Below, one piece after another: positions 1 through 44,839 of a stretch of DNA of 44,839 nt. The notes below the pieces were generated by a model. It searched no databases. It was not told where the DNA came from and was given only the letters and a program-made list of their open reading frames with translations. How positions within the stretch are numbered: the stretch's first letter is position 1; every line of letters begins with the position of its first letter. A program made the translations under genes and the position numbers. Source of the stretch: JBMFOH01 sp049969715 [NCBI: bacterium] (lineage in GTDB: Bacteria > DUMJ01); contig JBMFOH010000013.1 in assembly GCA_049969715.1 (NCBI GenBank), positions 1 to 44,839 on the forward strand, in the 5' to 3' direction.

Positions 1-194
1 ATCCCTTTCGGAATGTTATCCCCGTCTTGAGGGTAGGTAACTTACGTGTTACTCACCCGTTCGCCACTATCCTAAGTTTAGAGACTACAGTCTAATCCCT
101 TAGACTCTAGCCTCTAAACTTAGAACCGTCCGACTTGCATGTTTTAGGCACACTGCCAGTGTTCATCCTGAGCCAGGATCAAACCCTCCGACCT
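1..194 (-). rRNA. 16S ribosomal RNA, 5' end (partial)
   Basis: On the minus strand the sequence reads GGTTTGATCCTGGCTCAG near 166-184, the universal start of bacterial 16S rRNA. It continues into the CATGCAAGTCG and GGGTGAGTAACACGT blocks. By alignment to the usual numbering, base 1 falls near 194. The gene runs off the left edge, so only about 190 nt are present. The helix 6 region (about 72-123) folds into a long AT-rich hairpin: 12 bp, mismatch, 3 bp, mismatch, 7 bp. The early segment reads CACTGGCAGTGTGCC where most bacteria have CGCTGGCGGCGTGCC. Confidence 0.97.
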
Positions 195-310
195 TTAATA
201 TCTTAAAGAGTTAAATCCTAACCCTTAATTATCTTTCTCTATTGGAATTACGAGGACTCTTTCCTCTTACCCTATCCTTCTTTCAAGGTGCAAATCCTTT
301 TTGCATTCTA

Positions 311-340
311 AGTATACTATATCTGTCAACCAAAAGTCAA
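311..340 (-). promoter_or_regulatory. rRNA promoter
   Basis: On the minus strand TTGACT (340-335) and TATACT (316-311) are separated by 18 nt. This predicts a transcript start near 304, about 110 nt before the 16S gene. The -35 box overlaps the stop codon of the upstream carrier gene. A TTGACA at 329-324 lies only 7 nt from the -10 box and cannot be its partner. I saw no other obvious signal in the leader at 195-303. Confidence 0.65.
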
Positions 341-1257
341 TAGCCTGTTAGGACTAATTTAAGTAATAGAGCATTTATTCCAGGAAGGGTAATTATAACC
401 AATAGAGTAGTAATAAGGATAGCGCTCAAGATAAATTCTATATCAAGTCCATATTCAGTTCCAAAAACCACCGAAGAGATCATTACAGGCACCCCAGACT
501 CTATAATTACAACCTCTAAAGATAGTAGATCAAGATGAAAAATCAGAGCCAAAAATAGATTTACTACAGGGAAGATAAAAAGTTTTAGGGCTATAGTACC
601 GCCAAGAATGCCAAAGTATCTCTTATTCATCTGCAGCTGAAGTAATCCTCCAATGCCAATCATAATTACTGGTACTGTAGCATTACTTAGGTACGAAAGG
701 GCTTTAAGAAAAAACTCGGGGAGATGTACATGCTTTAAAGCAAACGCTAATATAAGTGCTGGAAATGGGGGATAAGTGATAATACCAAATAGTGTCTCTT
801 TAAAAGAGAACCTAGCCCCTCCTCTTCCATAGCGCTTCGCAATCCATACCCCAATAGTAGTTAAAGCTACAGTAAAACCAAGTTGGTCATAGAGTATTGC
901 CCTAGCCAAACCTTCATTTCCATAGGATAATAGAGAGACAGGGTATCCTAAGAATCCAGTATTTCCAAATAGCCCTGTAAGAATAAATGCTCCCCTTAAA
1001 GGGCCGCTCATTCTTCTAGTAACAAGGACTAAGAAAGGAAGTAAAACTAGGATTGAAGTGATAGCCACTAAGGGAAGTCTCAAAAGAGTAACTTCTAACT
1101 TTAGATTATACACCCCATAAAAAACTGTAGCAGGCATAAATATATATAGTACTAGCCTATTTAAAAACTGCGCATCCTGGGGCTTAAACAATCCCAGGAT
1201 GCGAGCTATATACCCTACTCCTAGCAAAGAGAGAATCGTTAAAATACTTTGTATCAC
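337..1257 (-). CDS. AEC (auxin efflux carrier) family transporter
   Basis: This is a hydrophobic protein of 306 aa with about 8-10 predicted membrane segments. It has the typical N-terminus of the AEC family (TC 2.A.69), where a short membrane helix is followed by a charged loop, and the length is normal. Family members export or import small organic acids or auxin-like compounds, and the substrate cannot be told here. The start is a GTG at 1257 with no good ribosome binding site. It sits two codons after the frameshifted stop of the FmdB-type gene upstream, so translation may be coupled to that gene. The 16S promoter begins inside its stop codon. Confidence 0.85.
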   Translation of the reverse strand: MIQSILTILSLLGVGYIARILGLFKPQDAQFLNRLVLYIFMPATVFYGVYNLKLEVTLLRLPLVAITSILVLLPFLVLVTRRMSGPLRGAFILTGLFGNTGFLGYPVSLLSYGNEGLARAILYDQLGFTVALTTIGVWIAKRYGRGGARFSFKETLFGIITYPPFPALILAFALKHVHLPEFFLKALSYLSNATVPVIMIGIGGLLQLQMNKRYFGILGGTIALKLFIFPVVNLFLALIFHLDLLSLEVVIIESGVPVMISSVVFGTEYGLDIEFILSAILITTLLVIITLPGINALLLKLVLTGY

Positions 1258-1260
1258 TGT

Positions 1261-1477
1261 CTATTTGCAGGTACTACAACTTCTAGATGTACAAGTAGCA
1301 CATCCTGTACCACTAAAATTTAACTCTGTGCCTGTAGTTGCAAAACTAAAAGAAGATATAAGTTTTTTTTACATTCTTAGACCCACAGTTAGGACAAATG
1401 ACTTCCTCTAAAGAATTTTTCACTAGTACTTCAAATTTATCGTTACAATCCAAACATCTATAATCATATAGTGGCAA
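1261..1477 (-). CDS. FmdB-family zinc ribbon protein, interrupted by a frameshift at an A8 run
   Basis: A TTG start at 1477 follows a GGGAG ribosome binding site at the end of the protease gene. The protein begins LPLYDYRCLDC, with ICPNCGSK further on. This is the CxxC...CxxC zinc ribbon of the FmdB regulatory family. In the zero frame it stops at 1346 after 43 aa. The family's usual tail, a LISSFSF-type stretch followed by a Cys/Ser-rich end (GCATCTSRSCSTCK), is present in another frame and ends at 1261. The frames join at eight A's (1363-1370 on the complement), and losing one A restores one protein of about 71 aa. Possible explanations are transcriptional slippage, programmed frameshifting, a homopolymer sequencing error or early decay. 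The preserved tail argues that it is, or recently was, functional. Confidence 0.75.
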
Positions 1478-1483
1478 TCTAGA

Positions 1484-2602
1484 TCACTCTCCCTTTGGTC
1501 TCTCTGCTAGCGTGACTTCTATAGTTAATCTCTCAGTACCTCTAGCAACAGTCACCTTTACCCTGTCACCAACGTTATGTCTCATTACCCTTACGATGAG
1601 GTCATCTGCAGTGTCTATCTTCTCTCCATCTAAGGCTATAATTATATCGCCTTTCTTTAGCCCTGCAGATTCCGCAGGTCCATTTTTTACTAAATCCATT
1701 ATAATTGCCCCATAATCTACTGGAAGCCTATAATAGGCAGATGTTTGAGGGTCTACTGTATCTAAATAGACACCCATCCAAGGATGAGAGGCATAGCCTT
1801 TGGCTATTATCTGGTTAGCTATAGACCTTGCAAGATGTATCGGAATTGCAAAACCTATACCTTGGGCTCCTTGATATATAGCAGTATTTATTCCTATCAC
1901 CTCTCCTGCGCTATTAACTAGGGCTCCTCCACTATTTCCAGGATTTATTGGGGCATCTGTCTGGATAAGACCTTCGATAATGGTTCCCCTATCTGTAGTT
2001 ATTGACCTATTGATTGCACTTATAATACCTGCGGTAACTGTTTTCCCAAGCCCAAAAGGATTTCCTATAGCAACTGCTATTTGTCCTATCTTTAGATTGG
2101 TAGAATCTCCAAGTTTAGCTGCTGGCAAACCCGTAGCATCTATCTTTATTACAGCCACATCTGTATATGGATCCGTGCCTATTACCTTGGCATCAAAGGT
2201 CCTCCCATCAGCTAATGTAATCTTAATCTTCTGAGCTCCTTCTACAACATGGTTATTAGTGAGAATGTACCCATCACTGGAGATAATAACTCCAGAAGCC
2301 GCACCTTCTTGAGGTATAGCCTGGAAGAAGAATTGAACCTGAGAGGTCGTATTTACATTTACTATACTTGGTCCAACAGATTCTGCTACCTTGATATATA
2401 CAGATTCTTCGGATTCTATAACCCTTGTCTGAACTGAAGGTTGCGTTTCCTGCGTAGAAGTACTAGGTGTTTCTACTGCAGGTGCAGTAGAAACTATGGG
2501 CTTTACTGCAAACTGAGGAGCTACCGCTCCTCCAAAAACTACACCTAAAATGGCTACTACTAGAGCCAAAACAAAAAAGGAAAAACCTGAATGCCTACCC
2601 AT
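1484..2602 (-). CDS. HtrA/DegP-type serine protease with PDZ domain
   Basis: The protein has 372 aa. An N-terminal membrane anchor or signal (residues about 8-30) is followed by a low-complexity linker rich in T, P and S. Next come a trypsin-like domain and one C-terminal PDZ domain (about 270-365). The catalytic triad is visible: His in TNNHVVEG, Asp in DPYTDVAVIKID and Ser in NPGNSGGALVN. It therefore belongs to the DegS/HtrA layout with a single PDZ, which degrades or senses misfolded envelope proteins. The ATG at 2602 has an AAAGGAGG site. It follows the YesL-like membrane gene by 3 nt and precedes the FmdB-type gene, all in one transcription unit. Confidence 0.95.
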   Translation of the reverse strand: MGRHSGFSFFVLALVVAILGVVFGGAVAPQFAVKPIVSTAPAVETPSTSTQETQPSVQTRVIESEESVYIKVAESVGPSIVNVNTTSQVQFFFQAIPQEGAASGVIISSDGYILTNNHVVEGAQKIKITLADGRTFDAKVIGTDPYTDVAVIKIDATGLPAAKLGDSTNLKIGQIAVAIGNPFGLGKTVTAGIISAINRSITTDRGTIIEGLIQTDAPINPGNSGGALVNSAGEVIGINTAIYQGAQGIGFAIPIHLARSIANQIIAKGYASHPWMGVYLDTVDPQTSAYYRLPVDYGAIIMDLVKNGPAESAGLKKGDIIIALDGEKIDTADDLIVRVMRHNVGDRVKVTVARGTERLTIEVTLAERPKGE

Positions 2603-2605
2603 ACA

Positions 2606-3307
2606 CTATTCCTCCTTTCTTTTTTGAGGAGTTGGAACATCCTCGTATTTTTCCATTACATTAAAAAAAGTTCTAGTATCAAAGAAACTCTTTATCCCCA
2701 TCATTAAGAGCAATGCTCCTACTCCTGTAAATATACATAAAACTGATATTGCCACCACAACTAAAAATACCACTAGCGTTACTCCTATATTATCTATACT
2801 TAATAAGAAAGACCGCATAATTATCTTTTTTATTCCCGTATCCTGCTCTATAAGTAGAGGGAACATATACATCTGGATAATACCCAAAAAGAGAAGTATA
2901 TATAACCAAAAGATGCTTAATACCCTTACGACTATATTCTGTATCTGGGAATAAAAGGTAAAATCTACCACTACGATTACAATAGCTACTATCAGGATCA
3001 ATATAAGTGCTTCTGCTCTCCAGAAAAATTTCTTAAAGGCATAGAAAAAATCCCTCCACTCTACAGTCTCTCTTTTTATAAGTCTATTAGCCATATAGTA
3101 ACATCCTGCAGTAGCTGGACCTAAAAATATAACTAAAGTTCCTAATAATATTCTCAAGAAAAGATGAAGACTCCCTGGAAGCACAGCAAAAACAAACGGA
3201 GTTGCAAACCCAAACCAGATTGCACTTAAAAATAAAACCCACCCCAGATTATCATATATATCTATAAAAGAAGCCTTTATAGTAGGCCATATCGCAATCC
3301 TTTTCAT
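2606..3307 (-). CDS. YesL-like (DUF624-type) integral membrane protein
   Basis: The protein has 233 aa, about six hydrophobic segments and a positively charged C-terminal tail (TPQKRKEE). The N-terminal pattern (short cytoplasmic helix, TM, loop, TM) and the cytoplasmic loop resemble the YesL/DUF624 family. That family is often linked to carbohydrate gene clusters but has no firm biochemical role. The start codon overlaps the stop of the cyclophilin-like gene (TAATG), so the two are translationally coupled. Assignment to the family is by pattern only. Confidence 0.6.
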   Translation of the reverse strand: MKRIAIWPTIKASFIDIYDNLGWVLFLSAIWFGFATPFVFAVLPGSLHLFLRILLGTLVIFLGPATAGCYYMANRLIKRETVEWRDFFYAFKKFFWRAEALILILIVAIVIVVVDFTFYSQIQNIVVRVLSIFWLYILLFLGIIQMYMFPLLIEQDTGIKKIIMRSFLLSIDNIGVTLVVFLVVVAISVLCIFTGVGALLLMMGIKSFFDTRTFFNVMEKYEDVPTPQKRKEE

Positions 3308-3672
3308 TATGCCTTCTCTATATGGATTTCCATTCCATCAGTTACTCTGTTCAGTAGACTTAAGTCTCCAATTAGTTTTCCTACTAGATTTACAGGACTT
3401 GCCGGTCGTATCTCATTACCTTTCGAGATAGGAGTTGGGCCAAAGAAAAGACACATTGCATGACCTGGTGGCCAGTATCCTATATCTCCCACATTTACTC
3501 TTTCAACTGCATCTTCTTCATCTTTATAGACAGGAATTCCAAAATAGACCTCTTTACCCCAGGTATTAGCCCTCGCGCTTATAGGAAGACTACTGAAAAG
3601 TTCCTTGGCTGTTTCTGAGTCGTTAAGCTCTCCTTCTATTACTCCTATTGGAAAAATTATTCTTATCTTCAT
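3307..3672 (-). CDS. Cyclophilin-like fold protein (TM1367 type)
   Basis: The protein has 121 aa and starts at the ATG at 3672 behind an AAGGAGG site. The frame stays open further upstream, but that part overlaps the two tRNA genes and is not real. The protein begins MKIRIIFPIGVIEGELND and has the block VGDIGYWPPGHAMCLFFGPTP, typical of the small cyclophilin-like family whose structure was solved for Thermotoga TM1367. Family members have the cyclophilin barrel, and a peptidyl-prolyl isomerase activity is not assured. Only 11 nt separate the start from the CCA end of tRNA-Thr, so it shares the tRNA transcript. Confidence 0.8.
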   Translation of the reverse strand: MKIRIIFPIGVIEGELNDSETAKELFSSLPISARANTWGKEVYFGIPVYKDEEDAVERVNVGDIGYWPPGHAMCLFFGPTPISKGNEIRPASPVNLVGKLIGDLSLLNRVTDGMEIHIEKA

Positions 3673-3683
3673 ATCTTCCTCCT

Positions 3684-3758
3684 TGGAGCCGACGATCCGA
3701 TTCGAACGGACGACCGGCTGATTACGAATCAGCTGCTCTACCACTGAGCTACATCGGC
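3684..3758 (-). tRNA. tRNA-Thr (CGT)
   Basis: This is a complete cloverleaf of 75 nt with CCA encoded. The acceptor pair is GCCGATG/CGTCGGC with discriminator T. The anticodon loop TTCGTAA gives anticodon CGT, which reads ACG. The T-loop is TTCGAAT. Confidence 0.97.
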
Positions 3759-3766
3759 ATAAAAAT

Positions 3767-3842
3767 TGGAGCGGGAAACGGGTCTCGAACCCGCGACCCT
3801 CAGCTTGGGAAGCTGATGCTCTACCAACTGAGCTACTCCCGC
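3767..3842 (-). tRNA. tRNA-Gly (CCC)
   Basis: This is a complete cloverleaf of 76 nt with CCA encoded. The acceptor pair is GCGGGAG/TTCCCGC. The anticodon loop TTCCCAA gives anticodon CCC, which reads GGG. It is the first gene of the unit, 8 nt before tRNA-Thr. Confidence 0.97.
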
Positions 3843-3852
3843 ATCTGTAATA

Positions 3853-3882
3853 ATTATAGTAAATATGATACACCTATGTCAA
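3853..3882 (-). promoter_or_regulatory. Consensus promoter of the tRNA-Gly/tRNA-Thr/mRNA unit
   Basis: On the minus strand a perfect TTGACA (3882-3877) and a perfect TATAAT (3858-3853) are separated by 18 nt. Transcription would start near 3846, a few bases before tRNA-Gly. The -35 is preceded by CTC, as in other promoters of this window. Confidence 0.85.
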
Positions 3883-3887
3883 GAGAA

Positions 3888-4358
3888 TTATTGTGCCTCC
3901 CAGTATCTTATGATGCTTCCTTCTTTAAATCCAAACCTATCAAAGAACCCAGCCTTTACCTCTAGGGCATATCTATAAGGTTTTGGGCTAGTGTATATAG
4001 GACACTCATCCCCTTCACAGGGAAACATACGTTGAATATTGAATATCTTTCCTTCTGCATCTATAAATGCAATATCAAGTGGTACTAAAGTATTCTCCAT
4101 CCAGAAGGCACCATTCTCATCTTGTTCAAAGACAAAAAACATTCCATACTCCCAGGGGATATCCCTCCTATACATCAAGCCAAAAGTCCACAGTTCAGGC
4201 CTATCTGCTATCTCAATAGGAATTGTCAAAACTTTATCTCCTTGAGATATCTCTAATGTTCCTTTAGGAAAATCAGGAATACTTACATCTCCACTCATTA
4301 GACGAGTAGGAATCAGTATCAATACCAAAAGAAACAGAAGAAATAGTCTTTTTATCAT
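3888..4358 (-). CDS. Exported DUF192 family protein
   Basis: The protein has 156 aa. A clear signal peptide (residues about 1-22) is followed by one DUF192 domain, with the family blocks GLMYRRDIPWEYGMFFVF, the region around PLDIAFIDAEGKI, and a late YALEVKAGFFDRFG. DUF192 proteins are small beta-rich envelope proteins of unknown function. The gene overlaps the end of the GH78-like gene by 4 nt (ATGA), so it is the last gene of the sugar operon, although nothing in the sequence ties it to sugar use. Confidence 0.85.
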   Translation of the reverse strand: MIKRLFLLFLLVLILIPTRLMSGDVSIPDFPKGTLEISQGDKVLTIPIEIADRPELWTFGLMYRRDIPWEYGMFFVFEQDENGAFWMENTLVPLDIAFIDAEGKIFNIQRMFPCEGDECPIYTSPKPYRYALEVKAGFFDRFGFKEGSIIRYWEAQ

Positions 4359-7216
4359 ATCGTTTCCCTTAACCCTTCCATATATTTCCCATTGAATCTT
4401 ACTCTATTCTTAAGAGTACTAGGGAATACTATCTCACCAGTGACATCCTTAGGGAGAGTTACCACTACATCTAGATACTCGTCTTCTTCTTTATAACTTA
4501 CCTCTATATTACCAGCAGGAGTAGGCACTATACCCCTTGCCCACTTTAGACCACATAGGTTAGGCTCGATTAATACCTTTTTAAATCCAGGTTCAAGTGG
4601 CCTTATACCCAACACATAGGCACTTAAGAAATATCCTGGTGCACTAGACCAGGCATGACAATGACTTCTTGTTAACCTATCGGTTAGAAATCCAATAAAT
4701 GTCTCCCAGCAGGTTGTAGCACCATACTCTAGCATAGTTCCCCAGTTTTTTCTTATATCCTCCAATATTTTGTCCATCTTACCAAGTTTTACCAGGGCTT
4801 CATAGTAAAAGAAAGACATAAAAGGGCTACCAATCTTTACAAAATCTTCCGGAGGGTCTAATAGATACTTTTCTAAAAATTCCTTCCTCTTGCCTTCAAC
4901 ACAGTCACAGAGATAGACGATAGTGTTTGTCTGTAAACTTATTACATCAGAATATTTCCCATCACTATGGATGCTATCTACGAATGCTTTTCTCTCATCA
5001 TTCCAGAGATATCTATTTATTGCCTCTTTCAACGACTTAGCAACACCTAGAAGGTGTCCCTTATCTTCTTCTTTACCCAACAGGTCTGAGATATAAGCAG
5101 TATCACTAAGAGCCTTTACCAATAGAGCATTCTGATGAGTTACTACACCACTATTAGGAGTATCCATAGGTGCCCAATCTAGCATGTTCCAGGCAGTTAT
5201 CTCTAAAAGTCCATCCCTGTTTATGAATCTTTCAAAGTTCCTTGAGGTCTCCATTAAGTACGGATATATCTCCTCTAAGAATTCCCTATCACCGGAGAAT
5301 TCATAGTACTCTTTACAAGCACTCATCCAGAATAGGGTCCATGCAGTTAAAATATTCTGCCATCCACTAGGGACTTGTGATTCTGGTAGAATAGACCTGT
5401 AGAGGGATTTTGGCACTAACCTTAGACATCTCTTAGAAAGTTCATAGGCACCAAAGGTATAGTAGTTTATTAAGGATTCATTTCTTGCATCTCCTACCCA
5501 GAATGTCTGCTCATATGCAGGGCAATCTACATAAGTATCCTCCATACATAGCCTTTCTGTATCCCTTGATATCTCCCAGATCCTATTTAATAGATAATCC
5601 GAACTATAAAATGTTCCAACCTCTGCTACTGGAAATGTAGAAAGCCATGTCTTTATAGAATAAAATTTCATTGAAGAGGATAGGTTTCTTATAGATATCA
5701 TTACGTATCTAAATCCTCTCCTTATAAAGGAACGATAACTCTGTCTCCCTTTCCTAGTCTTATAACGCAAGGTATTATTAAGCCCATCAGTATGCTCTAT
5801 AATCCCATCGTGCATACTTTCAAAAAAGTATAGATCGAGGATCACCCCGGAAGGGGTATCTATATCGAATTCTACAAATCCAGATAGTTCTCTACCAAAA
5901 TCTACAATGAATTCCACATCTCCATCCTTAAATGGTACGATATTGGCATAAGAATTATTAGCTATAACCATATTCTGATAGTCTCTTGGCACATCATAAC
6001 TATTAACAGTTGTCTTTACCGTAGAAAGTGTAAATACATTCTCGCTGCAGGTATACTCGGAAGGGATAGGATTTATCCATTTTATAAATCTAGATAGAGA
6101 GTCAAGGTTATCTACCTTCCATATCTCTCTATACTCTTCGGGTTCTTTTATGATATCCTCCTGAGATGTGCCTACAAGGAGTAGGTCCTTTTTATCAAAT
6201 GGTCCTATAGATACAAAATTATATTCTTCTCCAAAGATAGGGGCTTTAAATATAAGTTTTTCCTCAAAATCAAATGCCATATGGAGGAAGAGCTCATGAT
6301 AGGTTCCACTTGTCTCCATTAAGAAAAAATTATCCCCGGCTTTTAACTCCACTTCTACTTCCCGTCTATTTCCAACCTCATATACACGATCATCAATCTT
6401 AAAGTTTCCATATACACTTACCCATCTACCAAATGGGAAGATGACCCTACCCTCAGTATCTTTTGGAGAGGTTATTATAGTTGCTATATATCCGAGATGC
6501 CTCTTGGGATTGGCATCATATTCCCCCTGATGAAAGACTGGTCTTAAGTCTATAGAGATATGATTCTTAACCGGGATAGTCTCTTTGAAAGAGACTATCC
6601 TTTTTGGATAGATAGTCTCTTCAGTTAGGTATGGAATATCTCTTGGCATTAAACTTCTCCAAGGCTCCATCCCATAGGAACCGAGTTCTATAGAATTATT
6701 CCAGGAATCATCATCGAAATCCACGTCTATCCATCTATCATCAAATTTTATAGCATCATATATTTCTGCCCAAGGCTGCTGACAACTTATCCTCACAGAA
6801 TCTCTAACAAATCCAGTGTGAGTGCTACTCTTCCAAGACCTATCAGAGATAATAGAATCTATCAGTTTTCCGTCCTTATAGAGCTCTAATTGAGCTATTA
6901 ATCCACCTCGTCCCTCTATATATTGAAATGTACTAATCCCAAAATGTGTTACTAGTACTGCAATCACATTCTTGCCAGGAGCCAGGTAGTCCCTTATAGA
7001 ATAGGTATCATAAGACTGTTCAAATGGCCAACTTCTTATAGGACCAAAACCAATACGTGTTCCGTTTACAAAGAGAGTATATCTGGAATCCGCTGTTATA
7101 TAGAGAATAGCATCATCTACATCTTGTGAAACTTCAAACTCTCTTCTAAAAGAAAGCCAATAGTTCCTTGGATGCTCTCCACTTTCATCCCAGATCCATC
7201 TTGCCTTCCACTCCAT
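4355..7216 (-). CDS. GH78-like alpha-L-rhamnosidase family glycosidase
   Basis: The protein has 953 aa and no signal peptide, so it is probably cytoplasmic. The N-terminal part begins MEWKARWIWDESGE and holds the beta-sandwich domains of bacterial rhamnosidases (about 1-500). It is followed by the (alpha/alpha)6 barrel (about 520-860) and a C-terminal beta domain. The barrel contains DCPAYEQTFWVGDARNE, the GH78 active-site block that normally reads DCPxRExxxWxGDA. Here Arg of that block is replaced by Tyr while the acidic residues remain. Known family members remove terminal alpha-L-rhamnose, but specificity can differ and the Arg-to-Tyr change warrants care. It lies downstream of the dehydrogenases and isomerases with 15 nt to the previous gene. 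The start has an AGGAGGA site. Confidence 0.85.
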   Translation of the reverse strand: MEWKARWIWDESGEHPRNYWLSFRREFEVSQDVDDAILYITADSRYTLFVNGTRIGFGPIRSWPFEQSYDTYSIRDYLAPGKNVIAVLVTHFGISTFQYIEGRGGLIAQLELYKDGKLIDSIISDRSWKSSTHTGFVRDSVRISCQQPWAEIYDAIKFDDRWIDVDFDDDSWNNSIELGSYGMEPWRSLMPRDIPYLTEETIYPKRIVSFKETIPVKNHISIDLRPVFHQGEYDANPKRHLGYIATIITSPKDTEGRVIFPFGRWVSVYGNFKIDDRVYEVGNRREVEVELKAGDNFFLMETSGTYHELFLHMAFDFEEKLIFKAPIFGEEYNFVSIGPFDKKDLLLVGTSQEDIIKEPEEYREIWKVDNLDSLSRFIKWINPIPSEYTCSENVFTLSTVKTTVNSYDVPRDYQNMVIANNSYANIVPFKDGDVEFIVDFGRELSGFVEFDIDTPSGVILDLYFFESMHDGIIEHTDGLNNTLRYKTRKGRQSYRSFIRRGFRYVMISIRNLSSSMKFYSIKTWLSTFPVAEVGTFYSSDYLLNRIWEISRDTERLCMEDTYVDCPAYEQTFWVGDARNESLINYYTFGAYELSKRCLRLVPKSLYRSILPESQVPSGWQNILTAWTLFWMSACKEYYEFSGDREFLEEIYPYLMETSRNFERFINRDGLLEITAWNMLDWAPMDTPNSGVVTHQNALLVKALSDTAYISDLLGKEEDKGHLLGVAKSLKEAINRYLWNDERKAFVDSIHSDGKYSDVISLQTNTIVYLCDCVEGKRKEFLEKYLLDPPEDFVKIGSPFMSFFYYEALVKLGKMDKILEDIRKNWGTMLEYGATTCWETFIGFLTDRLTRSHCHAWSSAPGYFLSAYVLGIRPLEPGFKKVLIEPNLCGLKWARGIVPTPAGNIEVSYKEEDEYLDVVVTLPKDVTGEIVFPSTLKNRVRFNGKYMEGLRETI

Positions 7217-7231
7217 AACTATAACTTCCTC

Positions 7232-8533
7232 CTATTCTGTCTTTAATTTGAACAATCTCTTTGGATTTTCAAAGAACCAACTTCTAGCTATATCTATAGC
7301 CTCCTCTTCGTTTATCCAATCCATCCTTACAAGTTTACTCAACGCTCTAGCCATATTGGTCCTTGTCATCTTTAGGTGAGATACTATAAATCCAGGCACA
7401 TCCCCATAGTCCCCTCCAAAACCATTTATCTTTGTGTGTGGAACGGTAAGAAGAGCTCTAGTATACAGCTCTTCACTATAAAGTGGGTCTATTATATTTA
7501 CCCAACAGAAATCTAGATACACGTTTGGATAGTTTTTCCCTAGGAATAAAAACTCTCCCATATATGGCCAATTCCCATGGAACAAGTCAAAATTAACCTC
7601 TCGATATAACTCAAGTATATTGCTTAACTGAATAGCATTTGTCTTTTCTATTCTGTTCCTTATACCTGCCATATGACCAGTATGGATCTGAACAGGAAGC
7701 TCTAACTCTTTAGCAAATCTCATAAACTGATGAAACAAGTAGTCATCTAGTGGTTTTACTTCTGGCCAACCCAGAGACTCCCTAGGGTCTGAAAGTATCC
7801 TATTAAATAATCTTTCTGCCTCATATTCTGGAACCATGTCATAACTGATAGCCCTAGTGTATGCACTCTGATCTTTTATTCCTATAATCCCCTTCTCCTT
7901 TGCCCTTCTTAATAGTTCATAAATCACCTCTAGATAATCATCAAGAGAGTAGACAGCTCTATTTAAGATTGCCCCTACAGATTGAACGAAATTAAAGTCC
8001 CTCGCATTATGATGAAAACCAGGGAGAGAAAACAATAATTTTATCCTCTCTGATGGGATAAATCTATCTTCGATGAATGCACTTAATCTCTCTATATCGA
8101 GGATATCAGAAAGCATTAACTTTATATTTGCCTCATCAAGGAGCTTATAGTATCTCTTTTCATCAAGTGTTGAGATGTCGTCTCTTATCTTTGAGAGAAC
8201 ATCTAAAGACATCTCTTCATCTCCATAAGAACTTTTTATCTCAAGTCTTGTAACCATTGCATATGCTGTATATTTTGTCTTCTCCCATATGAGTCTAAAT
8301 AGTTCCCATTTATCTTCGGTAGGAATCTCATCGTTGTTAAGTATCTCTAATTCTCTATCAGAAAGTCCTGCAGCGAGGAGGTCACTCTGAAGATATCCTT
8401 GGATAATATGAGATATCGGTTCTCTCTTTAGAGTACATTTTCCAGGTCCTAACACATGCTCATGACAATCAATGACAGGTAACCTTTCTATCTCTTCATA
8501 AAGTCTTTGAAACAGGGGATCTTCAATACTCAC
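7232..8533 (-). CDS. Amidohydrolase-fold protein (amidohydrolase 2 / uronate isomerase-like)
   Basis: The protein has about 433 aa. It carries the metal-binding HxH near the N-terminus (VIDCHEHV), a His in PVQIHTGHMAG, a further His in FDLFHGNWPYM and a late Asp in GFGGDYGDVPG. This is the order seen in TIM-barrel metal-dependent hydrolases related to uronate isomerase. Such genes recur beside glycosidases and sugar dehydrogenases, where hydrolysis of a sugar lactone or isomerisation is suspected, but the substrate is unknown. Two GTG codons are possible starts, and the second (8533) has the better spaced GAGAGG site. The first lies at 8542. Confidence 0.8.
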   Translation of the reverse strand: MSIEDPLFQRLYEEIERLPVIDCHEHVLGPGKCTLKREPISHIIQGYLQSDLLAAGLSDRELEILNNDEIPTEDKWELFRLIWEKTKYTAYAMVTRLEIKSSYGDEEMSLDVLSKIRDDISTLDEKRYYKLLDEANIKLMLSDILDIERLSAFIEDRFIPSERIKLLFSLPGFHHNARDFNFVQSVGAILNRAVYSLDDYLEVIYELLRRAKEKGIIGIKDQSAYTRAISYDMVPEYEAERLFNRILSDPRESLGWPEVKPLDDYLFHQFMRFAKELELPVQIHTGHMAGIRNRIEKTNAIQLSNILELYREVNFDLFHGNWPYMGEFLFLGKNYPNVYLDFCWVNIIDPLYSEELYTRALLTVPHTKINGFGGDYGDVPGFIVSHLKMTRTNMARALSKLVRMDWINEEEAIDIARSWFFENPKRLFKLKTE

Positions 8534-8560
8534 AATACTCACCTCTCTAACTTAAAACTT

Positions 8561-9604
8561 CTACTTCCAAGGCTTTAAGACCACCTTCAATGCCTCTCCT
8601 GATTCTACTAACCTAAGTCCTCTATTTATTTCATCTAATAGGAGGACATAGGTAATAAGCTTTTTAACCTCTACCTGCCCGCTTGCTATAAGTTTCAGAG
8701 CTATATGGTTATCTTTCGGTGATGACCCATGGCTTCCATGGACAAATATCTCCCTATAATGGATCCTATTTGTATCTATGGGAACTTCTTTGGTATCAGG
8801 TGGAAGGCCTCCAAAATAGTTTACCTTCCCTAGATTTCTCACCATATAGATAGCCTGAGCTTGGGCAGCACTTGAAGGGGCTGCAACTATTACTACATCA
8901 GCCCCTCTTCCTCCTGTCTCTGCTAAAACCCTCTTTACTGGGTCCTCATTATTAGGATTTACTATTATATCTATAGGAAACCCCTTGGCTAAACTTATCC
9001 TCTTTTCAGAAAGTTCAGAAAGTATTATCTTTGTTGCCCCTTTAGCTCTAGCCAGCATTGTGTGCATCAAACCGATTGGTCCGGCACCAATTATAGCTAC
9101 AGTATCTCCTGCTTCTATATTAGAAAGATTCTGCCCATTTACCACACAAGCTAACGGTTCAGTTAGACATGCCTCATCAAAGGATAGATTTTCGGGTAGA
9201 CTCTGGATAATCTTTGCATCTATCGCCTCCCTAGGGACAGCCATAAACTGGGCAAACCCTCCAGCAAGTTGATAGCCAAAAGCCATAGCTTCTACACAAT
9301 TATTTTGATGCCCCCTTAGACAGTAATAGCATTTTCCACAAGGGACGTCTGCTCCTAAAACTACCTTATCCCCCTCTTTAAACTCTGATGTATCCTTTCC
9401 CACCTTATATACTGTTCCTGCAACCTCATGGCCAATAATCTGAGGAGGTTTTACCCTAGTATGTCCTCTATGATATATCCTTATATCTGAACCACAGATA
9501 GCTACACTCTCTACCTTCAAAATAAGTCCATCACTAGGGAGATTTGGCTCAGGAACATCCTTTACTACCAAATTTTCTAGGCTTTCTAAAACAGCTGCCT
9601 TCAT
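8561..9604 (-). CDS. Zinc-dependent sugar/polyol dehydrogenase (MDR superfamily)
   Basis: The protein has 347 aa. Catalytic zinc ligands are visible (Cys in AICGSDIR, the His-Glu pair in IIGHEVAG, Glu in LTEPLACV). The four-cysteine structural zinc lobe is present (PCGKCYYCLRGHQNNC), as is the NAD-binding IIGAGPIGLMH. This is the layout of sorbitol, threonine and other medium-chain dehydrogenases. It overlaps the GatD-like gene by 4 nt (ATGA). The pair probably interconverts hydroxyl and keto groups on one substrate. I cannot assign the substrate. Confidence 0.9.
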   Translation of the reverse strand: MKAAVLESLENLVVKDVPEPNLPSDGLILKVESVAICGSDIRIYHRGHTRVKPPQIIGHEVAGTVYKVGKDTSEFKEGDKVVLGADVPCGKCYYCLRGHQNNCVEAMAFGYQLAGGFAQFMAVPREAIDAKIIQSLPENLSFDEACLTEPLACVVNGQNLSNIEAGDTVAIIGAGPIGLMHTMLARAKGATKIILSELSEKRISLAKGFPIDIIVNPNNEDPVKRVLAETGGRGADVVIVAAPSSAAQAQAIYMVRNLGKVNYFGGLPPDTKEVPIDTNRIHYREIFVHGSHGSSPKDNHIALKLIASGQVEVKKLITYVLLLDEINRGLRLVESGEALKVVLKPWK

Positions 9605-10611
9605 AGATTCACTACCACCTTTCCATAAGATTCTTTATGTAGATACATTAAATCTATCGCTTCATTTATTCTTTCTAATGGAAATCTATGCGTAATAATA
9701 TTCCTAACATTTATCCTTCCAGAACTCATACCTTCCAAGGTTACTCTCCATTCATTTTTAAAGGAAGGAGATATTATAGAATTCCAGCTTCCTTTTATAG
9801 TAAGCTCTCCTCTGTTTATCTTGGCAAAAATCTTTGATGAAACTGTCACATCTATCTCAGGATTACCTATATTGATTATTTCTCCTCCTTTTCTAGTGGC
9901 AAGAAGACATATCTCTATCGTCTTACTGCTTCCTACCGCCTCTATAGAGACATCAACCCCAACACCATCTGTATGTGATAAGATCTTATCTATTACAGTG
10001 GCATCTGAAATTAATGCCTCAACAGGGATGGTTTTTTCTATTATCTCTAATTTCTTTTCGTCTATATCTATCACGATGACCTTTCTCGCCCCGAATACAT
10101 ATGCCCATTGAGCAGCAAAATATCCAATTGTCCCTGCACCTACCACAAGAACAGTACCACCTTTTATCAAATTTGACCTTTTCACTCCGTGCTGTGCCAC
10201 ACTTGCCGGTTCTGTTAGAGCTGCATCCTCTAAATCTACATTCTCAGGCACTGATATAAGGTTTTCCTTTGGTACACTTACAAATTGTGCAAAACCTCCA
10301 TCCCTACGTGAACCGAGATAATCATAATGGTCACAAAGATTAAATTGTCCTATCCTACAGAACACACATTCTCCACAAGGTATAAGAGGATACACAGCTA
10401 CCTTTTCACCAGTTGATAGGACCTTCCCTGAGAATTCATGTCCTGGAATAATTGGAAAGGTATAGGTTCCTGTCTTTTTTATCCTAGGGATATCAGAACC
10501 ACATATTCCTGTAGAATCTACCTTTATCAAAATCCATCCGTCCTTCACCACAGGGGTAGGAACCTCTTCCACCCTTAAGTCATCTATATTATGTAGAACT
10601 GCCGCCTTCAC
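9601..10611 (-). CDS. GatD-like zinc dehydrogenase (galactitol-1-phosphate 5-dehydrogenase type)
   Basis: The protein has 336 aa of the medium-chain dehydrogenase family with catalytic zinc ligands (CGSDIPR, PGHEFSG), a structural zinc lobe (PCGECVFCRIGQFNLC) and the Rossmann motif VVGAGTIGYFA. Several blocks match GatD more closely than sorbitol dehydrogenase: SDIPRI near the catalytic Cys, YDYLGSRRDGGFA, and a late FAKINRGELTIKGSWNS. A phosphorylated alditol substrate is therefore possible, but no matching kinase or phosphotransferase system is in this operon. The GTG start at 10611 has AAGGAGG inside the end of the epimerase-like gene, a 23-nt overlap. Confidence 0.85.
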   Translation of the reverse strand: MKAAVLHNIDDLRVEEVPTPVVKDGWILIKVDSTGICGSDIPRIKKTGTYTFPIIPGHEFSGKVLSTGEKVAVYPLIPCGECVFCRIGQFNLCDHYDYLGSRRDGGFAQFVSVPKENLISVPENVDLEDAALTEPASVAQHGVKRSNLIKGGTVLVVGAGTIGYFAAQWAYVFGARKVIVIDIDEKKLEIIEKTIPVEALISDATVIDKILSHTDGVGVDVSIEAVGSSKTIEICLLATRKGGEIINIGNPEIDVTVSSKIFAKINRGELTIKGSWNSIISPSFKNEWRVTLEGMSSGRINVRNIITHRFPLERINEAIDLMYLHKESYGKVVVNL

Positions 10612-11272
10612 TCAATGCCTCCTTTAGCCTTCTTAAATTTTCTCCTGGAGAGCCATTCTTCATAAATATGCCTGATGTCCCTCCAACAAAAATCTCACTC
10701 CCTGCATCTCTCAATAGTCTTCCTGTCTCTATACCTATAGCTCCATCCACCTCTATCCTGACAGGAAGTTTATTATCTACGATAAGCTTAGATAGTTTCC
10801 TTACCTTATCTATACTCTGAGGTATAAATTTCTGTCCGGCAAATCCTGGTTCTACAGTCATAATCAAGACTTCATCTATTTCTGGCAAGAGAAATTCTAA
10901 CGATTCTACCGGAGTAGCAGGGTTTATGGCCGCTGAAACCTTCTTTTTAAGCCCCTTTATCTCCCTTGAAAGTCTAATAGGCGCCTTAGTTGCCTCTAAG
11001 TGGAATGTAATAATCTCTGCATCTAGGAATTTTTCTATGAATCTCTCTGGCATCTCTACCATAAGATGAGCTTCAAATGGCAATCTAGTTAATGGACGCA
11101 ATGCTTTTATTATATCTGGACCAAGAGTTATATTTGGTACAAAGTGTCCATCCATTATATCAAAGTGGAATCTGTCTGCTCCAGCCTTATCCAAAAGTAA
11201 TATATCCTTCTCTAGATTCTTAAAATCCATACACATCACTGAAGGACTGATCTCTATATTAGTCCTTAACAT
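10589..11272 (-). CDS. Ribulose-phosphate 3-epimerase family protein
   Basis: The protein has 227 aa with a TIM barrel. It shows SPSVMCMDF at the N-terminus, the metal and catalytic block FHFDIMDGHFVPNITLG, AHLMVEMPE, MTVEPGFAGQKF and the second Asp in EVDGAIG. Most Rpe proteins read DGG at that last site, and this one has DGA. Together with its operon neighbours, that suggests a specialised epimerase (for example allulose- or another ketose-phosphate 3-epimerase) rather than the housekeeping enzyme. The ATG at 11272 has GGAGG and overlaps the TIM-barrel isomerase gene by 14 nt. Confidence 0.85.
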   Translation of the reverse strand: MLRTNIEISPSVMCMDFKNLEKDILLLDKAGADRFHFDIMDGHFVPNITLGPDIIKALRPLTRLPFEAHLMVEMPERFIEKFLDAEIITFHLEATKAPIRLSREIKGLKKKVSAAINPATPVESLEFLLPEIDEVLIMTVEPGFAGQKFIPQSIDKVRKLSKLIVDNKLPVRIEVDGAIGIETGRLLRDAGSEIFVGGTSGIFMKNGSPGENLRRLKEALSEGGSST

Positions 11273-12167
11273 ATCTCCTCCAATACTCTACAGACTCCTT
11301 TAAGTCGTTTAACACCTGATATTCAGTAGGATACCTCTCTCTATGAGATATCTCAAAGGTAAGAACTACATCATTAGCCCCTGACCTCTCTAATGCATCT
11401 ATCACTCTTTCTGGATGTATTATTCCTAGCTCATTATACCTATTTATAAATGGCCAATGTCCACTTTTATCAGCTAGACTTTGTTTTATATGCACTACAG
11501 GAGAGACCCTTCCAAATTCTTCTAACCATACATATGGGTCTCTATCTTTTGGATCTAAAGAACCAATATCTCCATGGTCCACGTCTAAACAAAGAAGAAT
11601 TGGTATAGGGATATCTCTATTTAATTTCTCCAGCAGTTCCTCCGTCTGAGAAATAGTAGCCCCGCATTCTCTTGGTACAGACATAGGCTCAAACATAAGA
11701 AATTTGAAGCCTAAATTGGCTCCATATCTAGAGAGTTCCTGCCAATATTCTATAGCCTGGGAGAATAAGTATTCTCTCCTTTCTAGATTATTAAAATCTC
11801 TTACAGACATAATCCCGAAGTGACTTCCACTCCCCCTAACCCCTAAATCTCTAGAGATAGCAAAGAATCTTTTAAACCATTCAAACCATATCTCTCTAAC
11901 CTCAGCATCAGGATGCATAAGATGATTAACCCTAGTGAATGCACTGGTAAAGGTGGTATCTATCTTAACATCATATCTCTTAGCATTTTCATTTATCCTT
12001 TCTATCTGGGACCTTATCCATCTCTCTGGAAGAAATGGATTTAAAAGATCAGCTACAAATTGAACATAGTGTAACCCAAGATCTTTCCCTACTATCTTAA
12101 GCCATACATCTGGCTCAGGAAATCTATTAATGGCAAATCCTGCATTTATACCAAGCTTTAGTTTCAT
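11259..12167 (-). CDS. Sugar (phosphate) isomerase/epimerase, xylose-isomerase-like TIM barrel
   Basis: The protein has 302 aa and belongs to the AP-endonuclease-2/xylose-isomerase-like barrel family. It begins KLGINAGFAINRF. Likely metal ligands are Glu in LMFEPMSVP, the Asp/His cluster in LCLDVDHGDIG, His in VVHIKQS and Glu in LTFEISHRE. The family includes ketose 3-epimerases, hydroxypyruvate isomerase and isomerases of tetrulose phosphates, and the exact substrate is not readable. It is the first gene of a seven-gene operon and has an AAGGAGG site and its own promoter just upstream. Confidence 0.8.
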   Translation of the reverse strand: MKLKLGINAGFAINRFPEPDVWLKIVGKDLGLHYVQFVADLLNPFLPERWIRSQIERINENAKRYDVKIDTTFTSAFTRVNHLMHPDAEVREIWFEWFKRFFAISRDLGVRGSGSHFGIMSVRDFNNLERREYLFSQAIEYWQELSRYGANLGFKFLMFEPMSVPRECGATISQTEELLEKLNRDIPIPILLCLDVDHGDIGSLDPKDRDPYVWLEEFGRVSPVVHIKQSLADKSGHWPFINRYNELGIIHPERVIDALERSGANDVVLTFEISHRERYPTEYQVLNDLKESVEYWRRYVKD

Positions 12168-12192
12168 AAGACCTCCTTCACCTTTTCCTATA

Positions 12193-12220
12193 ATTTTAGA
12201 CTACTCTATTAGGTTGTCAA
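12193..12220 (-). promoter_or_regulatory. Promoter of the sugar isomerase-GH78 operon
   Basis: On the minus strand TTGACA (12220-12215) and TAAAAT (12198-12193) are 16 nt apart. The -35 is preceded by CTC. Transcription would start near 12186, about 19 nt before the ATG. Confidence 0.65.
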
Positions 12221-12257
12221 GAGCATAGGAGATTCTTTTATTTCATCGAGGATGCTA

Positions 12258-12285
12258 GTAGCATAGGCAAGGATGCCTGTGCTAC
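12258..12285. repeat. 12-bp stem-loop in the divergent intergenic region
   Basis: On the plus strand GTAGCATAGGCA and TGCCTGTGCTAC can pair over 12 positions with one G-U wobble, closing an AGGA loop. As minus-strand RNA the same position is a C-A mismatch, so the hairpin is better on the plus strand. It has no T-run on either side, so it is not a classic terminator. It lies upstream of both the sugar operon promoter and the nitroreductase promoter. It may be an operator for a dimeric regulator or a remnant. Confidence 0.6.
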
Positions 12286-12327
12286 CATAAAATAAATCTT
12301 TACTAATTTATACCCTCTTATCAAAGC

Positions 12328-12356
12328 TTGAAAATGATAAAATTAGTGTATAAAAT
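12328..12356 (+). promoter_or_regulatory. Nitroreductase promoter
   Basis: TTGAAA (12328-12333) and TAAAAT (12351-12356) are spaced by 17 nt. The start point would be near 12363, and an AAGGAGGG ribosome binding site follows just before the ATG at 12393. Confidence 0.6.
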
Positions 12357-12392
12357 TATATATAGTGTTTAACTACAATAAGGAGGGACAAA

Positions 12393-12905
12393 ATGGACGT
12401 CTATGAAGCTATAAAAACAAGAAGAAGTGTTCGTGCCTATCAAGAAAAGGAAGTACCAGAAGATGTAATAAAGAGAATTCTAGAGGCAGCAAGATTAGCA
12501 CCGTCTGCTGGAAATAGGCAACAATGGAAATTTATAGTGGTAAGAGACTCAAAACTGAGGGAAAAACTCATCCCTGCAGTAAATAATCAATATTTTGTGG
12601 GACAGGCACCAGTTATTATAGTAGCTGTAGCATTAGAGCCAGATAGAGTTATGAGTTGTGAGGTTCCTGCATATGCAGTTGATCTAGCTATCGCAGTAGA
12701 CCATATAACACTGGCTGCCACTGCTGAAGGTCTTGGAACCTGTTGGATTGGGGCATTTTCTCAAAGTGAAGTAAAGAGAATATTGAACATTCCCCCACAC
12801 TATAAGGTTGTTACATTGATCCCACTAGGATACCCCGCTGATTCCCCTAGGACTAAATCTAGGAAACCATTAGAAGAGATAGTATGCTATGATACATTCA
12901 AATAG
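12393..12905 (+). CDS. Nitroreductase-family flavoprotein
   Basis: The protein has 170 aa, the compact form of the family. FMN-binding features are the N-terminal TRRSVRAY, the APSAGNRQQW block, the LAATAEGLGTCWIG block and the C-terminal PLGYPADSPRTKSRK. Members use NAD(P)H and FMN to reduce nitro groups, quinones or other acceptors, and the physiological substrate is usually unknown. It is a single gene with its own promoter. It is convergent with the metallo-beta-lactamase-fold gene, with only 4 nt between stop codons. Confidence 0.93.
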   Translation: MDVYEAIKTRRSVRAYQEKEVPEDVIKRILEAARLAPSAGNRQQWKFIVVRDSKLREKLIPAVNNQYFVGQAPVIIVAVALEPDRVMSCEVPAYAVDLAIAVDHITLAATAEGLGTCWIGAFSQSEVKRILNIPPHYKVVTLIPLGYPADSPRTKSRKPLEEIVCYDTFK

Positions 12906-12909
12906 TCCT

Positions 12910-13635
12910 CTATTTAATATAATCCATAGCTACTATATTAGTTGTCTTTGGCAGGTTTTTCTTAGATATCTCTAGTTTACTAGGAACAATTTCTATACCA
13001 GGAATTACCTTCATTATGTCTCCTAAAGGGGCTAATTCCTTGATGGTAGAAGCTTGTGTTCTATAGTGCATCAAAATAGCATAATTAGGCTTAATCTTCT
13101 GAATAATCCTATAAGCGGTTTCAGCATCTATCGTATAAAAGCCCCCTGCAGGAATGAATATTACATTTACCCCTTTAAGAGCACAATATTGGTTATCAGA
13201 AAGGTCTTTCTCTCCAAAATCTCCAAGGTGAGCGAAGGAAACACCATTTAGTGTCCATCTGACAATACGATTTTCTCCCCTTAACTTTCCTTTTACTTCA
13301 TCATGATAGGATGGAATTATAGAAAATGAAACGCCTCTTGCCTTTGTATTACTTCTTACTATCACTGGATCTCCTTTTATCCCAGAGGTATAGTTGTGGT
13401 CAAAATGTTCATGACTCACCGTTACTATATCCGCTTTCAATTCTGGGAATTTGTATCCTATGCTGGGATTAAATGGGTCTGTAACTATAGATACCTCATC
13501 ATTCTTTATAAGAAACATAGAATGGCCATAGTATAAGATTTCAATCGAATCTATATTAGCTTGAGCTGAAAATAATATAAATATACCAAATAAAATAGAA
13601 AAGGTTACGATTAATTCTCTCATAATCCCTTTCAT
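12910..13635 (-). CDS. Exported metallo-beta-lactamase-fold hydrolase (UlaG-like)
   Basis: The protein has 241 aa. A hydrophobic N-terminus (residues about 5-25, ending near SAQA) suggests export. The lactamase-fold block VTVSHEHFDHNY supplies the HxHxDH metal motif, with later metal-site candidates in IIPSYHD, AHLGDFG and ILMHYRTQA. The pattern resembles the UlaG/L-ascorbate-6-phosphate lactonase branch, where such proteins are usually cytoplasmic, so an exported form is of note. It is the last gene after clpC. A second ATG at 13623 has an AAAGGG too close for ideal spacing, so the start is uncertain. Confidence 0.82.
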   Translation of the reverse strand: MKGIMRELIVTFSILFGIFILFSAQANIDSIEILYYGHSMFLIKNDEVSIVTDPFNPSIGYKFPELKADIVTVSHEHFDHNYTSGIKGDPVIVRSNTKARGVSFSIIPSYHDEVKGKLRGENRIVRWTLNGVSFAHLGDFGEKDLSDNQYCALKGVNVIFIPAGGFYTIDAETAYRIIQKIKPNYAILMHYRTQASTIKELAPLGDIMKVIPGIEIVPSKLEISKKNLPKTTNIVAMDYIK

Positions 13636-13639
13636 TGAG

Positions 13640-13664
13640 AAGGAGGCACATTTTGTGCCTCCTT
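13640..13664 (-). terminator. GC-rich stem-loop after the second clpC gene
   Basis: AAGGAGGCACA and TGTGCCTCCTT form an 11-bp perfect stem with a 3-base centre, 7 nt after the clpC stop codon. No T-run follows on the minus strand, and the next start codon is 5 nt away. It is either a weak terminator, an mRNA stabiliser, or a structure that hides the downstream start. Confidence 0.55.
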
Positions 13665-13671
13665 CTTATTC

Positions 13672-16128
13672 CTATCCAGGGTCCCCTTCTTTTGCTACTA
13701 CAGGGGATCTCTTTTCGAATACAAATGTCCCTTCTCTATAATCTACTAATACGATATCTCCCTCCCTAAAAGTCCCATCTATAATCAATCCAGAGAGAGG
13801 ACTTCCTATCCTTTTCTGAATGACCCTCTTAAGTGGTCTAGCCCCATAATGAGGATCAAAACCTTCTACTATAAGCTCTTCCTTAGCATCCTCAGTAAAT
13901 TCTAATGAGATTCCAAGGCTCATCAGCTGAGCAGTTAAGTCATTTAGAAGGAGCTCTACTATCTGCTTCATCTGTTCTCTACTCAATTGATGGAATATTA
14001 TAATCTCATCTACCCTATTTAGGAACTCTGGTCTAAACGTACGCTTCACTTCTTCAAGAACCCTATCTTTCATTGAGAGGTATTCCTCTTTTTGGTCAGT
14101 ATCCTGTTTGAATCCTATCTTAGTTGTCGACGAAATCCATTGGCTTCCAATATTGGATGTCATAATAATTACAGTGTTCTTGAAATCTACCATACGGCCC
14201 TGGGCATCAATAAGCCTACCTTCATCCAGGATCTGAAGTAGTATATTGAATACATCCGGGTGAGCCTTTTCTACTTCGTCAAACAACACCACAGAGAAGG
14301 GTCTTCTCCTTACTGCTTCTGTAAGCTGCCCCCCTTCCTCATATCCTACATAACCAGGAGGGGCACCTACAAGTCTAGAAACAGCAAATTTCTCCATATA
14401 CTCGGACATATCTATCTTGACAAGTGCATCCTCATCATTAAACAAGAATGCTGCTAACGCCCTAGCAAGTTCTGTCTTACCTACCCCAGTCGGACCAAGG
14501 AATATGAATGAACCTATAGGTCTATTAGGATCTTTTATTCCCGCCCTAGCTCTTCTGATAGCCTCTGAGACTACCTTAACTGCCTCTTCCTGGCCTATTA
14601 TTCTCCTATGTATCTCATCCTCCATATGAATGAGCTTTTCTGCTTCTTTCTCTAGAAGTTTAACAACTGGTATGCCTGTCCACAGAGAAAGAACCTCTCC
14701 AACATCCTCTTCAGTAACAATAGGCTCTCTCTTTTTAAACTCTGGAATATCTTTAGTGACTGACTGTAGCTTCTCTAATAAACTCTTCTCCCTATCTCTA
14801 AGTTGGGCAGCCCTTTCATAATCCTGAGACTTTACTGCCAATTCCTTTTCCTTTCTCACAGACTCTAACTCTATCTCTAACTCCTGCTTAGAGCTTGGTA
14901 TCTCAGAAAGTTCCAGTCTAACCTTTGCAGATGCTTCATCTATTAGATCTATAGCTTTATCGGGAAGTTTTCTCTCCGTTATATATCTATCAGAGAGTAT
15001 AGCAGCAGCCTCGATAGCTTTATCAGTAATCTTCACTTGATGATGAGATTCATACCTCTCCTTGATACCCTTAAGTATCATAATAGTATCCTCTATACTC
15101 GGTTCTTCCACTATAATCGGCTGAAATCTACGTTCTAAAGCGGCATCCTTCTCTATATATTCTCTGTACTCGTCCAAGGTGGTTGCACCTACACATTGCA
15201 GCTCTCCCCTAGCCAATGCAGGCTTTAAGATATTGGAAGCATCCATAGCACCCTCTGCAGCACCTGCTCCAACCATAGTATGCAATTCATCAACAAATAG
15301 AATAATCTCTCCACTTGCCCGGTGGATTTCTTCTAGAATACGTTTCATCCTCTCTTCAAACTCTCCTCTGTACTTTGTGCCTGCTACTATGGCAGCAAGG
15401 TCAAGAGCAACTATCCTCTTATTATGTAAAATAGAAGGACCCTCTTTTTTCACTATTCGCTGGGCAAGTCCCTCTACAATTGCTGTCTTCCCTACTCCAG
15501 CCTCTCCAATAAGAACTGGATTATTCTTAGTCCTACGACAAAGTATCTGTATTACTCTTCTAATCTCTTTCTCTCTACCTATAACAGGGTCGAGCTTTCC
15601 CTCCCTAGCCAATTGGGTTAAGTCTCTTCCAAACTGGTTCAACAGAGGAGTCTTCGCCCTTGATTTAGAAGTATTATCTACAAGGACTGCTTTCCCCTCA
15701 CCTAAGAAATAGAGTACCTCGCTTCTTGCTTTGTCTAAAGTTACACCCAGACTTTCTAGGATCTTAGCTGCTACACCTTCACCCTCTCTTATCAGACCCA
15801 ATAATATATGCTCTGTTCCTATATAGTTCTGCCCCATCAGCTTTGACTCTTCGTAAGCAAGCTCTAATGCACGTTTTGCCCTTGGGGTAAGGGTCATCTC
15901 TGGGAGATATATTCCTCCTCCTCTCCCTATAAGTTCTTCAACCTTTGCCCTCACATAGCCAAGGTCTATTCCCCAACTACTAAGCACCTTTGCCGCAATA
16001 CCTTCCCCCTCAGCTAATAAGCCTAGAAGGAGATGCTCAGTACCTAAATAGTTATGATTAAGCCTCCTAGCCTCTTCTCTACCTAATGTCAATACACGTC
16101 TAGCCTGATCAGTAAATTTGTCCCACAT
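13672..16128 (-). CDS. clpC: ClpC ATPase with ClpP-docking loop
   Basis: The protein has 818 aa in the standard ClpC layout: two Clp N repeats (about 1-145), first AAA+ module with Walker A in GEAGVGKT, middle coiled-coil with a UVR motif ([15 protein letters not shown]), and second AAA+ module with GPTGVGKT. After MTSNIG the D2 loop carries the tripeptide IGF (in TTKIGFKQD), the signature by which ClpC, ClpX and ClpA dock on ClpP. It should therefore deliver substrates for proteolysis. The ATG at 16128 has AAGGAGAG. It lies 20 nt after the GlsB-like gene in the hspR cluster. Confidence 0.95.
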
Positions 16129-16148
16129 TTTACTCTCTCCTTAAAAAA

Positions 16149-16388
16149 TTACTCTTTCTTCCCGAAAAGCAAGTTATACAGATATATAAAAATAACTGCC
16201 CCCAAGATAGCCGGGAGCAGATTTACTCCATAAACCTTGATAGAAGACAAGAATAAATCTACTAACCAACTACCTAGGAAAGCAGCTATTATCAATCCTA
16301 CTATTCCACCTAGTAATGAATTCTTAAGGAAGAGCTTTGCCAAACCACCAATTATTATTGCTAGTATAAGATAGATTACATATTTCAC
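16149..16388 (-). CDS. GlsB/YeaQ/YmgE-type small stress membrane protein
   Basis: The protein has 79 aa and three hydrophobic segments with repeated GG and GxxG patterns (IIIGGLAKLF, GGIVGLIIAAFLGSWL, LLPAILGAVIFIYLY). This matches the small transglycosylase-associated/GlsB family, which is often stress induced and of unknown mechanism. It has a GTG start at 16388 with a GGAGG site. It sits between the two clpC genes, so it is probably part of the heat-shock transcript. A TATAAA at 16416-16421 (minus strand) could be an internal promoter, with weak support. Confidence 0.7.
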   Translation of the reverse strand: MKYVIYLILAIIIGGLAKLFLKNSLLGGIVGLIIAAFLGSWLVDLFLSSIKVYGVNLLPAILGAVIFIYLYNLLFGKKE

Positions 16389-16438
16389 TTCTACCTCCTA
16401 TTACTCCACTTACATTTTATACATATCCTCTACAATTA

Positions 16439-19060
16439 TCAAGTCCTTTCCGAATGGGTTACCTCTGCTGATTTCTTCTTAAATACTATCTTACCATCCT
16501 CTACAGTAACAAGGATAGTATCACCTTCTTTGAAGTCTCCCTTCAGTAATAGTTCGGATAGAGGATTCTCTATAAGCCTCTGAATTGTCCTTCTTAATGG
16601 TCTAGCTCCAAAGGTAGGGTCATACCCTTCCTTAACCAAGATCTCCTTTACCTCATCGGTCACTTCCATACTCATCCCCTGTCCTTTTATCTGATGATAC
16701 ACCTTATCTAACATAAGGTCAACAATCTGCTTGAGCTGTTCCTGAACAAGAGAGTGGAATACTATAACTTCGTCTATCCTATTTAGAAATTCAGGTTTAA
16801 AATAGTAGTTCAGTTGCTTCATAAGTTCAGCCTTTATTTCATTATACACCTTAGGATCTTCTCCTCCTTTTAATCTCTCCATAATAAGAGGAGCCCCTAT
16901 ATTAGATGTCATAATTATTACGGTATTCTTAAAGTCCACAGTACGTCCCTGTCCATCGGTAAGTCTTCCGTCATCTAGGATCTGTAGAAGGACGTTAAAT
17001 ACGTCAGGATGCGCTTTTTCTATCTCGTCAAGAAGGATAACAGAGTATGGTCTTCTCCTTACCGCTTCCGTAAGTTGTCCACCTTCTTCATACCCTACAT
17101 ATCCTGGAGGAGCACCTATAAGTCTAGATACAGTATGTTTCTCCATATATTCAGACATATCTACTCTCACAATAGCTTCTTCATCATTGAATAAAAATGA
17201 TGCTAAAGCCCTAGCTAATTCTGTCTTACCTACTCCAGTAGGTCCTAAGAATAGGAATGAACCTATTGGCTTATTAGGATCCTTGAGACCTGCCCTTGCT
17301 CTCCTTATAGCCTGAGATATAGCCTTTACCGCTTCATCCTGTCCTATTATCCTTCTATGAAGAATCTCCTCCATATCTAGAAGCTTCTTACTTTCTTCTA
17401 CATTGATCTTTGTTACAGGAATACCGGTCCAATTGGAGACTATACGAGCTATATCATCAGCAGTAACTTCGCTTTTCTCCTTTAATCGCATCTTTTCCCA
17501 GTTACTCTTTGCCTCTTCCAGCTGTTTCTGAAGCTCCTTCTCCTTATCCCTCAAAGATGCCGCCCTCTCATACTCTTGAGCATTTACTGCAGCCTCTCTT
17601 TCCTTAGCCACTCTTTCTATCTCCTTTTCTAGACTCTTCAACTCAGGTGGAGGAGAAACAGTCCTAAGTCTTACATCAGCACAAGCCTCGTCTATCAAAT
17701 CTATAGCCTTATCAGGGAGGTATCTATCAGTTATATATCTATCAGAGAGGACAACAGCATTGTATATAGCCTCATCAGATATCTTCACTCTATGATACGC
17801 CTCATATCTATCCCTAAGACCTTTTAATATATCAATGGTTTCTTCTACAGTGGCTTCTCTTACTAGAACTGGCTGAAATCTACGTTCTAAAGCAGCATCC
17901 TTTTCTATATGTTTTCTATACTCATCCAATGTAGTAGCACCAATACATTGTAACTCTCCTCTAGCAAGTGCAGGCTTTAATATGTTGGATGCATCTATAG
18001 CACCCTCAGCTGCTCCAGCACCTACTACTGTGTGGAGTTCATCTAAGAACATTATTATCTCTCCGCCACTATTTATAACCTCATCCAAAACTCGCTTAAG
18101 TCTCTCTTCAAACTCCCCTCTATACTTTGTTCCTGCTACTATACCTGCCATATCTAAAGCCATAATTCTTTTACCTTTTAGAGACTCAGGGACTTCTCCC
18201 TTCACTATCCTTTGGGCTAATCCTTCTACGATTGCCGTCTTTCCTACCCCAGGTTCTCCTATAAGTACAGGGTTATTCTTTGTCCTTCTAGAGAGTATCC
18301 TTATAACCCTCTCTATCTCATCCTCTCTTCCTATTACGGGGTCAAGCTTTCCTTCTCTTGCCAGTTGTGTTAAATCTCTACTAAACTGGTCTAGAGTAGG
18401 GGTACTACTTCTCTTCTTATATGACCTTCCTGTAACCCTGTGTGATTTAGTAAGTTCCTCTCTTACCCTATCGTAATGGATTCCCCTCTTATTGAGGAGT
18501 TGACTGGCAAGATTTCCCTTTCCCCTCAATAGGGCAAGAAGGATGTGTTCAGCTCCCACATAGTTATCTCCTAAGTCATTAGCCTCTTCTCTTGCCCACT
18601 CAATTATCTGCTTTACCTCTGGAGATACAGAACGTTCTCCTTCTATAGGAGAAGGAATAGCTTTCTCCTCTATCTCTTTCTTCAGGTCTTTAATATCTAC
18701 CCCTAGATCTGAAAGAAGCTTTAGTCCAACATTTCCTTCCTGGATAATACCTAGTAATAAGTGCTCTGGGTTTATAGCTCCACTTCCCAATCTTCTTGCC
18801 TCTTCTTCTGCGCTTACTAAGACTTTTTCAGCACTTTCAGAAACATTCTCTGCTACGGGTTCAAACTCTGGCTGATAGAAGAATCTAGAGAGCACATTTG
18901 GGAAACTGGGAAATATAATATCAAGGATAGGGTTTTTACCAGAGAGTAACCCTTGCTCTCTTGCACACTCGTCGCATAGGTTAACAACAGTCTTCCTTCC
19001 ATTTACAATCTTTGTGTACTGCACAGTAGCTGGTCTTTGTCCACATATTTCACATAACAT
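16439..19060 (-). CDS. ClpC-type ATPase with N-terminal zinc finger and no ClpP loop
   Basis: The protein has 873 aa. Residues 1-40 form a four-cysteine zinc finger (C3, C6, C29, C32) like that of ClpE and McsA. Two Clp N repeats (about 75-205) follow, then AAA+ module 1 (GEPGVGKT), a UVR coiled-coil ([15 protein letters not shown]) and AAA+ module 2 (GPTGVGKT). In the D2 loop after MTSNIG there is no I/L/V-G-F tripeptide. Instead the sequence runs [15 protein letters not shown], similar to the ClpB loop. This protein is therefore predicted not to dock on ClpP and may act as a disaggregase or chaperone. It follows hsp20, from which a strong hairpin separates it. Confidence 0.92.
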
Positions 19061-19084
19061 TTCACATCACTCCTTATTAATCTT

Positions 19085-19109
19085 CTGGGGGCACAACTTG
19101 TGCCCCCAG
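19085..19109 (-). terminator. Perfect 25-base palindrome between hsp20 and clpC
   Basis: CTGGGGGCACAA, a single C, then TTGTGCCCCCAG. The transcript can form a stem of 10-12 bp, 4 nt after the hsp20 stop codon. No T-run follows, and the clpC ribosome binding site lies about 15 nt beyond it. It resembles the hairpin at 13640-13664 in sequence (both have GGCACA/TGTGCC). It probably partly terminates or processes the message, lowering clpC relative to hsp20. Confidence 0.6.
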
Positions 19110-19113
19110 GTCT

Positions 19114-19566
19114 TTACTCTATATTAATCTTTCTCCCTTTTGGAGACACTTCAGCTTTTGGAGCCCTTATCTCTAAGATTCCATCCTTAAATGTAGCCTT
19201 TGCTTCGTCAGACTTTACGGTAACAGGTAGAGGAATAACTCTCTGGAAGGCTCCATAGTTAAGCTCCTTCCTGTAGTAGTTCTTCTCCTTTACCTCAGTC
19301 TCTTCCTTGGTCTGTCCCTTTATAGTTATAGAGTCCTCCGTAACTATGACCTCTACATTATCCTTGCTTACACCTGGTAGATTAGCCTTTACTACAATAT
19401 CTTTCTCTGTTTCATATAGGTCGCAAGCTGGAGCCCATACTCTAGTTGCTTCTTCAATGGTTGGTTCAGTAATAGAACCTCTTCCAAATACCTCATCAAA
19501 GAGTCTATCCATCTCCCTCCTCAAGTTTTCAAGCTCACGGAAAGGATCCCATCTTCTTATAGCCAT
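19114..19566 (-). CDS. Hsp20 small heat-shock protein
   Basis: The protein has 150 aa. A short N-terminal arm (AIRRWDPFRELENLRREMDR) is followed by an alpha-crystallin domain (about 50-140). The domain carries ACDLYETEKDIVVKANLPGV near its start and the GILEIRAPK block near its end. An I-x-I type tail ends the protein (KINIE). It is an ATP-independent holdase that keeps unfolding proteins soluble. The ATG at 19566 is preferred because GGAGG lies 8 nt before it. A GTG three codons upstream overlaps that site. It lies 15 nt after hspR. Confidence 0.95.
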   Translation of the reverse strand: MAIRRWDPFRELENLRREMDRLFDEVFGRGSITEPTIEEATRVWAPACDLYETEKDIVVKANLPGVSKDNVEVIVTEDSITIKGQTKEETEVKEKNYYRKELNYGAFQRVIPLPVTVKSDEAKATFKDGILEIRAPKAEVSPKGRKINIE

Positions 19567-19581
19567 ATCTAACACCTCCTT

Positions 19582-19884
19582 TTAAAAATCTTCTAATAAT
19601 TCTTTTAGAACATTTATAAACATCTCGTCTAAGTCTTGAGAAGCCAACTGCTCCTCAAGTCTTAGTATCAACTTTACCCCCGCTAGGCTCATCCCTACCT
19701 TATTAGTAAGGCAGGTAATGAGTCTAAGTTTTTCTAAGTCTTCTTCAGAATAAAACCTCCTGTTACCTATCCTTTTAGGAGTTACTAACCCCCATTCTTC
19801 ATATATCCGCAAGGTTCTTGGATGTACTCCAAGAAGCCTAGCTGTTACACTTATAAGATAAACAGGTTCGTTATTCTTCATCAT
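19582..19884 (-). CDS. hspR: HspR-type MerR-family heat-shock repressor
   Basis: The protein has 100 aa. It begins with the HspR signature PVYLISVTARLLGVHPRTLRIYEEWGL, a MerR-type winged helix, followed by NRRFYSEEDLEKL and a short coiled-coil tail. In actinobacteria and several thermophiles HspR represses chaperone operons together with DnaK. Here it is the first gene of hspR-hsp20-clpC, and no dnaK is nearby. There are tandem ATG codons at 19884 and 19881, with a weak ribosome binding site that overlaps a palindrome. Confidence 0.9.
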   Translation of the reverse strand: MMKNNEPVYLISVTARLLGVHPRTLRIYEEWGLVTPKRIGNRRFYSEEDLEKLRLITCLTNKVGMSLAGVKLILRLEEQLASQDLDEMFINVLKELLEDF

Positions 19885-19886
19885 CG

Positions 19887-19931
19887 TTCACTCACTGAAT
19901 ATATAATAGCATATTATAAAAAAGTTGTCAA
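19887..19931 (-). promoter_or_regulatory. hspR operon promoter with palindrome at the transcript start
   Basis: On the minus strand TTGACA (19931-19926) and TATTAT (19908-19903) are 17 nt apart, placing the start near 19896. A near-palindrome TTCACTCACTGAA (19887-19899) covers the start point and the region of the ribosome binding site. It is not a match to the HAIR sequence known from actinobacteria. Its position suits an autoregulatory operator. Confidence 0.6.
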
Positions 19932-19956
19932 TAGTATTTATAACTTTCTTATAAGT

Positions 19957-20847
19957 TTATGGGATAATAGAGGATAAATATCTTAGATACTCATTTACAT
20001 CAGAGAAAATAAGATCAGTATAATTCTTATATATCTCCCTAGAATAATTATTATCACAGATCGCTACTGGAATAGCTCTGGCATTTTTTGCTGAAAGGAT
20101 ATCATCCATAGAATCACCAACAAATGCCAGTGATTTCTTTTTATAGAAGGACCTTATTATCTCCAAGCCTCTAGGATCAGGCTTTTTTATTCCAGAATCA
20201 GCAGTAACTATAACCTCTCTAGGAACGTTAATACTAAGCCTCTCTAAAGCTAATTCAGCCTCTCCATCCGTTCTACCGGTGTATATACCATAATAAATGG
20301 TAGGAATGAGAAGACGCTTGTCTAGTATCACCCTTTCTTTCTCACACACCCCTTCCCCTATTTCTCCTTTCGGTTCTCTTCCATACAACCTCTTAAGGTA
20401 TCTCCTCCCTGCATACATCTCTTGAAATGTTTTAACAACTAGATTAGAATCTACTAGACCATCTATATCAGTAAGAACACCTCTTCCCCTCTTCTCTATA
20501 TAATTCCTTACCTTTTTTATCCCATCATCGTAGTATGAGATGGTCTTAGTGAACTCTTCTAGAGAAGGCGGAGTCTGTCTTATAGAATAGGTATCTTTAC
20601 ATTCTGATGTTAATGCTTTATACAGAAAAAACATAATGGCAGATTGAGACAGTACCCAATCGTCATTATATCCACCTGTAAGTTTAAAGAGCTGCACCTC
20701 TTCTGGTAAAATGAGAGGTCCACTATCATTGTAACCAAGTATTCTAGTCATATAGAATTGAACAGTCTTAGAAACAGCCACTCTAAAAGAAAATCTGGTA
20801 TCTATAAGTACTCCATCTATATCAAAGACAACGACCTCTGGTATCAA
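19957..20847 (-). CDS. HAD-superfamily phosphatase next to hisC
   Basis: The protein has 296 aa. HAD motif I is FDIDGVLIDT, motif II IYTGRTDGE, motif III near KKPDPRG and motif IV FVGDSMDDI. A long cap region (about 15-160) lies between motifs I and II. It overlaps hisC by 4 nt. A role as histidinol-phosphate phosphatase or another step linked to amino-acid synthesis is inferred from this coupling only. A general phosphoglycolate-phosphatase-like role is the alternative. Confidence 0.8.
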   Translation of the reverse strand: MIPEVVVFDIDGVLIDTRFSFRVAVSKTVQFYMTRILGYNDSGPLILPEEVQLFKLTGGYNDDWVLSQSAIMFFLYKALTSECKDTYSIRQTPPSLEEFTKTISYYDDGIKKVRNYIEKRGRGVLTDIDGLVDSNLVVKTFQEMYAGRRYLKRLYGREPKGEIGEGVCEKERVILDKRLLIPTIYYGIYTGRTDGEAELALERLSINVPREVIVTADSGIKKPDPRGLEIIRSFYKKKSLAFVGDSMDDILSAKNARAIPVAICDNNYSREIYKNYTDLIFSDVNEYLRYLSSIIP

Positions 20848-21911
20848 TTCAATATCTCCTCCATTGCTCTTAAAAATCTGTCATTATCTTCCATCTTACC
20901 TATGGTAACCCTATAAGCCTTATCTAAAAGAGGATGACCGCCAGAAAACATTCTTATCTTTATGCCATGTTCAATGAGCTTTTCCATCAATGAGGGTTCC
21001 TCGCAGTAGAAGAATAGGAAGTTAGCCTGAGATGGAAATACCTTTAATCCATGGATAGTCTTTAAAGTCTCATATACCCTCTCCCTCTCTTTAAGGATAT
21101 AATCGACTCTTTTGTTAATAATATCTCTATACTCCAATACTATACTTGCTACCCTTTGAGAAAATACATCCACATTATACGGAAGCTTCACTGCCATTAT
21201 ATCTTCTATGATCTCCCTATTAGATATAGCATAACCTACCCTTAGCCCTGCCAGAGAAAACGCCTTAGAGAATGTTCGTAAGATAATAAGGTTATCATAA
21301 TTCGGTAGTAGCCCTATCACACTTTCTCGAGCAAACTCTCCATAAGCCTCGTCTATTACTACTAGGGTATCTATTTTTTTAGCCTCTTCTAAGATTGCTA
21401 TTACATCCTTTCTCTCCATAGACCATCCTGTTGGATTGTTAGGTCTACACAAGAGAAATAACTTAGGGGAATATTTCCTTAGCTTTTCGATTGTATCTTC
21501 AATATCTAATTGAAGCTCCTTATTAAGGTCTAAGATCAAAGAGTTAACCCTAAAGATCTGTGATAAGATTCCAAACATCTCAAAGGAGAGTACCGGATAC
21601 ATTGCTATATCACCTTCATCTACAAATGCAGTAAATATAATCTGAAGTATCTCATCAGAGCCATTCCCCACAGCTATATTGTTTCTATCTACCCCAATAT
21701 ATCTACTTAGACATTCTCTTAATCCTAAAATATTAGGATCAGGATATAAACGAAAGGGGGTATTACGAGCCTCTATACTTATTCTCTCTTTTATCTCACT
21801 AGGTAACTCAAATGGATTCTCATTGGCATCTAATTTTATACAGTTAGGATAATTAGTTACTAGATAAGGAGAAAAATTTTTTAGGTCTTTTCTTAAGAAT
21901 CTACTCCCCAT
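20844..21911 (-). CDS. hisC: Histidinol-phosphate aminotransferase
   Basis: The protein has 355 aa and is a fold-type I aminotransferase. It has KLDANENPFELP at the N-terminus, GNGSDEIL, RPNNPTGW, VIDEAYGEF and the PLP-lysine block RTFSKAFSLAGLRVGYA. These are the standard HisC marks, and the length is normal. It converts imidazole-acetol phosphate and glutamate to histidinol phosphate and 2-oxoglutarate. It lies 3 nt after the DNA ligase gene and before the HAD phosphatase. No other his genes are in the window, so the exact aminotransferase substrate is not proved. Confidence 0.88.
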   Translation of the reverse strand: MGSRFLRKDLKNFSPYLVTNYPNCIKLDANENPFELPSEIKERISIEARNTPFRLYPDPNILGLRECLSRYIGVDRNNIAVGNGSDEILQIIFTAFVDEGDIAMYPVLSFEMFGILSQIFRVNSLILDLNKELQLDIEDTIEKLRKYSPKLFLLCRPNNPTGWSMERKDVIAILEEAKKIDTLVVIDEAYGEFARESVIGLLPNYDNLIILRTFSKAFSLAGLRVGYAISNREIIEDIMAVKLPYNVDVFSQRVASIVLEYRDIINKRVDYILKERERVYETLKTIHGLKVFPSQANFLFFYCEEPSLMEKLIEHGIKIRMFSGGHPLLDKAYRVTIGKMEDNDRFLRAMEEILN

Positions 21912-21914
21912 ATC

Positions 21915-23648
21915 TTACTCCTGTATTGCTACCTTTTTCTGTTGATTATACATCTCTAGTATCTCCTTTACAGTAGTAGCATCTTCTGGCTTTCTATCTA
22001 TCCTTATAAACTTTACTATCCTAGGGAATCTCAATGCATAGCCAAATTCCTCTCCCACTTTGCCTGCAGTATGTACTGGACTTCTAGTAATTTCATCTGC
22101 TTGTACTTCCACTACATATCTAGGTTCTACCCATACGTCAGGTTCTAGTATAGAAACGACTCTTCCTGGTCTATTCTCAACTCTTATATCATCTAATAAG
22201 CCTTTCATCTTCACCCACTCATCTTCAGTAAGCCCAGAACCAATCTTAGCTATCGTCTTAAACGTATCTGTATCGATATCATAGACACTTGCTAGTAAAG
22301 AACCAATTCCAAACCTTGCCCTGGAACCTCTACCTACATAATATCCTACGATTACTAGGTCTAATGTATCACTGAGTTCTCCTCTATAACTCCTTTTCAT
22401 CTTTATCCAAGTAAAATTCCTTGCCCCCGCCTGATATGGAGCATCAAGTCTCTTAGCAACTATTCCCTCTAAACCACTTCCAATAGCATTCTCAAAGAAA
22501 AGTTGCAGTTCCTTAGGGTCATCAGTAATAATAGAATCAGCCACCATTATCACATTTCCCGGAGCAATGAGGTCCAATAGTCTATTTCTCCTCTCTATAT
22601 AAGGTTTAGGGGTATAGTCCTCATTATCTACATAGAGTAGGTCAAAAGCAAAAAGTTTAAGTGGGAGGTCAGTCTTCTTCGTATCTATTTCATACTTTCT
22701 CTTTCTCTGTACAGTCACTTGAAAAGGGAAGAACTCTTGAGCCTCTTCATTAAATGCTAATGCTTCTCCTTCTATTATTGCTCTCTCAGATCTGATCTGT
22801 GCCTTTGCCCCATCAACTAGATCTGGAAACATATCAGTGTTGTCTTCTAAATTTCTAGAGAATATCCTTACCCTATCTCCATCCTTATGGATCTGACAAC
22901 GAAAGCCATCGAACTTTGGCTCTACTGAGCATTTACCTATCTTGGCAATAATATCTTCTGGGGTGGGTAACCTTTCCGCTAATGCCATTCTTATAGGTTT
23001 TCCAACCTGCACCTTAAATTCCTCCACCTCCTTTACCCCTTTGCCAAAGAGAGTAAAACCTACAAGTCCAAGGTCAGAACATAAATTATAAGCCCTTTCA
23101 ATGATTGGTCTTAGTGTCTTATCTCCAGCATAAGCGTATGAGAATGCATCTAATATTGTTGGATCTCCAATACCAAGCCTTAATCTGCCAAGGACTATTC
23201 TTACAATGTACTTAGCCTCTTTACCAGATAGAAAGGAAAGAAGCATTGCTAGATCATTAGTCTTTTTCTCCACTGACCCCTTTCCACTAGTAGTGGCTAT
23301 ATCTGTAAGTCGATTATATACCTCTATTATTTCTAGATCCTTCTTTCTATATGGAATATACTGCTCAGCAAGAAGGCCTAGGTCTCCAAGGTCTTTATAG
23401 ATCTTCCATATCTCTTCTTCACTCTTTTCTACAACCCTAGCCAATGATTTCGCAACTAATTTCTCACTCATTCCAAATTCTATCTTCTCATAATTCGGAG
23501 CAAGTCTCTCCTGACAGAGATAAGAAACCTTCCATATCTCTTCTGGGGAAAGAGAATTGAAAAGTTCAGCCAAAATAGAGATCATCTCATTCCTCTTAGT
23601 AGTAGATTCTAATCTTTTAAAATAATTGGCTAATTTCGAAAATTTCAT
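21915..23648 (-). CDS. Archaeal-type ATP-dependent DNA ligase
   Basis: The protein has 577 aa. The N-terminal DNA-binding domain (about 1-215) contains the GRLRLGIGDPTILDA-type stretch typical of archaeal and eukaryotic ligase I. The nucleotidyltransferase domain has motif I VEPKFDGFRCQIH with the adenylated Lys, IIEGEALAF and EGIVAKRLDAPYQ. The OB-fold domain includes WIKMKRSY and a C-terminal PRIVKFIRIDRKPED. The length and all three domains fit the archaeal LigB/ligase-I type, unusual for a bacterium, where the NAD-dependent LigA seals replication nicks. It is first in an operon with hisC and the HAD gene. Confidence 0.93.
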   Translation of the reverse strand: MKFSKLANYFKRLESTTKRNEMISILAELFNSLSPEEIWKVSYLCQERLAPNYEKIEFGMSEKLVAKSLARVVEKSEEEIWKIYKDLGDLGLLAEQYIPYRKKDLEIIEVYNRLTDIATTSGKGSVEKKTNDLAMLLSFLSGKEAKYIVRIVLGRLRLGIGDPTILDAFSYAYAGDKTLRPIIERAYNLCSDLGLVGFTLFGKGVKEVEEFKVQVGKPIRMALAERLPTPEDIIAKIGKCSVEPKFDGFRCQIHKDGDRVRIFSRNLEDNTDMFPDLVDGAKAQIRSERAIIEGEALAFNEEAQEFFPFQVTVQRKRKYEIDTKKTDLPLKLFAFDLLYVDNEDYTPKPYIERRNRLLDLIAPGNVIMVADSIITDDPKELQLFFENAIGSGLEGIVAKRLDAPYQAGARNFTWIKMKRSYRGELSDTLDLVIVGYYVGRGSRARFGIGSLLASVYDIDTDTFKTIAKIGSGLTEDEWVKMKGLLDDIRVENRPGRVVSILEPDVWVEPRYVVEVQADEITRSPVHTAGKVGEEFGYALRFPRIVKFIRIDRKPEDATTVKEILEMYNQQKKVAIQE

Positions 23649-23670
23649 AAAATCTCACTTCCTTTCTTAG

Positions 23671-23708
23671 TTTTAATTATAACATAAAGTTTTATGCTAT
23701 AATTAAAA
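23671..23708. promoter_or_regulatory. Symmetric divergent promoter for ligase and rtcB
   Basis: TTTTAATTATAACATAAA (23671-23688), two bases, then TTTATGCTATAATTAAAA (23691-23708): an inverted repeat matching at 17 of 18 positions. Each arm contains an extended -10: TTATGTTATAAT on the minus strand (23687-23676) toward the ligase, and TTATGCTATAAT on the plus strand (23692-23703) toward rtcB. Neither has a recognisable -35. The rtcB transcript would start near 23710, right at its ribosome binding site. Confidence 0.7.
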
Positions 23709-23720
23709 TAGGTGGTAACT

Positions 23721-25178
23721 ATGGCAGAAAGATGGACGGGTAGCTTGGTACAAATAGACCCTTATAGATACGAGATCCCCAAAGAATACAAAAGTGGAAT
23801 GAAGGTCCCAGGAATTATATATGCTGATAAAGAGATGATAGAGACGGTATGCCAAGACCAATCCCCTGAACAAGTGGCAAATGTTGCTACTTTACCTGGG
23901 ATAGTGAAATATTCTCTTGCTATGCCTGATATACACTGGGGATACGGTTTCCCTATAGGGGGAGTGGCAGCAACGAGCGTTGAGGGTGGGGTAGTATCCC
24001 CTGGTGGTGTAGGATACGATATAAATTGTGGTACAAGGCTTATTGTTACAAATCTTACCTATGATGAAATAAAGCAAAGGCTTTCATCTCTATTAGATGC
24101 GATCTTCGTAAATGTACCTTCTGGTTTAGGATCAGAAGGAAAACTAAAGGTAAAAGGTAAGGAGTTTGATAAGGTACTTATAGAGGGAGCAAAATGGGCA
24201 GTGAAGAACGGGTATGGCAAAGAGGAAGACCTAGAGAGAATAGAGGAGAATGGATCGATGGGAGAGGCAGACCCAAGTGTAATAAGTAGTAAGGCGCGAG
24301 AACGTGGAGCTCCACAACTTGGTACACTAGGTTCAGGAAATCATTTTATAGAGATTCAAAGGGTTCAGAAGATATTCGACCCTGAGATAGCTAGAATATT
24401 TCATCTGTTTGAAGACCAGATAACGATACTTATCCATACCGGTTCTAGAGGTTTTGGACATCAGGTATGTACTGATTACCTCTCAACAATGAATAGTGCT
24501 GTAAAGAAATATGGGATTGAACTTCCTGACAGACAGTTAGTATGTGCCCCAATAGAAAGTCCAGAGGGGAAAAATTACCTATCAGCTATGGCATGTGCAG
24601 CAAATTATGCTTGGGCAAATAGACAGTGCATTACTCACTGGATAAGGGAAAGCTTTGAGATGGTATTTAGGAAAGGAGCCAATAAACTAGGTCTAGAAGT
24701 CCTCTATGATGTGGCTCATAACATTGCAAAGATCGAATCACACAATGTAGATGGTAAAGAGATAAAAGTCTGCGTCCATAGAAAGGGTGCAACAAGGGCA
24801 TTTCCCAAAGGACATCCTGATATCCCAAATATTTACAAAGATGCAGGACAACCAGTGATTATCCCTGGAGATATGGGGAGAGCCTCATATATTCTTGTGG
24901 GGACAGAAAGGGCTATGGAAACAACCTTTGGTTCTACTTGTCATGGGGCTGGAAGACTTCTTAGTAGAACGGGAGCAAAAAGAACTATAACAGGAAAAGA
25001 AGTTATTGAAGAACTTTCTAAAAAGGGCATCATAGTAAAGACTGACAACATAAAAGGGCTTGCAGAAGAAGCATCAGAAGCTTACAAAGATGTAGAAAAG
25101 GTTATAGAGATAGTAGAAGGTTCTGGAATATCTAAGAGGGTAGCAAGAATGAAGCCTCTAGGGGTAATAAAGGGTTAA
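23721..25178 (+). CDS. rtcB: RtcB-type RNA ligase
   Basis: The protein has 485 aa and no intein. Family blocks are MPDIHWGYGFPIGGVAA, GGVGYDINCGTRL (manganese ligands), GTLGSGNHFIEIQ, HTGSRGFGHQV, HRKGATRAFPKGHP and STCHGAGRLLSRTGAK, which contains the guanylylated His. It joins RNA 3'-phosphate or 2',3'-cyclic phosphate ends to 5'-OH ends using GTP and manganese. ATG 23721 follows AGGTGG at good spacing, and a GTG three codons earlier would leave no site. The stop overlaps the dgt start (TAATG). No archease partner is visible. Confidence 0.96.
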   Translation: MAERWTGSLVQIDPYRYEIPKEYKSGMKVPGIIYADKEMIETVCQDQSPEQVANVATLPGIVKYSLAMPDIHWGYGFPIGGVAATSVEGGVVSPGGVGYDINCGTRLIVTNLTYDEIKQRLSSLLDAIFVNVPSGLGSEGKLKVKGKEFDKVLIEGAKWAVKNGYGKEEDLERIEENGSMGEADPSVISSKARERGAPQLGTLGSGNHFIEIQRVQKIFDPEIARIFHLFEDQITILIHTGSRGFGHQVCTDYLSTMNSAVKKYGIELPDRQLVCAPIESPEGKNYLSAMACAANYAWANRQCITHWIRESFEMVFRKGANKLGLEVLYDVAHNIAKIESHNVDGKEIKVCVHRKGATRAFPKGHPDIPNIYKDAGQPVIIPGDMGRASYILVGTERAMETTFGSTCHGAGRLLSRTGAKRTITGKEVIEELSKKGIIVKTDNIKGLAEEASEAYKDVEKVIEIVEGSGISKRVARMKPLGVIKG

Positions 25179-26257
25179 TGTCAATAAGGGAACTTACAGA
25201 AAAGTTCGAAGATATCTTTCTATCCCCATACGCCACAAAGAGTAGGGATGCTGTTAGGAAGGAAGAGGAGCCACCTTGTCCTATAAGGACCGCCTTTCAA
25301 AGAGATCGAGATAGAATAATACACTCTAAAGCATTCAGAAGATTAAAGCATAAAACCCAAGTATTTTTTCCTACAGAAAGTGACCATTTTAGTACTAGAA
25401 TGACCCATACATTAGAGGTTGGTCAGATAGGGAGGACGATAGCTAGGGCATTAAGGTTAAACGAAGACCTAGTAGAGGCAATAGCTATGGGACATGACTT
25501 AGGTCATACCCCATTTGGGCATATAGGGGAAGAGGTTTTAGACAAGATCTATAGAAAAAAGCTAGGGATAAATTTCCATCATGCCCAACAGAGCATAAGA
25601 GTAGTGGAAAACATAGAGTCAAGATTTACTCCAGATGGAGAAAAAAAAGGATTAAATCTAACAATCCAGGTTCTAGATGGGGTTGAGTTTCATTCGAAAG
25701 GTAGCCAAGACCTAGATGACGTATTAGGATACCCTAAAGAGGTAAGTACATTTGAAGGACAGGTAGTTAGGATATCGGATAGACTTGCGTATCTGAACCA
25801 TGATCTGGACGACGCTATTAGGGCAGGAATACTCTGTGAAGAAGATATACCACCAGAGATTATACATACGTTAGGAAATAATCGGTCTCAACGGGTAGGT
25901 ATAATGGTAAACAGCCTAGTAGAGGCTTCTCTAGATAAACCATTTTTTGATATGGATCAAAGAATAATAGATGCATTAGATATGCTCAAAGACTTTCTAT
26001 ATGAAAGGGTATATAAAAATCCTAATGTGAGAAGATGGGAAAATGGAGCAAAGGAAGTTATAGAGAGATTATTCGATTATTATGAATCCCATCCAGAGAT
26101 CTTAGGTTTAGAAGGTGATAAGGAAGAGTTTATAAAAGAGATAGGAGATTACCTTGCAGGAATGACAGACCTATACGCCTTAAGGTCCTACTACGAGATC
26201 TATGGAAATGGAACACCATTTCCAAATATCTTATATCTCCTAGAAAGAATAGAGTAG
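25178..26257 (+). CDS. dgt: Deoxyguanosinetriphosphate triphosphohydrolase-like protein
   Basis: The protein has 359 aa of the HD superfamily. The N-terminal DRDRIIHSKAFRRLKHKTQVF is followed by the HD motif set: His in RMTHTLEVGQIGR, the HD pair in MGHDLGHTPFGHIGE, and a distal Asp in YLNHDLDDAIR. It removes triphosphate from dGTP or other dNTPs. The length is that of the short Dgt type found in many bacteria. It is translationally coupled to rtcB, and both handle nucleic-acid ends or precursors, although no direct link is known. Confidence 0.93.
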   Translation: MSIRELTEKFEDIFLSPYATKSRDAVRKEEEPPCPIRTAFQRDRDRIIHSKAFRRLKHKTQVFFPTESDHFSTRMTHTLEVGQIGRTIARALRLNEDLVEAIAMGHDLGHTPFGHIGEEVLDKIYRKKLGINFHHAQQSIRVVENIESRFTPDGEKKGLNLTIQVLDGVEFHSKGSQDLDDVLGYPKEVSTFEGQVVRISDRLAYLNHDLDDAIRAGILCEEDIPPEIIHTLGNNRSQRVGIMVNSLVEASLDKPFFDMDQRIIDALDMLKDFLYERVYKNPNVRRWENGAKEVIERLFDYYESHPEILGLEGDKEEFIKEIGDYLAGMTDLYALRSYYEIYGNGTPFPNILYLLERIE

Positions 26258-26313
26258 TAAAGGGGCTAAGGATATTAAGCTCCCTTATCACTTCTTAACT
26301 CAAGATTTACGTA

Positions 26314-26342
26314 TTTACAAAAGTATCTTTATCTGTTAAAAT
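26314..26342 (+). promoter_or_regulatory. tRNA-Lys/tRNA-Glu promoter
   Basis: TTTACA (26314-26319) and TAAAAT (26337-26342) are spaced by 17 nt. The start would fall near 26349, just before tRNA-Lys. Confidence 0.55.
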
Positions 26343-26352
26343 AAAAACAGTT

Positions 26353-26427
26353 GGGCCGCTAGCTCAGTGGTAGAGCACCTGACTTTTAATCAGGGTGTCA
26401 CAGGTTCGATCCCTGTGCGGCTCACCA
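26353..26427 (+). tRNA. tRNA-Lys (TTT)
   Basis: This is a complete cloverleaf of 75 nt with CCA encoded. The acceptor pair is GGGCCGC/GCGGCTC with one G-U pair. The anticodon loop CTTTTAA gives TTT. Confidence 0.97.
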
Positions 26428-26429
26428 AT

Positions 26430-26505
26430 GCCCCCATCGTCTAGAGGCCTAGGACATGGCCCTTTCAAGGCCAAGACAGGGATTCGAATTCCCTTGGGGG
26501 CACCA
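26430..26505 (+). tRNA. tRNA-Glu (TTC)
   Basis: This is a complete cloverleaf of 76 nt with CCA encoded. The acceptor strand is GCCCCCA, and the anticodon loop CTTTCAA gives TTC. It begins two bases after tRNA-Lys ends. The following gap (26506-26668) shows no gene or clear signal. Confidence 0.96.
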
Positions 26506-26668
26506 AGTTAATTTCCGTTTATCTTTCTATTTTTGTCTATACCTAGATTTTCAGAGAATCTAAGAATAATAAGATAACTCTAGATCCATATATCGATCAA
26601 AGTAAAGACTCTTGATGCTATTAGAGATTGCACAGAAGAGCTTAAGATATCATAAAAGAGAGGCTTTC

Positions 26669-26744
26669 TGGTAGCCCCTAGGGGAGTCGAACCCCTGTCT
26701 TCGAGCTGAGAACCCGACGTCCTGGGCCACTAGACGAAGGGGCC
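26669..26744 (-). tRNA. tRNA-Glu (CTC)
   Basis: This is a complete cloverleaf of 76 nt with CCA encoded. The anticodon stem TCGGG/CTCGA closes a loop TTCTCAG, giving CTC, which reads GAG. The acceptor stem starts with a G1-U72 wobble. It is convergent with the tRNA-Lys/tRNA-Glu pair. Confidence 0.93.
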
Positions 26745-26759
26745 AAAACTATGATATAT

Positions 26760-26791
26760 TTATGATATAATATCTATAGAGTATATGTCAA
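26760..26791. promoter_or_regulatory. Overlapping divergent promoters (tRNA-Glu and exonuclease)
   Basis: On the minus strand TTGACA (26791-26786) and TATCAT (26767-26762) are 18 nt apart, toward tRNA-Glu(CTC). On the plus strand an extended -10 TTATGATATAAT (26760-26771) points to the exonuclease gene. The two -10 elements overlap, so RNA polymerase cannot occupy both at once. Confidence 0.6.
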
Positions 26792-26800
26792 GAGTACAAA

Positions 26801-27706
26801 ATGGAAGAATTAGAGAAACCTCTTTTAGATATAAATTACACTATTATAGATTTTGAAACTACAGGAAGCTTACCATCTTATGATAGGATCATTGAGGTAG
26901 GAGCTATCTCTTTCCGCAATGGAGAGATAGTTGATTCTTTTTCTACCTTTGTCTATCCAGACCGAGAGATACCTCCATTCATAACATACCTCACCGGTAT
27001 CACATTCGATATGGTAAAGGATGCTCCTCCCCCATCACTTATAATGCCCAAGCTTATGGACTTTCTCAAGGACAGTATATTTGTTGCCCACAATGCCAAG
27101 TTTGATCTAAGTTTCCTCAACTCTGAATTAGACAGATTAGCAATGCCTCCCTTTGAAGGGGAAGTTTTATGTACCCTTAATCTTGCCCGACGACTTTTAA
27201 AACTGCCTAGAAGGGGATTAGATAGCCTTGCAGAATACTTTGGAATAGAGATATATAAAAGACACAGGGCAATATACGACGCGGAGGTTACTGCACTAAT
27301 CCTAAAAAGGCTTTTAAATCTACTTGCTAAAGACGGCATCTTTACTTGGGGTGACCTACAGAAAAAAATCTATGGGGCATACAGTATCCCAGAGAATTTC
27401 TTAAAGCTGAAATCTATTACAAAAATGACTCCACGTGCCCCTGGAATAGTAATTTTTTTAGACGAGGACAGTAATGTCTTATATCTTACTAAATCTAACG
27501 ACTTAAAGGCTAAAATATCTAGCTACTTCTTCTTTCAAGAGTTTATTTCTGAGACAAAAAAACAATTGTTGAGCAGAACGGTATCCCTACAGTATATTGC
27601 TACTAGCACACTATTAGAAGCCAAGATGTTAGAGCAAGAATTACTGAGTATCCTCTCTCCACAGTTTAACAAACGTCCATATAAGAGATTAAGAGTAACA
27701 AGCTAA
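26801..27706 (+). CDS. DnaQ-like DEDDh exonuclease fused to a degenerate GIY-YIG domain
   Basis: The protein has 301 aa. Residues about 12-175 form a DEDDh 3'-5' exonuclease: D17 and E19 in IIDFETTG, D102 in AHNAKFDLSF, H155 and D160 in RHRAIYDAEV. Residues about 210-292 resemble the UvrC N-terminal GIY-YIG nuclease: PGIVIFLDEDSNVLYLTK, then SSYF, and LLEAKMLEQELLSILSPQFN at the end. In the second domain the first Tyr is Val and the catalytic Arg position is Lys, so nuclease activity there is doubtful. Similar exonuclease-UvrC-like fusions occur in other bacteria. It probably acts in DNA repair or proofreading. The ribosome binding site is weak. Confidence 0.85.
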   Translation: MEELEKPLLDINYTIIDFETTGSLPSYDRIIEVGAISFRNGEIVDSFSTFVYPDREIPPFITYLTGITFDMVKDAPPPSLIMPKLMDFLKDSIFVAHNAKFDLSFLNSELDRLAMPPFEGEVLCTLNLARRLLKLPRRGLDSLAEYFGIEIYKRHRAIYDAEVTALILKRLLNLLAKDGIFTWGDLQKKIYGAYSIPENFLKLKSITKMTPRAPGIVIFLDEDSNVLYLTKSNDLKAKISSYFFFQEFISETKKQLLSRTVSLQYIATSTLLEAKMLEQELLSILSPQFNKRPYKRLRVTS

Positions 27707-27753
27707 CTAGCAGAAGAGCAAGCTAGTAAGTTAGTTACTCTTTTAATTTTCGG
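27691..27753 (+). terminator. Terminator overlapping the end of the exonuclease gene
   Basis: Arms 27691-27711 and 27722-27742 pair at 18 of 21 positions around a 10-base loop, followed by the T-rich tract TTTTAATTTT. The left arm contains the exonuclease stop codon. On the minus strand it also closes off the remnant region at 27735-28138. Confidence 0.7.
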
Positions 27754-28138
27754 AGACTGTTTTGTAATGCTATGGAGCATACAATAGCCAAAAACTGAGA
27801 ATTAGCATTAGAGCCAGTAAACGGAATATTTAACCACTCTAAGATTAACGGGACTAGACATTGTAAGAAGCTAGTAGAAGTATAGTAATTAAACACCACA
27901 TCTCCTTTCTTTAGGAGATAGATAAGCTCTTTATCAAAAGGAACAATATGTGGTGATAGTATAAGTCCAAAAGGCTAGCCAATCCTGTGCTAATTTGCCT
28001 ATATACAGTAAATGTCTTATCTTCTAAAAGAGCTAAGAACTTCTAGAACTGCTAGCATCTTTCCTAGATCTGCCTTGCCAGAACTTACCCCAACAATATC
28101 TGGATTATACTATTCTATCTTAGAAAATAACTCGTCTA
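27735..28138 (-). pseudogene. Decayed coding remnants, one like a D-Ala-D-Ala ligase N-domain
   Basis: There is no intact gene between the exonuclease and GH116 genes. On the minus strand one open stretch (27974-27735, about 79 codons, no start codon) reads LLKKGDVVFN early and PLILEWLNIPFTGSN further on. This resembles the end of the first domain of D-alanine-D-alanine ligases and related ATP-grasp ligases, but it stops before the ATP-binding parts. Upstream (about 28133-28017) a second stretch reads LDELFSKIE, a TAG, then YNPDIVGVSSGKADLG and further codons to a stop. I do not recognise this one. The in-frame TAG and missing start indicate decay. Confidence 0.5.
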
Positions 28139-28141
28139 AAC

Positions 28142-30760
28142 TTAAAGAAGTCCCTCATTTACGCAACAATCACCTTTTATCTCTAGCGTATCCCCTTCTT
28201 CTAATCCTATAGCATCCTCTAGTCTTATAATGCTTTCATCCAAGTTGACATTTAGTAACTGTAGATTTCTCCCTATCAATCTTACAGAGAGTTTTCCTGC
28301 AAATTTCTTCGGTACATCTAGTCTTATGGTTTTTATCTTTACTTTTCCGTAAAAGCTTTCTATAGTAGCTTTGAAAGAACTTTTTGAAATTTCCTGAGCA
28401 AATCTTCCCCAACCACTATCTGTAGAAAAGAAGCATCTAAAGTTGGAAGAAGCTAACTTAGGCTTAAACCTGATAATAAAGTCTCTTCCATCATACTCGT
28501 ACCCAGAAAGTGCTAAAAGTAAAGCCCAACTAGCCATAGCCCTAGCATAGTGATGCCCACACTCAGGTTCATTCCAGGGGTTTCGTTTCAAACCGTCAAA
28601 TCTTTCCCTCAGAGCCTTTACTATTGTAAGTCCTTCCTTTATAAAATCCTCATAAATTAGATGACTTGCTACCTGATACTCAATCCCTGTCCATACCTCA
28701 TCTGAATACGGAAATGGAAATCTTTCTCTATTATCCTTAGGCCAGGTGCATAAAATTAATCCCCTTTCATTATTTAAAGCATAGGTCCTCTGGCAGTTGG
28801 AATGATCCGACAGATCATCCTTCCAATTATATTTAAATATAGACTCTAGAGCCTTTCTCACATATTCTTTAGGGATAAGCTCTCCTAGTCCTATAGTATT
28901 AGCGAGCCATTGTCCTAAAAGTTGATCAGAGAGACAGCCCTCCCCATATTGGTATTTGTAGTTCTTTGTCTTGTCATATTTTTGTATAAAGTATTCGCCA
29001 TTAAATAGTTCTTTAACTAGTAGTTTGCTTCCTCTTTCAAATAGCTCTAAATATTCTCTTGACCTCTCTAATTCCCCTAACCTCTCTCCAATCTCTGAAC
29101 AGGCTTTGAGTGCTCCAAGGTAGAATAAACCAGTCATTGTATTAGGTCCATAGAATTCTATATCATAGGTATTATGCTGTTCCTGTTCCATTACTCCATC
29201 TCTATCTGTATCCCAAGCAGTCCATGCAAATTCTAAAGCTTTTTTAGCATTTTCCCATAATCTCTTTAAGAATTCGTCGTCACCTGAGAATTTCCACTCT
29301 CTATAGAGTTTCATTATAGTGCCCATCTGTCCATCTGCTGCAGGCTTAAAACCCCATCTTCCTGTACCTAAGGGTAACATTGTCCTAAAGGACATCTTAC
29401 CTGTCTCATCTACATTATATAAGAATTCTACCTCACGCATCTTTCTTTCTAACTGTGGGAAGAGGTAAGCCAAGGTCTGTTCATAGTTCCATACATGGGT
29501 ACAGTTCATTGGACAACATCCTTCATTATCACTACATCCTTCAAAGCCAAAGAAATAGCCATCTTCTGTCCTAAAACATGTATTGGTCCTTATAGTAGAG
29601 CTCTGACTTGAGATTGCATCTAATATATAGTTGGGTAGTGTACTTGAAAAGAATAGATTGTGAAACTTTCTTGTTTCTCTTTCAAGTCTCTCTACGTTTT
29701 CAACCATATATCTTGCTACATCCCAGGAATCATCGAATTTAGTAGAATAATAGGTCTTTAATCGAATCTCATCTTTTAGGGGCTCTATCCTAAAGTATTT
29801 TGTAATCTCTTCTGGAAGGTATGGGAAATACCAGGCAAGAAAAATAGGTAACCTCACCTCTTCACCTGGTAGAAGATCAAAATTCAATCCTAATGTAGCT
29901 ACGTCTGTCTGTCCTTCTGGGCTAGGATCACTTGAGTTTTCTTCTTTTAATTTTTCTTGAGTTCTAAACTGATCCCAAAAATCCTGTAGATCATCAAACC
30001 AGCTACTCCTCAGCCATCTCAAGGTGTAAGTAATATCTTTCCATGTAGTTACTATTGCAACACTGCCATATAAAAAATCTTCCTTCTTGAATTTTAAACT
30101 ACTCATCCTTATACCTTTTATTAGACCCTCATTCAAAAACTCATTAAGATTAGAGCCAAAACAAGGAGCGTATCTATTATTTACGCCATAGACATTTCTC
30201 AAAGAAACCTTTCCATCATATCCAACCGGATTAAGCATACTAAAAGCTAGAGTTCCTTCAATAGATGTATAACCTATATTTTTTAGAGTAAAATAGAATA
30301 TAGCTATCGGTAAACCTGAATCAAGGTCATTTAGGGGGATTAGAGGATTAAATGCCTCTAGATTTATTTCCAGCGGTAAATCTCTATCTAAAAATTCTAT
30401 GTAGGCAAAAGGATACTCTCCTTTAAATCTAGCTGAATCTAGTCTTGGAAGTCCTGAGACTCTACTATTTGGAAGCCCATGACTAGCAGTATATGGAGGG
30501 AGTATTTTAGACTCCAATACCTTAGCCTTATACCCTTCTCTATCTTTTATTCTTATAGCAAAGAATGTAAACGGTAAATTTAACCCTTTAGCCGGTCTAT
30601 TAAAGATCTCCCAATCCTGTAAGTTTCCTCTTCCTCCCAGAGATACCGTCCCTGTACCAATTCCTCCCAAGGGGAAAGCTATCTGAGAGAGAGCTTCCCC
30701 CTGGAAAGTTCTTTGAGGCCCAAAATCAAACAGTTCACTATTAGAATAAGGGATCTCCAT
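28142..30760 (-). CDS. GH116 family glycosidase
   Basis: The protein has 872 aa and no signal peptide. The N-terminal domain carries IAFPLGGIGTGTVSLGGRGNL, the hallmark of the GBA2/GH116 family. The (alpha/alpha)6 barrel holds CTHVWNYEQTLA, with the likely nucleophile Glu, then KPAADGQMGTIMKLYREWK and the HNTYDIEFYGPNT region with the likely acid/base Asp. A late DEVWTGIEYQVASHL completes the pattern. Known members cleave beta-glucosides, beta-xylosides or glucosylceramide. It is the last gene of the glycan operon, 4 nt after the FGGY kinase gene, so an intracellular oligosaccharide substrate is likely. Confidence 0.9.
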   Translation of the reverse strand: MEIPYSNSELFDFGPQRTFQGEALSQIAFPLGGIGTGTVSLGGRGNLQDWEIFNRPAKGLNLPFTFFAIRIKDREGYKAKVLESKILPPYTASHGLPNSRVSGLPRLDSARFKGEYPFAYIEFLDRDLPLEINLEAFNPLIPLNDLDSGLPIAIFYFTLKNIGYTSIEGTLAFSMLNPVGYDGKVSLRNVYGVNNRYAPCFGSNLNEFLNEGLIKGIRMSSLKFKKEDFLYGSVAIVTTWKDITYTLRWLRSSWFDDLQDFWDQFRTQEKLKEENSSDPSPEGQTDVATLGLNFDLLPGEEVRLPIFLAWYFPYLPEEITKYFRIEPLKDEIRLKTYYSTKFDDSWDVARYMVENVERLERETRKFHNLFFSSTLPNYILDAISSQSSTIRTNTCFRTEDGYFFGFEGCSDNEGCCPMNCTHVWNYEQTLAYLFPQLERKMREVEFLYNVDETGKMSFRTMLPLGTGRWGFKPAADGQMGTIMKLYREWKFSGDDEFLKRLWENAKKALEFAWTAWDTDRDGVMEQEQHNTYDIEFYGPNTMTGLFYLGALKACSEIGERLGELERSREYLELFERGSKLLVKELFNGEYFIQKYDKTKNYKYQYGEGCLSDQLLGQWLANTIGLGELIPKEYVRKALESIFKYNWKDDLSDHSNCQRTYALNNERGLILCTWPKDNRERFPFPYSDEVWTGIEYQVASHLIYEDFIKEGLTIVKALRERFDGLKRNPWNEPECGHHYARAMASWALLLALSGYEYDGRDFIIRFKPKLASSNFRCFFSTDSGWGRFAQEISKSSFKATIESFYGKVKIKTIRLDVPKKFAGKLSVRLIGRNLQLLNVNLDESIIRLEDAIGLEEGDTLEIKGDCCVNEGLL

Positions 30761-30764
30761 CTAT

Positions 30765-32291
30765 TTATCCTCCCAATTTCTCAAATATTGGTATTAATCT
30801 TTCATAGGCATCGATAAAAACAGGAAATATTCTCCTGTATACAGTCGTCTTGGATTCTTCAGGTATAATTCTTTCTCTTATCCTCACGATCTCTTTTGCT
30901 ACCTTTAAACTCTGGAATATCCCTACCCCCACACCGCCTGCTATAGCCGAACCTAGAGATGTAGCTTCTTCTAAGATCTCCATCCTAAGGATATCTCTCT
31001 CAAATATATTCGCCAGTATATTTGCCCAAAGTTTGCTCTTTCCTCCACCACCAATTAATCTTATCTCTTTTATATCTACCCCCTGCATCAAGAATGCGTC
31101 TAGTATTATCCCGAGATTAAACCCTACCCCTTCTAAGACTGCCCTTATAAGATGAGTCCTTGTGTGTCTTGGTGTAAGACCTATAAACACCCCTCTAGCA
31201 TTAGGGTTCCAATGGGGACTTCTCTCACCCAAAAGATAAGGAAGGAATATAAGATTCTCACAGCCAGGAGGAATCTTTTCTGCTTCTAAATCCATTATCT
31301 CGTAAGGACTTAGACTAAAACTAGAGGCAATCTCTTTTTCTCTAATAGCCAGATTATCCCTTGCCCACTGATAAGAAAGACCTGCCGACTGCATAGTTCC
31401 TGTAGGCATAAATAATCCTGGAGCAAGATGATGAAAGGTGAAGGTCCTAAGTCTAGAATCATATATAGGTCTCTTAGATGCTATGGCAATCCAAGATGAG
31501 GCTCCTAGATAATTATAAGCATCTCCCTCTTCTACAACACCAGCTCCACAGGCAGCACAAGCTCCATCACCTCCACCTATAACTATAGGGATTCCTGAGG
31601 GCAAATCTAATTCACTAGATGCCTCCTGGGCTAGTTCTCCTACGACTTCTAGTGATGAATGAACCTCTGGTAATTTATCTATAGGAATTTCTAAAGCCTC
31701 TATGATCTCTTCTGACCATTTTTCTTGCTGCAGGTCAAAGAGATTAGTTCCTGATGCATCAGAGAAATCTGTTACCCATTTGCCGGTAAGCTTATAGATA
31801 ATAAAATCTTTGGCTAATAAAAACTTATAAGTCTTAGAAAAAACGTCTGGTTCATTCTTCTTTATCCAGAGAATCTTGGCTGCTGAGTAAGTAGGGCTTA
31901 TTCTGTGACCTGTAATCTTATATACTTTTTCTTCTCCAAGCCTTTCCCTTATTAATTCTGCCTCCTTTACACCTCTTTGATCCGCCCAGATGATTATATT
32001 CCTTAGAGGATTTCCATCCCTATCTACTGGGAGACATCCCATCATCTGTCCACTAAAACTTATAACAGCAATCTCTTTACCATTGATTTTACTCTTAGAG
32101 AGTAACTCTTGAGTAGAAATCTTAACTGCCTTCCAATATTCAGAAGGGTCCTGCTCTACCCAGTTAGGATGAGGATAATAAGTGGAATAAGAGTAAAAAG
32201 AAGATGCAACAAGATTTCCTTCTCTATCGTATAGAGTCGCCTTATTACCTGTAGTACCTAGGTCATGGGAGAGGATATAGTTCTTGCCCAT
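30765..32291 (-). CDS. FGGY-family sugar kinase (xylulokinase type)
   Basis: The protein has 508 aa. The N-terminal phosphate block is LSHDLGTTGNKATLYD. NWVEQDPSEYWKAV, SFSGQMMGCLPVD and WADQRG follow, and the C-terminal ATP site is IRLIGGGGKSKLWANI. The overall pattern is that of the xylulokinase branch, which phosphorylates pentuloses at C5. The exact sugar is unknown. Its start lies 34 nt inside the upstream aldolase gene, so the two are translationally coupled. A second, different FGGY kinase is divergent at 41630. Confidence 0.88.
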   Translation of the reverse strand: MGKNYILSHDLGTTGNKATLYDREGNLVASSFYSYSTYYPHPNWVEQDPSEYWKAVKISTQELLSKSKINGKEIAVISFSGQMMGCLPVDRDGNPLRNIIIWADQRGVKEAELIRERLGEEKVYKITGHRISPTYSAAKILWIKKNEPDVFSKTYKFLLAKDFIIYKLTGKWVTDFSDASGTNLFDLQQEKWSEEIIEALEIPIDKLPEVHSSLEVVGELAQEASSELDLPSGIPIVIGGGDGACAACGAGVVEEGDAYNYLGASSWIAIASKRPIYDSRLRTFTFHHLAPGLFMPTGTMQSAGLSYQWARDNLAIREKEIASSFSLSPYEIMDLEAEKIPPGCENLIFLPYLLGERSPHWNPNARGVFIGLTPRHTRTHLIRAVLEGVGFNLGIILDAFLMQGVDIKEIRLIGGGGKSKLWANILANIFERDILRMEILEEATSLGSAIAGGVGVGIFQSLKVAKEIVRIRERIIPEESKTTVYRRIFPVFIDAYERLIPIFEKLGG

Positions 32292-33157
32292 TCTACTATC
32301 TTTTCCACCCTTTCTTCCCTTATTATAGTAGTAAAAGCCTCTCTACAGATGCCATTTCCAATACCTCGTAGTTTAAGTGCATACTTAATTAAAGGGATAT
32401 TCCCATATCTTAGGACACTCACTATCTTTGCTATATCTAACTGAGTATTCCTTGCATCCTCTAATCTATTCTCTCTAAATTCTTTCCACAATTTAACAAA
32501 TAGTTCTGGGAAGACATTGGCATTTCCACTTATACTTCCCTTACATCCTACAGATAATCCCCCTAAAATTTGCTCATCTGCCCCTTCAATAATCATTACC
32601 TTTTTATCTTTAGAGGCAAGCAAATACTCTATAACAGTGGTAAAACTTCCACTACTATCCTTTATACCAACAATATTGGGACAACTCTCTATAAGTCTAG
32701 AAAATAGAGAAGGGTCAATCCGATTTCCAGTACGTTGAGGGATATTATAAAGGTATACAGGAAAATCTTCTGGGACAGAATGAGCTATCTTATAGAAGTA
32801 CTGAAAAAGCTCATCCTCTGAGTAAGAGTAATAATAGGGTGATAAGGCCCCTATTCCATTAGCTCCATAAGCATAGGCATGTTTAGCAAGATCAGCAGCC
32901 TCCTCTGTTCTAATACCACCAATATGAATATAAACTGTAATCCTACCATTTACATAACTTATAACTGTTTCAGCTATCTTTTTCCTTTCCTCTACTGTCA
33001 AAAAGGGAAACTCTCCTGTGGTTCCACAGACATATACACCATTTACCTTAGCATCTATTAGAAAGTCTAATAGGGCTTTCATCGCCTCATAATCAACAGA
33101 ATAGTCCTCATTAAATAAAGTAAGGATAGCAGGGTTAATACCCTCTAGATATTTCAT
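32258..33157 (-). CDS. DapA/NanA-family aldolase
   Basis: The protein has 299 aa with a TIM barrel. The GTTGEFPFLTVEER block and the catalytic Tyr in VYLYNIPQRTG and Lys in IVGIKDSSG are all present. The family covers dihydrodipicolinate synthase, N-acetylneuraminate lyase and 2-keto-3-deoxy-sugar-acid aldolases or dehydratases. The glycan operon context favours a catabolic member acting on a 2-keto-3-deoxy acid or sialic acid. A sequence reading cannot choose between them. Confidence 0.87.
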   Translation of the reverse strand: MKYLEGINPAILTLFNEDYSVDYEAMKALLDFLIDAKVNGVYVCGTTGEFPFLTVEERKKIAETVISYVNGRITVYIHIGGIRTEEAADLAKHAYAYGANGIGALSPYYYSYSEDELFQYFYKIAHSVPEDFPVYLYNIPQRTGNRIDPSLFSRLIESCPNIVGIKDSSGSFTTVIEYLLASKDKKVMIIEGADEQILGGLSVGCKGSISGNANVFPELFVKLWKEFRENRLEDARNTQLDIAKIVSVLRYGNIPLIKYALKLRGIGNGICREAFTTIIREERVEKIVEWARTISSPMT

Positions 33158-33174
33158 CGTTATCTCCTCACTTT

Positions 33175-34182
33175 CTAACTAATCTCTATAACCATATACT
33201 TTATAGTCTCTCTTCTATAAGTATATACCAAATGGATTAAATTATCTCTAGATTGTATTATGCTAGGATAAGAATATTCCCCTTCTTCTGTCTCTAAATC
33301 CCAAATATTCCAATTTTTTCCATCATCTTCAGAGATACCAATATTTAGAGGGGTTCTTTTATCAAAACTATCATTAAAAACAACAACTAATCTTCCATCT
33401 ACAAGTTTTATAAGGTCTATCCCACTATTAGGATTCTTTAAAGTGGTAGGGTTAGACTCATTCCATGTCATACCATAGTCATAAGATTCCGTTTTATATA
33501 TAAAACCATCTCTCGTTCTTAAGAAACATAATAAATGTCCCTTTTCTAATTCTACCACAGCAGGCTGAATACATCCTTTAGGAGTTGTAATCCATCCAGT
33601 AAAAGTCCAATCTTTTAAGTCTCTTGATAACCCAAATATAGCCTTCCAGTTTACCTCATCATACATTGGAAATAGTATCTCTCCATTAGAAAGTCTCAGA
33701 AGTTTATTCCTTATCATCCATCCCCATTCTTTGCGAAGTATTTTCTCTTCTCCAAAGTTTTCCCCAAAATCATTAGATGTTTTATACTTTATTGGACAGG
33801 TATCCCATCCACCTCTTATAAGATTAGCCTTAATAGCTTCAGGATAATTCTTTCCAATGTCTTCTGGCAAACCTCTACCTTCTATGGTCACATAGAATAG
33901 ATAGACCTTACCATCATCTTCAAACAAAACAGGATTACCATCCGCCCTTCCAAGCGTATCTATAATAACCATTGGTTCTTCCCAATTTTTAGAGTTCTTT
34001 TTAAGTCTAGACATTAATATAACTTCATCTGGAGAGGTTTCATAAGCCCCCGCATACCATACTACAACGATATCTCCATTAGAAAGCTCTATTATATTTG
34101 CTGCATGCGACATCGACCTTTTCTCCAACTTATCAAAAACAAAGTCTTTAGATAAAATCCTTAATGATCTATTTAATTGCAT
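33175..34182 (-). CDS. Sialidase-fold (BNR repeat) protein
   Basis: The protein has about 335 aa and a six-bladed sialidase-like propeller. Asp-box-like turns include SNDFGENFGEE, SYDYGMTWNES and SEDDGKNWNIW. A late SYPSIIQSRDNLIHLVYTYRRETIKY is typical of the broad family of intracellular sialidase-like proteins. The early Arg-containing motif of true sialidases (RIP/YRIP) is not evident. Hydrolysis of sialic acid is therefore unproved, and another glycoside may be the target. I prefer ATG 34182, with GGAGA in front. An upstream ATG at 34239 would add 19 residues and has a poor site. Confidence 0.75.
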   Translation of the reverse strand: MQLNRSLRILSKDFVFDKLEKRSMSHAANIIELSNGDIVVVWYAGAYETSPDEVILMSRLKKNSKNWEEPMVIIDTLGRADGNPVLFEDDGKVYLFYVTIEGRGLPEDIGKNYPEAIKANLIRGGWDTCPIKYKTSNDFGENFGEEKILRKEWGWMIRNKLLRLSNGEILFPMYDEVNWKAIFGLSRDLKDWTFTGWITTPKGCIQPAVVELEKGHLLCFLRTRDGFIYKTESYDYGMTWNESNPTTLKNPNSGIDLIKLVDGRLVVVFNDSFDKRTPLNIGISEDDGKNWNIWDLETEEGEYSYPSIIQSRDNLIHLVYTYRRETIKYMVIEIS

Positions 34183-34296
34183 ATTTCTCCAAAAATCAAA
34201 AGATAATCTAGCCTCAGCCAGTCTATAATAAGCTCTCATAACTGGCTAAGGCTAGAACTTAACATTTATAAAGGACCTAGCACCATAACCTAAACA

Positions 34297-35385
34297 TTAG
34301 ATTACCTCGAGCCAGTCTCTATCTGGCATAGGTGGATGTGGCATATGCGGTTCAGTCTGGTACCAAAAGGCTACAGAGGCAATATCATCTTGAAGCGGTA
34401 AATATCTATGTCCAGAACGCCAACCTAAAGCCTGAATAGTTACTCTTATATCTTCTTCAAAACGGATTGGGTCCATAATATGCCACCGGTACATGCCAAA
34501 CCTTTGTTGACTTTGATAAAGACCATCAGGTTTAATTACTTGTGGTAGACCAAGGAAAGGTGTAGAAAAGATACCATATTCACCTTTTGGATCTTCAAAA
34601 TCCCAAGCACCACCAAAGTAGTCTTCAGTTCCTGTTCCACAAATGGTAGGAAAATCTTTATCTCCATCAAGATAAAACTTAACCTCTCCTTCGCCCCACC
34701 AGCCATTGTTATGAACACCCCAGGCGATATATGTCCCTACATAGTGACCTTGTCCCTTAACCCCATCTAAGATGGTATGGACTTCTTTGTACTTCAAAGG
34801 ATTATCCCGGCGCCACTCTGCATGGAAATAAGCAACATCTTCAGGTACATTGGTCAAACTGTAGTCGATTTGATAGTAAAAAATAACAGGGACATCTCCT
34901 AAGTTCTCAATAGTTATCTTTGCAGTATTCCGAAAAGGCATCACCCAATAGGAATTCATACCGCCTGCAGGATTAACTGCTATTGGCAATGAATTAACCT
35001 TACAACGTTGGCACCAACCATTACAAAAAAAGTCACCATATGGGACTTCAATTGAGGGATTTTCTTCCCCATCCCAATAAAACCTTAGAACAAGACTACG
35101 CCAAAAATCTGGAAAACAAGTCATCCATATATGTTGAATAATACCTGGACCATTGATATCTGCTAAAGTTATAATACTGTGAGGGGGAATATTAATCGAA
35201 GGAGAAATCTTCCATCCTTGGCCTAAGTCTCGGGCACATTCAGCACCTGTACCTTCAATTGCCATTCCTCCTTTACCTTTTTCCCCTGTAAAGTTTTCGG
35301 CACTAATAGAACGTGACTTCGCTCGAGATAATTTTGGTAAACTACCAAGCCCTAAGTTTAAACCACTGAAATTATCCATAAACAT
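34297..35385 (-). CDS. DUF2961 / GH172 family glycosidase
   Basis: The protein has 362 aa and no signal peptide. The early SRAKSRSISAENFTGEKGKG block, the DINGPGIIQHIWMT block and the later GTGTEDYFGGAWDFE block are hallmarks of DUF2961. This family is now classed as GH172, with members shown to act on alpha-D-arabinofuranosides and on fructose dianhydrides or inulobiose. The protein lies 12 nt after the DUF4185 gene. A cytoplasmic exo-enzyme acting on imported fragments is likely. The catalytic acids cannot be assigned with certainty by eye. Confidence 0.88.
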   Translation of the reverse strand: MFMDNFSGLNLGLGSLPKLSRAKSRSISAENFTGEKGKGGMAIEGTGAECARDLGQGWKISPSINIPPHSIITLADINGPGIIQHIWMTCFPDFWRSLVLRFYWDGEENPSIEVPYGDFFCNGWCQRCKVNSLPIAVNPAGGMNSYWVMPFRNTAKITIENLGDVPVIFYYQIDYSLTNVPEDVAYFHAEWRRDNPLKYKEVHTILDGVKGQGHYVGTYIAWGVHNNGWWGEGEVKFYLDGDKDFPTICGTGTEDYFGGAWDFEDPKGEYGIFSTPFLGLPQVIKPDGLYQSQQRFGMYRWHIMDPIRFEEDIRVTIQALGWRSGHRYLPLQDDIASVAFWYQTEPHMPHPPMPDRDWLEVI

Positions 35386-35397
35386 TACGCCTCCGTA

Positions 35398-37056
35398 TTA
35401 TTTTATCAATTTCATCTTCATCCAGTAAACATTATATGGCATCCATAGTGACATAGTAAAATATACTGTTTCACCTTGATTTTCTACGTATAAAGGATGC
35501 ATAAAAGCCCCATAAAGTCCAGGATAATCTCTTGCATATACAAGCGTCAACGGGGCACTCCAAGGTCCCCATGGATAAAGAGCTTCTCTTATCTCTATAT
35601 TATGGCTCTTTTCATTAAGATAGGTAATAATCCATCTTTTAAGGAATTGATTATAAATTACAGAACATTCTCCAACTGGAGGGTTGATAATTAGTAGAGC
35701 TTTCTCTTCATCTTTAGACCATTCAGGATTACCCTCCTTGTCAATTCCTGTAAAGTATAAATAGGCAGAAGGATTCTCTAAATTTCCAGAATTTACTTTC
35801 ATTAACTTCACTCCTCCAAAACGTCCTGCAGGAATACCCCATATTAAAATGTCATCCTCATCTATTTCAAAATTAGGATTAACTACAGGGGTCCCTTTTA
35901 CCTTATAAATTGCTACTTGAGCAAAGTTACTATCACCTTCCCACATTGGTCTTTCTAGTTTCTTCCATGTCCATCCTTCGTCTTCTGAAACAGCTATTCC
36001 AGAATAATTTGTCTCCCAATATCCCGGCTCTCCCCATTTTTTAACCGCCATAAAAAAGAGATACATCTTATTTCCAATTGCAACGCCATTTGTAGGAATA
36101 ACTGTAGCATCTTGAGGGTTCCTATGGATTAATTCCTTTGCATATCTGTAATAATTAAAGTTAATAGGAGTAAAAGCTCTAAGGAGTTTGTCTAACCCTT
36201 CATTATTCTGAAAATAATAAAAATTATTATCTTCAGAAAAATACTCTATAAAGACATTATAATCATTTTGTCCCCACTCCTTTCCTCCAAATCCATATTT
36301 TGCACTTTGGAGAGAATTAAAATAATCTAGGTACTCTCCTGCAATAACCCAGTTATTACCGTCTTTACTATAGTAAAACAGGTATTTGTTGTTTTGTTTA
36401 GAGATACGTAAAAATGGTTCAGAAAAATCAAGAGAGATTATCTTTCTAAAGGTTCCATTGAAAATACCACTTGCTTCCATCAAATTATTCCCTAAAGGTC
36501 CCCACAAAAGCCAATTATTTTCATCTTTAAAAACAATTAAACCAAAGAAGTTAGTGCCATACGGTATTGCTTCGTTTTTAGAAATTTTCATATCAATTGA
36601 CCAATTATTATTTGATGGAATTTTAAGGAATTTAGGAGCCATATCTGTCCCTATCCATAAATCGCTTCTCTTCATAATATGCATTTTTAAGTTATTATCT
36701 TCCACCTCATAGTATGATCCCTCCCTTGTCCAGATGAAGTCGTCAAAAGTTATCCCATCTGAAGGCTTTGTATCTGAAGTAAAAGCCATTACATTACTTC
36801 GCCATAGGGTTTTGTTTTTACCAAAAGTATCGCCAAAAACAAAATATATCCGATTCCCCATTTCAAACATATGACCTAGATCACATCCATAGACAGCACG
36901 CTCTTCACACAAAGGGCCATTTATACTATCAATACCTGTTAATTTAGCAACCATATCTACCTTTACATCTCTTAAAATCTTTTCACTTCCCAAAGCAATC
37001 TTATCTACTAATGAAAAGATTAATATTAAAGAGAGTAATAAAACAACATACTTCAT
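35398..37056 (-). CDS. Exported DUF4185 (GH183-type) protein with an inserted lectin-like domain
   Basis: The protein has 552 aa. A signal peptide (about 1-24) is followed by a beta-propeller with the DUF4185 marks: YGCDLGHMFEMGNRIYFVFGDTFG, WRSNVMAF, VIPTNGVAIGNKMYLFFMAV, GIPAGRFGGVKLM, ECSVIYNQFLKRWIITYLN and a C-terminal YGAFMHPLYV. Residues about 115-270 look like a separate beta-sandwich (DUF1349 or LamG-like) inserted between blades, perhaps for glycan binding. DUF4185 members include the GH183 endo-D-arabinofuranases. Its export fits the first cleavage of a polymer outside the cell. The ATG has an AGGAGG site. The 181-nt gap upstream (37057-37237) shows no further gene. Confidence 0.8.
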   Translation of the reverse strand: MKYVVLLLSLILIFSLVDKIALGSEKILRDVKVDMVAKLTGIDSINGPLCEERAVYGCDLGHMFEMGNRIYFVFGDTFGKNKTLWRSNVMAFTSDTKPSDGITFDDFIWTREGSYYEVEDNNLKMHIMKRSDLWIGTDMAPKFLKIPSNNNWSIDMKISKNEAIPYGTNFFGLIVFKDENNWLLWGPLGNNLMEASGIFNGTFRKIISLDFSEPFLRISKQNNKYLFYYSKDGNNWVIAGEYLDYFNSLQSAKYGFGGKEWGQNDYNVFIEYFSEDNNFYYFQNNEGLDKLLRAFTPINFNYYRYAKELIHRNPQDATVIPTNGVAIGNKMYLFFMAVKKWGEPGYWETNYSGIAVSEDEGWTWKKLERPMWEGDSNFAQVAIYKVKGTPVVNPNFEIDEDDILIWGIPAGRFGGVKLMKVNSGNLENPSAYLYFTGIDKEGNPEWSKDEEKALLIINPPVGECSVIYNQFLKRWIITYLNEKSHNIEIREALYPWGPWSAPLTLVYARDYPGLYGAFMHPLYVENQGETVYFTMSLWMPYNVYWMKMKLIK

Positions 37057-37237
37057 AAATCAATCCTCCTGGTATATACTTTATCTAGATAAAACATTAA
37101 TCAGATTTCAAGCCTTTCAAAATCTCTAATTCTTTAGTTAATATTACTCTTTCCAAGAATTTCAATATAACCAAATGCATCTACTCTTTGCTATTTTCAA
37201 TATTAGTTCCTACCTCATTCCTCCCACTCTTTCCTCC

Positions 37238-38059
37238 TCAGAATTTCATTCCTGTAATTGTAATACTTTGCATTAATTGTTTCTGCAAAATCACAAAGAT
37301 TATAACAGAGGGAATAATAGCAACTGTACATGCAGCTAGTTGTATTGCCCAGGGATTATTGAATTCTCCACCATACTGAGCTATACCAAGTTGAACAGTT
37401 CTCATAGAGGGACTATTAATAACTACAAGAGGCCACATAAAAGAATTCCAATTAGCAAGAAAGAAAAATACGGCTAATGCTGAAAGGATAGGCCTAGATA
37501 TGGGGATTATTATCCTAAAGAATATATTAGGTATATTACAACCATCAAGAGTTGCTGCCTCTTCTAATTCACGAGGAAAATTTAAATAAAACTGTCTAAG
37601 TAGAAAAATACCAAAAGCATGGGGAATAGCAGGTATTATTAGTCCTGAATATGTATTAATCCAACCAAAAAATTTCACTACAAAGAAAAGAGGGATCAGT
37701 ATGGCGGAAGAAGGTATCATTAATGTACTGATTACTAAAAAAAATAAAAATTCTCTGCCAGGATATTTTAGTCTGGCCAAAGAATAGGCAGCCATTGAGT
37801 GCAAAAATAAGGCAACAATTGTAACAACAGTGGATACATAAAAACTATTAAGCATATATCTTAAAAATGGAACCTGTTGAAAAACTTTCAGATAATTTCC
37901 CCATACAAATTCTTTTGGAAACAAGACTGGTGGGAACTTAAAAATCTCCCTCGGGGATTTTATAGAACTTATAAACATCCAATACTGGGGGAATATAAAA
38001 ACAATTGCTAATAATGTAAGAATAAAATATTTAAGAATGAGCATAAATTTTTTCTTCAT
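37238..38059 (-). CDS. Sugar ABC transporter permease (MalG type)
   Basis: The protein has 273 aa and six membrane segments. The conserved coupling loop reads ELEEAATLDGCNIPNIFFRIIIPISRP, the EAA motif that meets the ATPase. The N-terminal FPQYWMFISSIKSPREIF is typical of the MalG/carbohydrate-uptake-1 branch. It lies 15 nt after the other permease gene. No ATPase is encoded in the operon, so a shared one must power it. Confidence 0.93.
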   Translation of the reverse strand: MKKKFMLILKYFILTLLAIVFIFPQYWMFISSIKSPREIFKFPPVLFPKEFVWGNYLKVFQQVPFLRYMLNSFYVSTVVTIVALFLHSMAAYSLARLKYPGREFLFFLVISTLMIPSSAILIPLFFVVKFFGWINTYSGLIIPAIPHAFGIFLLRQFYLNFPRELEEAATLDGCNIPNIFFRIIIPISRPILSALAVFFFLANWNSFMWPLVVINSPSMRTVQLGIAQYGGEFNNPWAIQLAACTVAIIPSVIIFVILQKQLMQSITITGMKF

Positions 38060-38074
38060 AATTTTATTACCTCC

Positions 38075-38947
38075 TCACATTGCAATTTTTCCGCTTCTTA
38101 AAACTTTAAGCATAAAGAAAGAGAGAGTAGCTAATATTAAAAAAAGGAGAAAGGCCTGAGCTGAACCATAACCAAAATGATACATTTGAAAAGCAGTATA
38201 ATACATATAATAAACTGATGTTGAAGTGCTATAGTATGGTCCTCCCCCTGTCAAAATATAGATATAGTCAAATACTTGAAATCCTTGAAGAAAAGTCATA
38301 ATTAACACAAAAGTAGATGTTGGTTTAAGAAGGGGAAAAGTGATAAACCAAAATCTCTGAATAGCATTTGCTCCATCCATTTTTGAAGCCTCATAATATT
38401 CTAATGGGATATCATTTAGACCCGCGAGAAAAATCACCATATAATATCCTACGCTCATATATAAATGTACTACTAAGATACAGAATAAAGCTTGTTGAGT
38501 TGAGCCTAAAAATGGCTGGTGAGATACTCCAAAAAATGAAATAATATAATTAATAAACCCGTAAGGTTGAAACATATATTTCCATATAAATGAAATAGCC
38601 ACAGAAGACATAGCTGTTGAAGCAAAAAAAATCGCTTTATATATCCCTATTCCTTTTATTTCTTCTTTAACCAAGAGAGCCAGTAATAACGAAATAATAA
38701 AATTTAAGGGAACAAAGATCAAAGAATATTTTACCGTATTCGAAAGACTCTTTATCCAATACGGATCTGACCATATATTTCGATAGTTTGAGAAACCAGA
38801 AAAAATAGGTTGGCCGATTGCATCCCAATTATATAGGCTTATAATAAAGGCTATTATCGCAGGAACAGCCCAAAAAATCATCAATCCAATTAAATCAGGA
38901 ATCAAAAATAAATATCCAAAGAACAATTCTTGTATATTCTTCTTCAC
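38075..38947 (-). CDS. Sugar ABC transporter permease (MalF/UgpA type)
   Basis: The protein has 290 aa and six membrane segments. The EAA coupling loop reads IPLEYYEASKMDGANAIQRF. FSGFSNYRNIWSDPYW in the first periplasmic loop is typical of this branch. It forms the heterodimeric channel with the MalG-type permease. It follows the binding-protein gene after a stem-loop at 38999-39034. Confidence 0.93.
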   Translation of the reverse strand: MKKNIQELFFGYLFLIPDLIGLMIFWAVPAIIAFIISLYNWDAIGQPIFSGFSNYRNIWSDPYWIKSLSNTVKYSLIFVPLNFIISLLLALLVKEEIKGIGIYKAIFFASTAMSSVAISFIWKYMFQPYGFINYIISFFGVSHQPFLGSTQQALFCILVVHLYMSVGYYMVIFLAGLNDIPLEYYEASKMDGANAIQRFWFITFPLLKPTSTFVLIMTFLQGFQVFDYIYILTGGGPYYSTSTSVYYMYYTAFQMYHFGYGSAQAFLLFLILATLSFFMLKVLRSGKIAM

Positions 38948-38998
38948 TAACTAGAATCCTCCTTTTTGGGATATTAAAAAATTAATAATCTTAGAATA

Positions 38999-39034
38999 AA
39001 GGGTCACTAAGAAGAACTTCCCCTAGTGACCCTT
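38999..39034 (-). terminator. Intercistronic stem-loop after the binding-protein gene
   Basis: On the minus strand AAGGGTCACTA and TAGTGACCCTT form an 11-bp stem with a 14-base loop, about 10 nt after the stop codon. No long T-run follows. Such hairpins are common between binding protein and permease genes, where they stabilise the upstream message or cause partial termination. Confidence 0.65.
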
Positions 39035-39044
39035 AAAGTTACTA

Positions 39045-40316
39045 TCACATACCTGGAATACCGCCTTTATAATTCTTCAAAAAATCAGTGATGGAGGCTT
39101 CAGCGTTTTTAGCAGCTACCTTAGCATCAATCCCTCCAAACATTACTCCTTGTATTGCATCGGAAACTGCCTTTACTATCTCTGGTGGAAAGGCTGGCTC
39201 TGATTTTGCCGTTTGAATAATCTTTGAGAAAATATCATTAGGAGGAGTAGAATAATACTTCTCTCCGGCTTTTAGGACAGATTTCCTGGGAGAGAACTTT
39301 GAGTTTGCAACTGTACACCATTCGAGGGGAAAATCTATCTGTTCTACTCCCATCCACTTAGCAAATTTAATAGCTTCTTCCACATTCTTACTTTTAGCAT
39401 TAACCATAAGCCTCCATCCACCGTATACACTTATACTCTTATGTTTGTCATCAATAGGAGGAATCGGAAAAACACCAAATTCATATTTAGGGAAATCAGC
39501 CTGAAGTGGTTTAACTCCCCAAAAACCACATACCATCATATCTGCTATTCCATTACCGAGCATAGTAATATCCGGACCTGAACCTGGTAAGGTTTTTGGA
39601 GCTACATCTTCTTTTATAAAATCTCCCCATAATTTTAGTGCAGCTATTCCAGCCTGGCTTGTCATCAATGCTCTTTTCCAATCCTTAGAAATTACATCGC
39701 CTCCTGCAGACCAAAGAAAAGGATACCAGGTGAAATTCTGATAATAACCCGGAGCAACTTCTACGATTATTCCGTATTTCTCACCCTTTCTCAATTTATG
39801 GGCAGTATCTAAAAGCTCATTCCATGTTTTTGGTTCTTGTAAACCAAGATTCTTAAAGGACTTTTTGTTATAAAAGATAGCAACTGGCTCCATTTCAAGT
39901 GGAATAGCGAATATATGGCCACTAACTTTAACAGATTGTATCGTTGCTGGTAAGAAATCCTTTATTTCTTCTGTTGATAAATATTTCTCAAGTGGCTGAG
40001 CTAATCCTGCATTTACATATCTAAGAAAATCCCCAGGGCTTATAAAGAAGACATCTGGCCCTTGTCCTGTAGCAAAAGCACTAGATAACTTAGTACCAGT
40101 GTAATCTCCCCATGGGAAAGTCTCAAAGATTACCTCAATATCAGGGTGCGACTGATTCCATAATTTTATGTATTTTTCTATTGTGGCATCAGCAAAGGTA
40201 TCAGTAAATTTCCAGAATCTTACCTGGACCTTGTCTTTGGTAAATCCAGCAGAAACAAAAAGTACTGATATCATTAGAGTTGATACTAGGAGTATAACTA
40301 CTCCTTTTTTTATCAT
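39045..40316 (-). CDS. Sugar ABC transporter solute-binding protein (family 1)
   Basis: The protein has 423 aa. The signal peptide ends near VSAG and has no lipobox Cys, so the protein should be free in a periplasm. The mature part begins VQVRFWKFTDTFADATIEKY and shows the family-1 pattern, with IEVIFETFPWGDY and GQGPDVFFISPGDF. Residues KTWNELLDTA and PLEMEPVAIFYNKK follow. The ATG at 40316 has GGAGGTGA at ideal spacing, better than the ATG five codons upstream. The ligand is not readable; the operon suggests an oligosaccharide. Confidence 0.93.
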   Translation of the reverse strand: MIKKGVVILLVSTLMISVLFVSAGFTKDKVQVRFWKFTDTFADATIEKYIKLWNQSHPDIEVIFETFPWGDYTGTKLSSAFATGQGPDVFFISPGDFLRYVNAGLAQPLEKYLSTEEIKDFLPATIQSVKVSGHIFAIPLEMEPVAIFYNKKSFKNLGLQEPKTWNELLDTAHKLRKGEKYGIIVEVAPGYYQNFTWYPFLWSAGGDVISKDWKRALMTSQAGIAALKLWGDFIKEDVAPKTLPGSGPDITMLGNGIADMMVCGFWGVKPLQADFPKYEFGVFPIPPIDDKHKSISVYGGWRLMVNAKSKNVEEAIKFAKWMGVEQIDFPLEWCTVANSKFSPRKSVLKAGEKYYSTPPNDIFSKIIQTAKSEPAFPPEIVKAVSDAIQGVMFGGIDAKVAAKNAEASITDFLKNYKGGIPGM

Positions 40317-40478
40317 AAAAATCACCTCCATAAAGAATTCTCAAAATTTTCAGAGACTCTAAAATCTCCTCTAATCTAAATTCTCTAGATATTAATCTTT
40401 CAAAGTACATCTACCTACAGAAGAACGAAACTCTCATCATTTATCATCAAATTTACTGCAAAGTCTCTAACATTACTC

Positions 40479-41486
40479 TTATCTCTTCCCCCTTCTACTT
40501 GATTCTCTTATAATAAGCTTTGGCTTTAGTACCACCACCTCCTTTCTAAGCTTTGCAGTCCTTCCTAATTTCCTTAGAAGTAACTGAGCTGAGGTAGAAC
40601 CAATTGTATAGATTGGCTGAGAGATAGTAGTTAATGGAGGGTCTATAAGTGGAGCCCATTCTAAATCATCAAATCCAACAATCCCTATTTCTTCTGGAAT
40701 CTTGATGTTCATCTCTTTAAGTGCCAATAAAACTCCCGTAGTCATTACATTGTTTGTTATAAAAAAAGCATCAGGCTTTGCTCTTTCAATAAGCCTTTTA
40801 ACCGCTCTGTATCCACCCTCTTGCGTATATCCTCCATTTTCTACTAGGTTCTCATCGAAATCTATCCTTGCCTCTGTAAGGGCTTTTTTGTACCCCTCAA
40901 GCCTTTCTCTTGCTGTCATTACTTCTAACGGCCCGGTAATTATACCTATCCTCGTATAGCCCTCATAGATAAGATGCAATACCCCTTCATATGCTCCACT
41001 TATATTATCAATTATCACTCCATCTGCTTCTAATCCATCTATAAGTCTGTCTATCAGTATTAAAGGGATACCTCTATCTATTATTCCTCTAATAATCTTG
41101 TGATCTCCTCCAGTAGGAGCGAGGATTATTCCATCTACTTTCTTATTCTGGAGAACTCTAAGATAATTCGCCTCTTTTTCTATGTTCTCGTCTGCATTGC
41201 AAAGGAGCAGACTGTATCCAACTACACTTAAGACATCCTCTATTCCTCTAACTACTTGTGTAAAGAATGGATTTGTTATATCAGAGACTATTACACCTGC
41301 TAGATTCGTTCTTTCTTTTGATGCTTTCACCTCTTTATATCTCTCATATCCAAGCTCTTCCGCCACCTGAATTATCTTTTTCCGAGTCTCTGGATTTACA
41401 TATCCAGTATTATAAAGGGCTCTAGATACTGTGGCTGTAGAAACCCCTGTTCTTTCAGCTATATCTTTTATAGTAGTCGTCTTTAC
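40479..41486 (-). CDS. LacI-family transcriptional regulator with anomalous start
   Basis: The ligand-binding domain has the standard LacI/RbsB pattern (LAGVIVSDITNPFFTQVVRGIE, GIVGFDDLEWAPLIDPPLTTI). A full helix-turn-helix is encoded upstream: TIKDIAERTGVSTATVSRAL, then YNTGYVNPETRKK. In that frame no ATG, GTG or TTG lies between the helix-turn-helix and an in-frame TGA at 41489-41487. A GTG at 41490 would fit if one base of AAA (41482-41484) were absent, giving MSKTTTIKDIA. The other in-frame start, GTG 41366, would remove the DNA-binding domain. The gene may use a rare start codon, carry a sequence error, or be inactivated. It likely controls the glycan operon. Confidence 0.8.
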   Translation of the reverse strand, partial: VKTTTIKDIAERTGVSTATVSRALYNTGYVNPETRKKIIQVAEELGYERYKEVKASKERTNLAGVIVSDITNPFFTQVVRGIEDVLSVVGYSLLLCNADENIEKEANYLRVLQNKKVDGIILAPTGGDHKIIRGIIDRGIPLILIDRLIDGLEADGVIIDNISGAYEGVLHLIYEGYTRIGIITGPLEVMTARERLEGYKKALTEARIDFDENLVENGGYTQEGGYRAVKRLIERAKPDAFFITNNVMTTGVLLALKEMNIKIPEEIGIVGFDDLEWAPLIDPPLTTISQPIYTIGSTSAQLLLRKLGRTAKLRKEVVVLKPKLIIRESSRRGKR

Positions 41487-41516
41487 TCACTCCATTCTTT
41501 AATATCATATCATTCT

Positions 41517-41558
41517 ATGTAACGATAAGATTATACATTGAAAAATTTCTTATGTCAA
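41517..41558 (-). promoter_or_regulatory. Perfect-consensus promoter and candidate operator of the LacI-type gene
   Basis: On the minus strand TTGACA (41558-41553) and TATAAT (41535-41530) are 17 nt apart, a full consensus match. The -35 is preceded by CTA. An imperfect inverted repeat ATGTA...TACAT (41517-41538) overlaps the -10 and start point, so self-repression by the LacI-type protein is plausible. Confidence 0.7.
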
Positions 41559-41580
41559 TAGTCTATGAAATGAGAATAAT

Positions 41581-41592
41581 TTATGCTATAAT
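41581..41592 (+). promoter_or_regulatory. Extended -10 promoter of the second FGGY kinase
   Basis: TTATGCTATAAT is identical over 12 bases to the rtcB promoter element. No good -35 is seen 17 nt upstream. It predicts a start near 41599, with an AAGGAGG ribosome binding site before the ATG at 41630. Confidence 0.6.
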
Positions 41593-41629
41593 TCATAACA
41601 AAATAAAGTTCTTCGAGAAGGAGGTCTTT

Positions 41630-43126
41630 ATGTATTTTATAGGTATCGACTGTGGAACTCAAAGCTTAAGAACTGGTGTGTTTGATAAAAGGGGAACACC
41701 ACTAGCATTTGCCGTTAAAGATTATCCTGTTCATTATCCCTACTCTGGTTGGGCAGAACAAGATGCAAGAGATTGGTGGTCTGCCCTGAAATTTACAGTG
41801 AAAAAAGTCATAAAAGATTCAGGGATAGATCCAAAAGCAGTTGGAGGTATAAGTCTAGATGCTATGGCCTGTACTGTAGTGGCTTTAGATGAAAATGGCG
41901 ATCCATTGAGAAATGCCTTATTATGGATGGATGTGAGGGCTTTTAAAGAAGCACAAGAAGTAACTGCCACAAAAGAAGATATATTAAGGTTTGCTGGAGG
42001 AGATGAGTCCCCAGAGTGGATGATCCCTAAAGCTATGTGGCTAAAGAAGAACGAACCAGATGTTTATAATAGAGCCAGATATATTGTAGAAGCTACCGAT
42101 TATCTTATGTATAAGCTTACAGGAAGATGGACTGCTTCTATATGTAATGCTACTTGTAAGTGGAACTATGCCTCAGTTCTAGGTGGATTTCCTATAAATC
42201 TCTTGAAGAAACTAGATATGGAGGACCTCTTAGAAAAGTGGCCTAAGGATGTATTAAGTATAGGGGAAATTTCTAGTGGACTTTCGAAGACAGCTAGTGA
42301 AGAACTAGGTCTACCTCCTGGAATCCCTGTAGCTGAAGGAGGAATAGATGCCTATTTGGCAATGGTAGGTTTAAATATCACCTCTCCAGGTAAGATGGGT
42401 ATAATAATGGGATCTTCCAATTGTCATATGGCTATTACTGATGAGGCTGTCTTTGGGACAGGTGTCTGGGGACCTTATCCAGATGCTCTTATAAAAGGAA
42501 AGTGGGTATTAGAAGGAGGACAAACATCTACAGGCTCTGTAGTAAAATGGTTTACCGACCAGTTTACTAATCTCTCTTATGAAGAATTAGATAACGAGGC
42601 TAGCAAGATCCCCCCAGGGTCTGAAGGCCTTATAGTCTTAGAATACTGGCAAGGTTATAGATCTCCAATAAGAGACCCTCTTGCAAGAGGAACCATCTGG
42701 GGGCTAAGCTTAAAGCATACTCCTTATCATATCTTTAGAGCCATCTACGAAGGTACTGCCTATGGCACAAGGAATATAATTGAAGCCATAGCTTCAAAGG
42801 GAGTAGATTTGAATGAGATATATGCCTGTGGTGGGGGCACAAGAAGTAGATTGTGGCTTCAGATAAATGCCGATGTATGTGGAGTTCCAATCTACATACC
42901 TGAGGTAGAAGAGGCTGGATGTCTAGGTTCTGCCATAGCAGGAGCAGTTGGTGCTGGCTTCTTCAAAGACCTACAAGAAGGGGCAAGCCAAATGGTAAAG
43001 ATAAAGAGTACAATAGAACCAAATCTCCAAAACAAAAATATTTATGATTTCTATTTTGATAAGTATAAGAAGACCTACTTTCAGTTAAAAGACCTTATGC
43101 ATGATATGATAAGATTCACTCTTTAG
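41630..43126 (+). CDS. FGGY-family pentulose kinase (ribulokinase-like)
   Basis: The protein has 498 aa. It starts MYFIGIDCGTQSLRTGVFD at ATG 41630 with AAGGAGG in front. HYPYSGWAEQDARDWWSAL, LLWMDVRAF, the sugar-site EGGIDAYLAMV and the ATP-site CGGGTRSRLWLQINADV follow. The GIDxGTxSxR start and the HYPxxGWAEQD block point to the ribulokinase or related pentulose branch rather than glycerol kinase. It is divergent from the LacI-type gene, so it may belong to the same regulon as the glycan operon. It differs clearly from the kinase at 30765. Confidence 0.88.
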   Translation: MYFIGIDCGTQSLRTGVFDKRGTPLAFAVKDYPVHYPYSGWAEQDARDWWSALKFTVKKVIKDSGIDPKAVGGISLDAMACTVVALDENGDPLRNALLWMDVRAFKEAQEVTATKEDILRFAGGDESPEWMIPKAMWLKKNEPDVYNRARYIVEATDYLMYKLTGRWTASICNATCKWNYASVLGGFPINLLKKLDMEDLLEKWPKDVLSIGEISSGLSKTASEELGLPPGIPVAEGGIDAYLAMVGLNITSPGKMGIIMGSSNCHMAITDEAVFGTGVWGPYPDALIKGKWVLEGGQTSTGSVVKWFTDQFTNLSYEELDNEASKIPPGSEGLIVLEYWQGYRSPIRDPLARGTIWGLSLKHTPYHIFRAIYEGTAYGTRNIIEAIASKGVDLNEIYACGGGTRSRLWLQINADVCGVPIYIPEVEEAGCLGSAIAGAVGAGFFKDLQEGASQMVKIKSTIEPNLQNKNIYDFYFDKYKKTYFQLKDLMHDMIRFTL

Positions 43127-43135
43127 ATAGATAAG

Positions 43136-43171
43136 TAGAAGGGCAGGGTCTTTTATGCCCCTGCCCTTCTA
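43136..43171. terminator. Bidirectional hairpin between convergent genes
   Basis: TAGAAGGGCAGGG (43136-43148) pairs perfectly with 43159-43171 around a 10-base loop. It lies 9 nt after the kinase stop, and the stop codon of the convergent methyltransferase gene is inside the loop. There is no T-run on either side. Confidence 0.7.
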
Positions 43172-44133
43172 GATTCTTTCATAAATGCTTCTATATTTTC
43201 TAGAGGCGTGCCTACTGGGAGGTCACATCCTGAACTTAAGATGAAATTTTTAGCCCCCTTCATACTCTCTAATAAATCTCTAGTGGCTTTAGCCACCTCT
43301 TCTGGATGAGACTGTAGAAATATCTTTACTGGGTCAAGGTTTCCTATTATAGCTACGCTCTCAGGTATAACCTTTGATGCCTCTTTTAAATTTACTAAAC
43401 TATCTAAACTTAGACCTACAGCTCCAGTAATAGACATCTTTTTTAATAGATGGTTAGTATTTCCACATATGTGCAGTATCAGAGGAATCTTTAACTCTTC
43501 AACTAGGAAAGAAAAATATCTCCCTGAAAACTCCTCAAACTGAATAGGAGAAAGCATCACAGCACTAGGTTCTAATACTGCTATCGTCTGTGCTCCAGCA
43601 TCTATAAGAGCTTTTGCGTAGTCTCTTATTACAGAGGCAGTAAACTCAAGAAACTTATGGGCTAATCCTGGGTTCAAAATGACGTTCATACTAAGGTCAC
43701 TCACTCCCATAAGCTCTCCAGCTAATGTAAATGGGCCTATAGTATATGCTCCGTTTATTACAGAAAAGTTTTTCCCTATATCCTCTACAACTCTTATAAA
43801 GATAGGCATCCTTCCAGATATACCTCTATATCTACGCTTAACAGCATCTAAATCTTCTTCTGTCTTTATATTATGAGTTCTTACAGAAGGATTCTCATCT
43901 CTAGGAAAGTTTATCTCTAGTCCTAATGCCTCTGCCTCTACTGTAAGGTCCATAAAAGGGAATACACCATCTGGCTGAAACCTCTCTATTAAAAGCCTCA
44001 TAGTTTTAAATTGAATAGTTCCATCTATTAGGTTGTCTTTTAAGGACGTATTTGAAAGTTGTATCCCTGGGGCACCTAACAGTGGAATAACTAAGGTTTT
44101 GTCTTTAGGTAATTTAAGACCCATATTATCCAC
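43153..44133 (-). CDS. MtaA/UroD-family corrinoid methyltransferase
   Basis: The protein has 326 aa with the uroporphyrinogen-decarboxylase fold. The zinc-ligand pattern of the MtaA/MtbA branch is visible: LILHICGNTNHLL (His and Cys) with a late SSGCDLPVGTP (Cys). This branch moves methyl groups between a corrinoid protein and coenzyme M or another acceptor. It overlaps the end of the corrinoid-protein gene (TAGTG, GTG start), which supports a working pair. True UroD is unlikely given the zinc motif and no heme genes nearby. Confidence 0.87.
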   Translation of the reverse strand: MDNMGLKLPKDKTLVIPLLGAPGIQLSNTSLKDNLIDGTIQFKTMRLLIERFQPDGVFPFMDLTVEAEALGLEINFPRDENPSVRTHNIKTEEDLDAVKRRYRGISGRMPIFIRVVEDIGKNFSVINGAYTIGPFTLAGELMGVSDLSMNVILNPGLAHKFLEFTASVIRDYAKALIDAGAQTIAVLEPSAVMLSPIQFEEFSGRYFSFLVEELKIPLILHICGNTNHLLKKMSITGAVGLSLDSLVNLKEASKVIPESVAIIGNLDPVKIFLQSHPEEVAKATRDLLESMKGAKNFILSSGCDLPVGTPLENIEAFMKESRRAGA

Positions 44134-44771
44134 TAATTCAAACTTATTAGTTCTTTCGCTTTCTCTACCGCACTTGCTGCATCTGGGGCATAACCATCTG
44201 CACCTATCTCATCAGCGTATCTCTGGGTAACTGGTGCCCCTCCAATCATAACCTTCACTTTTTCTCTTATACCTGCCTCCTTAAGAGCATTTATCGTATC
44301 CTTCATAGCAAGCATAGTGGTGGTTAGGAGTGCAGACATAGCTACAATATTAATCTCTTCATTCTTAGCCACCTCTACAAACCTCTCTGGGGATACATCT
44401 ACCCCTAAATCTATTATCTGAAAACCTGCGCCTTCCAACATCATAGCTACCAGGTTTTTACCAATATCGTGCAGGTCTCCTCTTACTGTCCCTATAGCTA
44501 CTTTACCTAAATAGGATGCTCCCGTTTGAGTAAGTAATGGCTTTATAAGGTCCATTCCTGCATGCATAGCCCTGGCAGCTATTAGAACCTCTGGCACATA
44601 GTATTCATTGTTCTTAAACTTCTCACCTACAACATTCATTCCTGGAACAAGAGCATTATCTAAGATCTCCTTAGGTGATATATTCTCTTTCAATGCCTGT
44701 TCCACAAGTTCTCTCACCTTTTTAGCATTTCCTACAATCAAAGCCTCGGAAATTTCATGTAAATTTACCAT
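44133..44771 (-). CDS. Corrinoid (B12-binding) methyltransferase protein, MtaC/MtbC type
   Basis: The protein has 212 aa. An N-terminal four-helix cap domain (about 1-85) is followed by the B12 domain with GDLHDIGKNLVAMMLEGAGF, where the His is the lower cobalt ligand. ALLTTTMLAMKD and MIGGAPVTQRYADEIGADGYAPDA follow. It carries the methyl group between a substrate-specific methyltransferase and the MtaA-type partner encoded next. No MtaB- or MttB-type substrate enzyme lies in the window, but upstream genes are cut off by the edge. The ATG has GGAGGTG. Confidence 0.93.
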   Translation of the reverse strand: MVNLHEISEALIVGNAKKVRELVEQALKENISPKEILDNALVPGMNVVGEKFKNNEYYVPEVLIAARAMHAGMDLIKPLLTQTGASYLGKVAIGTVRGDLHDIGKNLVAMMLEGAGFQIIDLGVDVSPERFVEVAKNEEINIVAMSALLTTTMLAMKDTINALKEAGIREKVKVMIGGAPVTQRYADEIGADGYAPDAASAVEKAKELISLN

Positions 44772-44800
44772 ACATTACACCTCCAAAAGTATTTTTAAAA

Positions 44801-44812
44801 ATTTTAGCATAC
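44801..44812 (-). promoter_or_regulatory. Putative extended -10 promoter of the corrinoid operon
   Basis: On the minus strand GTATGCTAAAAT matches the TTATGnTATAAT element of this window at all but two fixed positions. The start would be near 44794, 23 nt before the ATG. No clear -35 is visible. Confidence 0.45.
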
Positions 44813-44839
44813 TCATAAATAAATTAAAAGTCTACTAAT

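What the first reader, a model, noticed from the sequence alone, without database searches (positions are those of the whole stretch)
28142..43126. Glycan operon joining DUF4185 (GH183-type) and DUF2961 (GH172): candidate D-arabinofuranan use system
One minus-strand operon holds an exported DUF4185 protein, a cytoplasmic DUF2961/GH172 protein, a sialidase-fold protein, GH116, a DapA-type aldolase, an FGGY kinase and a family-1 sugar importer, with a second FGGY kinase divergent. DUF4185 and DUF2961 families include the endo- and exo-D-arabinofuranosidases (GH183, GH172). Together with pentulose-type kinases, this suggests breakdown of a D-arabinofuranose-bearing polymer outside, import, trimming inside and entry through D-ribulose. 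I infer the substrate. The neighbouring families are read from sequence.
Basis: partly seen in the sequence, partly recalled or inferred. Interest (0 to 1): 0.68.

Follow-up and report, generated by a model that had tools for sequence, protein, structure and literature searches.

The report
Bacterial operon for eating D-arabinan
A bacterium, probably a deep relative of the Bacillota, carries one operon with the three enzyme types known to take apart D-arabinan, the unusual sugar polymer of mycobacterial cell walls, plus an importer, sugar kinases and a sialidase-like/aldolase gene pair of unknown purpose.

Summary
An apparent minus-strand operon, 41486 to 28142, reads LacI regulator, sugar-binding protein, two permeases, DUF4185 (hydrophobic N-terminus), DUF2961, BNR_2 sialidase-fold protein, DapA-type aldolase, FGGY kinase and GH116; a second FGGY kinase is divergent. 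The D-arabinan reading is strengthened. The best solved-structure matches of three proteins are the D-arabinan enzymes EndoMA1 (GH183), ExoMA1 (GH172) and ExoMA2 (GH116, exo-beta-D-arabinofuranosidase). The eight EndoMA1 residues checked, both GH172 catalytic glutamates and the four ExoMA2 residues checked are kept, including the two that set ExoMA2 apart from a beta-glucosidase.

Two things differ. The endo-enzyme carries a DUF1349-like domain inserted in its DUF4185 domain. The BNR_2/aldolase pair recurs elsewhere without the D-arabinan genes and is not explained by D-arabinan cleavage; the BNR_2 protein lacks two sialidase catalytic residues. No FucI-, AraA- or XylA-type isomerase was found in the window; 4 of 9 GH183 genomes searched have a FucI-like gene of unproven specificity. 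Activity is untested. Verdict: a new member of a known kind (D-arabinan utilisation loci described in 2023), in a probable Bacillota lineage, with one unexplained module.

The parts
28142..30760 (-). GH116, predicted intracellular exo-beta-D-arabinofuranosidase (872 aa)
   Evidence: Pfam PF12215/PF04685; best solved match 8ic6, exo-beta-D-arabinofuranosidase, E=1.4e-166, 559 bits, against 133 bits for the next; E407, H422, R459, D533 = ExoMA2 E431, H446, R483, D557; no N-terminal hydrophobic stretch by eye
30765..32291 (-). FGGY kinase, xylulokinase type (508 aa)
   Evidence: TIGR01312 425.8 bits, cut-off 380.25; best solved match 2itm xylulose kinase
32258..33157 (-). DHDPS/NAL-superfamily aldolase (299 aa), exact reaction unknown
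   Evidence: PF00701; below the DapA (178.2 of 206.15) and NanA cut-offs; PDB best 2yxg and YagE; lysine K166 and a GTTGE motif present (their roles recalled)
33175..34239 (-). BNR_2 sialidase-fold protein (354 aa), no signal peptide seen by eye
   Evidence: PF13088; model pLDDT 84.2, Foldseek best 5hx0 of unknown function, then mostly sialidases; H45 and Q225 at two sialidase catalytic places
34297..35385 (-). DUF2961/GH172, predicted intracellular exo-alpha-D-arabinofuranosidase (362 aa)
   Evidence: Best solved match 8ic8, exo-alpha-D-arabinofuranosidase, E=1.1e-148, 498 bits, against 163 for the fructofuranosidase; W229, E232, E254, D255, W261 kept, D262 at the Araf/Fruf site
35398..37056 (-). 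DUF4185/GH183, predicted exported endo-D-arabinanase (552 aa) with a DUF1349-like domain inserted at about residues 110-300
   Evidence: PF13810, and a PF07081 hit under its cut-off; EndoMA1 8hhv E=1.3e-43; eight of eight EndoMA1 residues checked are kept; insertion aligned; fold hits EndoMA1 and AraH2; hydrophobic N-terminus by eye
37238..38059 (-). sugar ABC importer permease
   Evidence: PF00528
38075..38947 (-). sugar ABC importer permease
   Evidence: PF00528
39045..40331 (-). extracellular sugar-binding protein
   Evidence: PF01547; hydrophobic N-terminus, no lipobox cysteine seen by eye
40479..41486 (-). LacI-family regulator, start corrected to GTG 41486
   Evidence: PF13377; helix-turn-helix upstream of the listed ORF
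41530..41592 (.). divergent promoter region: minus TTGACA-17-TATAAT (41558-41530) and plus 10-of-12 site with TG before the -10 (41565-41592)
   Evidence: controls
41552..43126 (+). FGGY pentulose-type kinase, likely start 41630
   Evidence: PF00370/PF02782; TIGR01315 345.2 of 408.7 bits and ribulokinase NF003154 335.5 of 428, both below cut-off; best solved matches 3gg4/3l0q and ribulokinase 3qdk

Best explanation
The locus is a D-arabinofuranan utilisation operon. An exported GH183 endo-D-arabinanase, with a built-in accessory domain that may hold it on the glycan, cuts alpha-D-arabinofuranan outside the cell. A family-1 ABC importer takes up the oligosaccharides. Inside, GH172 removes alpha-D-Araf and GH116 removes beta-D-Araf ends, giving D-arabinose. 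An isomerase not identified here would make D-ribulose, and one or both FGGY kinases would phosphorylate the pentulose into the pentose phosphate pathway. The LacI protein represses the divergent promoters until an arabinan-derived sugar binds. Shown here by sequence: families, conserved active sites, gene layout. Inferred: activity, cell location, substrate source, isomerase, co-transcription, regulation. The BNR_2/aldolase pair is an added module, unassigned.
For: [quoted passage not shown] Residues checked and kept: 8 of 8 in GH183, 5 of 5 in GH172 plus a non-Gly residue at the Araf/Fruf site, 4 of 4 in GH116. The layout (endo-enzyme with signal, ABC importer, exo-enzymes without) matches the Microbacterium scheme. 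GH183, GH172 and GH116 also lie together in Cohnella zeiphila (L026) and in G449 (L093/L132). G319 carries GH183, GH172, LacI, binding protein and both permeases in one run (L127). Isomerase genes with the three L-fucose isomerase Pfam domains lie near GH183 and importer genes in L128 and L131; relatives of the L131 gene occur elsewhere in G319 and G449.
Against: No FucI-, AraA- or XylA-type isomerase among the 42 window ORFs, and no whole genome to search. GH172 of this clade is common without the partners: of 80 loci with 60-81% identity, tblastn at E 1e-8 saw GH183 in 7, GH116 in 5 and both in 1 (some loci are short, so these are lower bounds), so GH172 alone proves little. The isomerases of L131 and L155 score far below the curated L-fucose isomerase cut-offs, and the L155 one slightly higher against a sulfoquinovose isomerase model (also far below cut-off), so their D-arabinose specificity is inference. 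Five of the nine GH183 genomes searched gave only weak or fragmentary isomerase matches. The operon kinase scores as a xylulokinase. The aldolase and BNR_2 protein have no role in this scheme. Nothing was assayed, and the producer of the D-arabinan is unknown.
Confidence: 0.82

Rival explanations
1. The operon degrades a different furanoside or mixed polysaccharide (for example an alpha-fructofuranosyl or L-arabino/galactofuranosyl polymer); GH183, GH172 and GH116 have drifted in specificity.
For: GH172 includes the alpha-fructofuranosidase alphaFFase1 (PMC8605356). Of 80 GH172 loci only 7 showed GH183, so the family may serve other uses. BNR_2 and an aldolase are extra.
Against: Asp262 stands where the fructosidase has Gly; 78 of 84 GH172 rows have Asn or Asp there (two of the 84 rows, L081 and L089, are overlapping pieces of one gene). 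ExoMA2's Araf-specific H and R are present, not the beta-glucosidase D and H. The EndoMA1 subsite residues checked are all kept.
Confidence: 0.12
2. Oxidative D-arabinose route (compatible with D-arabinan as substrate): D-arabinose to D-arabinonate to 2-keto-3-deoxy-D-arabinonate, split by the DapA-type aldolase to pyruvate and glycolaldehyde, so that no isomerase is needed. The pathway itself is recalled.
For: An aldolase with YagE among its closest solved relatives sits in the operon and no FucI/AraA/XylA-type isomerase was found. Zinc dehydrogenases lie at 8561-10611. BNR_2 relatives in two haloarchaeal plasmids lie near enolase-superfamily genes and, in one, a D-xylose dehydrogenase.
Against: No sugar-acid dehydratase was found among the 42 window ORFs. 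Two pentulose-type kinases belong to the locus, which this route does not need. The window dehydrogenases sit about 17.5 kb away in a separate gene run and score below every cut-off listed.
Confidence: 0.1
3. Two functions side by side (compatible with the best explanation): a D-arabinan operon that gained an unrelated BNR_2/aldolase cassette for sugar acids, with no shared substrate.
For: A BNR_2 relative with a DHDPS-family gene within 8 kb, in backgrounds where no D-arabinan gene was seen: 5 of 11 plasmid loci viewed and 5 of 8 genome loci with enough flank, 4 of them adjacent or in one run.
Against: In the window the pair lies between GH172 and the kinase with gaps of 57, 17 and -34 bases, so it is probably transcribed and used with them.
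Confidence: 0.25

Closest known systems
D-arabinan-degrading PUL of Microbacterium arabinogalactanolyticum (PMC10509167; abstract and passages seen)
   Same: GH183 endo, GH172 exo-alpha, GH116 exo-beta, ABC importer; same predicted division between outside and inside; best solved match for all three hydrolases
   Different: There: four DUF4185 genes and a putative isomerase and kinase in the cluster. Here: one GH183 with an inserted DUF1349-like domain, where EndoMA1 has a separate putative CBM domain; no such isomerase found; two FGGY kinases; an added BNR_2/aldolase pair; probable Bacillota host
Dysgonomonas gadei PUL42 (PMC10115798; passages and section 18 seen)
   Same: DUF2961 and DUF4185 enzymes on D-arabinan; conserved catalytic acids
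   Different: [quoted passage not shown] our locus has an ABC importer and no FucI-type gene
alphaFFase1 of Bifidobacterium dentium, GH172 (PMC8605356; passages seen)
   Same: Catalytic Glu270 and Glu291 match E232 and E254
   Different: 163 bits against 498 for ExoMA1; Gly299 replaced by Asp262
GH33 sialidases
   Same: Sialidase fold; two arginines and a tyrosine kept in the BNR_2 protein
   Different: First triad arginine and the glutamate replaced by His45 and Gln225 (which residues are catalytic in sialidases is recalled); no signal peptide seen

Membership tests
GH183 (DUF4185) endo-D-arabinanase | DUF4185 domain above curated cut-off | tested here: met
   254.6 bits, cut-off 39.5
GH183 (DUF4185) endo-D-arabinanase | Two catalytic Asp and the third essential Glu (EndoMA1 D33, D51, E243) with the subsite residues named in the passage | tested here: met
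   D59, D76, E463; W341, P344, R412, L514, Y515
GH183 (DUF4185) endo-D-arabinanase | Endo-activity on D-arabinan | not testable with these tools
   needs an assay
GH172 exo-alpha-D-arabinofuranosidase | DUF2961 with both catalytic Glu | tested here: met
   E232 and E254; Glu at E232 in 84 of 84 rows and at E254 in 83 of 84, one not aligned there
GH172 exo-alpha-D-arabinofuranosidase | Bulky residue (Asn253 in ExoMA1), not Gly, at the Araf/Fruf site | tested here: met
   D262, Asp rather than Asn
GH116 subfamily 4 exo-beta-D-arabinofuranosidase | ExoMA2 nucleophile, acid/base and the Araf-recognising His446 and Arg483 | tested here: met
   E407, D533, H422, R459; also kept in 6 of 6 GH116 genes found in GH172 loci. 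No tree was made
D-arabinan utilisation locus | Isomerase plus kinase for D-arabinose in the cluster | tested here: not met
   kinases present; no FucI-, AraA- or XylA-type gene among 42 window ORFs; genome not held
D-arabinan utilisation locus | Growth on, or induction by, D-arabinan | not testable with these tools
   needs culture
GH33 sialidase (BNR_2 protein) | Arg triad, Glu and Tyr of the active site (recalled) | tested here: not met
   R241, R295 and Y324 align, but Q225 stands at the Glu place and H45 at the Arg-1 place; sequence alignment only, the H45 register by eye
DapA or NanA (aldolase) | Curated equivalog cut-off | tested here: not met
   178.2 of 206.15 (TIGR00674), 181.9 of 281 (NF003164), 143 of 382 (TIGR00683)
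Xylulokinase (operon FGGY) | TIGR01312 cut-off | tested here: met
   425.8 of 380.25; true substrate untested
Pentulose/ribulokinase (divergent FGGY) | TIGR01315 or ribulokinase cut-off | tested here: not met
   345.2 of 408.7; 335.5 of 428

The most novel reading that the evidence does not exclude
The operon feeds D-arabinose from two sources into one pentulose route: D-arabinan (GH183/GH172/GH116) and a 3-deoxy-2-ulosonic acid such as Kdo, released by a new sialidase-fold enzyme clade and split by the aldolase into pyruvate and D-arabinose. NAL-type lyases can join D-arabinose and pyruvate to Kdo, though only at 1-1.5% of their ManNAc rate (PMC4016182, passages); GH33 is listed with a Kdo hydrolase activity (PMC9120202, one passage); and the same pair lies in one gene run with a kdsB gene in L134 and beside a divergent L-fucose isomerase gene in L135 (that such isomerases also take D-arabinose is recalled). 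If so, this BNR_2 clade would be an undescribed sugar-acid enzyme family found in several phyla.
Probability: 0.13. Interest if true: 0.68.

Novelty: new member of a known kind. Interest (0 to 1): 0.46.

Why it matters
It would add a probable Bacillota case to the D-arabinan loci characterised in 2023 in Microbacterium (Actinomycetota) and Dysgonomonas (Bacteroidota), offer a compact enzyme set for trimming arabinogalactan and lipoarabinomannan, and supply a candidate D-arabinan-binding module (the DUF1349-like insert). It also exposes a recurring pair of a BNR_2 protein, annotated as 'exo-alpha-sialidase' on many plasmids, and a DapA-type aldolase, whose substrate is unknown and could be tested with this operon's proteins.

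Tried and rejected
Fructan use: rejected as first choice because of Asp262 and the ExoMA1-side score. Beta-glucosidase reading of GH116: rejected, since the Araf-type H and R are present. Plain sialidase reading of BNR_2: rejected as membership, with two catalytic residues replaced. Genuine DapA (lysine biosynthesis): below cut-off. C4-tetronate pathway for the aldolase product: suggested by Rhizobium and Azospirillum neighbours (C4-acid sugar kinase, PdxA), but no such genes were found in the window. LacI operator: no inverted repeat found in the divergent region at the settings used. The GH183 structure model is weak (pLDDT 67.6), so only its fold ranking is used. Alignments A2 and A4 misplaced the accessory-domain rows and were not used for the model; A3 was. 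A2 is used only to say which GH183 proteins have the insert. Placement of the host: the window ClpC is 61% identical to those of three Bacillota MAGs (L001, L002, L015), 65% over a partial stretch to a fourth (L016), and 64% at best to one genome in the class of G319, so only 'probable Bacillota' is claimed.

Only part of the BNR_2 hits was followed: context was fetched for 4 of 11 genomes and 6 of 29, and 11 of the 306 plasmid records, all 11 from its best 25 rows and picked by genus, not at random. The PLSDB gene table is incomplete and my ORF caller keeps one ORF per stretch, so absences there are soft.


Full report
What is there. The minus-strand run 41486 to 28142 holds, in transcription order, a LacI-type regulator, a family-1 sugar-binding protein, two permeases, DUF4185, DUF2961, BNR_2, DHDPS-type aldolase, FGGY kinase and GH116, with a divergent FGGY kinase. 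Spacing runs from a 34-base overlap to 181 bases. The LacI start was moved to GTG 41486, which restores the helix-turn-helix. An exact sigma-70 consensus precedes it, and a 10-of-12 site precedes the divergent kinase. Promoter-like sites in general are not above chance there (48 against 51.0 in shuffles); exact 12-of-12 sites are rare, with two in the window, the other upstream of two tRNA genes.

The three hydrolases. Against all solved structures, DUF2961 matches the exo-alpha-D-arabinofuranosidase 8ic8 at 498 bits and the fructofuranosidase alphaFFase1 at 163. DUF4185 matches only the endo-D-arabinanase EndoMA1 and its mutant at E up to 1. GH116 matches the exo-beta-D-arabinofuranosidase 8ic6 at 559 bits and GH116 glucosidases at 133 or less. 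That 8ic8 and 8ic6 are ExoMA1 and ExoMA2 is taken from their molecule names and from the residue numbers, which fit. These enzymes come from one locus and together were reported to degrade D-arabinan completely (PMC10509167; abstract and passages).

Residues. Reading the printed alignments against the residue numbers in the papers: EndoMA1 D33, D51, W138, P141, R198, E243, L292, Y293 become D59, D76, W341, P344, R412, E463, L514, Y515; GH172 acid/base E270 and nucleophile E291 of alphaFFase1 become E232 and E254; the Gly299/Asn253 site is D262; ExoMA2 E431, H446, R483, D557 become E407, H422, R459, D533 (positions; the 8ic6 chain runs four residues ahead of the paper's numbers at all four sites). 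In 84 GH172 rows (two of them, L081 and L089, pieces of one gene) the D262 site is N in 55, D in 23, C in 2, G in 2 and unaligned or gapped in 2. Among the GH183 relatives the two catalytic Asp are Asp wherever those columns aligned, while the P344 and L514 places vary.

Architecture of the endo-enzyme. Residues about 110-300 form a DUF1349-like insert between the first and second part of the DUF4185 domain (the DUF1349 hit itself is below its cut-off). Two copies of the same domain (42 and 39% identical) sit in tandem at the N-terminus of the GH183 of G319. Among the 12 GH183 proteins of alignment A2 only the window's has it inside the domain. The model is of modest quality (pLDDT 67.6); its best folds are EndoMA1 and AraH2, with 3o12 and 3mep, two proteins without known function, matched over about 175 columns (that these are DUF1349-type is recalled). 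EndoMA1 itself has a separate putative CBM domain that bound a D-arabino-tetrasaccharide in the crystal, so a binding role for the insert is a reasonable inference.

Relatives. Of 80 GH172 loci from named genomes (60-81% identity), tblastn at E 1e-8 saw GH183 in 7 and GH116 in 5, both in 1, Cohnella zeiphila L026; none showed BNR_2 and one a distant DHDPS (L055, 28%). The GH183 query matched in 5 of 398 genomes of the phylum of G001 and 14 of 400 of the phylum of G010, the genome of an Anaerolineae MAG; 2 of the 5 (G118, G393) and 1 of the 14 (G802) match only in the accessory-domain part. G319 has GH183-GH172-LacI-binding protein-permease-permease (L127); G449 has GH172, GH183, GH116, importer and LacI (L093/L132). 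Isomerases with the three L-fucose isomerase Pfam domains lie near GH183 in L128 and L131. Among 9 GH183 genomes searched, matches below E 1e-130 to the L131 isomerase were found in 4: G445 (the query itself), G305, G449 and G319; the last lies about 20 kb from GH183 and G449's on another contig. The other five (G467, two Paenibacillus, two Cohnella) gave only weak or fragmentary matches. The L131 and L155 isomerases are far below the curated L-fucose isomerase cut-offs (106.5 and 88 of 775 bits), and L155 scores 91.1 of 700 against sulfoquinovose isomerase. Their use of D-arabinose is therefore inferred from context only.

The BNR_2/aldolase pair. The BNR_2 model is good (pLDDT 84.2) with a sialidase fold; the closest solved structure has unknown function. 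Its place in GH33 fails on H45 and Q225. Relatives have a DHDPS-family gene within 8 kb in 5 of 11 plasmid regions viewed: Rhizobium, Klebsiella, Azospirillum, Streptomyces and Martelella yes; Haladaptatus, Paraburkholderia, Monoglobus, Rufibacter, Croceibacterium and Halomontanus no (one search is a DUF4185 region and not counted). Among 8 genome loci with enough flank, L134, L135, L154 and L157 have it adjacent or in one run, L156 about 7 kb off, and L136, L151 and L153 not seen (L137 and L152 are too short; the BNR_2 partner next to the aldolase is only 24% identical in L154 and L157). No GH183, GH172 or GH116 relative was labelled in these eight loci. L134 also holds a kdsB gene above the TIGR00466 cut-off, and L135 an L-fucose isomerase above cut-off. 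So the pair is an independent module, most likely for a 2-keto-3-deoxy or ulosonic sugar acid. Known chemistry (D-arabinose + pyruvate to Kdo by NAL-type lyases, at 1-1.5% of the ManNAc rate; PMC4016182 passages) makes Kdo a tempting but unproven link to D-arabinose.

Literature. Library searches for GH183/DUF4185 and D-arabinan listed three papers in all; a GH172 search listed eight. In the passages I read, characterised enzymes come from Actinomycetota, from Dysgonomonas (Bacteroidota) and from the parasitic bacterium M. amalyticus, and Thermobaculum terrenum is named for a GH116. I saw no Bacillota D-arabinan locus in those passages; most subscription papers and all supplements were out of reach.

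Verdict. The system is a new member of a known kind; the new points are the likely host group, the inserted accessory domain and the BNR_2/aldolase module, which remains unexplained.

Noticed in passing
window 16439-19060: A ClpC-type protein of 873 aa whose first about 42 residues match the N-terminus of separate proteins of about 175-220 aa in other genomes (probably McsA, recalled) while the rest matches ClpC; a second Clp ATPase lies at 13672-16128.
   Followed up: partly
window 4355-12167: A second minus-strand catabolic run: alpha-L-rhamnosidase-type protein, amidohydrolase, two zinc dehydrogenases, ribulose-phosphate 3-epimerase (above cut-off) and a xylose-isomerase-like TIM barrel of unknown specificity, which could bear on the missing isomerase step.
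   Followed up: partly
window 43153-44771: URO-D-family and corrinoid-binding protein genes directly beside the divergent kinase, perhaps the edge of a methyltransfer cluster.
   Followed up: no
L131 10930-13020; L132 3059-5353: A DUF6259 protein of about 700-760 aa lies in both GH183 clusters; ORFs with a similar N-terminus are in L004, L026, L033 and L129 (by eye); possibly another arabinan-linked enzyme that the window lacks.
   Followed up: partly
L161, L162, L165, L166, L171: 'Exo-alpha-sialidase' or 'sialidase family' genes related to this BNR_2 protein on plasmids (306 plasmid records match) lie within 8 kb of a dihydrodipicolinate-synthase-family gene in 5 of 11 regions viewed; the sialidase annotation is doubtful.
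   Followed up: partly
L168 (Tateyamaria plasmid): A DUF4185 gene sits near UbiA-family prenyltransferase, SDR, FAD-oxidoreductase and GtrA genes, a set reminiscent (recalled) of decaprenyl-phosphoryl-D-arabinose synthesis, hinting at D-Araf glycans outside Mycobacteriales.
   Followed up: no
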